Assembly: GCA_001247695.2 (NCBI GenBank)
Contig: LGRX02035513.1
Span: 30,298 to 94,297, forward strand
Origin: Cymbomonas tetramitiformis
Taxonomy: Eukaryota > Chlorophyta > Pyramimonadophyceae > Pyramimonadales > Pyramimonadaceae
Direction: 5' to 3'
Length of the DNA: 64,000 nt
Part shown: positions 1-64,000 of the stretch, one piece after another
Layout: each line of letters begins with the position of its first letter
Position numbering within the stretch: position 1 is the stretch's first letter
Program-made: the position numbers and the translations under genes
Notes under the pieces: model-generated
Told to the model about the DNA's origin: nothing
The model's database searches: none
Seen by the model: the letters and a program-made list of their open reading frames with translations, nothing else

Positions 1-175
1 ACCTCTTCGAGTTTGCTGGAAAGCTTTGATTGAGATTTGGCAGCGGCAGTTGCTTATTTGCTGTTGGGATCCTGCGTCTTCGCACTTAACACTATACGCC
101 TGTACGGCGGAAGCGCTGGCAGATTTTTCGGAATCAGATTGCTGCGTTTCTCCACCATCTTAAGCGACTTTTTCA
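1..175 (+). other. Untranslated leader of retrotransposon 1
   Basis: This stretch precedes the gag start codon and does not match the 3' LTR (12327-12865). It is therefore internal leader sequence between the unseen 5' LTR and gag. No primer-binding site complementary to a tRNA 3' end could be recognised. Confidence 0.6.
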
Positions 176-3100
176 ATGTCCTCTTCACGGCAAGCTTCTT
201 CGCTGTATGTTCCGCCTCAGCGGCGCTCGGGGGTGGCGGAGGCTGCTTCTGGGCCCTCCGGGCTCTCTAGCTCGGCCCGGGTGTTTCAGCTCCGGGATGG
301 GCTTGGGGCTTTGGGGCCCACCCCGTACTTTGTCCCGGAATGGGGGGCGCCAGCCGGGGCGCGGCGAAGCAGCACGGGGGGGGTAGCAGTACAACGCTCT
401 CTGGAGGGCGAATACGCGCTTTTGGCGAGCGCGCCTCTACCTCAAGAGGAACGTCGCACCCAAGCATCGCTGCCTGCCACGCCCACGAATTTCCCCGACG
501 GCTCGCGTGACTCTCCTGGGCTGGTATCTTCCATTGTACGTACGTTTGAGTGCTACTCTACACCCCAGCAGCGTGCAGGGGGTGCAGGTGCCTCAGGTCT
601 ACAACGTAGCCAACCAGCTCTCGAGGAGCTCAACACGGTCGCTATAGCCACCGCTCATAATTTGAGATCATCTCCTCATAGCGAAGCTGTAGTTGACCAT
701 TTGCCTTTGGCACCAGAGCATCTCGTTGGAAACCAGACCCATGAGAGCAACATATTTACGCCTAGGCGTGAAAGTGCTCCTCCAAGTGGCGAGCGCGGTT
801 TGTCAAGCGTGAACGAGTGGAGCGTCAGGCTGGCACGCCAAGCTGTAGCAGTGGATATTTTAGCGGTATGTGCATTGCGTAATTGGTGGAGTACTTGGAC
901 AGCACGAGTGCTCAGCGGGCGTGTTTCATCTGCACTTACGACATGGCACCTACGTGCCCGTCTCGCGCGCATGCGTGTTTCCCTTACAGCATGGCACGAG
1001 CGAGTTCACCGCAAGAACCAGGTCCAACGCAAAAAGCAAGATTTTGCTGGACACGCAAGTTCACGATTGGCGTCCCGGCTCTTGAGTGCATGGCGAGAAG
1101 AACAACGTCGTGTAAAAGAGATCACTCTCGAAATCACGGCGTGCAACATCGCCCGGTCCGAGTTCTACGTGAGGAAGTGTATGAAAGCGTGGAAGGCTAC
1201 CGTGGACTTCGCTTCCAAGTGCACCACCTTTGCGGTCCAGCGTGAACAACATGTGAAGCGCGAAGTCCTCCACGAGTGGTCAGCTCTGACGGACACGCCT
1301 GACGTGACCCCGAAGCAATGGGCGACCTTGCGTAGACATCTTCGCCGCCTGTGTGGCCAAGAAGACTCCATCGCTGCAATCACATGGGAGGTGCAGCTGA
1401 GAACGAAGAGTGGAGAGCAACGCGTGATCCCATCTCGTGGACTCCTTCTGTCGCATGTTACCTCAGCAAGCCACCATTATCATCACCTCCACTCTGCACG
1501 ACCACTCGTCACGACCATCCCAGCCAACCGGCCTGCAAGGCTGGTGCGGTTGGGAGTGAGCGTCGAGGAGGTGATAAAGACTCTAAGGCGTACAACCACC
1601 TTGGGAGCAAGTGTTCAACAGCATGGCGTACAATCTGTACCTAGCCGCAACCCCTATGGCGTCTTGTCGTCTGAAGATGACTCCACGATCGATGAGGAAG
1701 ACGTTCATTCCGCTGACTCCGCCCCACAACCACCTCGATCAAAAGCTTCATCCGCCCCACGACCCACACAACGAGAACGTGCTGTACGTGTCCAGGCTTT
1801 GACGGAGTTAGCCCACGAGAAGGAGGTGGCGAAGCAGGAGCGGAAGCGGCAGAAGTTGGCCAAGCGCAAGCTCGCCAAGGCTCGACGTCGCAGTGACGAA
1901 GGTAAACTGATGTACGACTCCACCTCTACGTCCAGTGAGGAGAAGTCCACACTTTCATCGTGTCAAACATCTTCTTCTGAAGCGCTCTCCTCTGACGCCT
2001 CGCACACCTCTTCATCAAGGAGCTCTCGGCGAAAGGGTGGACGCCAACGGCGGCGCCAAGCTCAAGTCACGCGACACGAGCGGCAACTACGAGAGCTGCA
2101 AGAGGAGTCCGAACGAGTCGCGTTAGATGCGGCCACTGCGCACCAAGCGCAGCTCACAGCGTTGCGCATGGACATGCACAATGCCGTGGAGGAAGCAACC
2201 CGGATGCATCAGGAGCTCCGCACCACGGTGTGCCAAGAAGCGCGACGGGCCGCTCTCGAATCTGCTGAGGAGCAGATAGCGCGCATGCAGCATGCCGCGG
2301 ACGTTGTCTCGCATCAGCATGAGCAAGCTGTAGCATCGCAGGCGGAGGAAGCTGCACGTCATCACCAACAACTTCGAGAAATGCAGCGCGCCGCGGAAGA
2401 GCAACGCCAGCAACTTGACCAAGCAGCTCGAGAGCAACGACTGCTGGAGCAACAAGTGGCGGAGAGCAAGATAGTGGTGCAGGCCGCCCTTGAAGCCGCT
2501 GACGGACGAGCGCACTCACGGCCAGAACAACCACCTAATACCCCCGCGAGCTATGCGACCGTCACAAGTGACGCTCAAGAAGCTGAACGCGAAGCTCTGA
2601 TGGTGCCCCCGTCAGCCACGACTGTGGACGTACGGGGCCACAAAGGCGTGACGTTCGAGGAGGACGCCTCCAAGCGTGCATCTTCCCCCACGAGTGTGCA
2701 TGACCGCCTAGCCAAAATGGATTGGAGGTCCATTAGTGTGCCAGCCGTTACCGCTATCCGTGCACACGTGGAGGAGCACTTACCTGGCCACGTGGGCAAG
2801 ATGGAAGCGGAACGCATGTTCTGTGACGTAGCGAGAAGGTACCGAGACCATGACCTAGCGTCTGGGTGTGGACCGCCGGTCTCCGAAGCCCCGGCCTCTC
2901 AACTTCCTTCACCACCTCTGGCGGGAACGGCGATCGTTTGTTGCGTGTACGACGAAGTCGCGTCCAGCACGTCCAACGTTCCGTGCTCGAGATGCGCTCG
3001 TAGCCCGCAACCCCCTGTAGCCATATGGAATTGCGGGCTTACAGCTCTTTCAGACTTGTCGGAAACCACTCAATTCCTGCCGTTGTGTATATATTGCACG

Positions 3101-4516
3101 CGCGGGGTTTGGCCGGGAGCCTTTGACCGCTTCCCTTCAGTGACCCCGAGGCCATCCTCAGCAATTGGTGGGACCAGTGGGGGCGGCGGAGGCGACGACG
3201 ATGGAGGCGATGGTGATGACGACGGTGACGACCCGGGAGGACCCGGTGGCCATCAAGGGGGGGGGAATGAGCCGCCTGGCGACCCCACTTCTGACGCGCC
3301 TAGCGACCCCTCGCGGAATCTTGGAGATGGACGTCGCGGCCATGGCGGGGGCGGAGGCGGTGACGATCCGCCCGACGATGAGACGTCCTACAGCTTCGGT
3401 TCGAGTAGGAGGTCCTCGTACAATGATGGCAGGCAGCAAAGGGAGGAGTACACGAGGCACTCATATGCCCTCAAGGCCGCGAAGGACATCATGTCCTTGT
3501 ACTCAGCACCGCTGGAAGGGTCCACGAACCCCTTCGGCCCGCTGTTGCGGTTCGTGGACGAGTTCGACAGGTGCTTAGCCCTTCCAGTGGTGCTCCTCGC
3601 GATGAACACCCCGTGCAACGTGCCCAACGGAGCGTTCGAGCTCGGAGAGCCGATTCTCTCGGTGCATATCTTGTTGAAGGAGATCACCCAGCATTGCTTC
3701 CCTACGCCTAGCTCCGAAGGAACGGAGCTGCGAGGGGTTCTCCTGGATGCCGAGGCGGACAAGTCGTTGAACCTTGAGAAGGTCATTGTGCCGCTGGCGA
3801 AGCTGATCGTGCCGCTGAAGAGTGAAATGGCCACCTTGGGCTCGTTCCTACGCCGAGTACGCCAAACTCAAGGACGCATGGCGACACCGCGCAAAGTGCG
3901 CGAGTTTTGGGATGGACTGCATCTAGCCCATCGCGTAGTGACCATGTTGGCGACACACGAGCTCACCACACCGGTTCCGGAATCCGACCTCCTGGACGTC
4001 TTCCTCTCGGGCTTATCCGCGGAGGTACGGAAGGAGGCGTTCGAGATTGCAGAGCGGAAGGGGACCCCCTTGATCCTCCTCGACCGCGCCCTTCCAGCCA
4101 GTCGACGCCTAGCGCTGGAATACGCCATTGAGGCGGAGTTGCATTTGAACAACGCGACGAGTAGGAGAGCGCCAGTGCAGCTACTGGCAGCGGTGGAGGT
4201 CTCGGAGGAGCTACTAGCTCTAGCCGAAGATCGTCCCGCGGGTGCAACTCCTACTGGGCAACGTCTGGGCTCCCCGGAGTACACTGGTTGCAGGTTGTGC
4301 CAAAGCAAAGAGCACTATGCTCGAGAGTGCCCACAGGCTGCTCTTCGTAAGAAGGAGTGGGCCAAAGCACTTCTGGCTGAAACTTTGGACATGGTCATGC
4401 ACGAAGTGGAAACGGATGAATACTGCGACGTGCTCAACGCGGTGTTGCCAAAGGAACTAATGGATTTTGCCGCGGAGGACTCCCTCGAGCTCGGAGTACC
4501 CTCCAAGTCCCAATGA
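176..4516 (+). CDS. Gag polyprotein of retrotransposon 1
   Basis: The predicted protein has 1446 residues, much longer than the usual 300-500 for Ty3/gypsy Gag. Residues about 230-420 hold repeated Trp-containing helices (for example ALTTW, SLTAW, LLSAW, CMKAW). Residues about 620-790 are Arg/Ser-rich and then strongly coiled-coil (Glu/Gln/Ala/Arg). Residues about 1000-1070 are a Gly/Asp-rich linker. Residues about 1100-1330 look like the capsid helical region. A retroviral zinc knuckle CRLCQSKEHYAREC (C-x2-C-x4-H-x4-C) lies near residue 1375. The knuckle and the position before protease make it Gag; the capsid call is weaker. The start is the first ATG of the frame, and the true start could be later. 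The stop overlaps the next ORF in an ATGA. Confidence 0.85.
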   Translation: MSSSRQASSLYVPPQRRSGVAEAASGPSGLSSSARVFQLRDGLGALGPTPYFVPEWGAPAGARRSSTGGVAVQRSLEGEYALLASAPLPQEERRTQASLPATPTNFPDGSRDSPGLVSSIVRTFECYSTPQQRAGGAGASGLQRSQPALEELNTVAIATAHNLRSSPHSEAVVDHLPLAPEHLVGNQTHESNIFTPRRESAPPSGERGLSSVNEWSVRLARQAVAVDILAVCALRNWWSTWTARVLSGRVSSALTTWHLRARLARMRVSLTAWHERVHRKNQVQRKKQDFAGHASSRLASRLLSAWREEQRRVKEITLEITACNIARSEFYVRKCMKAWKATVDFASKCTTFAVQREQHVKREVLHEWSALTDTPDVTPKQWATLRRHLRRLCGQEDSIAAITWEVQLRTKSGEQRVIPSRGLLLSHVTSASHHYHHLHSARPLVTTIPANRPARLVRLGVSVEEVIKTLRRTTTLGASVQQHGVQSVPSRNPYGVLSSEDDSTIDEEDVHSADSAPQPPRSKASSAPRPTQRERAVRVQALTELAHEKEVAKQERKRQKLAKRKLAKARRRSDEGKLMYDSTSTSSEEKSTLSSCQTSSSEALSSDASHTSSSRSSRRKGGRQRRRQAQVTRHERQLRELQEESERVALDAATAHQAQLTALRMDMHNAVEEATRMHQELRTTVCQEARRAALESAEEQIARMQHAADVVSHQHEQAVASQAEEAARHHQQLREMQRAAEEQRQQLDQAAREQRLLEQQVAESKIVVQAALEAADGRAHSRPEQPPNTPASYATVTSDAQEAEREALMVPPSATTVDVRGHKGVTFEEDASKRASSPTSVHDRLAKMDWRSISVPAVTAIRAHVEEHLPGHVGKMEAERMFCDVARRYRDHDLASGCGPPVSEAPASQLPSPPLAGTAIVCCVYDEVASSTSNVPCSRCARSPQPPVAIWNCGLTALSDLSETTQFLPLCIYCTRGVWPGAFDRFPSVTPRPSSAIGGTSGGGGGDDDGGDGDDDGDDPGGPGGHQGGGNEPPGDPTSDAPSDPSRNLGDGRRGHGGGGGGDDPPDDETSYSFGSSRRSSYNDGRQQREEYTRHSYALKAAKDIMSLYSAPLEGSTNPFGPLLRFVDEFDRCLALPVVLLAMNTPCNVPNGAFELGEPILSVHILLKEITQHCFPTPSSEGTELRGVLLDAEADKSLNLEKVIVPLAKLIVPLKSEMATLGSFLRRVRQTQGRMATPRKVREFWDGLHLAHRVVTMLATHELTTPVPESDLLDVFLSGLSAEVRKEAFEIAERKGTPLILLDRALPASRRLALEYAIEAELHLNNATSRRAPVQLLAAVEVSEELLALAEDRPAGATPTGQRLGSPEYTGCRLCQSKEHYARECPQAALRKKEWAKALLAETLDMVMHEVETDEYCDVLNAVLPKELMDFAAEDSLELGVPSKSQ

Positions 4517-7431
4517 GCTCGGGCCCACATCCCCGCGATGAGCCCCCCTCCTACCTCTCGGAGCAGCAGTTGCGGGAGAAGTGGAGAAGAGCCCGTCGAC
4601 GTCAAAGGCGGAGTGCTCCTTGCACAGGATACCTAGACTCCGATGAGCTCAACATGCTACCCTCGCGGGCGATGACTAGCCCTCCTCCCGCGCCGGAGCG
4701 TCAAGTGGTCGAAGCTCGCCTTCGCAAGGAAGCCAAGTCTCCAGTGTGTACGAGCGAGGACCTCACAGACGACTCCCAGCACGTTGAGAAACGGCACCGA
4801 CGTACCCTGAAGGTGACCGAGAGCTACCGCGTGCACTTGGAGCCAACGGGCCAACCATTGCAAGGTTGGCAATTTCGAGCTGTCCGAGGGCAAGGGACGA
4901 GCGCTTTACGCTCCAAAGTGGGCACACGGGGCTTGAGGTCCTCCATCAAGGCTCTGGAAACGGACCTTGCACCGCCCCGTACACCTCCGCGGAGCACGAG
5001 CCCACCGCTTTGGAGAGCCGGGCATCGACGCAGCAGCCGAGGACCCACGCGGTCACCAACGCACAGCGCGGTTACCGCCAACAAGCGAGAAGCTCGAGCT
5101 CGGTCACCCTTACCCGCAGCCCTTAACAAACTTAAAAGGCTGCAAGAATACCGACGACGACGTCAAGACATCCAGCTTGGGCGTCGACCTCGTACGCCCT
5201 CACCTAACGGCAGCACGACTGCCGAGGCAACCTCAACCACATGGAGTGACCGCCCCCGACCATGGCTGTCACCGACCCATGCAGCTCGAGCTGAAGGAGC
5301 ACCAAGGAGGAGGTGGCTCAGTGGGCTGGAGAAGGTTCGCCAACGAGAGAAGCTTAAGCGGGATTATGCCAGTGGCCTCCCATATTTGGAGCGGGACTCT
5401 CCTATAGACGAAGAGCTACTGCACATCTTAGCCAAGGAACAAGCGCAAGAGGAAGTAGAAGATGGACTCCTCCAGTACGCAAGTGACTTGGCGACGAATG
5501 ATATGGCGCGAGCAGCGAAGGACAAGGTCATCCAAGTGGCCTTGTACCCACCTGATTACCCACCCAGGGACCTGGTGCAGACAGCCACCGCTCAAGGGCT
5601 CTTGGCCGATGCAGGCACCTACGAGTTACCATGGGACTCTGACATGGACGACCCTCCTGACCTAGGCGACCCTCATGCCAAGGACGACCCCTTCATATGC
5701 CAGCTCAACAGCATCATCGACAGTGGGGACATGAGCCCTGGCTGGAGTGATCTCTTGGCGGCTGTATCAACATCGCGAGCGCCACCTCGACAGATCAACA
5801 ATTCCAAGGCCCCCACCTTGTTGTTGTTCTGGGCGTACGTGAACGGTCGTCGCGTAAAGGTGCTGGTGGACAGTGGGTGCTCCACCAACATTATCTCGGA
5901 CAAGACTGTACGCAGCATTCCCTCCCTGACGCCTCGACCTCACGAAAACCCCATGCGAGTGCGAGTAGCTGACGGCGCGTCGTACGATGTCAACACGTGC
6001 GTCCGTCCTCGACTGCAAGCAGAGACCACCAAGGGGTTGTACGTCAAGCAATTGGAGCTCAGAGTGATGCCCATTGATCTTTGCGTGGATATTATCCTTG
6101 GAGGACCTTGGCTAGCCTCTCACTCCCCAGTCACCCTGGATTACTCCCGATGGGGTTCCATCCGGTTTGGTTCTGGAAGCAAGAGAGTGGTCATTACAGG
6201 CTGCTCTCCGGGAACGCCAGACCCCTCAAGACCCAAGGATAAGGCCATGGCGTTGGTACAAGGAGTCTTGTTGGACCCCAAAAGGGTACGCAAGGACCTT
6301 CGAGCCCTCCAATCTAAGGATGAGTGTGCCTTCGTGGTGTACCTAGCACCCGACGGCACCTTCGGGGCGGTCGCCTGTAACGAAGAGACCGACGCCGAGA
6401 CCAACGCCAAGCCCAGGGACGCTTCGTCCGAGCGTTGCGCCACGTCTAGCTCTGAGCAGCAAGACGCCCAAGTCGCGGGCGCCATGGACTCCTCCCAAGC
6501 GGATCTGGGTGAGACGGACGCGCCTGCGCTGATGTCCGCGTCAGACACTGACTCCGAAGCCGAGGACGCTCTACTCCTCCGGGAATCTGTGCGGCCCAGC
6601 CCAGGCACCAGTGACGAGGACCACTTGGATAAGGTGTACGCAACAGTGGAGTCCACCCGCCCACAAAACTTTGACGTGGTCGCGCTGGAGGGTGCTGTTG
6701 GCCCCCCGGCGGACAATGCGCCATCCAACAACCTACATCTGGGGTTCTTCCAGAGCAAGCGCGAAGCTTTGGGAGCATTTGCTTTATTACCTGAGCACGT
6801 ACGTGCCCAAGCAATCGACGACCACGCGCAAGGGAAACCACCCACCTGGCATGCCGAAGCCGCAGCCGCGCTGGAGCAGGGAAGGCGCTTACTCCGCGAA
6901 CGTCGGCCGCGACGCAAGCGTGTGCGCTGGAGCGACGAGAAGCCCCATACTGAAGGTTTATCTCAAGAGCAGGCCGCTCCTGTGGCCGAGGAACCACCGT
7001 CACCGACACCGCCGCCCAAGCCCCATGCCATGGAAGCGGAGGAGCCGGACGAGATTGACGAGACAGTGTCCCCGGAGATATGGCAACAGCTGCGCGACCT
7101 TGAGGAGGAGTTCAGGGACGTCATATGTACGGAGCTGCCTGACTCCGTCCAAAGCCGCGACTACAAGAACAACATTCGCTTGCGATCCGACTGGAGTGGG
7201 CAGCCGCTACATCGGCGTAACTACAAGTTGTCGCAAGAGGAGCTTCGGCAACTTCGTGCACAACTTGACGAGCTGTTGGCCAAGGGGTACATCCGTCCAT
7301 CGGCGTCTCCCTGGGGTTGTCCGGTACTTATGGTGCCGAAGCCGAGCAACCCTAAGGAGCTGCGCTTGGTTATCGACTACAGGTCGATAAACGAGATCAC
7401 GGTCAATCAAGGACAAGTACCCTCTTCCTGA
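4513..7431 (+). CDS. Pol part 1: aspartic protease and N-terminal reverse transcriptase
   Basis: The ORF starts at the ATGA that ends gag, so translation probably depends on termination-reinitiation. Residues 1-420 are basic and low-complexity with no recognised domain. The retropepsin-like protease is near residues 430-550, with catalytic Asp453 in VLVDSGCSTN and a later ILGGPWL motif typical of the clan. An acidic linker follows. From about residue 855 the fingers of a Ty3/gypsy RT appear (YIRPSASPWGCPVLMVPK, then LRLVIDYRSIN). The frame ends at TGA 7429-7431, in the middle of RT. RT continues without loss in the next frame from about 7409. A one-base insertion near 7408, a sequence error or a +1 frameshift site could explain this. 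Confidence 0.9.
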   Translation: MSSGPHPRDEPPSYLSEQQLREKWRRARRRQRRSAPCTGYLDSDELNMLPSRAMTSPPPAPERQVVEARLRKEAKSPVCTSEDLTDDSQHVEKRHRRTLKVTESYRVHLEPTGQPLQGWQFRAVRGQGTSALRSKVGTRGLRSSIKALETDLAPPRTPPRSTSPPLWRAGHRRSSRGPTRSPTHSAVTANKREARARSPLPAALNKLKRLQEYRRRRQDIQLGRRPRTPSPNGSTTAEATSTTWSDRPRPWLSPTHAARAEGAPRRRWLSGLEKVRQREKLKRDYASGLPYLERDSPIDEELLHILAKEQAQEEVEDGLLQYASDLATNDMARAAKDKVIQVALYPPDYPPRDLVQTATAQGLLADAGTYELPWDSDMDDPPDLGDPHAKDDPFICQLNSIIDSGDMSPGWSDLLAAVSTSRAPPRQINNSKAPTLLLFWAYVNGRRVKVLVDSGCSTNIISDKTVRSIPSLTPRPHENPMRVRVADGASYDVNTCVRPRLQAETTKGLYVKQLELRVMPIDLCVDIILGGPWLASHSPVTLDYSRWGSIRFGSGSKRVVITGCSPGTPDPSRPKDKAMALVQGVLLDPKRVRKDLRALQSKDECAFVVYLAPDGTFGAVACNEETDAETNAKPRDASSERCATSSSEQQDAQVAGAMDSSQADLGETDAPALMSASDTDSEAEDALLLRESVRPSPGTSDEDHLDKVYATVESTRPQNFDVVALEGAVGPPADNAPSNNLHLGFFQSKREALGAFALLPEHVRAQAIDDHAQGKPPTWHAEAAAALEQGRRLLRERRPRRKRVRWSDEKPHTEGLSQEQAAPVAEEPPSPTPPPKPHAMEAEEPDEIDETVSPEIWQQLRDLEEEFRDVICTELPDSVQSRDYKNNIRLRSDWSGQPLHRRNYKLSQEELRQLRAQLDELLAKGYIRPSASPWGCPVLMVPKPSNPKELRLVIDYRSINEITVNQGQVPSS

Positions 7432-10400
7432 CGTACAAACCCTCCTCGATGACCTACAAGGAGCAACCGTCTTCTCCACAGCAGACGCCTTGTGGGGATT
7501 CTGGCAAGTTCCCATGGAACAGGAGGACATCGAGAAGACAGCCATGACCACCCACTTCGGAGCTTATGAGTGGCTGGTCATGCCTATGGGACTGAGCAAC
7601 TCACCGAGCACGTGGCAAAGAATGATGACGCAGTACCTCGGACACCTACCCTTCTGCAGAGTGTTCGTGGACGACATCATGATTTTCAGTGACACACCTG
7701 AGCAGCATGTCGGCCATGTACGAGCTGTATTAGCGGCCTGTCGCCAGCACAAAGTATACCTCAAGCGGAGCAAGTTGAAGTTGTGCATGCGAGCAGTACG
7801 CTTCCTTGGCCATGTGTGCAGTAAGGAAGGTTGTCGCCCCCAACGCGACAAAGTTGCCTCAGTTCGCGACTGGCCGGAGCTCGAGACTGTCACCCACGTG
7901 CGCCAATTCCTTGGAATGTGTGGCTTTTACCGGCGGTACATCCAGTCCTTCGCTCACATTGCCCACCCTCTCACTCGCCTCACGAAGATGGGAGTGCCAT
8001 GGACTTGGGGCAAGGAGGAGAAAGAAGCCTTCCAACGATTGAAGTCAGCATTGATTTCAGCACCAATCCTCGCCCTACCGGACCAGCGCTCAGCAGCCGA
8101 TGGGTCTCGCCCATTTTGCGTGCAGACCGACGCGAGTGCGGTCGCACTAGGAGGCGTGCTGATGCAAGACCTGGGACGAGGTCTTCAACCGTTGGCCTTC
8201 GAGAGCAGGCAATTCTCCTCGGCCGAGCAGAACTACCACGCTGGGGAGCGGGAGCTGTGCGCCATCCACCACTGCACCACAGTGACGTGGAGGCATTACC
8301 TTATATTCACCGACTTCAAACTCATGGGTGACCACAAACCCTTGCAGTGGCTCTTCGCGCCGGCTCGGGAGCTGAGTCGACGCCAAGCACGCTGGTATGA
8401 AGACTTGGTGGAAGTGGGCGTGCACCAAATGGAGCACGTACCTGGCCGATGCCTAGTAGTTCCGGACGCCCAATCCAGACGACCAGACTACAAGCAGTCA
8501 TCCGCCAGGGAGGGGCTCAAGGAGAAGGGCGTGGTCGACCGGGACACAGACGAGCCTCGTCAGAGTGTGCCAAGGGAGTCGGCTGAGAGCTCAACCCCCG
8601 CCGATCCCACCTCAGTATTCGGTGCAATCGACGAGGACGACACCGACGAAGAGCCGTCCGAGGAGCCCGCTAAAGTCAAGACCCTTGAAGACCCCATCTC
8701 GGTGCTCGACTCCACGTTTGATTACTCCGACTCTGAAGACGAGTCTGTACCTCCGGTCAGCCCCCCGTTGGTCGTTGGGGAGCTCACTCATCTGAATGGG
8801 CTCACCTGGGTGGAAACCCCCGACCTGTGGGAAGACGCAGCTGAGACGTTGCACACCGCGGAGCGCGCCTTGCATGAAGCCACCCTTGCGGGCGTCACTA
8901 CTCGCTCTCGCTCGCAACCGGAGCAAGCCCCCTCTCCAGCCCCCTCAACTCCCCTTAGTCCTTCCCCTCCCAGCAAACAAAGTTCCCCTCCCGCGTCAAG
9001 CTCCCACTACGATAACGTGGTAGACCGGCAGGACTGGAAACTGGTAAAGGAGAAGTTCGAAGAGATCTCAGCGCAGTACGGCCCGTTCGACGTGGACGCG
9101 TGTTGTGACTCCATGGGCGTCAACCGCCAGGTGGACACCTATTGGACGGAGTGCCTCAAGCAGCAATGGCGGGGAAAGCACGTCTGGTGCAACCCCCCCT
9201 ACACCAAGGATAGCAACCTCATTGAGAGGATCCTACGCCACTTTATGGCTGAGTGGCGCGCCGACCCAGAGAACACGTCGGCGATGTTCCTACTGCCGGA
9301 CTATGACGCGTCCTGGCGCACCCTTATCCAGCCCAAGTACGGCCTGCACGTGGTCAAGGTGTTCGACCTCAAGGATGCCAAGGGTCACCCTACATGCTTG
9401 TTTGAGTCACCAGATGGAGGCCGACCAGCGCTGCGGTGGCCCGTGCTGCTGGTGTGGGCGCCAGCGGCCAGCCGGACTCGGCCTCGAGCGAAGAGTGCCC
9501 GTGCGCCCGCCGCTCAAGGTGCAAGCGAGCCTATGGTCACGTCAGGGCCAGCGGCCAAGGCACGCGCAACCAAAGGACCACTGAAGGCATGCCAGTTCGT
9601 GAAAGCACTACGCGCGGAGTACGAACGTAGCCCTTACCTCACGATGTTAAAGGAAGAGCTTTTAGCCGCCCCGCACCAGCGCACGGACACCTTCCGTATG
9701 GTTGACGACATGATCTGGCGCATCGCGGAGGGACGCTACCAGCTGGTGTTGTCATCCGACTCTCCCCTTCGAGAGATAGTCATGCGTGAAGCGCACGAGT
9801 CTCCCGCAGCGGGACACACCGGACGAGATAAGACTCTTGCTCGGATAGTGCGGCGGTTCTGGTGGCCTCGCATGAACAAAGACGTCACCGACTGGACCCG
9901 CTCGTGCTTGATATGCCAGCAGACCCGCCCGAGGAACAGCTATCCGGATGGCCAGCTGAACCCCCTCCAGGTCCCGGTCAGGCTGTGGCAGGTGGTGAGC
10001 ATTGACTTCGTCACAGGTCTGCCGCGCACGGAGCGGGGCTACGACGCCTTCGCCACGTTCACGGACAAGTTGTCCAAGATGGTGCACGTGGTCCCCATGC
10101 TGTACTCTGACAGTTCCGCTGAGCAAGTGGCACGAATGTACTTCGACCATGTTTGGCGACTGCACGGTGCTCCCATGAAGATCGTTTGTGACAGGGACTC
10201 TCGCTTCCGTGACGCCTTTCATATGGAGTTGCATCGCCTTATGGGGGTGCAGGTGGCCTCCACTACGCCGTACCATCCACAAGGGGACGGTCAAGCGGAG
10301 CACACAAACCACACGGTGGAGCGCATGTTGCGCGCCTACGTTGACGCAAACCAGACAGACTGGGATTTGTGGTGCACCCCGGTGGAGTACGCCATTAACG

Positions 10401-12271
10401 ACTCCAGGTCCGCGGTTACTGGATTCACACCCTTCGAGCTTTGCTATGGGCATGCCCCAGCGTCGCAGCTCGACTTCTTCGTAGAAGCTGCATTGGCCTC
10501 TCGTAGGGGCCGCGCCAAGGGGGGGAGAGGGGACGTCGTGAAGAAAGGCACGGCCCACGAGACCGCCCGGCAGTTTGTTCAGCAGTTGCAGACTGCTCGC
10601 GATAGGTTGCTGGTAGCTCAGCAGCAGCAAGTGGCCCAGTATGATGCTCGCCATCGCGCTCGCCGGTACGCAATAGGTGACATGGTGTGGGTGGACGCCA
10701 CGCATCTCACCCAGCCCGGGGATCGGGGCCTACACAAGAAGTTGCTGAAGAAGCGCCTGGGTCCGATGGAGGTGCTGGAGGCCTTCCACAGCGACCGGCA
10801 GATGGAGCTCGCCACCGAGGACCGAGGGCCCCCCGCGGCTTACCGCCTGAAGCTACCACCACAGTGGAAGGTGCACGACGTCTTCACCGTGGATAGACTC
10901 ACCCCAGTGGAGTCGGGCCAGGACAAGTTCGCGGACAGGAGTGCGGAGATTCCGCCTCCCCCTGTGGACGTGAGCGGTCGTAAGGAGATGGCGGTGGAGT
11001 GCATTGAGAGGTCACGCACGAGGAGACGTAGCGGGCGGAAATGGACGGAGTACATGGTCAAATGGGTAGGTATGCCGCGCTCCGAGAATGAATGGAAAAC
11101 TCGCGAGGACCTCGAATTCGATGGAGTTGGCCGAAAAGGGATACCTAACCGCGCTCTTCAGGAGTTCGAGAAGGTCGAGGCCAAGAGGCAAGAACGTGAA
11201 AAGAGTAGAGTCACTCGCAAACGCGAGGAGTCAGCAGGAGCGATATGGTTGACGGATCCTGAAGAGTTACAGGCGGACGGAATGGCGTGGATCCCGGAAG
11301 AACGGGCCGACGACGAGGTGGGCACATTCGCGACGGTGTCGTCCACCAGTTTCATGCCATCCCAAGGACCTGGTCGAGGAGCGGCACGCCTACAGCCGTC
11401 TCGACGCCCAATACGGATCTTGGTGTTGTTTTGTGGCACAGGCTCCGTCGAACGACAGTTCAGCAAGCAGTTTCCTGGGTGTGAGGTAGTCTCGGTGGAC
11501 ATCCAGAACCGATGGAAGCCCACTCACTGCGAAAACGTCCTGCACTGGGACTATCGGCAGTTCTCGCCCAAGCACTTTGACGTCATTTGGGCGAGCCCTC
11601 CATGCACGGAGTATAGCCAAGCCAAAACGGTAGGGATACGAGACTTGCGTGGTGCTGACAGACAAGTGCGGAGAACGCTGGAGATCATCAAGTACCTCCA
11701 GCCGAGCTTCTACTTCATCGAGAACCCGCGTGGCCGAGCTCCTCATGGGTTACACACTCGCCGATGCATGCAAGGGTTGCCACCTCCGCATCTGGCTACG
11801 TATTGTAAGTATGGTATGCCCTACAAGAAGCCCACCCACTTCTGGACCAACGCGCCTATCGCCACTCTGAAGTCTTGCGACCCCGAAAACCCCTGCGACT
11901 TCAAACGCCGTTATGGGCGGCACGAGAAGATGGCGCAGAGCGGCTCCGCCAGCAGAGTGTCGGGCGACCCTAGACCAGGCATGGGAGCTGGATGGCACGT
12001 GTATGGCATCCCCGCAGCCTTGCTTAAACAATTATTCAGCTCTCTACCGGTGGAACAACCCGTGGGGGCAATCGCAGCGGTGTGTGAATACCTAGCGGAG
12101 CTGCTTTGGAGAGATGAAGATGAGACAGGTCTCAACGATGAAAGAGTCTGCGCTAATCCGGAAGAAGCTGACGAGGAGCCGGTGACCTTGATGCCGGAGT
12201 ACAGCCCTACGCCGCCACCAGTGATGTCCGCCGACAGCGAGTGGGACACCATGGGCTCCGAATCAGCCTAA
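7409..12271 (+). CDS. Pol part 2: RT, RNase H, Dam-like domain, integrase, chromodomain, C5-methyltransferase
   Basis: The frame is open from 7391, and homology to RT resumes at 7409 (KDKYPLPDV). An isolated start would be TTG at 7490, and the residue numbers below count from there. RT active site FVDDIMIF is at residue 59. RNase H shows TDAS (Asp214) and GDHKPLQW (about 280). An acidic and Ser/Pro-rich spacer follows. The Dam-like domain is at about 510-660 and the integrase at about 705-1000 (Asp839, Asp901, Glu937). The chromodomain is at about 1168-1230 and the C5-methyltransferase at about 1308-1520. All catalytic signatures listed are intact. The polyprotein presumably needs cleavage by the element's own protease. 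The stop at 12269-12271 is followed by the polypurine tract. Confidence 0.93.
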   Translation, partial: KDKYPLPDVQTLLDDLQGATVFSTADALWGFWQVPMEQEDIEKTAMTTHFGAYEWLVMPMGLSNSPSTWQRMMTQYLGHLPFCRVFVDDIMIFSDTPEQHVGHVRAVLAACRQHKVYLKRSKLKLCMRAVRFLGHVCSKEGCRPQRDKVASVRDWPELETVTHVRQFLGMCGFYRRYIQSFAHIAHPLTRLTKMGVPWTWGKEEKEAFQRLKSALISAPILALPDQRSAADGSRPFCVQTDASAVALGGVLMQDLGRGLQPLAFESRQFSSAEQNYHAGERELCAIHHCTTVTWRHYLIFTDFKLMGDHKPLQWLFAPARELSRRQARWYEDLVEVGVHQMEHVPGRCLVVPDAQSRRPDYKQSSAREGLKEKGVVDRDTDEPRQSVPRESAESSTPADPTSVFGAIDEDDTDEEPSEEPAKVKTLEDPISVLDSTFDYSDSEDESVPPVSPPLVVGELTHLNGLTWVETPDLWEDAAETLHTAERALHEATLAGVTTRSRSQPEQAPSPAPSTPLSPSPPSKQSSPPASSSHYDNVVDRQDWKLVKEKFEEISAQYGPFDVDACCDSMGVNRQVDTYWTECLKQQWRGKHVWCNPPYTKDSNLIERILRHFMAEWRADPENTSAMFLLPDYDASWRTLIQPKYGLHVVKVFDLKDAKGHPTCLFESPDGGRPALRWPVLLVWAPAASRTRPRAKSARAPAAQGASEPMVTSGPAAKARATKGPLKACQFVKALRAEYERSPYLTMLKEELLAAPHQRTDTFRMVDDMIWRIAEGRYQLVLSSDSPLREIVMREAHESPAAGHTGRDKTLARIVRRFWWPRMNKDVTDWTRSCLICQQTRPRNSYPDGQLNPLQVPVRLWQVVSIDFVTGLPRTERGYDAFATFTDKLSKMVHVVPMLYSDSSAEQVARMYFDHVWRLHGAPMKIVCDRDSRFRDAFHMELHRLMGVQVASTTPYHPQGDGQAEHTNHTVERMLRAYVDANQTDWDLWCTPVEYAINDSRSAVTGFTPFELCYGHAPASQLDFFVEAALASRRGRAKGGRGDVVKKGTAHETARQFVQQLQTARDRLLVAQQQQVAQYDARHRARRYAIGDMVWVDATHLTQPGDRGLHKKLLKKRLGPMEVLEAFHSDRQMELATEDRGPPAAYRLKLPPQWKVHDVFTVDRLTPVESGQDKFADRSAEIPPPPVDVSGRKEMAVECIERSRTRRRSGRKWTEYMVKWVGMPRSENEWKTREDLEFDGVGRKGIPNRALQEFEKVEAKRQEREKSRVTRKREESAGAIWLTDPEELQADGMAWIPEERADDEVGTFATVSSTSFMPSQGPGRGAARLQPSRRPIRILVLFCGTGSVERQFSKQFPGCEVVSVDIQNRWKPTHCENVLHWDYRQFSPKHFDVIWASPPCTEYSQAKTVGIRDLRGADRQVRRTLEIIKYLQPSFYFIENPRGRAPHGLHTRRCMQGLPPPHLATYCKYGMPYKKPTHFWTNAPIATLKSCDPENPCDFKRRYGRHEKMAQSGSASRVSGDPRPGMGAGWHVYGIPAALLKQLFSSLPVEQPVGAIAAVCEYLAELLWRDEDETGLNDERVCANPEEADEEPVTLMPEYSPTPPPVMSADSEWDTMGSESA
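9005..9480 (+). other. DNA N6-adenine methyltransferase-like (phage Dam family) domain inside Pol
   Basis: Reading in the pol frame, FDVDACCDS (Asp534) is followed by DTYWTECLKQQW and VWCNPPYTKDS (Asn568-Pro-Pro-Tyr571), then MFLLPDYDASW. This order is that of the phage-type 'DNA N-6-adenine-methyltransferase' (Dam) family: an F-D-D-x-C region, an NPPY catalytic motif, then L-L-P with an Asp and Trp. NPPY is the amino-methyltransferase signature (N6-adenine or N4-cytosine), so the exact base is not fixed by sequence. The domain sits between RNase H and integrase, flanked by Pro/Ser/Ala-rich linkers that would suit proteolytic release. Confidence 0.8.
9590..10480 (+). other. Integrase domain of retrotransposon 1
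   Basis: The zinc-binding HHCC module reads H-E-S-P-A-A-G-H and then CLICQQT. The catalytic core has Asp839 (IDFVTGLP), Asp901 (CDRDSRF) and Glu937 (GQAEHTNH). Exactly 35 residues separate the second Asp from the Glu, the canonical DD35E spacing. All catalytic residues are present, so the domain is predicted to be functional. Confidence 0.93.
10985..11180 (+). other. Chromodomain at the integrase C terminus
   Basis: The segment reads VECIERSR, EYMVKWVGMPRSENEW and ALQEFEK in order. These are the beta strands, aromatic positions and C-terminal helix of a chromodomain. Chromovirus chromodomains bind histone marks such as methylated H3K9 and steer integration into matching chromatin; that is family knowledge. 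Which mark is read here cannot be told. It lies directly before the C5-methyltransferase, giving a reader-writer pair. Confidence 0.85.
11405..12040 (+). other. Cytosine-5 DNA methyltransferase domain at the end of Pol
   Basis: Motif I is FCGTGSVERQF (Phe1314), with acidic SVDIQNRW as motif II. Motif IV is ASPPCTEYSQA with catalytic Cys1372. Motif VI is IENPRG with Glu1411; ENP replaces the usual ENV. A later YGMPYKKPTHFWTN block stands where motif VIII is expected. The compact build and the PPCTEYS/ENP signatures resemble phage- and algal-virus-type cytosine methyltransferases more than cellular DNMT1 or DNMT3. Catalytic residues are all present. A tail of about 70 acidic residues follows. 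The product would be 5-methylcytosine in DNA. Confidence 0.85.
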
Positions 12272-12310
12272 CGACTGTGCATCTAAGCACAAGCGAGGAC
12301 GCTTCCCACC

Positions 12311-12325
12311 TGAAGGGGGGGGGAG
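12311..12325 (+). promoter_or_regulatory. Polypurine tract of retrotransposon 1
   Basis: A run of G bases flanked by GAA and AG lies between the pol stop codon and the first TG of the 3' LTR. This is where the plus-strand primer for reverse transcription is expected. Confidence 0.85.
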
Positions 12326-12326
12326 T

Positions 12327-12865
12327 TGTGCTAGGACAACACACGGTGTCATGCGCGGATGACTCAGCAATGTCATACATGCCAGAAGTGTCATACGCGC
12401 CTTACAGCATTAGCGCCCGAGACCCCTGTTGAGGAAGAGACCCCCCTTATATGGGAGTACACAGTACCACTGTACTGTGTAATAATGTGACATGTAGAAT
12501 ACTGGCACATCATGCTGCATGATAATGTAGTACAAGCATATGATAGGTTGATGAGACTTGGCCATGCTGACTAGGATTACCTCAGAGAGCTGAGTGAATA
12601 AGTAATGGCCAAGGCCAAAGAAACAGTTGAGATTTCTAGAGTAAAACAGCCGCATGGCAAAAGTCAATATAATACCTAATTCTTACTGCAAATATATGTA
12701 CTGAGTCTGGACATAGTTCCTAAGAATCGACATAGCTTGATTAGTCTTATATAGTGCATAATATAGAACCTTGCACTATATATGATCCACAAGTAGTTTC
12801 ACAGTCACTGTCAAGTAGAGGTTTAGTACTGCCTCCTACAGTACCACCAGGCAGCAATTAGCACA
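12327..12865 (+). repeat. 3' LTR of retrotransposon 1
   Basis: The LTR begins TGTGCTA and ends TAGCACA, a perfect 7-bp terminal inverted repeat (8 bp with the flanking T and A). It follows the polypurine tract directly and is 539 bp long. A TATA-like sequence (CTTATATGG) is near 12446. The next five bases (12866-12870, ACAGT) would be the target duplication, but the partner copy lies outside the window. Confidence 0.85.
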
Positions 12866-14092
12866 ACAGTCGCAATGACTGCAAAAGACATGCTACGGAA
12901 AGCATGGACACATACCTTAGATTCCCAGTGTTTCCACACCACCAGAGCCCAAAAGCAATTGGGGTGGTAACTGGGATCGGCGCGTCGGATATTTATATCC
13001 CGCCTCCTCGCCAAGAGCCATGGGGCGGTTGTTATGCAATTTTGAGTTGCGACACTGGAACCTAGACTGGGCCTGTTTAGAAGCTAAAAAGGCCCAGTTT
13101 TTCACAATCCAGTAAAAACATGCAAACAGGCACACACACCTGTAAAATTCTATCGAAGAATTCAATTCGAAAGCGCATTTTCGAACTAGCTAGCCTAAAG
13201 GCAGAGAACGCACACAAAACAAGTACTTAAAAATCACTTAAACATCACGTAACGTGGGAGCTCCTAGCCCCACATCAAATGTCGAGCGTCCCTATACCAA
13301 CTCACCTGCCCTTCAGGATATCACTATGATTCAAGGTGCACCGGTAGATCCAGCTTTCCGATCTTACTAAAAGGTTGTGAGCGCACCTGGCGGGAATGAT
13401 GTCCGCTCATTCCGTGTGTGACCAACTGCCACAGACTATTTTCGAAAACCTGCTCATGATTTCATTTGCGAACACTGTAAGTGAATTACGAAAGGAAAAT
13501 AGGTGCCCCGGCAGGATCTACCGTCTCAAAATCTCGCACGAAAATTATGGGGTAAATCATAGTTTTGGGCAAGCGACAAAGTGCGTGGGTGTGTGGGTTA
13601 CGTAAACACCAAACGCATCTTGCTTGCGGCGACCACGCAATGACCAACCTCCTGCGGAAAATATACGGTACGCGAAAATATCAGAAACTATTTTATACTA
13701 GCAACACAATACAATCAAATTATTTAGGCTGATCTAATCAGAGTTTGCAGTATGGTTTTCGGCTCACGTGCTTTCAAACTTCGGAGACGCACGTAAGACT
13801 AAATGGGAAGTCAAGAGCTCACGATACTGTGTCCATCAAGGTGAGGTCGCCATGGCGCAGTCCGAGCGTATGCGCCAGTGACATTTCTGCTGATGTCATC
13901 GATTACTGGAACGCGAAGAAACGGTGCAGTGCGTTCGGGATTTCCGATGACGGTTACAATCCAAAGCGAAACGAGAACGCGGATCGCGGATCATCACCAT
14001 CGTTATGAGCACGCTCTCAGGCGATTCAGGAACGGGGATCGCAAAATGTCGTATGCAGAACACGATCGCTCCGGAACGGGGGGTAACGGGGG
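12866..14092. other. Intergenic, AT-rich, no supported gene
   Basis: Only short unrelated ORFs occur and none shows a domain or splice-consistent coding. No repeat of note was found. Confidence 0.5.
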
Positions 14093-15054
14093 ACAGTCGA
14101 TTACGCGTTCGGAACGCGATGACGTTTTCCAGATGTACACCAAATGACACCCGAGAGGCGTGCAGAATTGTGTGCGGCGAATTCCTCACGCATAAATGTT
14201 TCTAGATTGATGAAGCAAATATCCTCGGGATGGTGCACGTCGCACATGGAATCGTACTTGGTGATGTAGCTCCGTGGAACGTCAACCACGAATAATGACC
14301 AATGCCCCGGGCCCCCAGGATGGTGGATAGGCACCATGAAGATATCGCAACACGTTATGTCATACCCCAATGCGCGCTCGGTATTCCAACTGCGCACATT
14401 GCGGCTGTACACGGGGGCGGCTTGTGGGTCTATGGCCATGGGCTCCTGAGAACCAGGTGGTGTAATGTCCACGAACGTGTCTCCCACTAGTTGCACCGCG
14501 TGCATCCGATGGTCGGGGTTGAATACTTCCGTTAACTTCGTATAAAACCTAGCCGAGAAATAGTGGATACGTGGGGCCTGGCCAGATGAATGTCGTTGCT
14601 TCTCGACGTGACGTAGGTACGCTAGATACAAATCCACAATTTCGTCATTTAGCATTCGCCCGGGGAGTAAACGGTCCATCGGGCTTGGTGCATGCGCAGG
14701 CGACGAGATGCAAGGAACCGTACTCGGAGATGGTATCGGCGGTGGGGTAGGCGTAGGAATATCCGTCGTGGTTAAACGCGCAGATCGAGTGGTATCACAC
14801 CCACCCATGAAAGCTTGGAATAAAGTAAGCGGTCGTAGAGGACTTAGTAGTGGCTCAACCCGAGCGGAAGTCCCGGACAAGGGTTCGGAACGTGGGGTGG
14901 TCGTAACCTTGCAATCCAGACGAATTAGAAGAACGTCGAATAGGAGTCGAATACTTTCGGCGCGAACGTGGAGTACTGAGGGTGGCAACCGAGGCGGGCG
15001 CCTGAAAGATAAAGGGCTCCGCGGTGATGGCCGGAGGGGGCGATACGCCGGCAT
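14093..15054 (-). pseudogene. Ulp1/SENP-like (C48) cysteine peptidase domain, catalytic Cys out of frame
   Basis: Residues about 128-317 of the minus-strand frame read LLPGRMLNDEIVDLYL, then DIFMVPIHH, then GHWSLFVVD (His251) and YITKYDSM (Asp268). This is the Ulp1 fold. The 17-residue His-to-Asp step equals that of yeast Ulp1. The catalytic Cys should come about 50 residues after the Asp, but the frame stops at 14101. An Asp-Cys pair appears in a shifted frame at 14093-14098. The domain therefore has a frame break at its active site, is spliced, or holds a sequence error. The first 65 residues of the ORF overlap the upstream repeat ORF in another frame and are probably not coding. Ulp1 peptidases remove SUMO or act in transposons; the partner here is unknown. 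Confidence 0.65.
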
Positions 15055-16483
15055 CGATGCGCATGGTCACGGCTTGCTGCGCGATCTGCGTGAGTGTTCC
15101 ACCATCATCGGGGTGGGATATGTCGAGAGGTGGGAGACATAGCACAGCAACGGCGTCAGGTTGAGCTAGCCCGGTGGTGACTGAGGCGGCCGCTTGGAGA
15201 GAGTTGGGAGCAGCGTCGACCGCCGGAGGAGGAGATATGCCGCCTTCAGTGCGCATCGCCACGGCTTGCTGCGCGAACTGCGTAAGAGTTCCGCCCGCAT
15301 CGGGGTGGGATATGTCGAAAGGTGGTTGACGTAACACAACCATGGGATCGGGCGGACCAAGCCTGGGGGCGACTGAGGCGGCCGCCTGCATAAAATTGGG
15401 AGCAGCGTCGACAGCCGGAGGCGGCAAGAAACCGCCTTCGATGCGCATGGCCACGGCTTGCTGCGCGATCTGCGTAAGTGTTCCGCCATAATCGGGGTAG
15501 AAAGAGTCGGCGAGAGGAGGTTGACGCAGCACAACAGCGGGGTCGGGCTGAGCGGGCCCAGAGGCGACGGAGGCGGCCGCTTGAAAGGGGCGAAAGATAC
15601 CCTCGTCGATAAGCATGGCCACGGCTTGCTGAGCAAGTTGAGTGGTGGGTAGTGGATCGTCGACCTCAGGGGCGGAAGGCGGTGCTTGGACAGGGGCATG
15701 GTCAGCTCGGAGTATCGGTGCCTCGCGCACACCCGTAGTCGCCACGGCCGCATCGGCGGAGGGAGGACCGGTGGCGGCTGTAGGTAATAAACCCTTGTCG
15801 AGGAGCATGGCCACGGCCTGCCGAGCAAGCTGGGTGCAAGGTAGTGGATCGTCGACCTCAGGGGCGGAAGGCGGTGCTTGGACAGGGGCATGGTCAGCTC
15901 GGAGTATCGGTGCCTCGCGCACACCCGTAGTCGCCACGGCCGCATCGGCGGAGGGAGGAACGGTGGCGGCCGTAGGTAATAAACCGTTGTCGAGGAGCAT
16001 GGCCACGGCCTGCCGAGCAAGCTGGGTGCAAGGTAGTGGATCGTCGACCTCAGGGGCGGAAGGCGGTGCTTGGATAGGGGCATGGTCGGCTCGGAGTATC
16101 GGTGCCTCGCGCACACCCGTAGTCGCCACGGCCGCATCGGCGGAGGGAGGAACGGTGGCGGTTGTAGGTAACAAACCCTTGTCGAGGAGCATGGCCACGG
16201 CCTGCCGAGCAAGTTGGGTGCAAGGTAGTGGATCGTCGACCTCAGGGGCGGAAGGCGGTGCTTGGACAGGGGCATGGTCAGCTCGGAGTATCAGTGCCTC
16301 GCGCACATCCGTAGTCGCCACGGCCGCATCGGCGGAGGGAGGAATGATGGCGGACATATCATGGTCGATGTCCATAGCCACAGCCTGTTGACGAGTTCTT
16401 TGTGCAAGACGGGCGCGTCCCATCAATCGTGCACGTTGTCGTTCACGGGACGCGAGAATGCGGTTTTTACGAGTCCGTTGCAA
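14855..16483 (-). CDS. Repeat protein upstream of, and probably joined to, the Ulp1-like peptidase
   Basis: The predicted 542 residues start with a basic Arg-rich segment, then carry about eight copies of a 64-residue repeat, each centred on a QxAVAM helix with a following Gly. The first four copies are nearly identical (ADHAPVQAPPSAPEVDDPLP and neighbours); the last four are diverged. The tail is basic and Ser-rich and overlaps the peptidase ORF in another frame. The simplest reading is one spliced or frameshifted gene: basic N terminus, repeat array, Ulp1-like peptidase. No known domain was recognised in the repeat. Its Pro/Ala/Asp composition suggests a flexible spacer with short helices. 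Confidence 0.5.
   Translation of the reverse strand: MQRTRKNRILASRERQRARLMGRARLAQRTRQQAVAMDIDHDMSAIIPPSADAAVATTDVREALILRADHAPVQAPPSAPEVDDPLPCTQLARQAVAMLLDKGLLPTTATVPPSADAAVATTGVREAPILRADHAPIQAPPSAPEVDDPLPCTQLARQAVAMLLDNGLLPTAATVPPSADAAVATTGVREAPILRADHAPVQAPPSAPEVDDPLPCTQLARQAVAMLLDKGLLPTAATGPPSADAAVATTGVREAPILRADHAPVQAPPSAPEVDDPLPTTQLAQQAVAMLIDEGIFRPFQAAASVASGPAQPDPAVVLRQPPLADSFYPDYGGTLTQIAQQAVAMRIEGGFLPPPAVDAAPNFMQAAASVAPRLGPPDPMVVLRQPPFDISHPDAGGTLTQFAQQAVAMRTEGGISPPPAVDAAPNSLQAAASVTTGLAQPDAVAVLCLPPLDISHPDDGGTLTQIAQQAVTMRIDAGVSPPPAITAEPFIFQAPASVATLSTPRSRRKYSTPIRRSSNSSGLQGYDHPTFRTLVRDFRSG
15056..16370 (-). repeat. 192-bp in-frame tandem repeat (64 residues)
   Basis: The sequence AGTGGATCGT recurs at 15651, 15843, 16035 and 16227, an exact 192-bp period. 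Diverged copies with spacing from about 168 to 194 bp are marked by ACGGCTTGCTG at about 15067, 15261, 15453 and 15621. The period is a multiple of three and keeps the frame open. Confidence 0.9.
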
Positions 16484-17431
16484 CTACTCGCGCCTCCACG
16501 ACGCGTTCGGTATCCTTTGCTGCCCAACACCGGCCGTCGTGGTGAGTGCCACCTGTGCGGGCGTCGTGGAGGAAGGTGTTCTCGTGATGGGGACCACGTA
16601 CCCCATGGGAGCGATGCTATCGTCGAAGATCGCATCATGAGAAGTAGGATTCACGGCGGAGTACACCATCAAACATGATAAGGCCCGTATGAGCCGTTTG
16701 TTGATCATAATGGCTAAAGTTGCAATGACGCTCCGGATTCCCATCAGGCGGAGTCACCAATCTTCAATTGCCTGTATATCAAAGACACCGAATACCCAAA
16801 ATTAAGAATGTTGGACCATCGAAAATATGCGGGACTATTGCCACGGCATGAGAAGATTTACAACATATTTTCGGGAGTCGTCAAGCACGGATGAATACAT
16901 ACTACCATCGAAATCGGCTATTGTGTGAAATATTCTCGCATGTTTTCGAGGGTCAAGGCATGCAACCATAATAACGTACTCCAGGGCAAGAGTCACAATA
17001 GGATCCCCCACTACAGCGGACAATCGTTAGGAAGCTCCGCCCCCCCACACCCCCACGGATACGCAGTACCTATTTTCCGTTCATCTTTCACCCGATGCGG
17101 CGGTGTGCTGAGAGCATTGGAGCCACATTCAGGTGTCGACTTTTCGCGAGTCGTCTAGCAACGAGTGACATATTTCCCAAACAATAATAATTGAATGTCG
17201 GATATTGAAGAATGCGGTGAATTATTCTCGCATGTTTTCGAGGGTCAAGGCATGCAACCATAATAACGTACTCCAGGGCAAGAGTCGCAATAGGCCTTGG
17301 AACCACATATATCACATAATTACGAGGCTCGGAGACGATCTCTAAAATCGTATTTTCTAGTCGCGTAATATATCAAGTCAATTACAGCTTAAAAAGCGGT
17401 ACATAAGTCCAACTCCAAGTTTCGTACATTC
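16484..17431. other. Intergenic with an 80-bp direct repeat
   Basis: About 80 bp starting ATTCTCGCATGTTTTCGAGG recur nearly identically near 16930-17003 and 17222-17296, about 293 bp apart. An ORF on the minus strand (16484-16744) might be an upstream exon of the repeat/peptidase gene, but I cannot support it. Confidence 0.5.
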
Positions 17432-18666
17432 CTACTTTCCTATTTTTGCGGCGCAGTCAACTGCCTTCTTCGAAACCTTTGAAACATCCACCGCCAAGGA
17501 TGCGAGAATCTTCTTGTGTTCGTCAGCACATGTTGAGGCGAGGTCCGTGCCGGCTAAGAGGTATTTGACGTACTCCTTGACGCCGAATTCCCAAAACCCC
17601 CAGTACAAAGCCGTGTTCATCGGATTGTACTGCACATCCGGGTTGTAGGAGTCCACACCACGCAAGGCCAAGTTCGCGGAGAAAACCACACGAGGCGTGC
17701 GATCCGCGTTGGCCACCCCTTGGTGTACCCCACCCACAAGGGCGCCATCGCCCAGCTGCACTTGTGTCTTTCCGCCTACATTGGCAGCGAAGGCGTCGAG
17801 GTGCTCCTTGGGGAGCATGAGCGGATACTGCTCCATGAAATCCCTATCGCTAGCCAAAATGGCGGGGCGGATTCCTTGATGCGTGGACGCGCCCAATCGT
17901 TGACACATCTCATGCACCGACACGTGTGGGGCCGTGCAAATTCGCGTCGGAGAGGATGGGCCAAGATATGCGATAACCGCCAAGTGATGGGCGGGCGCGT
18001 CGAGGGGTCTGTTCAAAGGTTGGTCCAGATGCCATGGTTGCCACCCCGTTAGCGTCGAGAGAATGACGTGCTTCTTTTTGCGTTGTTGCTGAAGGTCCGT
18101 GTTGATCAAAAACGCGGAGTTCTCAAGAGTGTAGTTACCCTTCACGTGTTGTATGGTGTATGCCTTCACGTGTTCCACGAAAATGTCCAAATGCCTTCGG
18201 TCTTCCTCGTCAAGGAGGGTATCGTAGAAGGTGGTATTGACGTTCGAGTTTCCGCCTCCCGAAGAAGTGTGAAAAACTTCCAATTTCCCTCCGGTCAACG
18301 GTACGGCCCCGTCAAGTACTCCAGGCTTACTCCAATCTTCGACCTTGGCCAAGCTGTCCGTCCACATACTCGCGTGCCGCTCTCCAAGATGTTTCACGGT
18401 GTCTTCGGGGAGAGGCACGGTGAAGGGGGTGGCGAAGCCTATGGCATTTTCGCGATCGAAATCGTCCAGCTTCACGGCTTCCTCCGCTGCTTTCCGTTTT
18501 AGCTTGGGACTGTTGTTGCATCGATAGCATCGTAGCAGCTTTGCGACAGCCAACCGTTTGCATTGGCCGGGCTGATGGTCGGGTTCCTTATTCTTGCAGG
18601 TTACGAGTTGACCACGACTGTCCGTTTTACCGCATTGGCAATATTTCGATGGCGTGCTGCCGGGAG
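17432..18666 (-). CDS. 2OG-Fe(II) dioxygenase-like protein with Cys-rich N terminus
   Basis: The ATG-initiated part (from 18553) has 373 residues. GWQPWHLDQPL supplies a His-x-Asp metal pair. About 100 residues later GALVGGVHQGVAN and RVVFSANL give the distal His and the Arg that binds 2-oxoglutarate. That is the order of phytanoyl-CoA dioxygenase-like or prolyl-hydroxylase-like enzymes. The frame stays open upstream of that ATG to a splice-acceptor-like TTGCAG at 18667-18672 (minus strand). It adds a Cys-rich segment (YCQCG, VTCKN, GQCKR, RCYRC) that looks zinc-binding, so the gene probably begins with an earlier exon not identified. The substrate is unknown. A zinc module plus dioxygenase could act on nucleic acid or protein, which is inference. 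Confidence 0.55.
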
Positions 18667-18684
18667 CTGCAAGGAAGCCCGCAC

Positions 18685-19400
18685 GAAAACGGGATTAATC
18701 TAGATATCTATATATATGTGTGTGTGTGTGTGCGTGTGTGATAACAATTCCCCGCACGCAACGCGGCACACGATACTAATATATATATATCTGGATACGA
18801 GCCGTAAATAATAGGGTATCTTGACCGTGCATAACTTTTGAGGCACGAGGTCTTTTCGAATGAAACTTTGCATACATAAAGGTGTGTTATAGACGAACAC
18901 AACGATATATTGTTTGTTGTGATAGCATGAGTGAAACCCAAATTCCGATACCCATATCTTGTGGCTATATACGAGCCGTAAATAATAGGGTATCTTGACC
19001 GTGAATAACTTTTGAGGCACGAGGTCTTTTCGAATGAAACTTTGCATACATAAAGGTCTATTATAGACGAACACAACGATATATTGTTTGCTGTGATAGC
19101 ATAAGTGAAACCCAAAATCTGATACCCATATCTTGTGGCTATATACGAGCCGTGAATAATAGGGTATCTTGACCGTGAATAACTTTTGAGGCACGAGGTC
19201 TTTTCGAATGAAACTTTGCATACACAAAGGTCTGTTATAGACGAACACAACGATATATTGTTTGTTGTGATAGCATAAGTGAAACCCAAAATCTGATACC
19301 CATATCTTGTGGCTATATACGAGCCGTAAATAATAAGAATTCCCCACACGCGCCGCACCACACGAGATTAATATATGTATCTAGATATATATGCGTGTAG
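18685..19400. repeat. 174-bp tandem repeat, three copies plus partial
   Basis: GCCGTAAATAATA recurs at 18801, 18975, 19149 and 19323, an exact 174-bp period. A related border block (AATTCCCC, CGCACACG-like, then an ATATAT-rich tract) flanks the array on both sides near 18745 and 19336. The period is a multiple of three, so two minus-strand frames stay open by chance; neither looks like a real protein. Confidence 0.85.
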
Positions 19401-19613
19401 ATATATGAGTTTCTAAACAAGTGATATATGTTAACTATGATCAAACTTCGATCGGACTTCGGTGTCTTAGAGAACACTGCAGGTATATAATACAAGATAA
19501 CATGCTAGGTAATAATGCTAAAGCAAGAAGGTTACACAAAATAATATGCTAGTTGTTATTGCTAAAGCAAAAAGCTAATACACCATAAAATGCTATTCAA
19601 GATAGAAGCTAGT

Positions 19614-21320
19614 TCACACGGAGGGTTGGTCCATAGCATATCTTTTCAGGTTCCTATTGGTGCGGATAAGAGTGTTCATGTCAAATTGGTGAAACACACA
19701 AACACCTCGGAACCCCATGTGGCTTTTCATTTTGTGGAGGCGGATATGGGAAGCCGCAATGTCACCCGTCAAAACTAGCAACCGACCATTTCCAACAAGA
19801 ATCTTTTGAGCACCTTGAAACTTGACCTCCATTTCCAAAGCGGTATCTACCGCGGAGAAAACCCGCGGGATGCGAAAGGTGGAGTCGGATGCGGGCTCGG
19901 AGGCGTCCTGAGAAGGCTCTACCGCCGCGGCCGCTTGAGCCATAAGATCCTCGAACTCGGCCGGAACAACCGCTTCCGCGGGAGGGTGTGCTTCCTCGGG
20001 GGCGGGTGTCTCTTGCGGAGACTCAAACACAAATAAAAGAGCTCGAACGGTGTCGAGGAAAAAGGAATCCTTGCATGTATCATCGACGAAAGGAAATTGG
20101 ACGGGCACATTTCCAAGGTTGTAACAAGCGGGGAGCATGTGTGCTTGCACCGCATCAACTTGAAAGGGGATTGGCAACGTGATCGCCCGATTCACCTCTT
20201 CGCCCACCAACGCGAAGAGTTTGGCGGTGACCAAGTCCGGTGGTTGGACACCTTGGGATGAGAGCCGATATGTGAAGGTGTGGTTGGAAATCACCCCAAC
20301 CCGAAACCAAGTTGAGATGGGGCTTGTGGATGCACGCCCACCCGAACACGCATGAGCCTTGCTTTTGAGATAGTGCACAAGGAAGGAAATGTCCGGCGGG
20401 CTCAACTCATGAACCACGCGAAGGATGCCGGGCTCCACGCCAACAATGGAAGGCTCCAATGCCAAAGGCGTGTCCATGCTCGTTCCACGCCTCTCGGAAA
20501 AAAAACCACTAGCTTGGGAAGCGCTCATTCCGCCAAAGAAAAGAAGGTTGAAGTCCTTATGCGACAAGCGAGTGGGGACAAGCTCTTGAGGGCCAAACAC
20601 TTGCAATGGACGCGCGTTGTATTTATTGTAGCGTCGTGGTTCCAAAAGATCTTTCAAGAATCGAAAAAAAAACGCGGCTCGTCTTTGTCGTTGACTAGGC
20701 CATTGGCCACGAGGTGTTTCACCTCACTTGAGAACGTTGTTTTTTCAAGGACCCCATCAGGTTTTTTTTGGCATCGCTTGACTCAGGAAGAGCCATAATC
20801 ATTTGAACGCGATACGCGTAAGAGGACGCATGCACTTTGATAGGGTTGAAGAAGGGGCTTTCCCAACGCTTGTTTTGCTCTTGGGCCCTCAAAGTAAGAC
20901 CCATAAGCTTCATTCGATCGTCTCTCAAACTTGCGTATTCCGCTCTTGTCCAAGGGCTGGGGTGGGGGAATTCGGGTAAATGCAAGGAGAAGAATATTCT
21001 TCTAATGGCTCAAGTAGCACCAACCCCAAGCACTTCGGCCCATTCCCCAAGTCAACGTCCCCATACGTCGCGACTAGCGCGACGAAGTTACACCCTTGCG
21101 AGTGGATCACGTACTTACGAAGAATTTTATACAAGGTACCCTTGTAGAAGTTCTCGCTTTCCACTCTTGATAGGATGACAACGGGTATAGCACCTTTTTG
21201 GACCTCGGCAAGGCATCGCTCCTCAGGGTGCAATACTATTGCTGTTAGCAATATCATTTTCCAAATCTCGTGCGCTAGAACGCACGAGAATTCCCATGCA
21301 GATCCCAATTTCCATGACAT
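19614..21320 (-). CDS. Unidentified multi-exon gene, possibly AlkB-like
   Basis: Three minus-strand coding-looking pieces lie end to end: 20925-21320, 20719-20985 and 19614-20657. In the last, ACYNLGNVPVQFPFVDD and later GRLLVLTGDIAASHIRLH followed by GFRGVCVFHQF resemble the AlkB core (N-x-Y, H-x-D, then the G-D-L-L-V-x-x-G block with distal His and Arg). The first His of H-x-D is not seen, so activity is doubtful. An acidic Pro/Glu/Ala-rich loop sits in between. Splice sites were not resolved. Alternatives are a transposon-borne gene or an unrelated lineage-specific protein. Confidence 0.35.
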
Positions 21321-23544
21321 GCGGTTGAAAGAAACGTGGACCTACCAGTTTAGCTTGCAGTCGCGACTGCAAACTGAGCTGATGCCGCCACGGATTGGCT
21401 CAATCAGGAGCTCAAAATATAGGCATTCGTTCGCGTTAGGAATACATACATTTCAGTTACGAACGTGAGAAAAAATGTTTGCGTAACGAATTTCAATTAA
21501 CAACAGCAGGGGTTATGCGTGCGAGAAGCGTTTTTCACATACTTAAGCGCTTCACAGGCGTAAAATATTGCACCTCCAGCCGAGCGACAGCGACAGCCAT
21601 ACTTCCGACAGGGACACGCGTATTATTTCACTTTTTTTTTTTTTTGAAAATCCATTCTTCGGAAAATGCCGTCGTGTGTCACATGCACATACAAGTATTC
21701 CCCAGAATGCAAAATGAAAAGTATTCCCAAATGAGGACTTTCTATTCCCAAACAATTATATTTCGGTAATGACATGCAAGCATCCTTATTACGCTACAAC
21801 GTATACAGTAGTCGTATCCACTACATTCGATATATATTTAATATCTCATATTGCGGCTTGTATTTGTTTCACGCATCAGCTAGCCCATTTGTTTTAATTA
21901 ATTGTCGAGGTTCGTATTTTGTATCGAGGTGTTTACCAATATGGATTTTTCTTCTTCAACGTTGTTCCAGGGTATATGTCGAACTAATTAAATATCTTCA
22001 AAAACAATAAAGGGAGACACTGTAAGGTAGAACGAAAAGCTGCGACCTCTACTTGCTGAAATGGAGAAGCTTTGCGACGAGGAGACGAAGGATGAATAGA
22101 AATGGCGGGTGAAGAGGAAGACGAAGAAACACATGAAGGCCGGCTTCCAGGTATTTTGGCAGTTTAGCGCGTGGGCAACTGCGCGCACCAGTATGGGTTT
22201 GGGAGGTGCAACAAGGACAAGACGAGCGCCTTCGACGTCAGACATCCGTACGCTGGCCCACTATGGGCGTGTGCACTGCTGATTAACGTCAATGTCGCAT
22301 AACGACTTTAAAAAGAACATGTGGTTCCGTGGGGGACTTGCCTCCTAGACTTGATATACCCTGAGTATAGAAAATTGGGGTATTGTATGCATGCCTCGTG
22401 CAAGAGGCCTGGGAGCAGCGAGATAGATTGGCACGTAGACAAGAATGACGTCCAGTACCAGTTCTGGATCATGCTTGGTAGTTTCAGCAGGGCGAACGTC
22501 ATCTTTGATGGCGCAGACGCTGGGATGACTTGAGCCGCTCATTTTTCGGTAGTCGGAGTGTCGGTGAGCCATACACTACTGTGATCAAGTGCGATGCTAG
22601 AGCACGCCACAGTGTTCACACTCATGGCATGCGAGGTGCGGCATACTCTGTTTCATGGTTCAAGATGTATGACCGTGGGCATTTAGAAATTGACAAAATG
22701 CCGCCTAGGATGTGGCCACCCGTAAGAATCTAGAATAACATAGCTATCATATTATATATTTCATATTGCGTATAAGCATTTCGAAATGTCTTGACTACAT
22801 GTCCCTCTAAGTAGCAAACTTTAAGATTCCAAGGTCATAAACGGTCGGTCTGCCTCACACACTTAAAGCATAGGTTGTAGTAGACAAATAAATTGTCACT
22901 CAGCTTGGACTGCAAGCACATCTCTTGCGGAGCATAATTAAAAATGTCTTGCTTGTTGTGGTCGATAATAAACATCGTAAACCAGTACAGTAGTTTTTGG
23001 CGATATTCGACTGTAACCTTCAAGAACAATCTTGTAAAATAACCGTGTGCTTCGCACTTATATTTTCCTTCGAGAGCATATATTCGGGCTCCCAACCGAG
23101 AACTTGGTGCAGTGCACACGTTTTGTTGTGAATATTTCTTTGCGCCGGCTTCGGGAGCTTGCCTTTGTGAGGAACTACGAGAGACCCCTTGGAAATATCA
23201 CGCTGTCTTGCGCGGACAACATACTCTCCGGTCTTGGCAATTTGCAACTTTGCGGGAAAATAAGATGTTATTTGCGCTCAACGCGGAACATTCACATTCG
23301 ATGTTTCTTGAGCATGCCGATTTATTTCCTCAGTGAAGTACGAATGTTGCTTAAGAAGTAATGAAGTGGTGCGTGTGGCGTCGATACTTGAATTATTTGG
23401 GCGAGTTCGCGAATGGCCGATGAAGCGGGATTTCTATGGTTGAATTCGCGAATGACCGATGAAGTCGGATTTCTATGACACTAAGGAGTATACACACAGA
23501 ATACGTGGACTAACAACACAACGTGGAGTTCGCACGCAAACCTT

Positions 23545-23679
23545 ATGGAGTTTTCACACGGCACCCCTTCTGATGACTCTGATTATAGACTCTCGTCATC
23601 GGAGGTGGAGGATCCGCTTGAGGATACGTTGACCGATTCTGACGAGTCAGTGGATGTGACAAATACGAGATCGACGTAA
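23545..23679 (+). CDS. Small acidic ORF, 44 residues
   Basis: The translation is Ser/Asp/Glu-rich (for example SSSEVEDPLEDTLTDSDES) and ends cleanly. Acidic N termini of this kind occur in piggyBac-type transposases, but nothing downstream supports that. It could be the start of a gene interrupted by retrotransposon 2, which begins about 400 bp later. Confidence 0.2.
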   Translation: MEFSHGTPSDDSDYRLSSSEVEDPLEDTLTDSDESVDVTNTRST

Positions 23680-24086
23680 ATTTGGCACCAGGGTTATTGG
23701 CCATCTTGGTCGCTTCTATGCATAGGAATGGCCGAGACGAGCATGGGTTTTAATTGAACGCCATCCCTATAAATCTGAATCCCTGTCCGATATTATATGT
23801 GATCAAACCGATTATTCCATCTTACTGATTATTGACGGAATATCACGTCACTGCGCTGAATGTATTTCAACAAGGACTGTCATCCCATACTCGCTTATTG
23901 GCAGCGATTCCCGGGCTGCCCGACGTTACATCGTACGGGTAGTTGCGTGTGAACCACAAATTATTACTGAGGGACGAACTAACATAGTCCTCAGTGAACA
24001 GAGAACCCTCACTGCTGCCCAACACGCTGACACATCAAGTAGCGAACGAGGAATTGTCGTGCTCAATCAACGTCATGGGCGATAGG

Positions 24087-24093
24087 AGACGAC
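24087..24093. repeat. Left target-site duplication of retrotransposon 2 (AGACGAC)
   Basis: The same seven bases lie immediately after the element at 38805-38811. Seven bases is longer than the usual 4-6 bp for this class; one or two matches may be chance. Confidence 0.65.
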
Positions 24094-24585
24094 TGTAACA
24101 AACGCCGGCCTCCCATGGTACCGTGCCGGGTTTGTCCAGCTAGTGACAGGCGTGACAGATATGACGAGTATGACAGATCTCGCGTGGGATGACTGCTCGA
24201 GAGAAATAGACTTGGTAAAGAAGATATGGTCATCGTCAGGTGACCGCGAAGTGATAAGAGGATATGACAGTTACAAGTATGCCACTGACGTGTCAGTCAG
24301 AATACGGTAAACGGTAACATTGTTAAAGCTGGCACAGAATAATGACTTTCTATTGGCAGATGAAGATTTCAGGGCGGAAGCCTGTTACAGTTTTTGCAGA
24401 TGTGACAATGACTCGAGATATAAGTAAGCTCTGACCGTAGGTCAGAACTAGAGGACTCATTATTGTTTTGCCTTCGCAAGTGCTAGGTGGCTGTTCGCAT
24501 GCCAGTGCTAGACCGCTAAGACAGTTCTGCTCACAGTTTTGTACAATAATTCGTACTTTTGGTTATTATGTTGATCTTTTGATGA
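24094..24585 (+). repeat. 5' LTR remnant of retrotransposon 2
   Basis: Nearly identical to 38058-38552; the later copy has a 3-bp insertion (CGG) near 38500. The remnant starts part-way into the full LTR (37836-38584) and lacks its last 32 bases, then runs straight into sequence leading to the RT ORF. Confidence 0.9.
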
Positions 24586-24606
24586 TCGAACCCGCCGGTA
24601 GCCGCG

Positions 24607-26535
24607 GTGCGGTTCAACCGAATTTTGCGATTTTTTCTGCTCTTGTGCGGGATTTTGTGGGTCGCCGGCAAGCTAGCAGAGGATATGCCTGCACATGGTG
24701 CCATGCCATCCACACGGTTTGCCTGGGGTGCAGCGCCTTGCACTTCCTGGGAGGCTCAGCAGTCGTCAAGGCAGTGGGAGCCGGGCTGGGAGGCCAACGT
24801 CGCGGAGCAGGATGAGGTCTTGCCGTACACCGTGTTGGACGAGCTTCAGCCTCTGGGCAAGACGACTGTGACCAAGGACGAGGCAGCGTGGCTCGACACA
24901 GAGCTCAACGCCACGTCTGGAGGCCATCCTGACTTCAAGGAGGAGCATTGGGAGGTGATGCGGACTGTTCTTCGCAGATGCAAGGGCACCTTCGCCAACA
25001 CCCCTCACGACCTGACAGGCTACAAGGGCAAGGCGGAACACAACACGTTCTCCATCCCGTTCAAGGACGAGTCCAAGGCTGTCTACCAGAGGCCGAGGAA
25101 GTACAGCCCGGTCGAGCAGGAGATTATTGACATTCACTGCAAGGAGTTGCTGGAGTATGGCTTCATAGAGCCCGCAGCCAAGCATTGCAGGCATGCAAGC
25201 AACGTCGTTGTGACCGGTAAGAAGGATCACGAGACTGGTTTGTGGACCCAGACGCGCTTCTGCGTAGATCTCAGGGGCATCAACCGACACTCTCTCAAGG
25301 ACAATACCTTGCCGCATCGACCAGAGGAGCTTTACCAGAAGGTGGCGAAGGCGAGGTTCAAGACGACGCTGGATGCCACCAAAGCCTTCCACCAGATTCC
25401 TATGGCCACGGAAGAGGACAGGAGTAAGACGGCGTTTTGGTGGAAGAACCAGTTGTACCAGTGCACCTCGATGCCTTTCGGGGCTGCTGGAGCAACGTCT
25501 GCATTTGTGAGGATCATGGACTACGAGCTACGTCACCTGCAACATTGCACGGTGGCGTACGTCGATGACGTGGTGGTCTACACGGATTCCACGCCTGAGC
25601 AGCATCTGAAGGATGTCGAGGAGGTGTTGCGCACGTTAGGAGACGCTGGTATAAGGCTGCACGCAGGCAAGAGCACCTTTGGGGCAGCCACTGTGGACTT
25701 TTTGGGCTACCGCATTGGGCACAACTCTATTGGTGCGCAGGAGGCAAAGTGCAAGGCCATCCAGGACCTCCCGAGGCCCCAGGACAAGACTGGGCTCCGC
25801 TCTATTCTGGGCATGATGAACTACTATAAGGGCCTGGTGGGTGAGCCAGGGGGACCAAACTATTCTGAGATGGCGCGCCCCCTCAACGACTTGCTCAAGA
25901 AAGAGATCACAGATATCAAGGGAGCTTGGGGGAAGGAGCAGGACCAGGCGCTCCAGGACCTGAAGGACTCGCTCTGTGCTGGGAGATGTCTGAGGCCAAT
26001 CGATTATGACAGGCCCCTCATATTGTACACCGACTGGAGTACCTATGGCATTGGTGCAGTGCTGGGCCAGAAGGACGACGATGGAAAGGAGTACATCTGC
26101 ATGGCGATCAGTCGTTCCTTGAGCAAAACGGAGAGACAGTACGCTAGCTTCAAAGGTGAGATGCTTGCAGTGGTGTGGGCAGTGCGCACGCTGAGGCAGT
26201 ACCTGCATGGCGTCCACTTCACGCTGGTGACCGATCACTCGCCACTCACTACCTTGATGGAGAAGTCTGACCTTCAGGGACAGCATCTACGATGGGCGAT
26301 CAGCCTACAGGAGTTCGACTTCACGGTGCAGTATCGCCCGGGAGCTAAGAACAGCAATGCCGACGTGCCATCTCGCTACCCGTTACCGTCCACGACAGAC
26401 GAGACTGGAGCAAGGCATGCGCGAGAGAAGGCATCTGCGCTTCACGCAGGCGTGGGGGAAGTTTACACGGAGAAGGATTTCTGCGACAGCCTGTGCTTTA
26501 TGCTGGCTGGGACACCCCCCCAGGGGAGGAGGTGA
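24607..26535 (+). CDS. Reverse transcriptase and RNase H of retrotransposon 2
   Basis: RT begins near residue 80 (DELQPLGKTTV region). It shows YGFIEPAAKHCRHASNVVV, FCVDLRGINRHS, the FKTTLDATKAFHQIPMAT block, MPFGAAGATSAF and the catalytic YVDDVVVY (Tyr318). RNase H follows with LYTDWSTYGIGAVLG (Asp476), GEMLAVVWAVRTLRQYL and TDHSPLTTL. The first 75 or so residues, hydrophobic and unlike any pol domain, are probably read-through of deleted leader or gag-protease sequence, so the ATG is not authentic. The frame stops at 26535, but the polyprotein continues in another frame from about 26500. RT and RNase H catalytic residues are intact. Confidence 0.9.
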   Translation: MRFNRILRFFLLLCGILWVAGKLAEDMPAHGAMPSTRFAWGAAPCTSWEAQQSSRQWEPGWEANVAEQDEVLPYTVLDELQPLGKTTVTKDEAAWLDTELNATSGGHPDFKEEHWEVMRTVLRRCKGTFANTPHDLTGYKGKAEHNTFSIPFKDESKAVYQRPRKYSPVEQEIIDIHCKELLEYGFIEPAAKHCRHASNVVVTGKKDHETGLWTQTRFCVDLRGINRHSLKDNTLPHRPEELYQKVAKARFKTTLDATKAFHQIPMATEEDRSKTAFWWKNQLYQCTSMPFGAAGATSAFVRIMDYELRHLQHCTVAYVDDVVVYTDSTPEQHLKDVEEVLRTLGDAGIRLHAGKSTFGAATVDFLGYRIGHNSIGAQEAKCKAIQDLPRPQDKTGLRSILGMMNYYKGLVGEPGGPNYSEMARPLNDLLKKEITDIKGAWGKEQDQALQDLKDSLCAGRCLRPIDYDRPLILYTDWSTYGIGAVLGQKDDDGKEYICMAISRSLSKTERQYASFKGEMLAVVWAVRTLRQYLHGVHFTLVTDHSPLTTLMEKSDLQGQHLRWAISLQEFDFTVQYRPGAKNSNADVPSRYPLPSTTDETGARHAREKASALHAGVGEVYTEKDFCDSLCFMLAGTPPQGRR

Positions 26536-27657
26536 CGCCAGAGGTGCAGGTCGCTAACCACTGCAAAATGGCCGCCATAGAGCAGCTGGGCACGGGACCG
26601 GTACATCGCTTGTTCGATTTGCACCATCAAGATGAACTGGAGTGCAATCATGCGGCCCTGTTCGACACAGACCAATCCGAGTTGGTGGTCGACTCTGGGA
26701 GACTAGCGAGAGCAGCTTGGAAGGCGCTGAGCTTGGTGAGACCCACGCGAGGCACGCATGGTGAAGGGAGTCCTGCTGTATACAGCGATGAATACTTTGA
26801 AGGTGAACGCATCTTGAAGCCTGAGAAGGTGGACACCAGAGTGCTGGACAAGCGGTTCTTCTCGCAAGCTCGAGAAGAAGGTGTGGTATGCTATGAGCCG
26901 TGTGGAGGCCTCTGTGCTGGCCTAGAGATGTTACTCCGTAATAATGGAATAAAGGTGGATCGATACTTATATCAAGACATATCATCGGGCAGTCAGGCAG
27001 TGGCCAGAGCCAGGTGCACGGCGTTACTGAGGCGATATCCTGACCTTATGTCGCCCGATGCAATGGAGTTTGGGGCCCTACGCCTCACGATCTACACGAC
27101 ACTACGAGCGCTGATTTCATACGAGCAGGAGCTCTTCAAGATCGGCAGTGGGTTATGGTGTGTGGGTTTCCATGCCAGGATCTCTCTCCAGCTGGAACGC
27201 TCACGGGCTTGGATGGCAGGCAGGCCAGGCACAGCAAGTTATTTTATGAAGTGGTTCGGCTTTTATCTACGCTGCAGCAGCTACAGAATCAGCGGCCTCC
27301 AGGCTATGTCCTGGAGAACGTTTCTCCGCTGTCGCACAGACCTGGAACCAAGATCAGGGACGAAGTGTTCGCCCGTACATTGCCAGTGTTATTGGCCGAC
27401 CAGTGTCCTTTGACGCAGCGCAAGCAGGTGCCTACGCTCACCGACTGAGGGCGTATTGGAGCAACCTGTTCCAGAACCACCAATTTCGCTCCGTGATGGG
27501 CAAGGTGGCGAGGCCAGAAGGGCGGGTCGTATCATCGATCCTATGCAAGGGCTGGCAGCCCAGGCCTGTGGTGAGGACAGACCGCGCACCCCACTATGTG
27601 GTGAACGTCGTGGTGGGAGAACCATTGAGGGCCCTTCCCACCATCATGGCAACACAA
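26493..27657 (+). pseudogene. DNMT3-like cytosine-5 methyltransferase domain, part 1 (motifs I-VIII), frameshifted
   Basis: After about 120 unrecognised residues, VVCYEPCGGLCAGLEMLL and GIKVDRYLYQDIS correspond to motifs I-II. The VDRY wording is characteristic of DNMT3. A frame break near 27150 leads to VCGFPCQDLSPAG (motif IV, catalytic Cys), HSKLFYEVVRLL and YVLENVS (motif VI). A second break near 27400 leads to AHRLRAYWSNLF, matching the R-A-R-Y-F-W-G-N block (motif VIII) of DNMT3. The domain is then cut by the foldback element at 27658. It sits between RNase H and integrase, the slot used by the Dam-like domain in retrotransposon 1. The breaks make this copy inactive. Confidence 0.8.
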
Positions 27658-29007
27658 GTGGCTACTACCCGATGGTCCTTACGGTAGGACCTAGAACGCT
27701 CTAGGTCCTACCATAAGGACCGCTTTTTCAATAATTTTTTGAGGTGCCCTATTGGTATCGTGAATGGCTACCCTCCGGTTGATGGCATATTTAGGACTTG
27801 AACTCAGTCCCCTGTTTCCCACTTGCCGAGTTTTAACCCAAGCGGGATGCTACACTACCCGTATTAGGCACGGGTAGCGTAAAAAAATGTCGAGAACTTT
27901 TCTAAAGCCAAAAGTCTCTTAAACTAATAGCACATCTTTCATAATTTTTCGCCGACAGACTATGGAGGCTGAGCATGCGTCCAATGATCCAGTAGCACCG
28001 TAGTCTCATTATGTACAATCATGTTTAGAATAGAGCACAAGTCGATAACCTCATAGCGGACATTTAGCTGCACCCCCATCAACCTGTCCCATCATTTTTA
28101 GTCAAATGTCATAAAATTTAAGGGCCGATTTTGGCTTTGGTCTGAAGTCGGGGATGCTATATTGAATGCGCACGTGCCGCTTACACGCTATTACCTCGCT
28201 ATTGTCGCCATATAGACACAATAATTGAATTTTCGAGCCATCTACATAGGCAGAATGTGCGATATTTTGGCGTGTATTCATCGTTGATCCGGGCGAAGGG
28301 CATTATTATTTTGGGCGATTTAGTGCCTTTTCCAGCTTTGACAGCCAATGCTGCTTCAACCACTATTTTGAGGGCCAAGATGAACTCGGATGGAATTTTT
28401 GACAAGACACTACGGAAAGAGCAGCTCAAGAACTTGACGACGTGGGTCTCGAAATTTTCGTAGGACCTATTGTGAAGCGGATAGCCGGGCTTAAATGTAG
28501 GTCCTTATGGTAGGACCTAGCTTTTTTTGCTGAAATTTGAAAAAAAAACCACCACCAAAGCGTGCGCAATTTAAGCACTCCAAAGGTCACCCTATGCATG
28601 CAACCACAACTTGAAATCAAGGTAAGGTTTGCGCGGAGTCCAAAAATGCAAAAACTTTTCAAAATCTAGATTTTGAGATACGAGCGATTTAAGTTTGCGC
28701 TTAAGTATGGTTAAGTATGGGGGGTGACCGAGCGGTATCGACCATAACTTTTCATTCACGTGGTCAATTTGATACCTGAAGTGCGCAATATGTACAGGGT
28801 GTACCGGGCAACCTATTTATCAAATAAAAGATTTTTGAAAAGTTTTTGCATTTTTGGACTCCGCGCAAACCTTACCTTGAAATATTCATTTGACTCATAA
28901 ATAGGATGGGTGATCGCACGTTGAACCAATTAAGTGATGTTTATGCGAGGAAAACACATTTGCACGTAGGTCCTTATGGTAGGACTTTGAATTTGGGTAG
29001 TAGCCAC
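27658..29007. mobile_element. Foldback/MITE-like non-coding element inserted in the DNMT domain
   Basis: GTGGCTACTACCC at 27658-27670 is the exact reverse complement of 28995-29007. Just inside both ends are copies of GGTCCTTAYGGTAGGAC, itself present again inverted at 27702-27720 and direct at 28499-28518. Internally a roughly 48-bp inverted repeat pairs 28617-28667 with 28835-28883. There is no transposase ORF. A CACAA or AA target duplication is possible but ambiguous. Coding sequence for the methyltransferase ends just before it and resumes just after. Confidence 0.75.
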
Positions 29008-30306
29008 AAGGATCTAGAGCATTCCGATCAGCGAGAATGGGCACCGTTGTGCGCAGCGCTGATGAGGACACTGAGGAGGAATCCCGAGAGGTGAACCTCG
29101 ACGAGAAATCGCGAGCCATGGGCTACAGTGCAAGTGAGCTACGCATGGCGGATCGATGGCCTGAACGACGGAGAACTGGCAAGCATTCTGGGCTTGGCCA
29201 TGGATCGCAGGGCTATGGAGCTGTTGATGGCGGTCGCAGAAGCAAGCAGGAAGGGGCTTCCTCACAGCGAGGAGTCCCCAGTGGCGGAGAATTCCCCAGG
29301 ACAGCCTATCGCTGTAGACAACAACTGGGCAGACCATGCGAGGTCGGACCTTCAGCAGAGACAAGCTTTGCTGGCAGAATGGGTTGGAAATTCAAACGCA
29401 TACACTCAGCAGGTGGCGAAGACTATGAGTCACTGTGACTGGGAAGAGAAGTTGCAGACGATGTGCTCGCGAGGGCAGAAAGGTGCACAAGGAATCGGTG
29501 CCAAGCGACAGAGCGCGGGGACCAAGAAGAAGAAGGAGTGGCAGCTCTACGCCATTGAACAATACCGTCTAAGGCACAAGAGTCACTTTGTGAAGGAGGG
29601 CGCGACCCAACCAGCACGCGCTGAGGTGCCTGCTTGGAGTCCGCCTGGTAAAGACAAGGAGATGAAAATTCCGAGGCTTGCATCTACCACCAGATTTGTG
29701 GACTTGGCGGCCAGCGTTGCAGAACAGCAGGCTGATCGCGACAAGCATCGAGACATACATGATGATGCGTGGTGTCTCAGATGGCTGAAGTCTGATGGCA
29801 GCGTGAAATTACCGACCGGAGGACGAAGTCCGCCGAGTAAAGAGGCGCGCGGCACGACACCGATGGGATGAGGCCACGGATGAGATCTACATGATCACGC
29901 TGTCGGGCAAGGAGGTGAGGATACCAAAGCCTGCCGACCGTTTGGCATTGGTCAAGGAGTACCACTCCAGGACTGGCCATTGGGGTATAAGGCGCACACA
30001 ACATCTTTTATGGCAGCGACATTGGTGGGCTGACCTGAAGAAGGACGTAGAGGCGGTGGTCACTCAGTGTGAAACCTGCCAGCGAGTAAAGACTCATTAC
30101 GCGAGGGAAGAGGCGGTCTTGTCCCCTTTGGAGATCGTATCATTCATGTATCGTTAGTCATTGGACTTGGCATGGCCTTCAAGAAGGGTAACGAGGTCTG
30201 GTAACAGCAGGGTGCTCATCATCATGACCGAGCACTACACCAGATTTATAGTCTGCGTACCCATCCCCAACAAAGAGGCAAGCACCATTGCGGCAGCGTT
30301 TCGCAC
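29008..30306 (+). pseudogene. DNMT C-terminal motif, spacer and integrase N-terminal half of retrotransposon 2
   Basis: Right after the foldback, EKSRAMGYSASELRMA and, one frame away, GLNDGELASILGLAMD fit methyltransferase motifs IX-X (the E-R-x-x-G-F and L-L-G region). About 200 Lys/Gln-rich residues follow as a linker. The integrase zinc module then reads YHSRTGHWGIRRTQHLLWQ and CETCQRV (HHCC). A stop at 30155-30157 and a frame change separate it from MDLAWPS with the first catalytic Asp. The integrase stops after A-A-F-R where the hAT element begins. These breaks mean no functional product. Confidence 0.75.
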
Positions 30307-30359
30307 GCAGTGTCGACATCGGATCCGGTCCGACCTTGCCAAGTTAGCTCGGCATCTTT

Positions 30360-30900
30360 GCCTTGTAATCGGTGTCAGGGTCGGTGCAGGCCTTCGGCCC
30401 GCACTTGTAGGCGGTGCCAAGGCCGGTGCAGGCCTTCGGCCTGCCTTGACAGTGTCGGTGCAGGCCTTCGGCCCACACTTGTAGGCGGTGCCAAGGCCGG
30501 TGCAGGCCTCCGGCCTGCCTTGACAGTGTCGGTGCAGGCCTTCGGCCCGCACTTGTAGGCGGTGCCAAGGCCGGTGCAGGCCTTCGGCCTGCCTTGCCAG
30601 TGTCGGCGCAGGCCTTCGGCCTGCCTTGCCAGTGTCGGTGCATGCCCGGTAGAGGCTATCGCATGCATGCATGCCCGTAAGAGGCGTGTGGCAGGCCCGT
30701 GGGAGGCGTGTGGCAGGCCCGTGCGCTATGGAAGGTTGTCGCAGGCCCGTGAGAGGCCGTCGCATACCCGTGGGAGGTTGTCGGAGGCCCGTGGGAGGCC
30801 GTCGCAGGCCCCGCCGTTAGAGACTGTCGCAGTCCTGCGGGAGGCTGTCGTAGGCCTGTGGCGCCGTGAGAGGCCGTCGCAGGTCCTTGGGGGGCCAAAA
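30360..30900. repeat. GC-rich subterminal repeats of the hAT element
   Basis: Tandem, imperfect units based on GGTGCAGGCCTTCGGCC, alternating with TGTAGGCGGTGCCAAGGCC, grade into units based on GTCGCAGGCCCGTGGGAGGC. Each unit contains short palindromes (GGCCTTCGGCC variants). Several accidental ORFs of low complexity arise from the array. Confidence 0.85.
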
Positions 30901-30904
30901 TCCA

Positions 30905-31200
30905 AGGAGTAGTATCGAAAGTTTTTTGCCGTATTGATATTTTTTCGATAGGCAATATTATATATCAATCGATAACAATAGGTGCCGATTATTATCAATC
31001 AATAACGATAGTTCGACAAAAATATCGATCAATAACGATAGTTCAAAAAAACATCGACCAATAACGATAAGTATTCAATCGTGATCAACAAATAATTATC
31101 AGATTCAATATATCGATATATTCGATATTATCAATATATATATCAATATGTAATGAAAATTGGGCGTCACCACATATGATTTATGTTTTAATTACATTGA
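30905..31200. repeat. AT-rich ATCGAT-type simple repeats
   Basis: Repeated ATCAATAACGATA-like units and TATCGATAT motifs fill the stretch between the GC-rich array and the 23-bp array. No coding signal. Confidence 0.6.
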
Positions 31201-31339
31201 AGGAACATATTTTTACTGACGGTTGCGGGCGCCGTATGAATTTTACTGGTCTTGTCAGAGATGGGCCTATTTAGCTGCTAAATATGCCCACCTTTTGACA
31301 CCTGGTGATTCGAGTTCACAGCGCATAGGGTTTATCAAA

Positions 31340-31750
31340 CATATAGGTTGATTTTGAGCTTAGGCATAGGCTGATTTTGAGCTTAGGCATAGGCTGATTT
31401 TCACCTTATGCATAAGCTGATTTTGAGCTTATGCATATGCTGATTTTGAGCTTATGCATATGCCGATTTTGAGCTTATGCATAGGCAGATTTCCAGCTTC
31501 TAACTACGTAGACTGATTTCGAGCTTATACCTACGGCTTATTTTGAGCTTATGCATAGGGTGATTTTGAGCTTATACCTAGGCTGATTTTGTGCTTATGC
31601 ATAGGCCGATTTTGAGCTTATGCATATGCTGATTTTGAGCTTATGCATAGGCTGATTTTGAGCTTATGCATAGGCTGATTTTGAGCTTATGCATAGGCTG
31701 ATTTTGAGCTTATGCATAGGCTTATTTTCACCTTATGCATAGGCTGCTTT
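31340..31750. repeat. 23-bp tandem array, about 17 copies
   Basis: The unit is GCTGATTTTGAGCTTATGCATAG with small variants, repeated head to tail. TGCATA within it is palindromic. The array lies inside the hAT element, downstream of its transposase gene. Confidence 0.9.
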
Positions 31751-31996
31751 TCAGACTATACCCGTTATCACGGCAGCATGCTTATCATATTACTAAAAGA
31801 AAATGCGGTCATGCGCAAGTCGCCGACAACGTAAAATATAAGGAAACAATCAGGCCATATCAAGTCACAAAGTCAAATATTTACCTTTTATGGTGCCTGT
31901 CAGGCTGTGCGATCCATATTTATGCTCACTGCTCAAGGCACACTCCGTCGCCGCTTCTCACCTTGCTACATAGCACACAAAATAGTATGTGACATA

Positions 31997-34900
31997 CTAT
32001 TCTAAAGCAATGACTGGAGGCTCTGTGCTATCGCCAGCACCATCTGTCCCCTCCAATTCACTTTCTAGGTCAGGCAGCTCCCGATCCTTTGAATCACAAA
32101 ACCCGAACATCTTTTTGTAAGCTTCTTGAATAGCTCGCATCGTAGGGCGCAACCAAGGGAACTTCCAGTTGCCTCCCACAACCATATATTGCTCCATCAC
32201 ACCGTGAGACAATCTGTTGGCATGATAATCGGCCAACAAGCTACCAGCAGCACTGAAGACGAATTCCACATTCGCGGAAGCCGCTTTCTTGGGACCCACA
32301 TCTCCTCGGAACACTAAGTTATGGATCGGAAGGACACTTTTATTCTTCTCCCAGAAACCAAGGAGGTCAAACTCTCGAGTCTTGGTGTTCTTGAACTTCA
32401 CGAGCAACTCCGGATCCCGAGCGAGCGAAATGTATCTTTCTCTTGTTGTAAAGCACTTGGGATTACTGTCTCGGAAGTCCCGCGCGTGTGCGTGGCCACT
32501 TGCACCTGTGCAGTAAGTTCCCAAAGAGACTTGCGTCTCCTCTTAGCAATTGGTTCCTGCACCGCGGATTCCGTAGAAGGGCTTTTGTCACCAGCACCTG
32601 AAGCTGTTGTGCTATCGGTGGGTTCTGCTGCACCTGCTGCACCAGTGAGCACACTTGAATCCCCTCCCTCCTTCTCAATCCCCACAGGTTCCTCCAGTCG
32701 TGCCCGCCACTGCTTTTCCCGGGCAATCAAACAGCGATCGTATTCGTTGTCCATAAGCTCGATGAGTGCAACCTTGCCATTCAAAAGAGTGCCGGTCGCA
32801 GTCGTATCTAAAGACGGGTTCATTTTGATAGCCAAGAGCGTGTGGCGGTCAGGACGCATGAAACGTGCCTTCACCTCGTCACGAATCAAATTACGAGCCT
32901 GCTGGACCTCTTTTGGCAACAAGCGGATGGGCACGAGATCCCAAGTCTCGTTTACACCTGAGCCTTTTACAACTTCCATCTCAGACTGGTTAAGATTCTC
33001 GTACAAAGTATGCGCCAACACGTACTCCTTGTCAAGACCAACCCCCTCATGCCCCTGTAAAGCCTGGGAGACCTCGTAGGGTAAGGACAACAAACTCTCA
33101 ACGAACGCCGCTTGCCGCCACTCTGCACTGGAGATGCAACGATGTTGCAATGGGAAACTTTTCCCTTGCGCCTCCGCCTCTTCAATCAAGTCCAAATCGG
33201 ACTCATCTGACTCTGCAGCATTGTCGTCTTCCGAATCGCTGCCAGGGATCACTTCCTCTATTGCTTGTGCTGCGGTGTCACTTGCCAGGTCATAACTCAC
33301 GAGGTCCTCCTCGCATAAGCCCGATTCGGAGCCCGTCAACGAACGTTTGATGTGCTTTTCAAGCACACGATCCCGCTTGAACATCCGTAGGAATCCTCCC
33401 CAGCGAATAGCGTGCTGCACGTCACGCCCCCAACGCACACAGAAACAATGAACGAAGCCCACCGCACGCAGTCACCCACGCACGCACACACCACACACGA
33501 ATCTTCCGTCGTTTACACCTACGAACACAACCGAAATAGTATCTACGTATTATGCAACACGCACGCATACGTAACAATATACTGTTCAGCAAATACGCAC
33601 AAAGTATCGAAGCACGAACCTGCTGCATGGTCGTTTTGACTTGAGACGCTGGAATGCCGTCAGCGAGCTGGGATTCTTCCAAGCGCTTGCGAGCAGGGGA
33701 GAAGTCCTCTCCGGAGGCCTTTCGGCCAGTTTTCGAGAAAACATTTGTTTTTTCTTGTTTTGGCATCTTTTTGCATACTTAAGGGTCAAAATTCTTTCGG
33801 CCAATCTTCGGCCAAACCCTCTTTTTGGGAGACTCTCTCGGCCAGGGGCCGGTCAATCGCGACAGGACTTCTCCCCTGCTTGCGAGTGATAACAGACGTG
33901 TGAAAGGACGCGGACATCTTAGAGGCACGCCCAATCAAAGACCTCAGCTTCGGGTTAGTAGATTTCTCCTTCGTGCCAGAAGTGCCCAAGCCCTTTTCAA
34001 CGCAACGTTGAAGCTGATGCGGTCCGCATATTTTCAGCTTATCCGAAATGTTGAGTACCCGGTGCGCTTTCTTGTTATTGGAAGCTCCATCTGCTGTGGA
34101 CAAGCCAATATCTGAAGTGGTCATATGAGACGCGACAAGCTTACCACGAAACCATCTGCCAATAGCCACACCTGTGTGACGATTGGTGGGAAACTTTTCG
34201 AAAGCCTTAATCGGTGCGACATCGTGCAGGGAATTCTCAAGCTGCAAAATCATAGAAACCCGCAAGCACGCAAACGATTCCTTTACATTCCGCTGCGTCC
34301 ATATGTCCTGCTGAGTTCCACAATGCGGCTTTCCCACTTCTGCTGCATTTCGAGCGATGGCAGCGTCCAACAGTTCGTTCATGAGTGCAAAAATCACGGA
34401 CAAAATCTTCAAACAAGTTTCCCGACAAGGAGGTGTGTATCGGGGCGAAAGGCCGCTGATCCACTCGCGCATAGCAGGGCTTTTGGCACAATGGAAGTGC
34501 TTCTTGTCTTGGACGATCCACAAAACGAATCGAACGTGATGTGGGAAGGCCTCTTCGAACATCATGACCTGAAATGTGTTCCCATCTTCCGCAACGCGCA
34601 CTTTGCTATGGCTTGACGCAGCCCGAGCTTCGGCAGCAGCCTCGGGGTGAAAACTATCCATATGGCGGAACAAAACACCAGTGGATCCATCGGCAACAGT
34701 ACACGTCGTAGGGCGCTGGCACCCCTGAACATCACACTTCCAAAATTCAACCTTTATCCGCTTGCCCTGTTTCCGACCTGACGTAGCGACTTGGAATTCT
34801 TGCCCTATCAGCTTCCATCCTTTGTAACATGCCGGCCGAGTTGGACCATTAACTGGTGCTACTACAGGAGCTTCGGGCTGATCTGTAATTGCAAGCTGAC

Positions 34901-35297
34901 TCGGGTCTGCTTTCGGGATGAAAGCCGCTTCTGCGTCGCGATCATCTTTGTACGTGAGGTGGCGAAAACGGTTCCAGGTCGAAAGCTGCATCCAATATCC
35001 AGGGTGTGAGGGGTCCTCCAAAGCATCATCGCAAACTTGGAAACGAATGGCCGGTTGCTTCGTACAACGTTGCCCAGTCCCAAATTGTTTCAATTTACAG
35101 AACTCAACTGCTTCAGCTCGAAACTCCTTTCTCTTCTCACTTTGAGGAGCATTCTCAAACCACTGCCCAGGGACGTTTATCACTACTTTTAAAGCTACCT
35201 GCTCATCTCCAGGGTACTCCTTTATGAACAGGTTTGTGTCGATTGACGGTCGAGTGAATACTTTCTGCTTCGCTTTACTCATACTATTATTCGGCAA
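31997..35297 (-). CDS. hAT-family transposase, in three pieces
   Basis: Piece 1 (33786-35297, 503 residues) has a BED-type zinc finger, C-x4-C then H-x4-H (KCDVQGCQRP, HMDSFHPEA). The start of the RNase H-like core follows, including STADGASNNKKAHR, which matches the D-x-A-S-N motif at the second catalytic Asp. Piece 2 (32398-33462) is acidic then helical and would hold the rest of the core and insertion domain. Piece 3 (31997-32524) ends with the hAT dimerisation region (FDLLGFWEKNKSVLPIHNL, NVEFVFSAAGSLLADYHANR). Pieces 2 and 3 overlap in different frames at 32398-32524, so an intron or a frame break lies there. The start may be 35297 or 35282. Probably spliced; activity is uncertain. Confidence 0.75.
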
Positions 35298-35429
35298 AGC
35301 GCTGACTCGTGAACTGAATTCGCAGCGAACTCACGGGGTTTTTCACGTTCAGTGAGCGAAAAACTGTGGGGCGCCTCCAACGCTCATAATAAGACAATTG
35401 CCATTGAACCGTCAGATTCGGCGCATCTT

Positions 35430-35720
35430 GATTTTTAAACGGTGTAGAACCCGCCGGTGTCAGTGCAGGCTCTTCGCCAAAACCGATAATCGGTTCGGGG
35501 TCGGATCGGGTGCTCTGGCTGGATCCGACTATACGGATCGCTGCAGTGCAGGGCCCTTGGCGCAAACCGACGACGGTGACGGGTTCGGCGCAGCTCGTTT
35601 TTCAAACGGTGTAGAACCCGCCGGTGTCAGTGCAGGCTCTTCGCTAAAACCGATAATCGGTTCGGGATCGGATCAGGTGCTCTGGCTGGATCCGACTATA
35701 CGGATCGCTGCAGTGCAGCT
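35430..35720. repeat. Right-end direct repeat of the hAT element
   Basis: About 119 bp starting near AAACGGTGTAGAACCCGCCG are repeated at about 35436 and 35604, a spacing of about 168 bp, with a few differences. Each copy ends ATCGCTGCAGTGCAG. GATCCGACACCG-like terminal motifs are close by. Confidence 0.8.
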
Positions 35721-35778
35721 TGAAAATTGACGGTGTCGGATCATCTACGGAAATGATCCGACACCGGTTTCGACACTG

Positions 35779-36213
35779 TTTCGCAGTCATGTGCTGGCTG
35801 TCTTTGGGGCGCCAGCCGAATGCTTGGTGGATGGAGGCAAGGAGTTCGAGGGCGAGTTTGAGCAGCTATGCAGGGATTGCCTGATAGACAAGAGGGTCAC
35901 CTCACCAGACTCACCAGAAGGCAATGGGCTCACTGAGCGAGTAGTACGTACAATGAAGTTCTGTTCCAAGAAGATCGCCTTGGAGAAGGGCCTCGACTAC
36001 GAGTGGGACGAACAACTCTGGCCATTGGTGCTGAGCTACAATGCGGCACGCCAGGAGTCCACAGGAGTGGCACCTTTCACCCTACTGTTTGCCCAAGAGG
36101 CAGTGGTGCCGCCAGATCTGAAGCAGGCGCCTAGCATGGACTTCAGTCCGGAGGTCAGCGACGACAAGGATCGACCCGAGTCAAGGACCTTCTTCAGAGA
36201 GCACAGGTGGTGA
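35779..36213 (+). pseudogene. Integrase C-terminal half of retrotransposon 2
   Basis: The core resumes after the hAT insertion with VLAVFGAPAECLVDGGKEF (second catalytic Asp) and EGNGLTERVVRTMK (catalytic Glu). The ALSYNAARQES/VAPFTLLF segment that ends Ty3/gypsy integrase cores follows. A frame break near 36200 separates it from the next piece. Confidence 0.88.
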
Positions 36214-37132
36214 GGCGGCTGATGGTGCATGCTGGCTGCAGTCTGGAGATCGCGCAGCACCGTGACACTTTGCACTATGAAGGACGAAGAGGTGGTGGTT
36301 ACGAGCCTAAGCCACATCATTTCAAGGTGGGGGACTTCGTGTGCATCAGACAGAAGCCTCGCAGTGGCATGGAGGTCGCCACCAAGTCCGCCATCCTTAA
36401 GCTGGTCAAGATACAGCGAGATGGTGTTGTGGTGCTTGAGGACGCCACCAAGATGAAAGAGAAGAGCACTGTGCAGAGCATTGCACCATGCCACCTACAG
36501 GTGAAGGATCAGTATGACTGCAGTGCGTCCGTGCCCAGCAGACATCTTGCATGCGAGGTGTGCAGGAAGGCTGATGGAGAAGCAGCGATGTTGTTGTGCG
36601 ATGCGTGCAACAAGGGGTACCATTTGTGGTGTCTTACCCCAGCACTGTCTGAGGTACCAGAAGGCGTCAAGGCGAGTGGCTATGTCCTAGGTGCTCAGGC
36701 ACGAGGATGCAAGCTGCTAACGCTGAGGTGCAGACCCAGGAAACTCAGGTCTCTTGCGTCTTGGAGGACAGATTGGGGATGAAGGAGCAGCAATTGAACG
36801 AGAAGTTGTCCCCAGACATGCGTCTGCTGCCAGCGGACGTGGGTCCCCGTCGCGTGGTGAAGGGAGATAAGTTTCAGCCATGGCAGGCTATCTCGTCAAG
36901 GGAGATGATGCTGGAAGAGAAGGACCTGTTCCTTTACATGCCAGACCAGGTGGACTGGGGCAGACAGGATAAGCTCTCAGAGGCCGTGAAGATCTTCATG
37001 CCTGGGCATTGGAATGAGGGACATCGCACCGTGTTGAGCAAGAAGTATCGAGAGCAGAAAGTGATGGCGAGGCAACTGAGGGATGCACCTCTGGTGCCTG
37101 CCTTGGCTGAAGAAGAGATTGAAAAGCGATGA
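36207..37132 (+). pseudogene. Integrase tail with PHD finger
   Basis: The first 80 residues contain VGDFVCIRQKPRS and a beta-rich stretch like the integrase C-terminal SH3-type domain. A PHD finger follows: CEVCRKADGEAAMLLC, DACNKGYHLWC, then TPALSEVPEG. The last Cys pair of the C4HC3 set (LCPRC) lies one frame away near 36680, so a single-base break cuts the finger. After it the frame continues 140 residues to a stop at 37130-37132. PHD fingers read histone H3 tails, usually H3K4 methylation state. It takes the place of the chromodomain seen in retrotransposon 1. Confidence 0.78.
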
Positions 37133-37144
37133 GAATTAAGACAT

Positions 37145-37798
37145 ATGACCAGGACCCAGGTGCGCGAGGCTAGCGCGCTACAGTGGGGACTTGAGCTTGT
37201 CATCACGGTGCCTTCCGAGGTGAGACGCCTGGCGACAGAGGTGGACTGGAAGTCCATCGATGGCGTGTGGGACCCATGGGCAGGGACTGGGGTCATCAGT
37301 GAAGTGATGGTGGAGCAATGGCCACAATTGAGATTTATGAACAATGACTGGAACCCTCAGCTGGGTTGGTCTGAGGCGCGTGATGCACTTCAGCCAGGTA
37401 ACTATCGCATATGGAAGGAGAAGTATGGTGTCTGTGACGCTGTGGTGACCTCTCCTTGGTTTGCCGCGTTGGATATCGCGTTTCCATTGGCAGTGATGGC
37501 CAGTCGAGTGGTGGCATGCGTGCATGTTCCCTCTTATTATCTGACAGACATGACCGAAAGCAGAGCCGCGTACTTCAGACGATTAAGTCAGTCTGGACGC
37601 CTGCATGTGATCGGACACCTGGAGCATGGACCTATTGGCCGCAGGTGTATGTGGGTCTTGGTGTTCAAGAACCCTTTGGTGAGAGCCAGGATGGTACAAG
37701 GTGGAGAAGGTGAAGGCATTGGCATGTTTACCTTCAGTCTGGGCAAGTTCATGGCAGATGGAGACACGACTCAGTATGCTGAACAAGCCCATATTTGA
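37145..37798 (+). CDS. Second Rossmann-type methyltransferase of retrotransposon 2
   Basis: The 217-residue ORF has SAM-binding motif I VWDPWAGTGVISEVM, an acidic FMNNDWNPQL at motif II, and VVTSPWFAALDIAFPLA. In the last, SPWF stands where amino-methyltransferases have (D/N/S)PP(Y/F/W). VVACVHVPSYYLTD and GPIGRRCMWVLVF follow. The fold is that of small phage-like DNA methyltransferases; the second Pro of the catalytic motif is replaced by Trp, so the target base or even activity is uncertain. It is in the same frame as the preceding PHD ORF, separated by one stop codon and 12 bases. It could be made by readthrough, by reinitiation, or have been one protein. Confidence 0.7.
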   Translation: MTRTQVREASALQWGLELVITVPSEVRRLATEVDWKSIDGVWDPWAGTGVISEVMVEQWPQLRFMNNDWNPQLGWSEARDALQPGNYRIWKEKYGVCDAVVTSPWFAALDIAFPLAVMASRVVACVHVPSYYLTDMTESRAAYFRRLSQSGRLHVIGHLEHGPIGRRCMWVLVFKNPLVRARMVQGGEGEGIGMFTFSLGKFMADGDTTQYAEQAHI

Positions 37799-37822
37799 GT
37801 CTGTGCTACTGCAGGCAGCAGC

Positions 37823-37835
37823 TACAGATGGGGGA
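37823..37835 (+). promoter_or_regulatory. Probable polypurine tract of retrotransposon 2
   Basis: A short purine run (AGATGGGGGA) directly precedes the TGTTGG that opens the full LTR copy. Its position supports 37836 as the true LTR start. Confidence 0.6.
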
Positions 37836-38584
37836 TGTTGGAAATTTGGGCTTGTATATAAGAGCTTGGCATGTGATCTCAGAATTTCAGAATTTCAAAA
37901 AATTTGTAGCTCTACGATCGTGTGCTGTGTTAAGATATGCCTGGATAATTACCGACACATGTGAATGTTAAGGACAAGTTTGATACATATGCGTGAGTGT
38001 TGAGGTTGCTCGGGTCTAGCAATATGTGTCCCATCATATGCACGCGTTTGCGACAGCTGTAACAAACGCCGGCCTCCCATGGTACCGTGCCGGGTTTGTC
38101 CAGCTAGTGACAGGCGTGACAGATATGACGAGTATGACAGATCTCGCGTGGGATGACTGCTCGAGAGAAATAGACTTGGTGAAGAAGATATGGTCATCGT
38201 CAGGTGACCGCGAAGTGATAAGAGGATATGACAGTTACAAGTTTGCCACTGCCGTGTCAGTCAGAATACGGTAAACGGTAACATTGTCAAAGCTGGCACA
38301 ACATAATGACTTTCTATTGGCAGATGAAGATTTCAGGGCGGAAGCCTGTTACAGTTTTTGCAGATGTGACAATGACTCGAGATATAAGTAAGCTCTGACC
38401 GCAGGTCAGAACTAGAGGACTCATTATTGTTTTGCCTTCGCAAGTGCTAGGTGGCTGTTCGCGTGCCAGTGCTAGACCGCTAAGACAGTTCTGCTCACAG
38501 CGGTTTTGTACAATAATTCGTACTTTTGGTTATTATGTTGATCTTTTGATGAATATATTTTACTGCTGTTTTTATCTTTTTACA
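37836..38584 (+). repeat. Full 3' LTR of retrotransposon 2
   Basis: The 749-bp unit opens TGTTGGAAAT and closes TTTTTACA (TGT...ACA ends) right after a purine tract. A TATATAA box lies near 37856. Its middle part (38058-38552) equals the 5' remnant. Confidence 0.75.
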
Positions 38585-38804
38585 TGTTGGAAATTTGGGC
38601 TTGTATATAAGAGCTTGGCATGTGATCTCAGAATTTCAGAATTTCAAAATTTTTGTAGCTCTACGATCATGTGCTGTGTTAAGATATGCCTGGATAATTA
38701 CCGACACATGTGAATGTTAAGCACAAGTTTGATACATATGCGCGAGTGTTGAGGTTGCTCGGGTCTAGCAATATTTGTCCCATCATATGCACGCGTTTGC
38801 GACA
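38585..38804 (+). repeat. Partial second LTR copy in tandem
   Basis: The first 220 bp of the LTR (37836-38055) are repeated immediately after the full copy and end at GCGACA, directly before the flanking duplication AGACGAC. The copy stops two bases before the point at which the 5' remnant starts in the LTR. Confidence 0.85.
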
Positions 38805-38811
38805 AGACGAC
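38805..38811. repeat. Right target-site duplication of retrotransposon 2
   Basis: AGACGAC, identical to 24087-24093. Confidence 0.65.
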
Positions 38812-39844
38812 GTCTCACCAGGAACCATTGACGCAAATGGCATCCCGTGTCGTGCACTCACTGTCAAACCCCTAGGTTATGCCTCGATGATAATGTCGGA
38901 TGTAATCCCCTACACAAACTCCACGCTCCGTGGCAAAGGAGAGGCGATTTGTGCCGATGAGGTTGATGACCGTTCTCGATTGGACTCCCTCGATGCATCT
39001 TAGAAATTCGGACCTCCGATTTGCAGTTGCCTTTCCTCTAAGCGATGTGACCGCCGCAGGTGTGCCCCATACAAACAAGCCGCCTGAAGCAGCCACTACT
39101 CACAGCATCTCGGCTGTGGGCATGCACTAGCCTCGATTAGATAGGTGCAGTAAACAGGCTTGGAACGGTGCCTTTGGTGAGGGACTTGATGCTATGTCAC
39201 TTGACGATTTATCTAAAGCAGACTGTGTTTTCAGAAGCTCTTCTGTAGAGCTGACGACTGTGGTCAGTTCTAAGGGACCCTCGGCCTCTTATAAACCAAT
39301 CTTGACTATGTTCACAGGTTCTTAATACGATCTTAGACAAATGACCTCGCCGGCTCGGACATGCTGAATTAACGAATGTATTCCCACTTCCAAACGGTGC
39401 CAGCTATAATTACAGAACTGTAAGATTCAGTATGTTGCAAATTGCTTTGGTACCCTGCATGGTGCAGGAATCTTGGCTGCATACCGCAACTTAGTCTCGA
39501 AGATTGTTCGACTGCTGTAAGCTTGCGACAGAATTCGTGAAGCTTTATTACCTGAGAATATATTCCAATATGCTGGGATATTGTTGGCACTATGGTAATA
39601 TTCAAGACTAGTAATGTGTTTCATGTCCAGGGTGTGATTCTTTCCAGCCCATCTCGAAAAAAAGTATGCAGGTGAAAGTTACATAGATTCATACACGATC
39701 TTAAAAAGATTGATCAGAATCTTTGCCATACAAGCCTTTATCATACCTTACTTGGGTTATTGTACCTTATTGTCAATAATCTGTTAAATACCGATTCTCT
39801 ACAGTTAAAAACTCTCCTAGCTTCATGGATTAAGAGTTAGCAGG
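38812..39844. other. Intergenic, no supported gene
   Basis: A 97-residue frame crossing 38710-39003 has balanced composition after 38812 and might be the end of a gene broken by retrotransposon 2, but no family was recognised. The rest is AT-rich and featureless. Confidence 0.45.
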
Positions 39845-41680
39845 TTATGCCGGTACTGCCTGTGCATCTGCAACTCTTTTATGTTCTATCGATTCTGCCG
39901 CTATATCATTTTCTTCATCAACATCTACCGTTGGACCCGGATTATCATCATGCAATGCATACAAACAGACCAATTTCAGCACCAGGAGAGTGACCACCTG
40001 ATATATCAAGCGCACAGTCAGAGCGCTGTGTTTGTTGTCCTCCGGGTGAACATCGGTGTTGTCATAAGTCGCGAAGAAGTAGGCAATAAACGCGACATGC
40101 GTGGTACAAAGCACGTAGAAGGACGGCATCTTGCACGTACAACGGACAAAAAAGAACTTGTAACTGATAACTGCGGAAACAATAACGAACGAGGCAAAGA
40201 AGAGGGCGACCCGCTCCATATCGAAGAAGTGGTAAAAGCTATCCTGCAACCTGCAAGTCGAATCGAGTTGTAACATGTGCACAGCATCCTCCGGCAGAGC
40301 ACACGTGCATTCTGTAAAGGCCCAGGCGTCGTCATCGTGCTCCTTGCAATGTTCGTAAACCCTCAGATAGTGATGAACGGCTGCTTCGACATCCCCAGAC
40401 AGATCTTCTATTTCAAGGAGCGTGCTGCGGACGTCTTCCCCTTGGTCGGTGGCGACCGCCTCTTCCCCTTGGTCGGTGGCGACCGCCTCTTCCCCTTGGT
40501 CGGTGGCGACCGCCTCTTCCCCTTGGTCGGTGGCCACCGACGCTCCCTCGGCTTTTCCCTCAGCCTCTCCTATGGCCCCCATCGCTTCCTCAGCCTCTTC
40601 GATGTCCTCTTCCATTTCCTCAGCCGACTCCTCGTTCTGTTCCTTAGCTTCTTCATAATGCTCCAAGTTCTCGCGCACAACTGTGAGCGTTTTGCTGATG
40701 GCTTCGATGGCGTGTCCGTAAACCATGACGGCGAAGCTCAAGGGCATGGTGCAGATGAGCCATATGTTACTGTGTACATATGACTCTATAAAAGCCTCAC
40801 AGACCTTATTCTTAATGGTAAAGTATAGCACAGCCATCATGAGCACGAGCGCGAGGCTCAAGCACATGTAAAAACTGTAGTCATAAGTGTACGGCGTGTC
40901 CTCCTCTCCGAAGGTAACGAGCTGGATGATGCTCTCACCGAATACGATCAAGATGAGAGCATTGAGGCGGTCGAAGAAGTATTCGATGTTCACGTGACTG
41001 TGCTCACTCCGATGAGTTACGTGGTGATACAAGCTGCTCGTCTCCAGGAAGCACGCGATTCCCCACACCCACTCTACCCTCTGGTCATCCCAGAAGGCCA
41101 GCGACACGGCCCATAGGACACAACTGAGCATCAGACATCCCGTGAACAAGTAGAACGGGTCCTTGAGCACGGCCTTCGCCTTATATTCGCGCGTCCAGCA
41201 GTGCTCAAATAGGAAGGGGAGGAAGGCCACGCGCGCGACGAGGCACGATACGGCGAAGCCTTCCCCGCTGCGCTGCACATCCCACTGCGCTTTGGAACTG
41301 TTGATGTCGAGGTAGACCAGCGACCAGAAGGTTGCCAAGTAGTGCATCGTGTAAGCGAGGGTGTAAAAGAGCGTATCTGTCTCAAGCAGCGTAAAGTAGA
41401 AGGTACACAGGCACCAAAGCGAATAGTAATTAAAGTACAGCATAAAGGACTGCAGCACCCCGGACAAGGTGAGATCGGTAATGACTACCTCACCAAGCCT
41501 AATGCACACAGCCACCAACAGGAGATCGTAGAAGAGCTCCCACCAGCTCTCCCTTTGGTCGCCGTGGGGATTCTTCAGCACACCCCGGTGCGCGTGAAAG
41601 TTTGAAATCCATTTCTTCAGCGGAGACATCTGCTTCTTGGTAGCCAGAAAATTCTGTTCGACGGTGGCGGGGGGCTTCAT
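39845..41680 (-). CDS. LtrA-family (low temperature requirement A-like) multi-pass membrane protein
   Basis: The 611-residue protein begins with a short basic segment, then WWELFYDLLLVAVCIRLGE, the family signature (E-L-F-x-D-L near the first helix). About ten hydrophobic helices are spread over residues 45-330 and 495-590. They include the FGESIIQLV motif, which fits the conserved F-G-E-x-I block of the family. Bacterial LtrA is about 360-400 residues. Here an acidic cytosolic-type loop with four ATDQGEEAV repeats (residues about 375-420) and extra C-terminal helices enlarge it. The frame is a single exon with the first ATG at 41680. LtrA was named for growth of Listeria at low temperature; the molecular function is not known. 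A TATA-like TTTATATG lies about 140 bp upstream on the minus strand. Confidence 0.85.
   Translation of the reverse strand: MKPPATVEQNFLATKKQMSPLKKWISNFHAHRGVLKNPHGDQRESWWELFYDLLLVAVCIRLGEVVITDLTLSGVLQSFMLYFNYYSLWCLCTFYFTLLETDTLFYTLAYTMHYLATFWSLVYLDINSSKAQWDVQRSGEGFAVSCLVARVAFLPFLFEHCWTREYKAKAVLKDPFYLFTGCLMLSCVLWAVSLAFWDDQRVEWVWGIACFLETSSLYHHVTHRSEHSHVNIEYFFDRLNALILIVFGESIIQLVTFGEEDTPYTYDYSFYMCLSLALVLMMAVLYFTIKNKVCEAFIESYVHSNIWLICTMPLSFAVMVYGHAIEAISKTLTVVRENLEHYEEAKEQNEESAEEMEEDIEEAEEAMGAIGEAEGKAEGASVATDQGEEAVATDQGEEAVATDQGEEAVATDQGEDVRSTLLEIEDLSGDVEAAVHHYLRVYEHCKEHDDDAWAFTECTCALPEDAVHMLQLDSTCRLQDSFYHFFDMERVALFFASFVIVSAVISYKFFFVRCTCKMPSFYVLCTTHVAFIAYFFATYDNTDVHPEDNKHSALTVRLIYQVVTLLVLKLVCLYALHDDNPGPTVDVDEENDIAAESIEHKRVADAQAVPA
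40433..40540 (-). repeat. 27-bp in-frame tandem repeat in the LtrA-like gene
   Basis: Four nearly perfect copies of the 27-bp unit encode ATDQGEEAV. The lack of silent differences between the first three suggests recent expansion. Confidence 0.92.
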
Positions 41681-43287
41681 ATGTAATCAGGATTGTTTCA
41701 AGAGAAACCGCTCAGCCTCCACGCCTCAAAGACGGACGAAAGGGATTTGACAGCAGCACCTCCGCGGTTCAGAATGCGACCAGATTGCTATCACCAACCG
41801 TTTCGGTATCCACTGCATATAAAATCGCGCTCCTTTAGACGCCGATGGTCAGCCACTGCGGGTGGTCGATTCTTCGGGATGCCTGTGGCAAAAGCAAGAG
41901 CGATGAGCCAAAGCAGATTTGGCAGGGGGCGAGGAGCCAGGGCCTCAAAGGGTATACCAAAGGTGGTTCAGGTGGCGCAGTTGGTAAGAGACGAGAGGGG
42001 CAAGGCCTGAGGGGAAAGAAACGGACGGGCAGGAGGTGCAGAAGCAATGAGGGCAGTGCCATAGTAGATGGCACGGTAGAAGAGAAGCGCCAGGTATCTC
42101 TTCACACAGAGATAGAGGGCACCCGAAGCTGCAGTGACCACGTAGAACTAAATAGCGCAGAGAAAACAGATAAGCTGTGAGAAGCTTGCCAGACCGAAGC
42201 GAGTGCTATCAGCCAAAAGTTGGGACGAACAAGAAAAGGATGTGCGTGGAGGGGGTCTGCCGAAGGGACACCCGGCAACGGAATAGGGTAGGCAAAGTTC
42301 AGCAGTGGCGAGTAGAGGAAAAACAGGGGAGAAAGAACTGTACACAAACTGCAGAGTTGTAGGGGCGGACTGGATTAAGCTAGAGGGAGAGCTTGGAGCT
42401 GAGTTGAGTAACCCGGAATGGATTGGGGCGCATAGTAAATGCAAGCAATTCAGATAACAACAAACAATATTTGTTATTAAATATAAGAGATTCAAGGAAT
42501 TTCCGTCCACATGCTCAGCTTTGTGCCTAAATCAAACGGGCGCGACAGAAGGCCTGCGCTGGTTTGCATCATACCATATCGTCTAGCGCATAGCGACTAA
42601 GGAGAAATAAAATTGAAGTTGGCACAGCTTGCAATAAAACACCGAGACAAACAGCATTAGCGTTCCTCTCAAAACATCTCGTCTATCCAACTGGCTTTCC
42701 ACCACGACCCCGGAGGGTTTCCTTTTCGTGTTGCGTTTTTGGGACGTGGCTAATTATAATATAATAAACCTCTGCTCCTTATGATTTCGAACCGGACCAA
42801 ATTACCTTACTTACTTACCTTACTTACTTACTTACCTTACTTAATCAGCAGCAGCAGCAAAGCGCGAATCCCAACGGGCGACACAGACGAACTTCCGATC
42901 TCACGATCGCCAGACGCTAACGATGACAGTGCCACTGCAGTCGCGTACATTTATCGCGACGCCACCCTCGCGTTGTGGCATGGCATGTTGGGATGCAAAA
43001 AGCGAAGTGTTGTCGCGCACATGATCCTACGGTCAGATGGCCTAGTGGAGATCTCCTTTTGAGATCGATCCGCCTAGTAATTATAATTGTCTCAGTCGAG
43101 TGTGATGTGTCACATGTGAGATGTGTGTCACATGTGAGAATGTGTCACCTTCCAGTTAGATTCAAAAATCATTTTTTCGCGAGTTTCCCACGCCAGACTT
43201 CCAGCCTCCCGGTCCTTTTCAAAAATCCAAATTCCTAACCAAAGGCAGCTAGAGATTCCTGAACCCAGACACTTGCACTTGAAAATC
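41681..43287. other. Intergenic between the divergent LtrA-like gene and MSH2
   Basis: No supported gene. A TTAC/CTTA microsatellite lies at about 42801-42844. An AT-rich AATTATAATATAATAAA block near 42744 might be core promoter material for MSH2, but it is 500 bp upstream of the start codon. Confidence 0.5.
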
Positions 43288-46200
43288 ATGAATGAAGAGG
43301 GAGAAGTGCGCAACCAGCCGACTGTAGAACAAGATGGTAATTCGAGCTACTCGTTTTGCACTCAACTCGTTGAGTATCAACTCTTAGCTTCATCACCCTC
43401 GAGAATGTTTTGCCAGTTGTCGTAGTGACGTGTGCTGTATTTTCCTTCGCAGAAAAGACAAAGAGCATGATAAAATATTTCCGTGGTCTGACCGAAGATC
43501 CGCAGGTCTGTATCTTCAGTGCTCACGGGCTCTGCCGCCCCCCATGACATATTTCAAGTGGCTGCCTGCTAAGCCTCTGTAACCTCACAGGCGGTGCGCT
43601 TTTTCGATAGAAAGGACCAAATCACCGTACTCGGGACCAACGCACTTTTCATTGCAAGGTCTGCTCCCCGTTTCCTGCAACGTTTATGGACTTTGCGCAC
43701 CGCTTCCATTTGATCAACATGGTGGCATTTGCTTTCAGGGAGTTCTACAAGACGACGACCGTCGTCAAATATGTCGGGAATGAAAAAGACGCCATTGCTG
43801 TCGTTGCGCTCAACCGAAGTTTGTTCACCACTGTTCTTCGCGAACTCTTACTTGAAGGTATTTGGGGCTCATGACCTTTCTCGTCGGTTGCATGCATATT
43901 CATAATGTGCATATCGTGTTAATTTCTCAAATCAAAGAGTGGTGAACTCAGAAAGCGATGCTACAGTTTTTCGCGCTCACGATGGCTCGATGCAGGCAAC
44001 GAACACGTCGTGGAGGTGTATGACGAAGTAGTCAGGATGGGCTGGAGGCTGTCAAGATCCGCGAGTCCGGGACGCCTCACAGCATTTGAGGATGAGCTGT
44101 ATCGCTCCAATGAAATGGTGAGCCTCGCTCATCTCTCTTGCCTAGGCTGCGAGTGGCCTTCTGTTTCGACTGTCGGCCGATGGCGGTTTCCGGTCACTCG
44201 AGCTCCAAACAAGGACACAGAAATATGGCAAATTCCAGAGACGATTCTGGTGTGACTTTGGAGACTTCAGAGCACTTCGATGAAGAAACGCTGATGAGCT
44301 CATGTCCTTGGCAAGTCGCTTGTTTCTTTGGTTGTTAGGTGGACATACCGGTCGTTATGGCCGCCCGCGTGGTCGTTCGAGACAGCCAGCTCATCGTATC
44401 TCTCGCCTACGCCAACACTTCTACCCGACAAGTTGGAGCGCCGCAGGTGAGTTTGTCGACGATGATCAGTTTTGCAGCTTGGAAGCGGCTGTGGCAGGTG
44501 CGGGCGCCCCTGATTTTGCCACCTATGCTGACATATGCTGGCGCACCCAGGTCACATGTGAGATATGTCATGATCTTTTCCGAGTCTCGGAGAGGCACGG
44601 AAGCTCAACTCGGGACGAAGCCTGCGCACTTCTCAAGTTCATACCGCCGCCTCTCTCTTCAAACCACTTACAATACAGAGCCTGAGCCCGCTGCGCACTG
44701 TCCCCGCACTGTTACTTGCACCTCGCTTCATACCACTTACAATACAGAGCCTCGAGTCCGCCGCGCACTGTCCCCGCACTGTTACTTGCACCTCGCTTCA
44801 TACCACTTACAATACAGAGCCTCGAGTCCGTCGCACTGTCCCCGCACTGGTACTTGCACCTCGCTTCATACCACTTACAATACAGAGCCTTTGAGTCCGC
44901 CGCGCACTGTCCCCGCACTGTTACTTGCACCTCGCTTCATACCACTTACAATACAGAGCCCGAGTCCGCTGCGCACTGTCCCCGCACTGGTACTTGCACC
45001 TCGCTTCATACCACTTACAATACAGAGCCTCGAGTCCGCCGCGCACTGTCCCCGCTGTTACTTGCACCTCGCTCATACCACCACAATACAGAGCCTCGAG
45101 TCCGCCGCGCACTGTCCCCGCACTGTTACTTGCACCTCGCTTCATACCACTTACAATACAGAGCCTCGAGTCCGCCGCACACTGTCCCCGCACTGTTACT
45201 TGCACCTCGCTGGGCCCCGACTGCGTCCGCAACCGATGCAGATTGGAGCGAAGGAGTGCGTCGTGCCGAAGGAGGCCGCCAGCACCCCTGAAGGCCGCAA
45301 GCTGCGGGACGTGCTCGCGCGCTGCGGCGCACTCGTGAGTTCCTTTTCCGTCAATGCACGCTTCGCTTGATTCAGAGTCTTAGCTTGCCATGAAAGGCAC
45401 ACTTGTGCGATAGCCCTAGTCGAGGATGGGCCCGTCCTGTATGACGTCCCCCTTCTTTCTCTAGATCTCGCCCTGCTCCTAATCATTGCCAGACTTAAAA
45501 GGCCTGGAATTCCGATCGAGTTTGGTAGCAGCGTCTGCGACACTTATGCTGAGTGTCGTTACAGTGATCCAGGATGTGTCGTCTCTTGTGGCCCCTGATG
45601 GATTCTAGTTTTATCTCAGGCCACCGACTGGAAGCCTTCCGACTTCTCACCAAAGGATCTGGAGACCGATCTGGGGAGGCTGCTGAAGAGCAACATAGAG
45701 CACTACCGAGTGGTGATCGAACAGGAGGGCACGAAGGCGGTTCTTGCAGGTACCTAAGGACTGCTCGGAGTGATGCAAGAGTGACCCCGACTCGTCCTGC
45801 GATGTGCATGCCTCCACAATACACTTGTGACCCATGATGGGCTGCCTGCTGGACTCTTTGGATTTTTAACAGGAGCTTGCGCCATATGCAAGATAAGTCT
45901 GTATCGTGCAGCCCAGTCTCGTTCATATGGGAGAAAATATCAGCACTTGCCAGGTGTCACAGGCGTTGCCTGCCCAGGGCAGAGTGCCGGAGCTGCCGGG
46001 GCTGCTGGCAGCGTGGCCGGGTCGAGTATGTGGTGCCGGAGCTGCCGGGTCCACTGGCAATGCGGCCATGTAGACATTTTTTTATATGGGCCTTTTTGGT
46101 TGTGGTTGCGGCTATCGGGGCAGCTCTGCTGAAGTTCACGGAACTTTTGGTGGACCAGAGCAACTACGGGAAATTCGCCCTCGTTAAGCACGATATGGTA

Positions 46201-49200
46201 AGTCGTGCATAGGGCTCACAACATTCGCTGAGAACGTGGTCTTGCCTGCTTGGTCGCATGCCAACCCTAAGACGCCAGAAGAATGATTTGGGCATCAGTT
46301 AGCCTCCATGACTGCCGTCTTCCTCCAGAAAGTTGTCCCCCTGATATCTTCAGGGCTGTTGTCATTAGTCGTGCCGTCATCGACTGCGCCTGTTGCTATA
46401 CCTGTGCTGAGTGCATCACAGCCGGCGATCAAGGGCGTGACTTCAGCAGTGTTTGGGAACTGAATGCCCAACTGTCAGGGGTGTTACATGCGTATGCTGG
46501 GGCACTGAATGCCCAACTGTCAGGGGTATCACATGCGTACTATGGGGACCTGAATACGCAACTGTCACGGGTGTTACATGCGTATGCTAGCGAACTGAAT
46601 GCCCAATCTGTCAGGGGCGTTACATGCGTATGCTGGGGAACTGAATGCCCAATCTGTCAGGGGCGTTACATGCGTTTGGATTCATCCGCGCTACGAGCGC
46701 TGAACACGTTCAAGCACCGCACCGATGCGAACGATAGTTTCTGCCTCTTCGGTCAGTTGAACAAATGCCGCACGCCTATGGGCAAGCGTTTGCTACATCG
46801 GTGGCTCAAGCAGCCGTTGCTCGATCTGGCCGAGATCAACAGGTGTTCCCTGCGCTCTGCTCCAGCACTTTGTGCAGCTTCCTGCTCCGTTCCAGTCGTA
46901 GACCTGAGCTAGTGATGATGAGCTCCATCCCGCCCTGCTTGACGCTGCTGTCTGACAGCTGGTCCGGGTGTGCCCAAAGGTATTCTTTGCCAGTCGGCAA
47001 GTCTGTCTCTCCGCCTGCACTTCGGCGCGTCGTGCTCGAATCCTTTCCCTTCCAGGCTGTCTCAGGGTTGAGGGATGGCTCTGGGTGCAGACGCCATGAC
47101 ATAGTAGAGGCAATGGTGGACGACGCCGTGCTACGGGATCGCCTGCGAGGGGCGCACCTACGCGTGCTTCCAGACATTGAACGCCTCACCCGCAAGCTCG
47201 AGAGGTGCTCCCCTACCTATCCACCCCGTTCCTGCCGCGGTGGTCCTGCACGCGTGGCGCTCAGAGACCCCGTCCCTTGCCGCGGTGGTCCTGCACGCGT
47301 GGTGCTCAGCGACCCCGTCCCTTGCCGCGGTGGTCCTGCACGCGTGGCGCTCAGAGACCCCGTCCCTTGCCGCGGTGGTCCTGCAAGCGTGGTGCTCAGA
47401 GAGCAGAGGGGGAATGGGCGATGGTGGTTGCAGAGGGAAGTGCACGTTGCAAGATTTGTGCCGGCTGTACCAGGCAAGCGCGCAGCTGCCGCTCATTGCG
47501 GAGGCGCTGGAGCAATACGAGGGGCCCCACGCAGCCCTCCTGAAAGAGCTTTACGGTGAGCCTCTCAGCCAGCTCTCCTCAGGGGGCTGCTGGATCCCGT
47601 GGTTGACCCCACCTCTTGATTCCGCGGCGCCGGCATCCACCACGAGTTCTCAGCGCAAGAGGTGCTGATGTTCCTGGGTGCCTCCACGGCAGCAGTATGG
47701 CGCTGCCGAAGGCTGAGGAGAGCACAAGGGGTGGCGGCAAGGGTGGACAGGGGAGAGCACAAGGGGTGGCGGCAAGGGTGGACAGGGGAGAGCACAAGGG
47801 GTGGCGGCAAGGGTGGACAGGGAGAGGGGAGAGAGAGGGGGCTGGGGGAGGCAGTGATGGGAGAGGAGACTGAGGCGAGGAGGGCGGGGGAGGTGGTCAG
47901 GAGACGCCCTGGCGGCGGCGCACGACGATGAGCACCTGGGGAAGTTTGAGGCGCTGCTGGAGGCCAGCGTCGACCTCGACAAGATTCCGGACGAGTACAC
48001 CATCTGTGCCACATATGACCCTGAGCTGGGTGAACTTCAGCAAGAGAAGGTGCGCCAGGCCTTCAGTTGCAGAGAAGGACATTTAGGGTTGGCCCCGGGG
48101 TCCCTCTTGAGTCGCTGCGCCTCATCACTGTGAGCCATGCTCGATCGTTTTCGCCTAAGGATCCCCACAAACCCCTCAATCGCCGGGCTCGCAAGGGGAT
48201 GCGCGCAGCAGCAGGCTCAGCGCACCGCTCAGGCGCAGGGCGTGCGGGGGCGCGCAGGACAAGGTGGCAGCATCCATTCAGCAGGTACACGAGGACGCCG
48301 CCGCGGAGCTCAAGCTCCAAGTGGAGAAGGTGCGACGTCGAAGGAGAGCGCCGGTGCTAGTCCTAGGGTGGGTCGTACGCGGAGATGGCGGGTGTTGAAG
48401 GGGAGCGCTGCGCCGGCCACTTCAGGTGTTGAAGCTCGAGCGAAGTCACCTCGGCTACTTCTTCCGCATCTCCAAGAAGGAGGAGACCAGCGTCCGGGCG
48501 AAGCTGGCCTCGCGCTTCCAGGTGAGGGCTCTCCTCCCCCATCAGCGAGGCTCTGGCCAGAGGTACGCCCGCCTTCCAGGTGAGGGCTGTCCTCCCCCAT
48601 CAGCGAGGCTCTGGCCCTTCTTGGAGGCCAGAGGGACGCCCGCCTTCCAGGTGAGGGCTCTCCTCCCCCATCAGTGAGGCTCTGGCCACTCTTGGAGGCC
48701 AGAGGGACGCCCGCCTTCCTGGCAGCCCGAGACCTCATTCCCCCCACCGATTGTCCCCTAGTGCCGAAGCGGTGCGTTGCAAATGTCGCGAGATGCCCGA
48801 GTTTCCTAATTGTTCTGGAAATGGATCCCGGCTGGATTTTCTGGCCGCTGCTGCCCGGTTCTATAGCGAGCAGCCCCCCTGTCTCCACCGCTGCCCCGCT
48901 ACTTGGGGGGGCTTCTCCGGCTGCCGAGAGCCCTTCGAAGCGTTTGCAGGCGCCCTCAGCGCTCTCCACCCGCATGGCGACTCACGGCTCTGGTGCCATG
49001 GGGCGGGGGCGTGCAGGTGATTGAGGCACGAAAGGACGGCACCAAGTTTACGAGCAAGGTGCGCCGCGCTCTGCTCGTTTGCGCCCGCACCGCCTCGAGC
49101 CGTGCAGCCCTCACTGTATGCAGACACCTTGCACTGTCGCATGCGAGGCGCACCGCACGAGTGGGGGGCTTGGCGGCAGGCACTGAATAGAGATTAGGGG

Positions 49201-52200
49201 GTGGTCGGTTTGAGGCAGGCACTGAATAGAGATTAGGGTGGTTGGCTTAAGGCAGGCGCTGAATAGAGATTAGGGATGGTGGGGCTTGCGGCAGGTACTG
49301 AATAGAGATTAGGGTGGTGGGGCTTGCGGCAGGCACTGAATAGAGATTAGGGATGGTGGGGCTTGCGGCAGGCACTGAATAGAGATTAGGGGGTGGTGCC
49401 TATGGCAGGCACTGAATAGAGATTAGGGGTGGTGGGGCTTCATGGCAGGCACTGAATAGAGATTATTAGGGGTGGTGGGCTTGCGGCAGGTACTGAATAG
49501 AGATTAGGGTGGTGGGCTTGGCAGGCACTGAATAGAGATTAGGGGTGGTGGGGCTTGCGGCAGGCACTGAATAGAGATTAGGGGGTGGCGGGGCTTGCGG
49601 CAGGCACTGAATAGAGATTAGGGGGTGGTGGGGCTTGCGGCAGGCACTGAATAGAGATTAGGGGTAGGGGCTTGGGCGGCAGGCACTGAATAGAGATTAG
49701 GGGTGGCGGCTTGCGGCAGGCACTAACAGAGATTAGGTGGTGGGGGCTGGCGGCAGGTACCTGAATAGAGATTAGGGGGTGGTGGGGCTTAAGTGCAGGC
49801 ACTGAATAGAGATTAGGGTGGTGGCTTATGGCAGGCAGCTGAATAGAGATTAGGGGTGGTGTGGGCTTGCGGCAGGCACACTGAATAGAGATTAGGGGGT
49901 GGTGAGGCTTGCGGCAGGCACTAACAGAGATTAGGGGTGGTGGGGCTTGGGCGTGCAGGCACTGAATAGAGATTAGGGGGTGGTGGGGGCTTGGGCGGCA
50001 GGCACTGAATAGAGATTAGGGGTGGTGGGGCTTGCGGCAGGCACTGAATAGAGATTAGGGGGTGGTGGGGCTTGCGGCAGGCACTGAAGCAGCTTAGTGA
50101 CCGCCGATTAGAGCTCGATCAGCAGTATGCGGAGCAGCAGAGGCACTTAGTGGAGCGCGTGGTCCAGGTGGCCTCCAGCTTTGCGGAGGTGTTCTTTGAG
50201 GTAATCCCTGTGGCACCTTCCTTGCCCTGGAAGGCAAGGGCACTGGGCTGACCTCCAAGGGACCCTGCCAGGGCGCTGGGCTGACCTCCAAGGGACCCTG
50301 CCAGGGCGCTGGGCTGACCTCCAAGGGACCCTGACGTCAAAGGCAAGGGCGCACGCGTAATGCAGTGGGGCTGTAAGAGCTGTAAAATGGAGCAGTATCC
50401 TCGCTTGTGGAGAGCTTGTGGAGAGCTCGAGTCTGTATCCAGTGCTGATGGTCCGCCTGGGAGTCCTGCCTCACGCGCCCCTGTCAATCAAAGGAGATGA
50501 TGGAGTCCTGCCTCACGCCAGGCCCTGTCAATCAAGGGAGATGATGGAGTCCTGCCTCACGCGCTTCTGTCAATCAAGGGTGATGATGGAGTCCTGCCTC
50601 ACGCCAGGCCCTGCTGAATCAAGGGTGATGATGGAGTCCTGCCTCACGCCAGGCTCCTGTCAATCAAGGGAGATGATGGAGTCCTGCTCGCGCCCTGTCA
50701 ACAAGGGTGATGATGGAGTCCTGCCTCACGCGCCTGTCAATCAAGGGTGATGATGGAGTCCTGCCTCACGCTGTGGCCCTGTCAATCAAGGGTGATGATG
50801 GAGTCCCGCCTCACGCGCCCTGTCAATCAAGGGTGATGATGGCGTCCTGCCTCACGCCAGGCCCTGTCAATCAAGGGAGATGATGGAACTTGCCTCACGC
50901 GCCTGAGTCAATCAAGGGTGATGATGGAGTCCCGCTCACGCCAGGCCCTGTCAATCAAGGGTGATGATGTCCTGCCTCACGCGCCCTGTCAATCAAGGGT
51001 GATGATGGAGTCCCGCTCCCCACGCGCCCTGTCAATCAAGGTGATGATGGAGTCCTGCCTCACGCGCGCCCTGTCAATCAAGGGTGGCATGGAGTCCTGC
51101 CTCACGCGCTCCTGTCAATCAAGGGTGATGATGGAGTCCTGCCTCACGCCAGGCCCTGTCAATCAAGGGTGATGATGGAGTCCTGCCTCACGCGCCCCTG
51201 TCAATCAAATGGAGATGATGGAGTCCTGCCTCACGCCAGGCCCTGGTCTGGGGTTGCCAAGGCAGGGATTGGAGAGCCAGGGGTTGGGGGAGGGTATGCG
51301 ATTGGCAGATCTCGACCCTTTTGGCGTCACTTGACGTGCTGGCCAGCTTTGCGGAGGTCTCCTCCAACGCCCCCATGCCGTACACTCGACCGCAAATGAG
51401 GTGTGTGGCGTCCCTTCAGCCACGGGGCGGGAGGCCTCCCCCTGCAGCCTCTTGCGGGCACTCGGTGTGGACCTCCATGCAGGAGAGATGATGCAGCGGG
51501 CAGGGCGGAGTCAGGGGGTGGCCCCCACGGAGGTACCCTCGAGCTGAGCTGAGGTGCAGCAATGTAGCTGTTGCCCAGCGGCGGCTGGCAGACTTGCGCG
51601 GGCCTCGTCAGGTTGGATCGGCTGCCCAGCTCACCGGTGCTGACGGGAGTGCTCGTGGAGGGCCGTGCGGCAGTGCAAAGGGTGAAGGCGACGTGGTGCT
51701 GAAGGGCTGCCGGCACCCGTGCGTCGAGGCTCAGCAGGACGTCTCCTTCATCCCGAACGATTGTTGTTTGGCGCGTGGCCGCTCCTGGTTCCAGATCATC
51801 ACCGGGCCCAACATGGTAAAGCTTAGGACAGCCCTGCCTTTGTACTGCCACGGCGGTGGCCCTTCGATCAATGTGTTCCTGGGAGCGTATTGTGACCGGC
51901 CCTCGGATCAATATTTTCCCGGGAGCGTATTGTGACCGGCCCTCGGATCAATATTTTCCCGGGAGCGTATTATGACTGACCCTCGGATCAATGTCAAAGC
52001 TACCTTTGCTACCAATTTGCATCACACCTCATATCTTAAATGTCAGGTATCTTGCCGGGGATGCAGACGGTGACGGGGCATTCGGTTCCCAACGTGTTGC
52101 TTAATCGCAGGGTGCCCCGTGCAAATGCCAGCGGCTCCGACAGTCCTGTGCTGGCTTCGGCTAGGCCAGCGCCTGCACTCTCGGTGGCTGGGGGACGCAC

Positions 52201-55200
52201 GGGCGTCGTAAGAGCTCACCCGGCTGTGGCGATGCGTGGGTGAGAGCCTCCGGTGCCGGGTGCCTTTGGTGCAGGGTGGCAAGTCCACATTTATCCGGCA
52301 GGTGGGTGCCTGCGTGCTGCTGGCACAAGTCGGGTGCTTCGTGCCCTGCTCAGCGGCGGAGATCAGCATCCGCGACAGCATCTTCGCGAGGGTCGGCGCT
52401 GGTGCGACCCCTCTCCCCTCACAGCATCTTCGCATCAAACCACACCCGGGTCAGCACATCATCACGCCTGTCCCGCGCTGCACGCCTCACATCACCCCAC
52501 CGCAGCATGCCAATGCCCCTTTGCATTCTTCACGCAACCACGTCATGTCCATCATAGCACCTTGTTACGCTCGTTAGTACGATCGGCTATATCATGCCAT
52601 CCCGCGACACCCTCACCTCACGCTGCCGTACTGAAGCCGGTGGAGGCGCTTCATCCACAGGAGACAGCCAGCTGCGCGGCGTGTCCACGTTCATGGCAGA
52701 GATGTTGGAAACGTCCTCCATCCTCAAAGCGGTACCTCCCTCGCAAAGCCCTTTCCCCCACCTGCAGGCATCCCATTGGCCCAGCCCATCTCGCCACCTG
52801 CAGGCGCCACGCCTGCCATAGCGGTGCCACCTGGCAGTAAATGGTGGCATCATACCATGATTTATAAACAGTTGTCAAATGACGTTTATATACAATGGAT
52901 ATGCTCTGCGGCCGGGGCAAGCACTGCGCAGGCACCCTGGCACCGCTCCCCTGCACCTTCCCTGGGTCACCTTACAGGCTAATTTGAGCTGTTATGCACA
53001 GGCCACCCCAGCATCGTTGATCATCATCGATGAGCTCGGGCGCGGCACGTCCACGTATGATGGCTTCGGCCTAGCCTGGGCGATCTCGGAGCACATCATC
53101 AAGCAGATTGGAGCGCCGTGCCTGTTCGCCACCCACTTCCACGAGCTGACGAGCCTGCAGGTGCTCCCTCCTCCTGCCCTGCCGGACCGGCGCGCCTCTC
53201 CAGCCTCACGCACCCGAGATCCATGCTTCCTAGAGTCGCGAACAGATGCGCCAATCAGAGATGAGAGGGATCACTTTGGTGGCCAGCCATTGGCCCCGGC
53301 CTCAAATGAGGGTTCCGGCCTCAAATGAGGGTTCCATCGTCGAGTTCATGACCCTGCTCGAGAGGCAGCCGACGTCACAGAGCAGCGCCCTGCACGCGCG
53401 CCCTGTATTCAGGCCACGCCTGCGACGCGACACAGGCGGCTGATCGGGTGCCTGAGATCGGGGCTCCGGGGACTGGGATGCTGCAGCAGGGTGCCTGAGA
53501 TCGGGGCTCCGGGACTGGGATGCTGCAGGGTGCTGAGATCCTCGGGGACTGGGATGCTGCAGGGTGCCTGAGATCGGGGCTCCGGGGACTGGGATGCTGC
53601 AGGGTGCCTGAGATCGGGGCTCCGGGGACTGGGATGCTGCAGGGTGCCTGAGATCGGGGCTCCGGGGACTGGGATGCTGCAGGGTGCCTGAGATCGGGGC
53701 TCCGGGGACTGGGATGCAGGGTGCCTGAGATCGGGGCTCCGGGGACTGGGATGCTGCAGCAGGGTGCCTGAGATCGGGGCTCCGGGGACTGGGATGCTGC
53801 AGGGTGCCTGAGATCGGGGCTCCGGGGACTGGGATGCAGCAGGGTGCCTGAGATCGGGGCTCGGGGACTGGGATGCTGCTGCAGGGTGCCTGAGATCGGG
53901 GCTCCGGGGACTGGGATGCAGCAGGGTGCCTGCGGCGTGGTGAACCGGCATGTGACCGCTCACATCGATCAGAGCTCGCGCAAGCTGACGATGCTCTACG
54001 AGGTGCGCGAGGGGGCCTGCGACCAAAGCTTCGGGATCCACTGCGCGGAGTTCGCGCATTTCCCGGAGAAGGTGCTCCAGCTCGCACGGGCCAAGGTGCG
54101 CGTCCCTCACCCCCAATTCACACACCCCTTCCAAAAGAGAGCTGAAGGCGCACGGTGGCCGGCACCCAGAGGCGCAGAGCACGGCGCGGCAAAGCCCGGA
54201 GGGGCGCAGCGCACCACTTCTGGTGGATCTGCAAAAGTGTGCCGTCATCACCAATGAACATTTGGAAGTGTTGGAATAAAGTCACGAAAAGAACATCATC
54301 TTCCTTCTTACTAATATAAGATTAGGAAAGCGTCCGTTTTATCAATGAAAAACGCGGTGGTCTGTCTTGACCCCGTCAGGACGAGTGCACGATGCGCTTT
54401 GACGGGCGGGCGCTGACAACATCATTGTGCAGGCTGCGGAATTGGAGGATTTCACACCGTCAGACATCAGTGGTAGTGGGGCATCTGTGGCGGTGGGCAA
54501 TAAGCGGAAGCGGGTGGAAGGCGTGAGCTCAGCTGGCTGGTAGGCCCAAACAACACCCCACCGCACACCCACTTCGCTATTCAATTGCAGTCGCCGCGGC
54601 CAGTAGCAATGAGAGCCCTGCGAGGCTGACCGCGCATGCAGGGGATTGCGCCCACGGCGTGGCATCTTCATTGTGCGGATAGCCACGTGGTTGCAGCTTG
54701 GCTGTGTGCTGCACCTTTCGCCCGGCTGCTTCCTCGACTTCGGCCGGCGCGCTTTCCTCGAAAAACATAGCGTAGACCAACCGTAGCGCAGTGGAACTCA
54801 GCGGCGGACAAATTGGAACTTGTGGGGCGCGAGTGACGCCCTGCGGGGGAGTGTGGCAGGGCGGCAACGAGAGCGCGGCGCTTCCTGCAGGACTTTGCCA
54901 GCTTGCCTCTGGCGGAGCTCTCCCCCGCAGAGGTAGTGCAGCTTGCTTGCCATGTCGTGCCACCATGAGACAACATGTATCGCCGAGCATGTGCAGACCA
55001 ACTTTGTCAGCCGCTCCCTGACGGACTCACTTTTGTGGATGCGCGGATGGGTAACGCAAGTATACTTCGACACACATGCGCGATTGCAAACACAGCCACA
55101 GTCAGGAGGCGGGGCTTTGTGCTGTGTTGGAGGAATCGATTTTGGGGCGCGGGAAGGCTTGCGCCCTCCTGTGACATGCGCTCCGTCCTTTGCAGTCCAA

Positions 55201-55608
55201 ACGGTTCTTTAGCATGATGGAGTGTGGGCAGAAGGTTGTATTCCTTGGTTAGGACGCTTTTTGCGGGCCAGCCAGATCTCCTGACCCTCCTTTTTCGGAG
55301 ATCACAGCTTCCCACCCCTGGCCAACAAGGATGGCGAATCTTCATGACCTCGCGCTTACCACCGCTATTACGTATGCCGGATGAATTCACGCGGCTCCGC
55401 CACATACCCGGCAATCTGCCACGACCCTTTTACTATCCTTTGACTGGCAGTTTCACATTGTTCTTGTGGCTGAAGATGCGTCGGGGTTGCTGCCAAGCAG
55501 GCTGTGACCAAGGTGCAGCAGCTGAGAGATGACCTTGATCACGATGCCTCTGAATCGAGCTCACTACAAAAGCTTCTGGCAACACTGTCATCAAAGGCTG
55601 CCGTTTGA
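43288..55608 (+). CDS. MSH2: DNA mismatch repair protein MSH2 (about 26 exons)
   Basis: Spliced exons follow MSH2 from end to end, and all introns are GT-AG except before exon 9. Exons: 43288-43336, 43453-43505, 43591-43658, 43739-43857, 43996-44117, 44339-44497, 45242-45334, 45620-45749, ~46103-46197, 46661-46842, 47091-47214, 47434-47555, 47901-48049, 48285-48329, 48426-48521, 49017-49058, 50081-50188, 51309-51400, 51674-51815, 52275-52401, 52661-52731, 53002-53160, 53925-54095, 54433-54522, 54891-54932, 55501-55608. The N-terminal mismatch-binding region starts AVRFFDRKD; the lever has RALNTF and WLKQPLLDL. The ATPase has the Walker A motif GPNM-GGKST split by the 51816-52274 intron, STFMAEMLE, Walker [17 protein letters not shown] and THFHEL. 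The protein acts with MSH6 or MSH3 in recognising mismatches. Phases agree at almost every junction. Problems: a compensated frame shift in exon 6 and no AG before exon 9. Confidence 0.93.
44671..45215. repeat. MSH2 intron 6 minisatellite, 68-70-bp unit, about 8 copies
   Basis: CAATACAGAG recurs at 44671, 44740, 44810, 44878 and onward. The unit includes CACTGTCCCCGCACTG and ACCTCGCTTCATACC. It fills most of the intron and ends just before the acceptor of exon 7. Confidence 0.92.
46455..46660. repeat. MSH2 intron 9 minisatellite carrying the exon 10 acceptor
   Basis: Five roughly 48-54-bp units each contain CTGTCA(G/C)GGGTGTTACATGCGT or a variant. The real junction is CTGTCAG followed by exon sequence GGGCGTTACATGCGT, so the unit spans acceptor and exon start. 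Confidence 0.9.
47222..47402. repeat. MSH2 intron 11 minisatellite, 45-bp unit, 4 copies
   Basis: CGCGGTGGTCCTGCA recurs at 47236, 47281, 47326 and 47371, exactly 45 bp apart. Confidence 0.92.
47721..47825. repeat. MSH2 intron 12 minisatellite, 35-bp unit, 3 copies
   Basis: AGCACAAGGGGTGGCGGCAA recurs at 47721, 47756 and 47791. Confidence 0.92.
48513..48720. repeat. MSH2 intron 15 repeats carrying the exon 15 donor
   Basis: CTTCCAGGTGAGGGCT, which at 48515-48530 spans the real exon end and GT donor, is repeated within roughly 60-bp units near 48573 and 48645. The units continue with CTCCCCCATCAGYGAGGC. Confidence 0.9.
49165..50080. repeat. MSH2 intron 16 minisatellite, about 43-bp unit, roughly 21 copies
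   Basis: Units read GGCAGGCACTGAATAGAGAT then TAGGGGTGGTGGGGCTTGC with indels. The real acceptor is GCGGCAG followed by exon GCACTGAAGCAG, so each unit repeats the acceptor and first eight exon bases. Confidence 0.93.
50228..50335. repeat. MSH2 intron 17 repeat a, about 33-bp unit, 3 copies
   Basis: CTGGGCTGACCTCCAAGGGA occurs three times in tandem with CCCTGCCAGGGCG between copies. Confidence 0.88.
50461..51245. repeat. MSH2 intron 17 repeat b, about 40-bp unit, roughly 18 copies
   Basis: The unit GTCAATCAAGGGTGATGATG with GAGTCCTGCCTCACGC repeats with many small indels up to near the acceptor of exon 18. Confidence 0.92.
51855..51990. repeat. MSH2 intron 19 short tandem repeat
   Basis: About three copies of a unit of about 41 bp containing CCCTCGGATCAATATTTTCC and GGGAGCGTATTRTGAC. 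Confidence 0.88.
53455..53924. repeat. MSH2 intron 22 minisatellite, about 40-bp unit, 12 copies, carrying the exon 23 acceptor
   Basis: The unit is GGTGCCTGAGATCGGGGCTC followed by CGGGGACTGGGATGCTGCAG. The real junction is GCAGCAG followed by GGTGCCTGCGGC, so the unit begins with the exon start and ends with the acceptor. Confidence 0.93.
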
Positions 55609-56457
55609 GTTTCCTCTGTAATCATAGTAATGCATCCCAATAACGCGTAGAATTGCACCATACTTTGCCAATTGCATCCTAACTGCCTGTGCAAGTGTAC
55701 CGGCTTCCACAAATCTGCCATAATAGACATCTTAGTACTCCAATGTTGCCACCTGTATGTTCAATACACGTTCAACCTGCCATTATAATATCATAGATTA
55801 GTCATTCAACCTGGAGTATGCGGGGGCAGATGACACAAAGTGATCCCCACACTCAATGCCATTCATGGGATATTATTATGATGTTCTGTGCAAAGAGTTG
55901 CGAGAAGGACTTCTGACCTACTCGATACATCAGGGCACTGTTACGTTTGATCCTCTTGATCCTTATATGCTTAGTGGTGCCACGTTGACCGGATCCTGGG
56001 GCTTGCTTGCTTTTGCGGCACGTCCACGTAAACATTCAGAATAGATTGACACGAACCCTGCCGAAGTGTAACGCCGTAACCATACCAGTGGAGCCGATAC
56101 TTTGGTTATGATTGCATTCGAATTGTTTGGGCTGACGTTCTTGAACTCGGTTGCTGCCCCGCTTCCTTCCACAGCTCCGCTTTCTTCCGCCCTGTTATGA
56201 AGTGCCTCTCGCAGGCTCTGGTATATTTAGAGTGCGTGAAAGTAATACAGCTGCAGGACCTACCGTATGTATACACATACTGATCTGCATACATAAGTAT
56301 GATGCGTGAACGGGATACTTCCTGCTGGACTTCTTCCCGCATAAATCACATCTGCCTTCCAGCATGAATCACATATATTTGACGTCTTTTCGCATAAATC
56401 GCTTAGATGATCAGCAACTGGCTGAGCTCGATCAGTTATGAGAGTAGAGAGGTGCCG
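55609..56457. other. MSH2 3' flank, no supported gene
   Basis: AT-rich sequence after the MSH2 stop. No clear coding signal or repeat. Confidence 0.45.
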
Positions 56458-57118
56458 TTAACACGCATACGTATGCTTGCGCGACTCGAGCCATTCAGCG
56501 TTCATTAGAATTCCGTATCCCCCAAAATGGCTACGGGTGCTCCACCGAAGATAAGGATCCCCGAAAATAAGAATTTTTGGGGACGGACGATAAGGTCTGC
56601 GGGATCTACAACCCACATGCCTTCGATCACACATTTTTTGGATGCACGGGCGGATAGATCGTGTCGGAACATTGCGTAAATCGTCGAAAGCCGGTTGGTT
56701 GCATGAAATGCCAGTCCGCGCCGGCTTGCGGTGTTTTGCATTAAATGATAAAAACGTTGACTTAATTAATCCGTCCAGCGCCTTATTTTTGGTGGAGCAC
56801 CCGTAGGTAAACGGAAGGAACTTTCTCCTTTTGCGTTTCTGGTCGAATAACTTTTCAATATGGATTTTGTCAATGTACAGTACCCCGTCATTAACGGCTG
56901 AAAACACCATCATCCAATGGGATTTTCGTATGTAAGTCAATATGATCGTCGGATTGGCATTCCGTCATCGTTACCCGTTGCGATTTGAGTTTTACTGCTC
57001 TGTCGATCAAGTATAAAGTAGTTTGCAATTTGAATACACTCCGGCAGGCAGTCAGGCTCCACGATCCACAAAGCTGAAAGCACTCGCATCTCAGCATGTG
57101 TAACGAAAGCAAGTACAA
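56458..57118 (-). pseudogene. Degenerate ORFs, possibly a Tc1/mariner transposase remnant
   Basis: Two overlapping minus-strand ORFs (56458-56940 and 56891-57118) give pieces such as VLYIDKIHIEKLF and STKNKALDGLIKSTFL. These faintly resemble the H-V-D-E-K-W-F and K-x-x-I-T-K-V-M-F-L blocks of mariner-like transposases. The catalytic Asp and other motifs cannot be placed with confidence. It may be unrelated. Confidence 0.2.
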
Positions 57119-57234
57119 GCTATGCGAGCAGTTCAGTTTGTCCTCTCCTCAGTTACAAACTCCAACTGCGACGCATCAAGTTCCGATTGGTCGGACCGAG
57201 CAACCATTCCTTCACCGGGATTAAAAATCTCAGA

Positions 57235-58133
57235 ATGCTTACGCTTCTGAGACTCTCGTGCATTATTGTAAGCTTGCTTGTCATGGCCACAAATACTTGC
57301 GCTCAGTCCGCGGAATCGGTCTACATCCGTGGAATCTACTCCCCGGACGAGTTCAATACGACCGTGAAGGCACACTTGCCAACTTCGGTGCGCCGGGCTA
57401 CGGTACCAAAATTCTGGGCTAGCTTCGCTATCACTGGGGTCATTCAGGCTGATCTGCGACAGACTATACGGAGTCACTGGGGTCATTCAGTCTGCTCTGC
57501 GACAGACTATACGGAGTCACTGGGGTCATTCAGCTGCTCTGCGACAGACTATACGGAGTCACTGGGGTCATTCAGGCCGCTCTGCGACAGACTATACGGG
57601 GTCACGGGGGGTCATTCAGCCGCTCGACGTAAGGAGAACCTCTTTGAGAACGTTTCAACAGGCGTTGGGAATTACTATTACTTCATCATGGAGCAGCGGC
57701 CAACTGCTCGGTCATCGATATGGCCTTAAGGGCCCAAGAGAATGGACACGCCGACGCCTGTGTTATCATTGACGATCCCACAACGAATGATGTGCTACCG
57801 GGAACGTTATCTCACAGCGGTGACAAGCACGATTATCTTTCGAGCCTCGTGCTAACGATATCAGTGATCTTGGCATCGTTCGAAGTAGAAGCTGCCCTTG
57901 TGTACTACGCTCAAACGGAAGGCCACCTTGTCCAGATCGACTTTCGCAGCTCGCGCGAAAAAACTTACAGTACAACTGTCGATGTGCAGTTTTGGTCGAG
58001 TTCCTTTGGATGCGACACACGGACACAGCGCAGTGCCACCTGGCAGACCGCTTCCTTCATCGGCTATCCGAAATTTTACTCTGGCTGGAGCATAACAATC
58101 GTAACGTTTCACCCCTCGTTATACGGTATATAA
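57235..58133 (+). CDS. Unidentified gene, 5' part, with predicted signal peptide
   Basis: ATG at 57235 starts a hydrophobic leader (MLTLLRLSCIIVSLLVMAT, then a likely cleavage after CAQSAES). It is followed by a polar segment (YIRGIYSPDEFNTTV) up to about 57430. An intron-like satellite follows, then two coding-looking stretches near 57620-57780 and 57860-58130. The latter contains a possible transmembrane helix (SSLVLTISVILASF) and FWSSSFGCDTRTQ. Exon borders were not resolved. The protein is not recognised; a secreted or single-pass membrane protein is likely. The coding-looking part ends just before the foldback element at 58219. Confidence 0.4.
57435..57615. repeat. 36-39-bp tandem repeat in the unidentified gene
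   Basis: The unit GACTATACGGAGTCACTGGG plus GTCATTCAG and CTGCTCTGCGACA repeats about four times. Each copy ends in TCATTCAG, an acceptor-like sequence, as in the MSH2 introns. Confidence 0.88.
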
Positions 58134-58218
58134 CTGCCCAAGTGGTTACGACGAACCCGCCTGCAATAATGGATGATGTCTGAGCCGCGGCGGGAGATAT
58201 TGCAGCCTTCAACCCAGC

Positions 58219-59600
58219 TTTGACACATATTGGGACACTTTGACACATATTGGGACACTTTGACACATATTAGGACATTTTGACACATATTGGGCCAATG
58301 TGTGTCAAAGTGTCCCAATATGTGCCTCGATCGTTCCAAAACATAAATCGACTGTTCCACGTGCGAATATTATCTACGTGACATTGATTTCACAGAAAGT
58401 GTATCCAAATTGCTATTTATCCGACATAAAATGCGAAAGGCGGGGAAATGCAAAGGCGGCGCAATCTTCGACAGCTCGGTTCCATAGGCATTTAAAAATC
58501 GGTTATGACAGGGGGGAAATATTCTCAAGGGCGGGAATCTACAACCCGATTGACAAATAAATAAAAATAGAATGTGTGGAATAATTTCTCAGGGGATAGG
58601 TCGGGTCGGGGTAGAGGGTGAGGGTGCAATAATCCCAAAAGCCTAAAATTTTAAATCGGGACCCCTCACCCCCCCACACACACCACCCCACCCCCACCCC
58701 CCCACCCCCTCACCCTCACCACACTCTATCCTCTCCCCCCCCCCGCCCCCCGCCCTCTCACCACCACCCCCTCCCCATCTCTCGGCGGAGGGGGCGGGGG
58801 GGTGGGGGGAGACGCGGCGGGGGGGGGTGTCCTCCCACGATTTTGATTTTTAATTCACTTAGTTCGCTCCCGGGCCGCCCCCGCCCTATTCCCTGAAATT
58901 CGTATAAGGTTTTACTTTTCCGGGAGCAAATTTTGATTGTTTCCGGAACAATTAACTTTTAATTTTCCCCGTAACAATGAATTTTGGCTACGGACACGCA
59001 TATTTAGGGTTTAGTGAGAGCTTATGGGGTTTATCCAGTAGCCAGGCACCCTAAAAACCTAACACTAAACCCTACATATGCTTTCCCGTAGCCAAAATCC
59101 ATTGTTACGGGGAAAATCAAAAGTTAATTGTTCCGGAAACAATCAAAATTTGCTCCCAGAATAATATAGTTTATTCCGCATATTCTATTTTTATTTATTT
59201 TTCACCCGTTTTATAGACTTCCTCCCTTGAGAATATATATTTTCCTGACATAACCGATTGTTAAATGCCTATGGAACCGAGCTGTCGAAGATTTTAATAC
59301 ACTCTCTGTAAAATTAATGCAACGTAGATAGTATTCGCACGTGGAATAGTCGAGTCATGTTCTGGAACGATCGAGGCACATATTGGGACACTTTGACACA
59401 TATTGGGACAGTAGGGGTACATATTGGGACACTTTGACACATATTGGGACAGTAGGGGACACATATTGGGACACTTTGACACATATTGGGACAGTAGGGA
59501 CACATGTTGGGACAGTGGAGACACATATTGGGACATGTCCCAATATGTATCAAAGTGTCCCAATATGTGTCCGACACATATTGGGACATGTCCAAATATG
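58219..59600. mobile_element. Large palindromic foldback element
   Basis: The outermost parts are 20-bp tandem units (TTTGACACATATTGGGACAC) in opposite orientation at 58219-58325 and about 59376-59590. Next inward, 58325-58590 is the inverted near-copy of about 59160-59377 (for example CCTCGATCGTTCC and its complement). A third arm pairs 58905-58992 with 59085-59180. The loop near 59000-59085 holds TTTAGGGTTTAG-like and CCTAAAAACCTAA-like motifs. A C-rich block (58650-58760) interrupts only the left arm. No transposase ORF. Confidence 0.75.
58650..58835. repeat. Cytosine-rich then guanine-rich low-complexity tract
   Basis: About 110 bases are almost only C with A and T, followed by about 45 bases of G-rich runs. 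The tract could form i-motif/G-quadruplex structures. It is also a place where assembly errors are likely. Confidence 0.85.
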
Positions 59601-59807
59601 GGCCCTTTTGCTACACTGGCCGCAATGTCATTTTGTTGTCTTTGCATTAGCTCTAATGCGTCCACAATTTATTGAACAGCACTGGTGCTGCGTGGATGTG
59701 GCATTCCTGATTGAATAACTTCAAGTATCAGTGTACCATGGAAAGTGGAAACGTCAACGTGAACTGCTCCGACCGCATTTTCACAGAACTGGGCACCCAC
59801 TTCACAG

Positions 59808-60143
59808 AACTGGAAGGTGCACGAATGTGTAGGAGATGAAGACGGCGTGCATCCTTTGCTTGAAAGCGTAGTATACCACCCAACTCTCGTGGCGGATAGC
59901 GTTCAATATCGAGGCTCCTTAAACGATGCCATTGCTTCTCAGTTTATCTGCAGCGCGTTTTCAGCAGACTATGACAAGCCGGCAATCTGTCAACCGTGCC
60001 GTACCTTTAGCCTTTGCGACATTGGACAAAAAGGTTCTCAAGCGTGTGCTCTGAACCCTTTCGTAGCAACAACCTGCGTTGAGAATAAAAGTGGCTTTAT
60101 GATTGCGAGTGCCCTGCTGGCTCTGAAGGCGCCACTACTTTAA
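59808..60143 (+). CDS. Unidentified gene, Cys-rich middle exon
   Basis: The frame opens at an acceptor-like TTCACAG (59801-59807), which is duplicated 21 bases upstream. It reads NWKVHECVGDEDGVHPL, then a Cys-rich part (FICSAF, ICQPCRTFSLC, ACALNPF, TTCVENK). Spaced Cys residues and the adjacent hydrophobic C-terminal piece fit an extracellular domain. It probably belongs to the gene starting at 57235, with the foldback element lying in an intron. No family was recognised. Confidence 0.4.
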   Translation, partial: NWKVHECVGDEDGVHPLLESVVYHPTLVADSVQYRGSLNDAIASQFICSAFSADYDKPAICQPCRTFSLCDIGQKGSQACALNPFVATTCVENKSGFMIASALLALKAPLL

Positions 60144-60383
60144 TACCTGGCGGGCACAAAGTTCTCATCAGCGATTGTCGAGAGGTCGATCACTATAAAA
60201 CTCACTGCCTGGGCGACGGCGTGTCTTGCACCAATCTTAACGGAGGCTACACGCACGTGCAGCTGCTACAACGGCGGGAATTATTTGGAGATCGAGGACT
60301 CCTGCAACATTGACAAAGTCTCTTCCTCAACATCTCTGGGAGCAGGCGCAATTATCGCGATCGTCTCCTCTGTAGTGATTTAA
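60144..60383 (+). CDS. Unidentified gene, Cys-containing piece with start of a membrane helix
   Basis: One frame gives DCREVDHYKTHCLGDGVSC and another NGGNYLEIEDSCNIDKVSS followed by SLGAGAIIAIVSSVVI up to a stop at 60379-60381. The hydrophobic end may be the first half of a membrane helix completed by the exon at 61324, because both sites share CTCCTCTGTAG. Confidence 0.3.
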   Translation, partial: YLAGTKFSSAIVERSITIKLTAWATACLAPILTEATRTCSCYNGGNYLEIEDSCNIDKVSSSTSLGAGAIIAIVSSVVI

Positions 60384-61323
60384 TTACACTCTGGCTTATC
60401 GACTGGCATGCACCAAGCAACAGAGGCATCCGATATTACACGGACCGCGACTTACATGTACACCGGGCGATACCACTGGCACACATACGCGACGCTTTAC
60501 CCGGCGCGGGCGGGGCATGCAAGGCTGCAATGATGATTTACGGATGCGAAGTTGTATGGCACTGAGATTAATGTATGCGTACAATAATGTACGCAACGTG
60601 AATTCGCGGTGACGAGGCGCACCAGGTTTCAGTATATAATGGCGCAAAATACAATAGGTCCTCGACCGCATCTGAAATTCGTACCAAAGATCACTGAAAT
60701 AAGTTACCAATAATTATGCTCACACGTATGTAATCTGTTGCAATGTCTCGGTAGCCGGATGTATATGTGCACACCATGTAACAAATCTATCCTGAGCGAC
60801 ACTTTGGACTCCGCTAGTTAGCTTACACACAAACAATACTGACAATCCGTAAGTGGCGTACGGTAGATATACCAGAGCATGGCTCTGACATAAGTCTGAT
60901 ACCATACCTGGCCGTTTGGTCGTGTCATGTAACTGTCGTTACTGACATGGCGTGGTCATGGACAAATGTCTGCGACACAAATTTGTTCGGACCCAGTGTG
61001 TCCAAAAAGATGTGACCGTTGAATACTGGATGGGTATCATTCGGCATCTCTAATTACGTGCCATCATTGTCACCACACCCGATCTGGGTATTTGTAGTAG
61101 TATAACCACTGATGATCGCGTGTGTACAAGAAATCAATGGTGGTTCATCACCTCGCTCACGTGCCAAGTATCATAATCAATAATTTTGAAATCCGTTACC
61201 AACACCGACGGTAGTATGTATATGATCATACTCCACCATCTCGGTAACCGGATGCACATATGCGCAATGTCGAGGTGTGTATAATCACTCCGCCGGTGGT
61301 CGACATGCTCGTCATCTCAGTGC
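60384..61323. other. Non-coding stretch, possible intron
   Basis: Only short weak ORFs on either strand. If the flanking exons belong together this is an intron of about 1 kb. Confidence 0.4.
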
Positions 61324-61569
61324 GTGTTTTGCTGTGTGTCATCACTAATCTCCTCTGTAGTTATCATGTTCCTTGTGATGGTTGCGCTGCTTGTGAAAGG
61401 GATCACGTCAGATTGGCTCATGGCGATGTTCAGAAGATTCAGCGCTCTTCAGAAAGAAAGTCCAGCACCAGGAGCGTCGGTATCGTCTGCGGACGCTGCT
61501 GCTCGTCCTGATGAGGAAGCAGGCGCAGAAGACGTGCTCTCATCAGATGAGGAGCCCATGCGTCCTTGA
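61324..61569 (+). CDS. Unidentified gene, possible last exon: membrane helix and acidic tail
   Basis: VVIMFLVMVALLVKG is a clear transmembrane helix. It is followed by basic MAMFRRFSALQK and an acidic, Ser/Glu-rich tail (DEEAGAEDVLSSDEEP) ending in a stop. This is the layout of a type I membrane protein's end. The true exon likely begins at the acceptor CTCTGTAG near 61355 rather than at the ATG. Confidence 0.4.
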   Translation: MFCCVSSLISSVVIMFLVMVALLVKGITSDWLMAMFRRFSALQKESPAPGASVSSADAAARPDEEAGAEDVLSSDEEPMRP

Positions 61570-62291
61570 AAGTAGCAGTCTAGTTTCCCTTTGCAGTGCT
61601 TGATACCGGTCTGACATGTTTTAGGGCGTAGCGGGTACCCCCTGTCTGTGCGGCGCGGGAGTATATGAAACATGTTTATATAACTACTGTATCTGCACAC
61701 AGGCGCAAACCATTGTGCGAGCAGTGTGTGCATACTTCGTATATATCATGCCATTTCAATCGTGAGATGCGGACCTTACAACAAAGTTCATTCTTCCTCT
61801 TATATTAAACATCAACCCTGGTATACCACAACTCACTTGCCGCGTGTACCAAACACAGAGGCATTCGATCTCTTATATCTCTCGTGTACATTCACAATAC
61901 CATGATATCCGATACAAATGTACGCAAATGACACCCTACATATACTTCCTATATATCAACATATACTTCCTATATACACCCTGCCGCGCTGCGCACGTGG
62001 ACGCAACCATCAAAACAGGGGCACCTACATACAGGCCCTGGAAGCGTTCCGGACGGTATCACCCACCACGGGGTAAGAAATGACGGCATCACCATTAAGG
62101 GCAATACACTCTTACAGTGTTCCAACCAATCCCACATAAGTGACAAGTGGGTACTCGTCTAAGAGTCCTACATACATATATGTATTTTCATGCATACCCA
62201 GATTCATATTTATGCTGTGCCACTGCAATGACATATATTCAGCACATCGCTCCTTATATATATATATATATACAATTGAACTGGATCTCAC
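61570..62291. other. Intergenic, no supported gene
   Basis: AT-rich with short TATA/ATATAT runs (for example near 62255-62270). Nothing coding was recognised. Confidence 0.5.
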
Positions 62292-62681
62292 ATGAACGAA
62301 ATGGCGCCTTGGTCTGTCATAATGGCTCGTTGCAAAGACTTAGCATGTCGCTTGTCTTGCAAACCACGGGAATCTGAACACTTTAAATACAATTGTGACG
62401 GTCATTCCAGAAAGCATTCACATGTTTTGCACCACCGCTTGGAACCAATCCTCTATTTACAATTGACACAGAATTGTTACAGGACTGCAATTGTCACCAC
62501 TGACTGTAGTGGGTGCCAAAAGGTTTACGATAGTAAAAGCTTCGACGTAGGAAGAACAATATGTGGTCAGTATGTCAAAACTATTTACACAATCTACCAC
62601 CAAGGCAGTCCAAACTTCACTGTTTATCATATGACGACATTAGTGCACATCCATATGCCATTAACAGTAGTCATTAATTAA
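62292..62681 (+). CDS. Hypothetical Cys/His-rich ORF, 129 residues
   Basis: The translation has ACRLSCKPRESEHF, YNCDGHSRKHSHVLHH and later DCSGCQKVYDS with ICGQYVKTIYTIYH. These are loosely spaced Cys/His pairs that could be degenerate zinc fingers, perhaps BED-type. No domain is certain. The next ORF (62720) has a better finger, so both may be exons of one gene. Confidence 0.3.
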   Translation: MNEMAPWSVIMARCKDLACRLSCKPRESEHFKYNCDGHSRKHSHVLHHRLEPILYLQLTQNCYRTAIVTTDCSGCQKVYDSKSFDVGRTICGQYVKTIYTIYHQGSPNFTVYHMTTLVHIHMPLTVVIN

Positions 62682-62719
62682 CACACACGTGGCAGTATTG
62701 GAAACGTAATGAACAACGC

Positions 62720-62953
62720 ATGCAACCGGATGCAATTCGTCAGGATCCATCAGGTGATTTTGATATCCTTGGTAAATGTCTTGTATGCAAAAGAGTTCTC
62801 AGTTGGAGTGAGCCCAAAGTGTTGTTCCGTCAGATGCATCGTCACACGCGTACCATCCATGTTCTCCGCCTAGACACCACCCATCCGTTCCTGATTGGTG
62901 AAACACTAACAGCGGACAGTGATACAAGCCAGCGTCCCCAATGGGGAATATAA
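62720..62953 (+). CDS. Hypothetical ORF with BED/C2H2-like zinc finger, 77 residues
   Basis: KCLVCKRVLSW followed by RQMHRHTRTIH gives C-x2-C ... H-x4-H with an aromatic/hydrophobic core. This is the outline of a BED or C2H2 finger. The ORF ends soon after. It may be the start of a transposase or a regulatory protein continued by splicing; no transposase core was found downstream. Confidence 0.3.
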   Translation: MQPDAIRQDPSGDFDILGKCLVCKRVLSWSEPKVLFRQMHRHTRTIHVLRLDTTHPFLIGETLTADSDTSQRPQWGI

Positions 62954-64000
62954 ATGCTTGAAGCAAGCCGACACAACAGCCAAACTTGCTGGATCTTCTA
63001 TATGGAGAATCCCCTTTGTACCATTCTCCCTTCCATCATATCAGGCGTGCACACTCTGAAGTATGACAGGTGCCATCTAGACCGCCGAACATTGAGAAGC
63101 TGATGAGACAATATCATGCCTGCGGCCTTTGCATCCATAGGGGCTCTCTGGCACCGAAGCTTACCTTGAAGGTGCACTTCGGCCCGGCAACTCGAGTCGG
63201 CCGCATGCACAAGCCAGGCTCCTTTCCATCAAAGACCATTATGTCCCCCACTCGTGACGTGTATGGCAACCACTCAGGATGGCCATCATGACAGGGATCG
63301 CCACGCTGCCGTCCGCATCCCCGCCCCGCATCCACAGCATATTTCCTCACAGGACCAGACCAAGATTTTCCTCTCCTCTCTGCTGATGCATAGTTGAGCA
63401 CTTCTTTGGGCTGACTCTGTTTGGATTGGGTCATCGATGCGTCTAACAACGCCGCTAGCGCTTGCAGTCAACGATGGCAATACTGTATGGATTCCACTGT
63501 TTTGGTGGGTGCCTAACTCTGCTCTTCACATGATGGGTCTGCTGACACGGAACGCACCCGCCTGCGGTGGCGACACGGGATTACTCCTTCCTAGCGAGGG
63601 ACTGGTACACTGCTTTTATCGGATCGACTGTGATTGAAGCGCCGCATAGCAAGAGGTGATTGATCAACAGTGAGTAAGGGCGTCACATAGCAAGAGGTGG
63701 GTGATCAACAGTGATTGAGGGTGCCGCATAGAAAGAGGTGGGGGCGCACGGTTGCGAATGCGATCCACGCCACAACCATCGCCTCGGATAGATTAAACCA
63801 GGCCTCCCACGTGTATACTCCGCCCTCTCCTGCGCCCTCCCCGGATACAACAACGATGGTCATGGCCGCACGTATGATTGAAGCACCGAAGCAGCGATTG
63901 TCCCCACAGCAAAGCTCCCTCCTCCCCTCTTACAACCCCACCTCACAAGGGGCGCATTACGAGCCCACCTCACAAGGGGCGCATTACGACCACCTCACAA
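62954..64000. other. Window end: no supported gene, two short tandem repeats
   Basis: Near 63632-63745 a unit of about 43-45 bp (GCATAGCAAGAGGTG and GATCAACAGTGA) occurs about three times. At 63940-64000 a 27-bp unit containing CCACCTCACAAGGGGCGCAT repeats to the window edge. A minus-strand ORF at 63114-63449 shows no recognisable domain. Confidence 0.5.

Follow-up and report, generated by a model that had tools for sequence, protein, structure and literature searches.

The window, the whole 64,000-nucleotide stretch of Cymbomonas tetramitiformis DNA analysed here, carries a retrotransposon whose coding region consists of a gag-like open reading frame (ORF) followed by two Pol frames. Domain calls were made using hmmscan against the Pfam curated cut-offs, with PHROGs used in addition for the two methyltransferases. 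The features of the element are listed below.

164..4516, + strand, gag-like ORF of 1450 aa
4513..7431, + strand, first Pol frame, with an aspartic protease and then the start of the reverse transcriptase (RT)
5833-6108, + strand, aspartic protease (Asp_protease_2 31.5 bits, cut-off 24.3; gag-asp_proteas 29.8 bits, cut-off 28.2)
near 7403..7407, + strand, frame break inside the RT of the window copy (tblastn of P0004, P0006 and P0007; ORF ends)
7391..12271, + strand, second Pol frame, open for 1626 aa
7991..8425, + strand, RNase H (RT_RNaseH 95.3 bits)
8954..9508, + strand, Dam-type amino-methyltransferase domain, as modelled (Pfam, PHROGs, structure model)
9761..10345, + strand, integrase zinc-binding domain and core (Integrase_H2C2 78 bits)
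10721..11119, + strand, SH3 (Tf2-1-like) domain and chromodomain (SH3_Tf2-1 33.0 bits)
10991-11119, + strand, chromodomain (PF00385 Chromo 28.5 bits, cut-off 25.1)
11348..12052, + strand, C5 cytosine methyltransferase domain, as modelled (Pfam, PHROGs, structure model)
12312..12325, + strand, putative polypurine tract (sequence)
12327..13300, + strand, putative 3' LTR, starting TGTGCTAGG just after the polypurine tract; the end at 13300 is a guess

The second Pol frame holds, in order, the rest of the RT (RVT_1 is also matched in this frame by Pfam), RNase H, the Dam domain, the integrase, SH3, the chromodomain and the C5 methyltransferase. The ATG of the first Pol frame, at 4513, shares the letters ATGA (4513-4516) with the gag stop, a layout familiar from stop-restart translation. 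Toward its C-terminus, at about 4286-4336, the gag-like ORF has a zinc-knuckle-like motif that scores below the Pfam cut-offs (zf-CCHC 17.2 bits, zf-CCHC_2 18.8 bits). The integrase core is likewise below its cut-off (rve 22.4 bits, cut-off 32.6), with the D,D(35)E residues visible in the translation. The 5' LTR lies outside the window, within which we found neither a second LTR copy nor a primer-binding site; the window also contains no tRNA and no Rfam family at the gathering score.

The order protease-RT-RNase H-integrase is that of a Ty3/gypsy Pol, as is the DDE integrase with its zinc-binding domain, and the chromodomain at the integrase C-terminus is a feature of chromoviruses. By sequence, the element is a chromodomain-bearing LTR retrotransposon of Ty3-like type from C. 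tetramitiformis, a marine green alga (Pyramimonadophyceae) under whose name its closest protein matches are annotated. We rejected a DIRS retrotransposon because of the DDE-type integrase and because no phage-integrase family is matched at E <= 1 in P0001-P0003 (Pfam; P numbers denote proteins in our comparison).

In P0004, P0006 and P0007, the RT frame runs continuously across the site at 7403-7407 (tblastn), so the window copy, or its sequence, is damaged in the RT. The break sits upstream of the Dam and C5 domains, both of which are unbroken. P0004, a C. tetramitiformis protein, matches the window at 98.5-99.6% identity along two stretches; in the Dam region (residues 530-700), its identity to the window frame is 100%.

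Two methyltransferase domains in one Pol

An adenine-type and a cytosine-type methyltransferase had been placed within a single Pol by the original prediction, at 9005-9480 and 11405-12040, respectively. Both positions agree with the matches below, which fall in the 7391-12271 frame and exceed the Pfam cut-offs for the HMMs named at the time, PF05869 and PF00145. The predicted methyltransferase fold was also recovered, as the models have a mean pLDDT of 87.3 (Dam) and 86.5 (C5) and methyltransferase folds are among the best structural matches of each.

9023-9232, + strand, Pfam part of the Dam domain (PF05869, residues 545-614, 37.4 bits, cut-off 28.1)
9086-9106, + strand, Dam motif I, FDVDACC (sequence)
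9191-9202, + strand, Dam NPPY motif (sequence)
11414-11731, + strand, Pfam part of the C5 domain (PF00145 DNA_methylase, residues 1342-1447, 25.6 bits, cut-off 22)
11429-11446, + strand, C5 FCGTGS motif (sequence)
11597-11605, + strand, C5 PPC motif (sequence)
11720-11728, + strand, C5 ENP motif (sequence)

Taken in isolation, the Dam domain scores 43.1 bits against PF05869, a family matched by 19 of the 20 rows of alignment A1, and PHROGs place it in phrog_111 (2.9e-12). On its curated score and NPPY motif it is a member of the PF05869 family; its presumed target, by family, is DNA adenine, with N4 of cytosine or RNA as candidate alternatives. It does not reach phage_N6A_met TIGR01712 (26.5 bits against an NCBIfam cut-off of 97.05), and its profile finds nothing at E below 0.5 among the sequences of solved structures. 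The nearest solved fold is that of PCIF1, a cap-specific adenosine methyltransferase that acts on capped RNA, with 12-15% identity in the alignments. This counts against an action on DNA and gives rise to another reading, in which the Dam-like domain would methylate RNA as PCIF1 does, either the RNA of the element or its cap, and the C5 domain would act on DNA or RNA. The sequence matches, in contrast, are to phage DNA adenine methyltransferase families (PF05869 and phrog_111, with TIGR01712 below its cut-off), and we consider methylation of RNA improbable.

The C5 domain belongs to PF00145 by its curated score, its PPC and ENP motifs and its fold, and matches phrog_757 (2.6e-17). Its fold is nearest to DNMT3, and its sequence matches in the PDB include DNMT2-type enzymes; it falls short of Dcm TIGR00675 (21.9 bits against an NCBIfam cut-off of 100.65). 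Both methyltransferases of the element are prokaryote/phage-like in sequence, and its C5 enzyme is compact; the domain families are those of phage Dam (PF05869, TIGR01712) and of the compact C5 enzymes of phages (phrog_757), which are phage proteins. Among the matches listed, the best phage records are 24-34% identical to the domains (best 15 of 441 and best 15 of 22) and IMG/VR loci 25-43% (7 loci, and best 80 of 127); we name no donor for either domain.

Distribution and descent of the pair

The Dam region matched 27 related proteins and the C5 region 64. A search with RT-RNase H gave 771 matches, of which the best 120 were used; the proportions reported here describe that sample and not nature. 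Among the matches listed, the most distant members of the clade described below have about 43-50% identity in RT-RNase H. In the 164 polyproteins thus compared, including that of the window and many that are truncated, local profiles detect both domains in 65, Dam only in 38, C5 only in 11 and neither in 50. Twelve dual-domain polyproteins are named as C. tetramitiformis (P0005, P0008, P0016, P0020, P0021, P0022, P0025, P0026, P0027, P0028, P0079 and P0090); the C5 domain is cut short in 8 of the 12, and the Dam domain in P0028.

A tree was built over 405 Pol positions from 112 of the 164 polyproteins; the others, including P0099, P0100 and P0104, were set aside because their matches to RT, RNase H or integrase were short or out of order. 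It contains a Ty3-like clade of 60 members, with a support of 1.0, that includes every element in the tree with a Dam domain between RNase H and integrase. Within the clade we scored motifs, namely [NDS]xP[YFW] for Dam and PPC and ENP for C5: 38 members have both sets, 8 have C5 only, 5 have Dam only, 2 have neither, 1 has a partial C5 set and 6 have cut tails. The 53 members with complete tails lack the Dam motif in 10 cases, the C5 motifs in 7 and both in 2. Mutual backup between the two enzymes is not supported, as a double loss in 2 of 53 compares with 1.3 expected under independence, for sequences that are related and hence not independent.

Tree distances for Pol, C5 and Dam correlate at 0.69-0.74, whereas 500 permutations reach at most 0.29; this correlation, over 49 proteins (43 in the case of Dam), is a measure of common descent and does not formally test co-transfer. 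Because the architecture recurs across the clade and the distances agree, the Dam and C5 pair is old and was inherited with Pol. Most likely, the ancestor of the clade already had the pair, with several later losses of each activity.

The frame break near 7403-7407 might be read as the mark of a chimera or an assembly artefact that fused unrelated genes. Set against it are the congruent trees and the same domain order in many separate proteins, including the 12 named above, which leave the chance of such a fusion close to nil; that copies with a common architecture would be found elsewhere had also been anticipated. A chance match or other artefact was rejected on the domain scores, the folds, the separate copies and the congruent trees.

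Constraint on the catalytic residues was assessed on Dam matches of at least 130 aa and C5 matches of at least 180 aa. All 58 near-complete C5 domains in this set have C1405 and E1444-N1445-P1446, and 57 have P1404; D569 occurs in all 61 Dam domains and N601 in 55 of them. These figures bear on whether the two domains are non-catalytic passengers, retained as DNA- or RNA-binding modules. Such a role would fit the motif-less Dam domain kept in 8 C5-positive members of the clade, as well as the degenerate C5-like remnants seen by eye in the tails of some Dam-only members, for which hmmsearch scores are marginal (best 9.3 bits, 12 tails). We nevertheless find it highly improbable, given that the Dam motif is retained in the larger part and that the C5 catalytic residues are nearly invariant among sequences 38-67% identical to that of the window.

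Other arrangements occur as well. The shorter Ty3-like polyproteins P0125, P0131, P0143-P0145, P0148-P0150 and P0160 have a Dam-like domain before the RT and no C5 domain that we could find; P0125, P0131, P0149, P0150 and P0160 are examples of this position in Ty3-like elements outside the clade, and the Dam motif is absent in P0143 and P0144. P0074 and P0076, also outside the clade, have a Dam-like domain behind the C5 domain. These differing positions suggest repeated capture of Dam-type enzymes by such elements, or relocation. The C5 domain of P0044 and P0070 is located at or near the N-terminus, before the RT, and not at the C-terminus. In P0078, a partial protein of Symbiodinium necroappetens, PF05970, a PIF1-type helicase, accompanies a C5 domain from this family, with 46% identity over 63% of the query.

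Candidate substrates and roles

That related elements keep the Dam and C5 pair suggests that they may chemically mark their own DNA. In LTR elements, Pol is packaged together with RNA and cDNA, which makes the cDNA of the element itself the likeliest substrate. As the best explanation of the evidence as a whole, to which we give about an even chance, the encoded Dam and C5 enzymes would methylate newly made element cDNA. Pol would be packaged with Gag and then cleaved by the protease of the element, which may free the Dam domain from its position between RNase H and integrase. Both enzymes could then act on new cDNA in the particle or the pre-integration complex, and the C5 domain, if it stays tethered to the integrase (intasome), could also act on the ends of the cDNA and on the site of insertion. 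The resulting marks might make incoming DNA resemble host DNA or shield it against nucleases or sensors, and the new copy would be methylated from the outset, which may pre-silence it.

Several observations count against methylation of the cDNA. Conservation of both domains is lower than that of RNase H and integrase: the window and P0006 share 94% identity in each of the latter, 87% in Dam and 80% in C5, with 59-78% in the linkers and 41% in the tail. In P0031, Dam is 48% identical to the window and its adjoining linkers 49%, while C5 is 57% identical and its linker 15%. The RT frame of the window copy is interrupted, and neither activity appears essential, given that losses of each recur in separate lineages. 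CpG is not depleted (observed/expected ratio of 0.90-0.99 in the ORFs of the window copy against 0.88 in 14000-64000), so any heavy, old CpG methylation has left no trace in this copy. GATC is mildly rarer in the element, with 27 sites, or 0.79 of the number expected under a Markov model, compared with 1.01 for the rest of the window; we infer nothing from this because other 4-mers deviate as much (TGCA 1.31, ATAT 1.69).

The C5 domain lies behind the integrase and the chromodomain, an arrangement that would also suit self-silencing or targeting: the host would repress the marked insertion site or new copy, the chromodomain would steer the element to heterochromatin and harm to the host would be reduced. 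A PHD finger (PF00628) is annotated in the relatives P0030, P0034, P0043 and P0053, instead of or besides the chromodomain, and would fit the same role. In addition, the most over-represented scaffolds of the alga contain cytosine methyltransferase-like sequence, and transcripts related to such scaffolds are found at ordinary levels (PMC5741210). Against this, the Dam domain does not adjoin the chromodomain of the window copy, which itself raises doubts. Among PDB chains, it matches those of CHD1 and HP1; at what we take to be the HP1 cage positions, it seems to hold one of the three aromatics and to lack the other two, and by the same presumed positions the chromodomains of P0064 and P0065 look more canonical. 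Self-silencing or targeting is a fairly unlikely reading. The original prediction had combined the two methyltransferase types with a chromatin reader in a single Pol; the combination stands, and is the rule across the clade, but a histone-reading role is doubtful for the chromodomain of the window copy, and the writing of marks at insertion sites, which was also envisaged, is a candidate role.

Retrotransposon-borne C5 enzymes have been published, as the original prediction noted: De Mendoza et al. (2018, PMC5890265) describe them in LINE and DIRS elements of dinoflagellates and in a gypsy element of a charophyte. Two DIRS-borne enzymes produced de novo CG methylation in yeast, and the gypsy- and LINE-borne ones had no activity there, a result that the authors call inconclusive and that counts against our proposal (PMC5890265). 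The gypsy element, KnitGypsy-Dnmt3 of Klebsormidium nitens, likewise joins a gypsy-type Pol to a C5 enzyme, but its enzyme groups with eukaryotic Dnmt3, whereas that of Cymbomonas matches phage-type families in sequence; the passages concerned mention no adenine-type enzyme, to which the Dam domain of the Cymbomonas element is an addition (PMC5890265). SymbioDIRS-Dnmt3 and SymbioLINE-Dnmt are retrotransposon-borne C5 enzymes of an alga-like protist, those of DIRS being active in yeast, but they belong to other retrotransposon classes, and the same passages describe no second methyltransferase for them. A term search of the main text of PMC5890265 returned neither Cymbomonas nor 6mA nor chromodomain.

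Dam-like enzymes are also known from retrotransposons. DIRS-type elements with a Dam-like N6A methyltransferase are cited in PMC5890265, and PMC6338049 names both methyltransferase types in retrotransposons, separately. DIRS elements, however, use a tyrosine recombinase, whereas the Cymbomonas element is of the LTR type, with a DDE integrase, and has a C5 domain and a chromodomain in addition. A transposon of Ectocarpus encodes a ParB-like domain along with a methyltransferase whose predicted product is N4-methylcytosine or N6-methyladenine, and similar proteins are present in other algal transposons (PMC12477816). The passages of PMC12344493 and PMC9998398 contain no dual-enzyme retrotransposon or similar. 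More widely, we found no description of a retrotransposon with both enzymes in the open-access titles, abstract openings and selected passages among the matches listed. C5-bearing and Dam-bearing retrotransposons are thus known separately; judged by its domain matches, one Ty3-like clade retains both beside chromatin-reader-type domains.

The genome of C. tetramitiformis has been reported to contain 84,319 LTR elements amounting to 140.6 Mb, with Chlamyvir-related chromoviral pol sequences (PMC10675990), and a cytosine methyltransferase was noted in its most abundant repeats, which also have similarity to chromodomain and RNase H (PMC5741210). These are probably the same as, or sister to, the elements described here, but the relevant passages of both papers describe no architecture, adenine-type enzyme or function.

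We tentatively extend the proposal of cDNA methylation, at somewhat less than even chances, to the whole of this old Ty3-like clade, which would write 6mA-type and 5mC marks on its own cDNA and seed both into its hosts at high copy. Such two-mark self-modification, if true, would be analogous to the protective methylation of phages. The clade opens a long-standing question to testing, namely why a parasite would encode enzymes whose marks can serve its hosts in silencing it. As elements that could supply 6mA or 5mC to the genomes of algae, its members also matter for the reading of algal methylomes.

Other features of the window

A second, decayed Ty3-like element lies at 24093-38552.

24093-24585 and 38057-38552, direct repeats, 97.8% identical
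24586-26535, RT-RNase H
26877-26984, C5 piece resembling motif I, with no family match
27149-27322, broken C5 methyltransferase piece (PF00145 38.6 bits, scored over slightly more than this interval)
29975-30283 and 35767-36096, integrase fragments
36552-36635, PHD finger (37.6 bits)

The window thus seems to contain two retroelements with C5 enzymes, the second of which has its C5 domain between RNase H and integrase. An ORF of this second element, at 37133-37798, has the look of a Rossmann methyltransferase (DPWAGTG ... TSPWF) and is possibly a second methyltransferase-like domain; it has no match in Pfam, PHROGs (E<0.1) or the PDB sequences. Elsewhere in the window, tandem 192-bp repeats at 15014-16469 lie inside a long ORF on the - strand (14855-16483).
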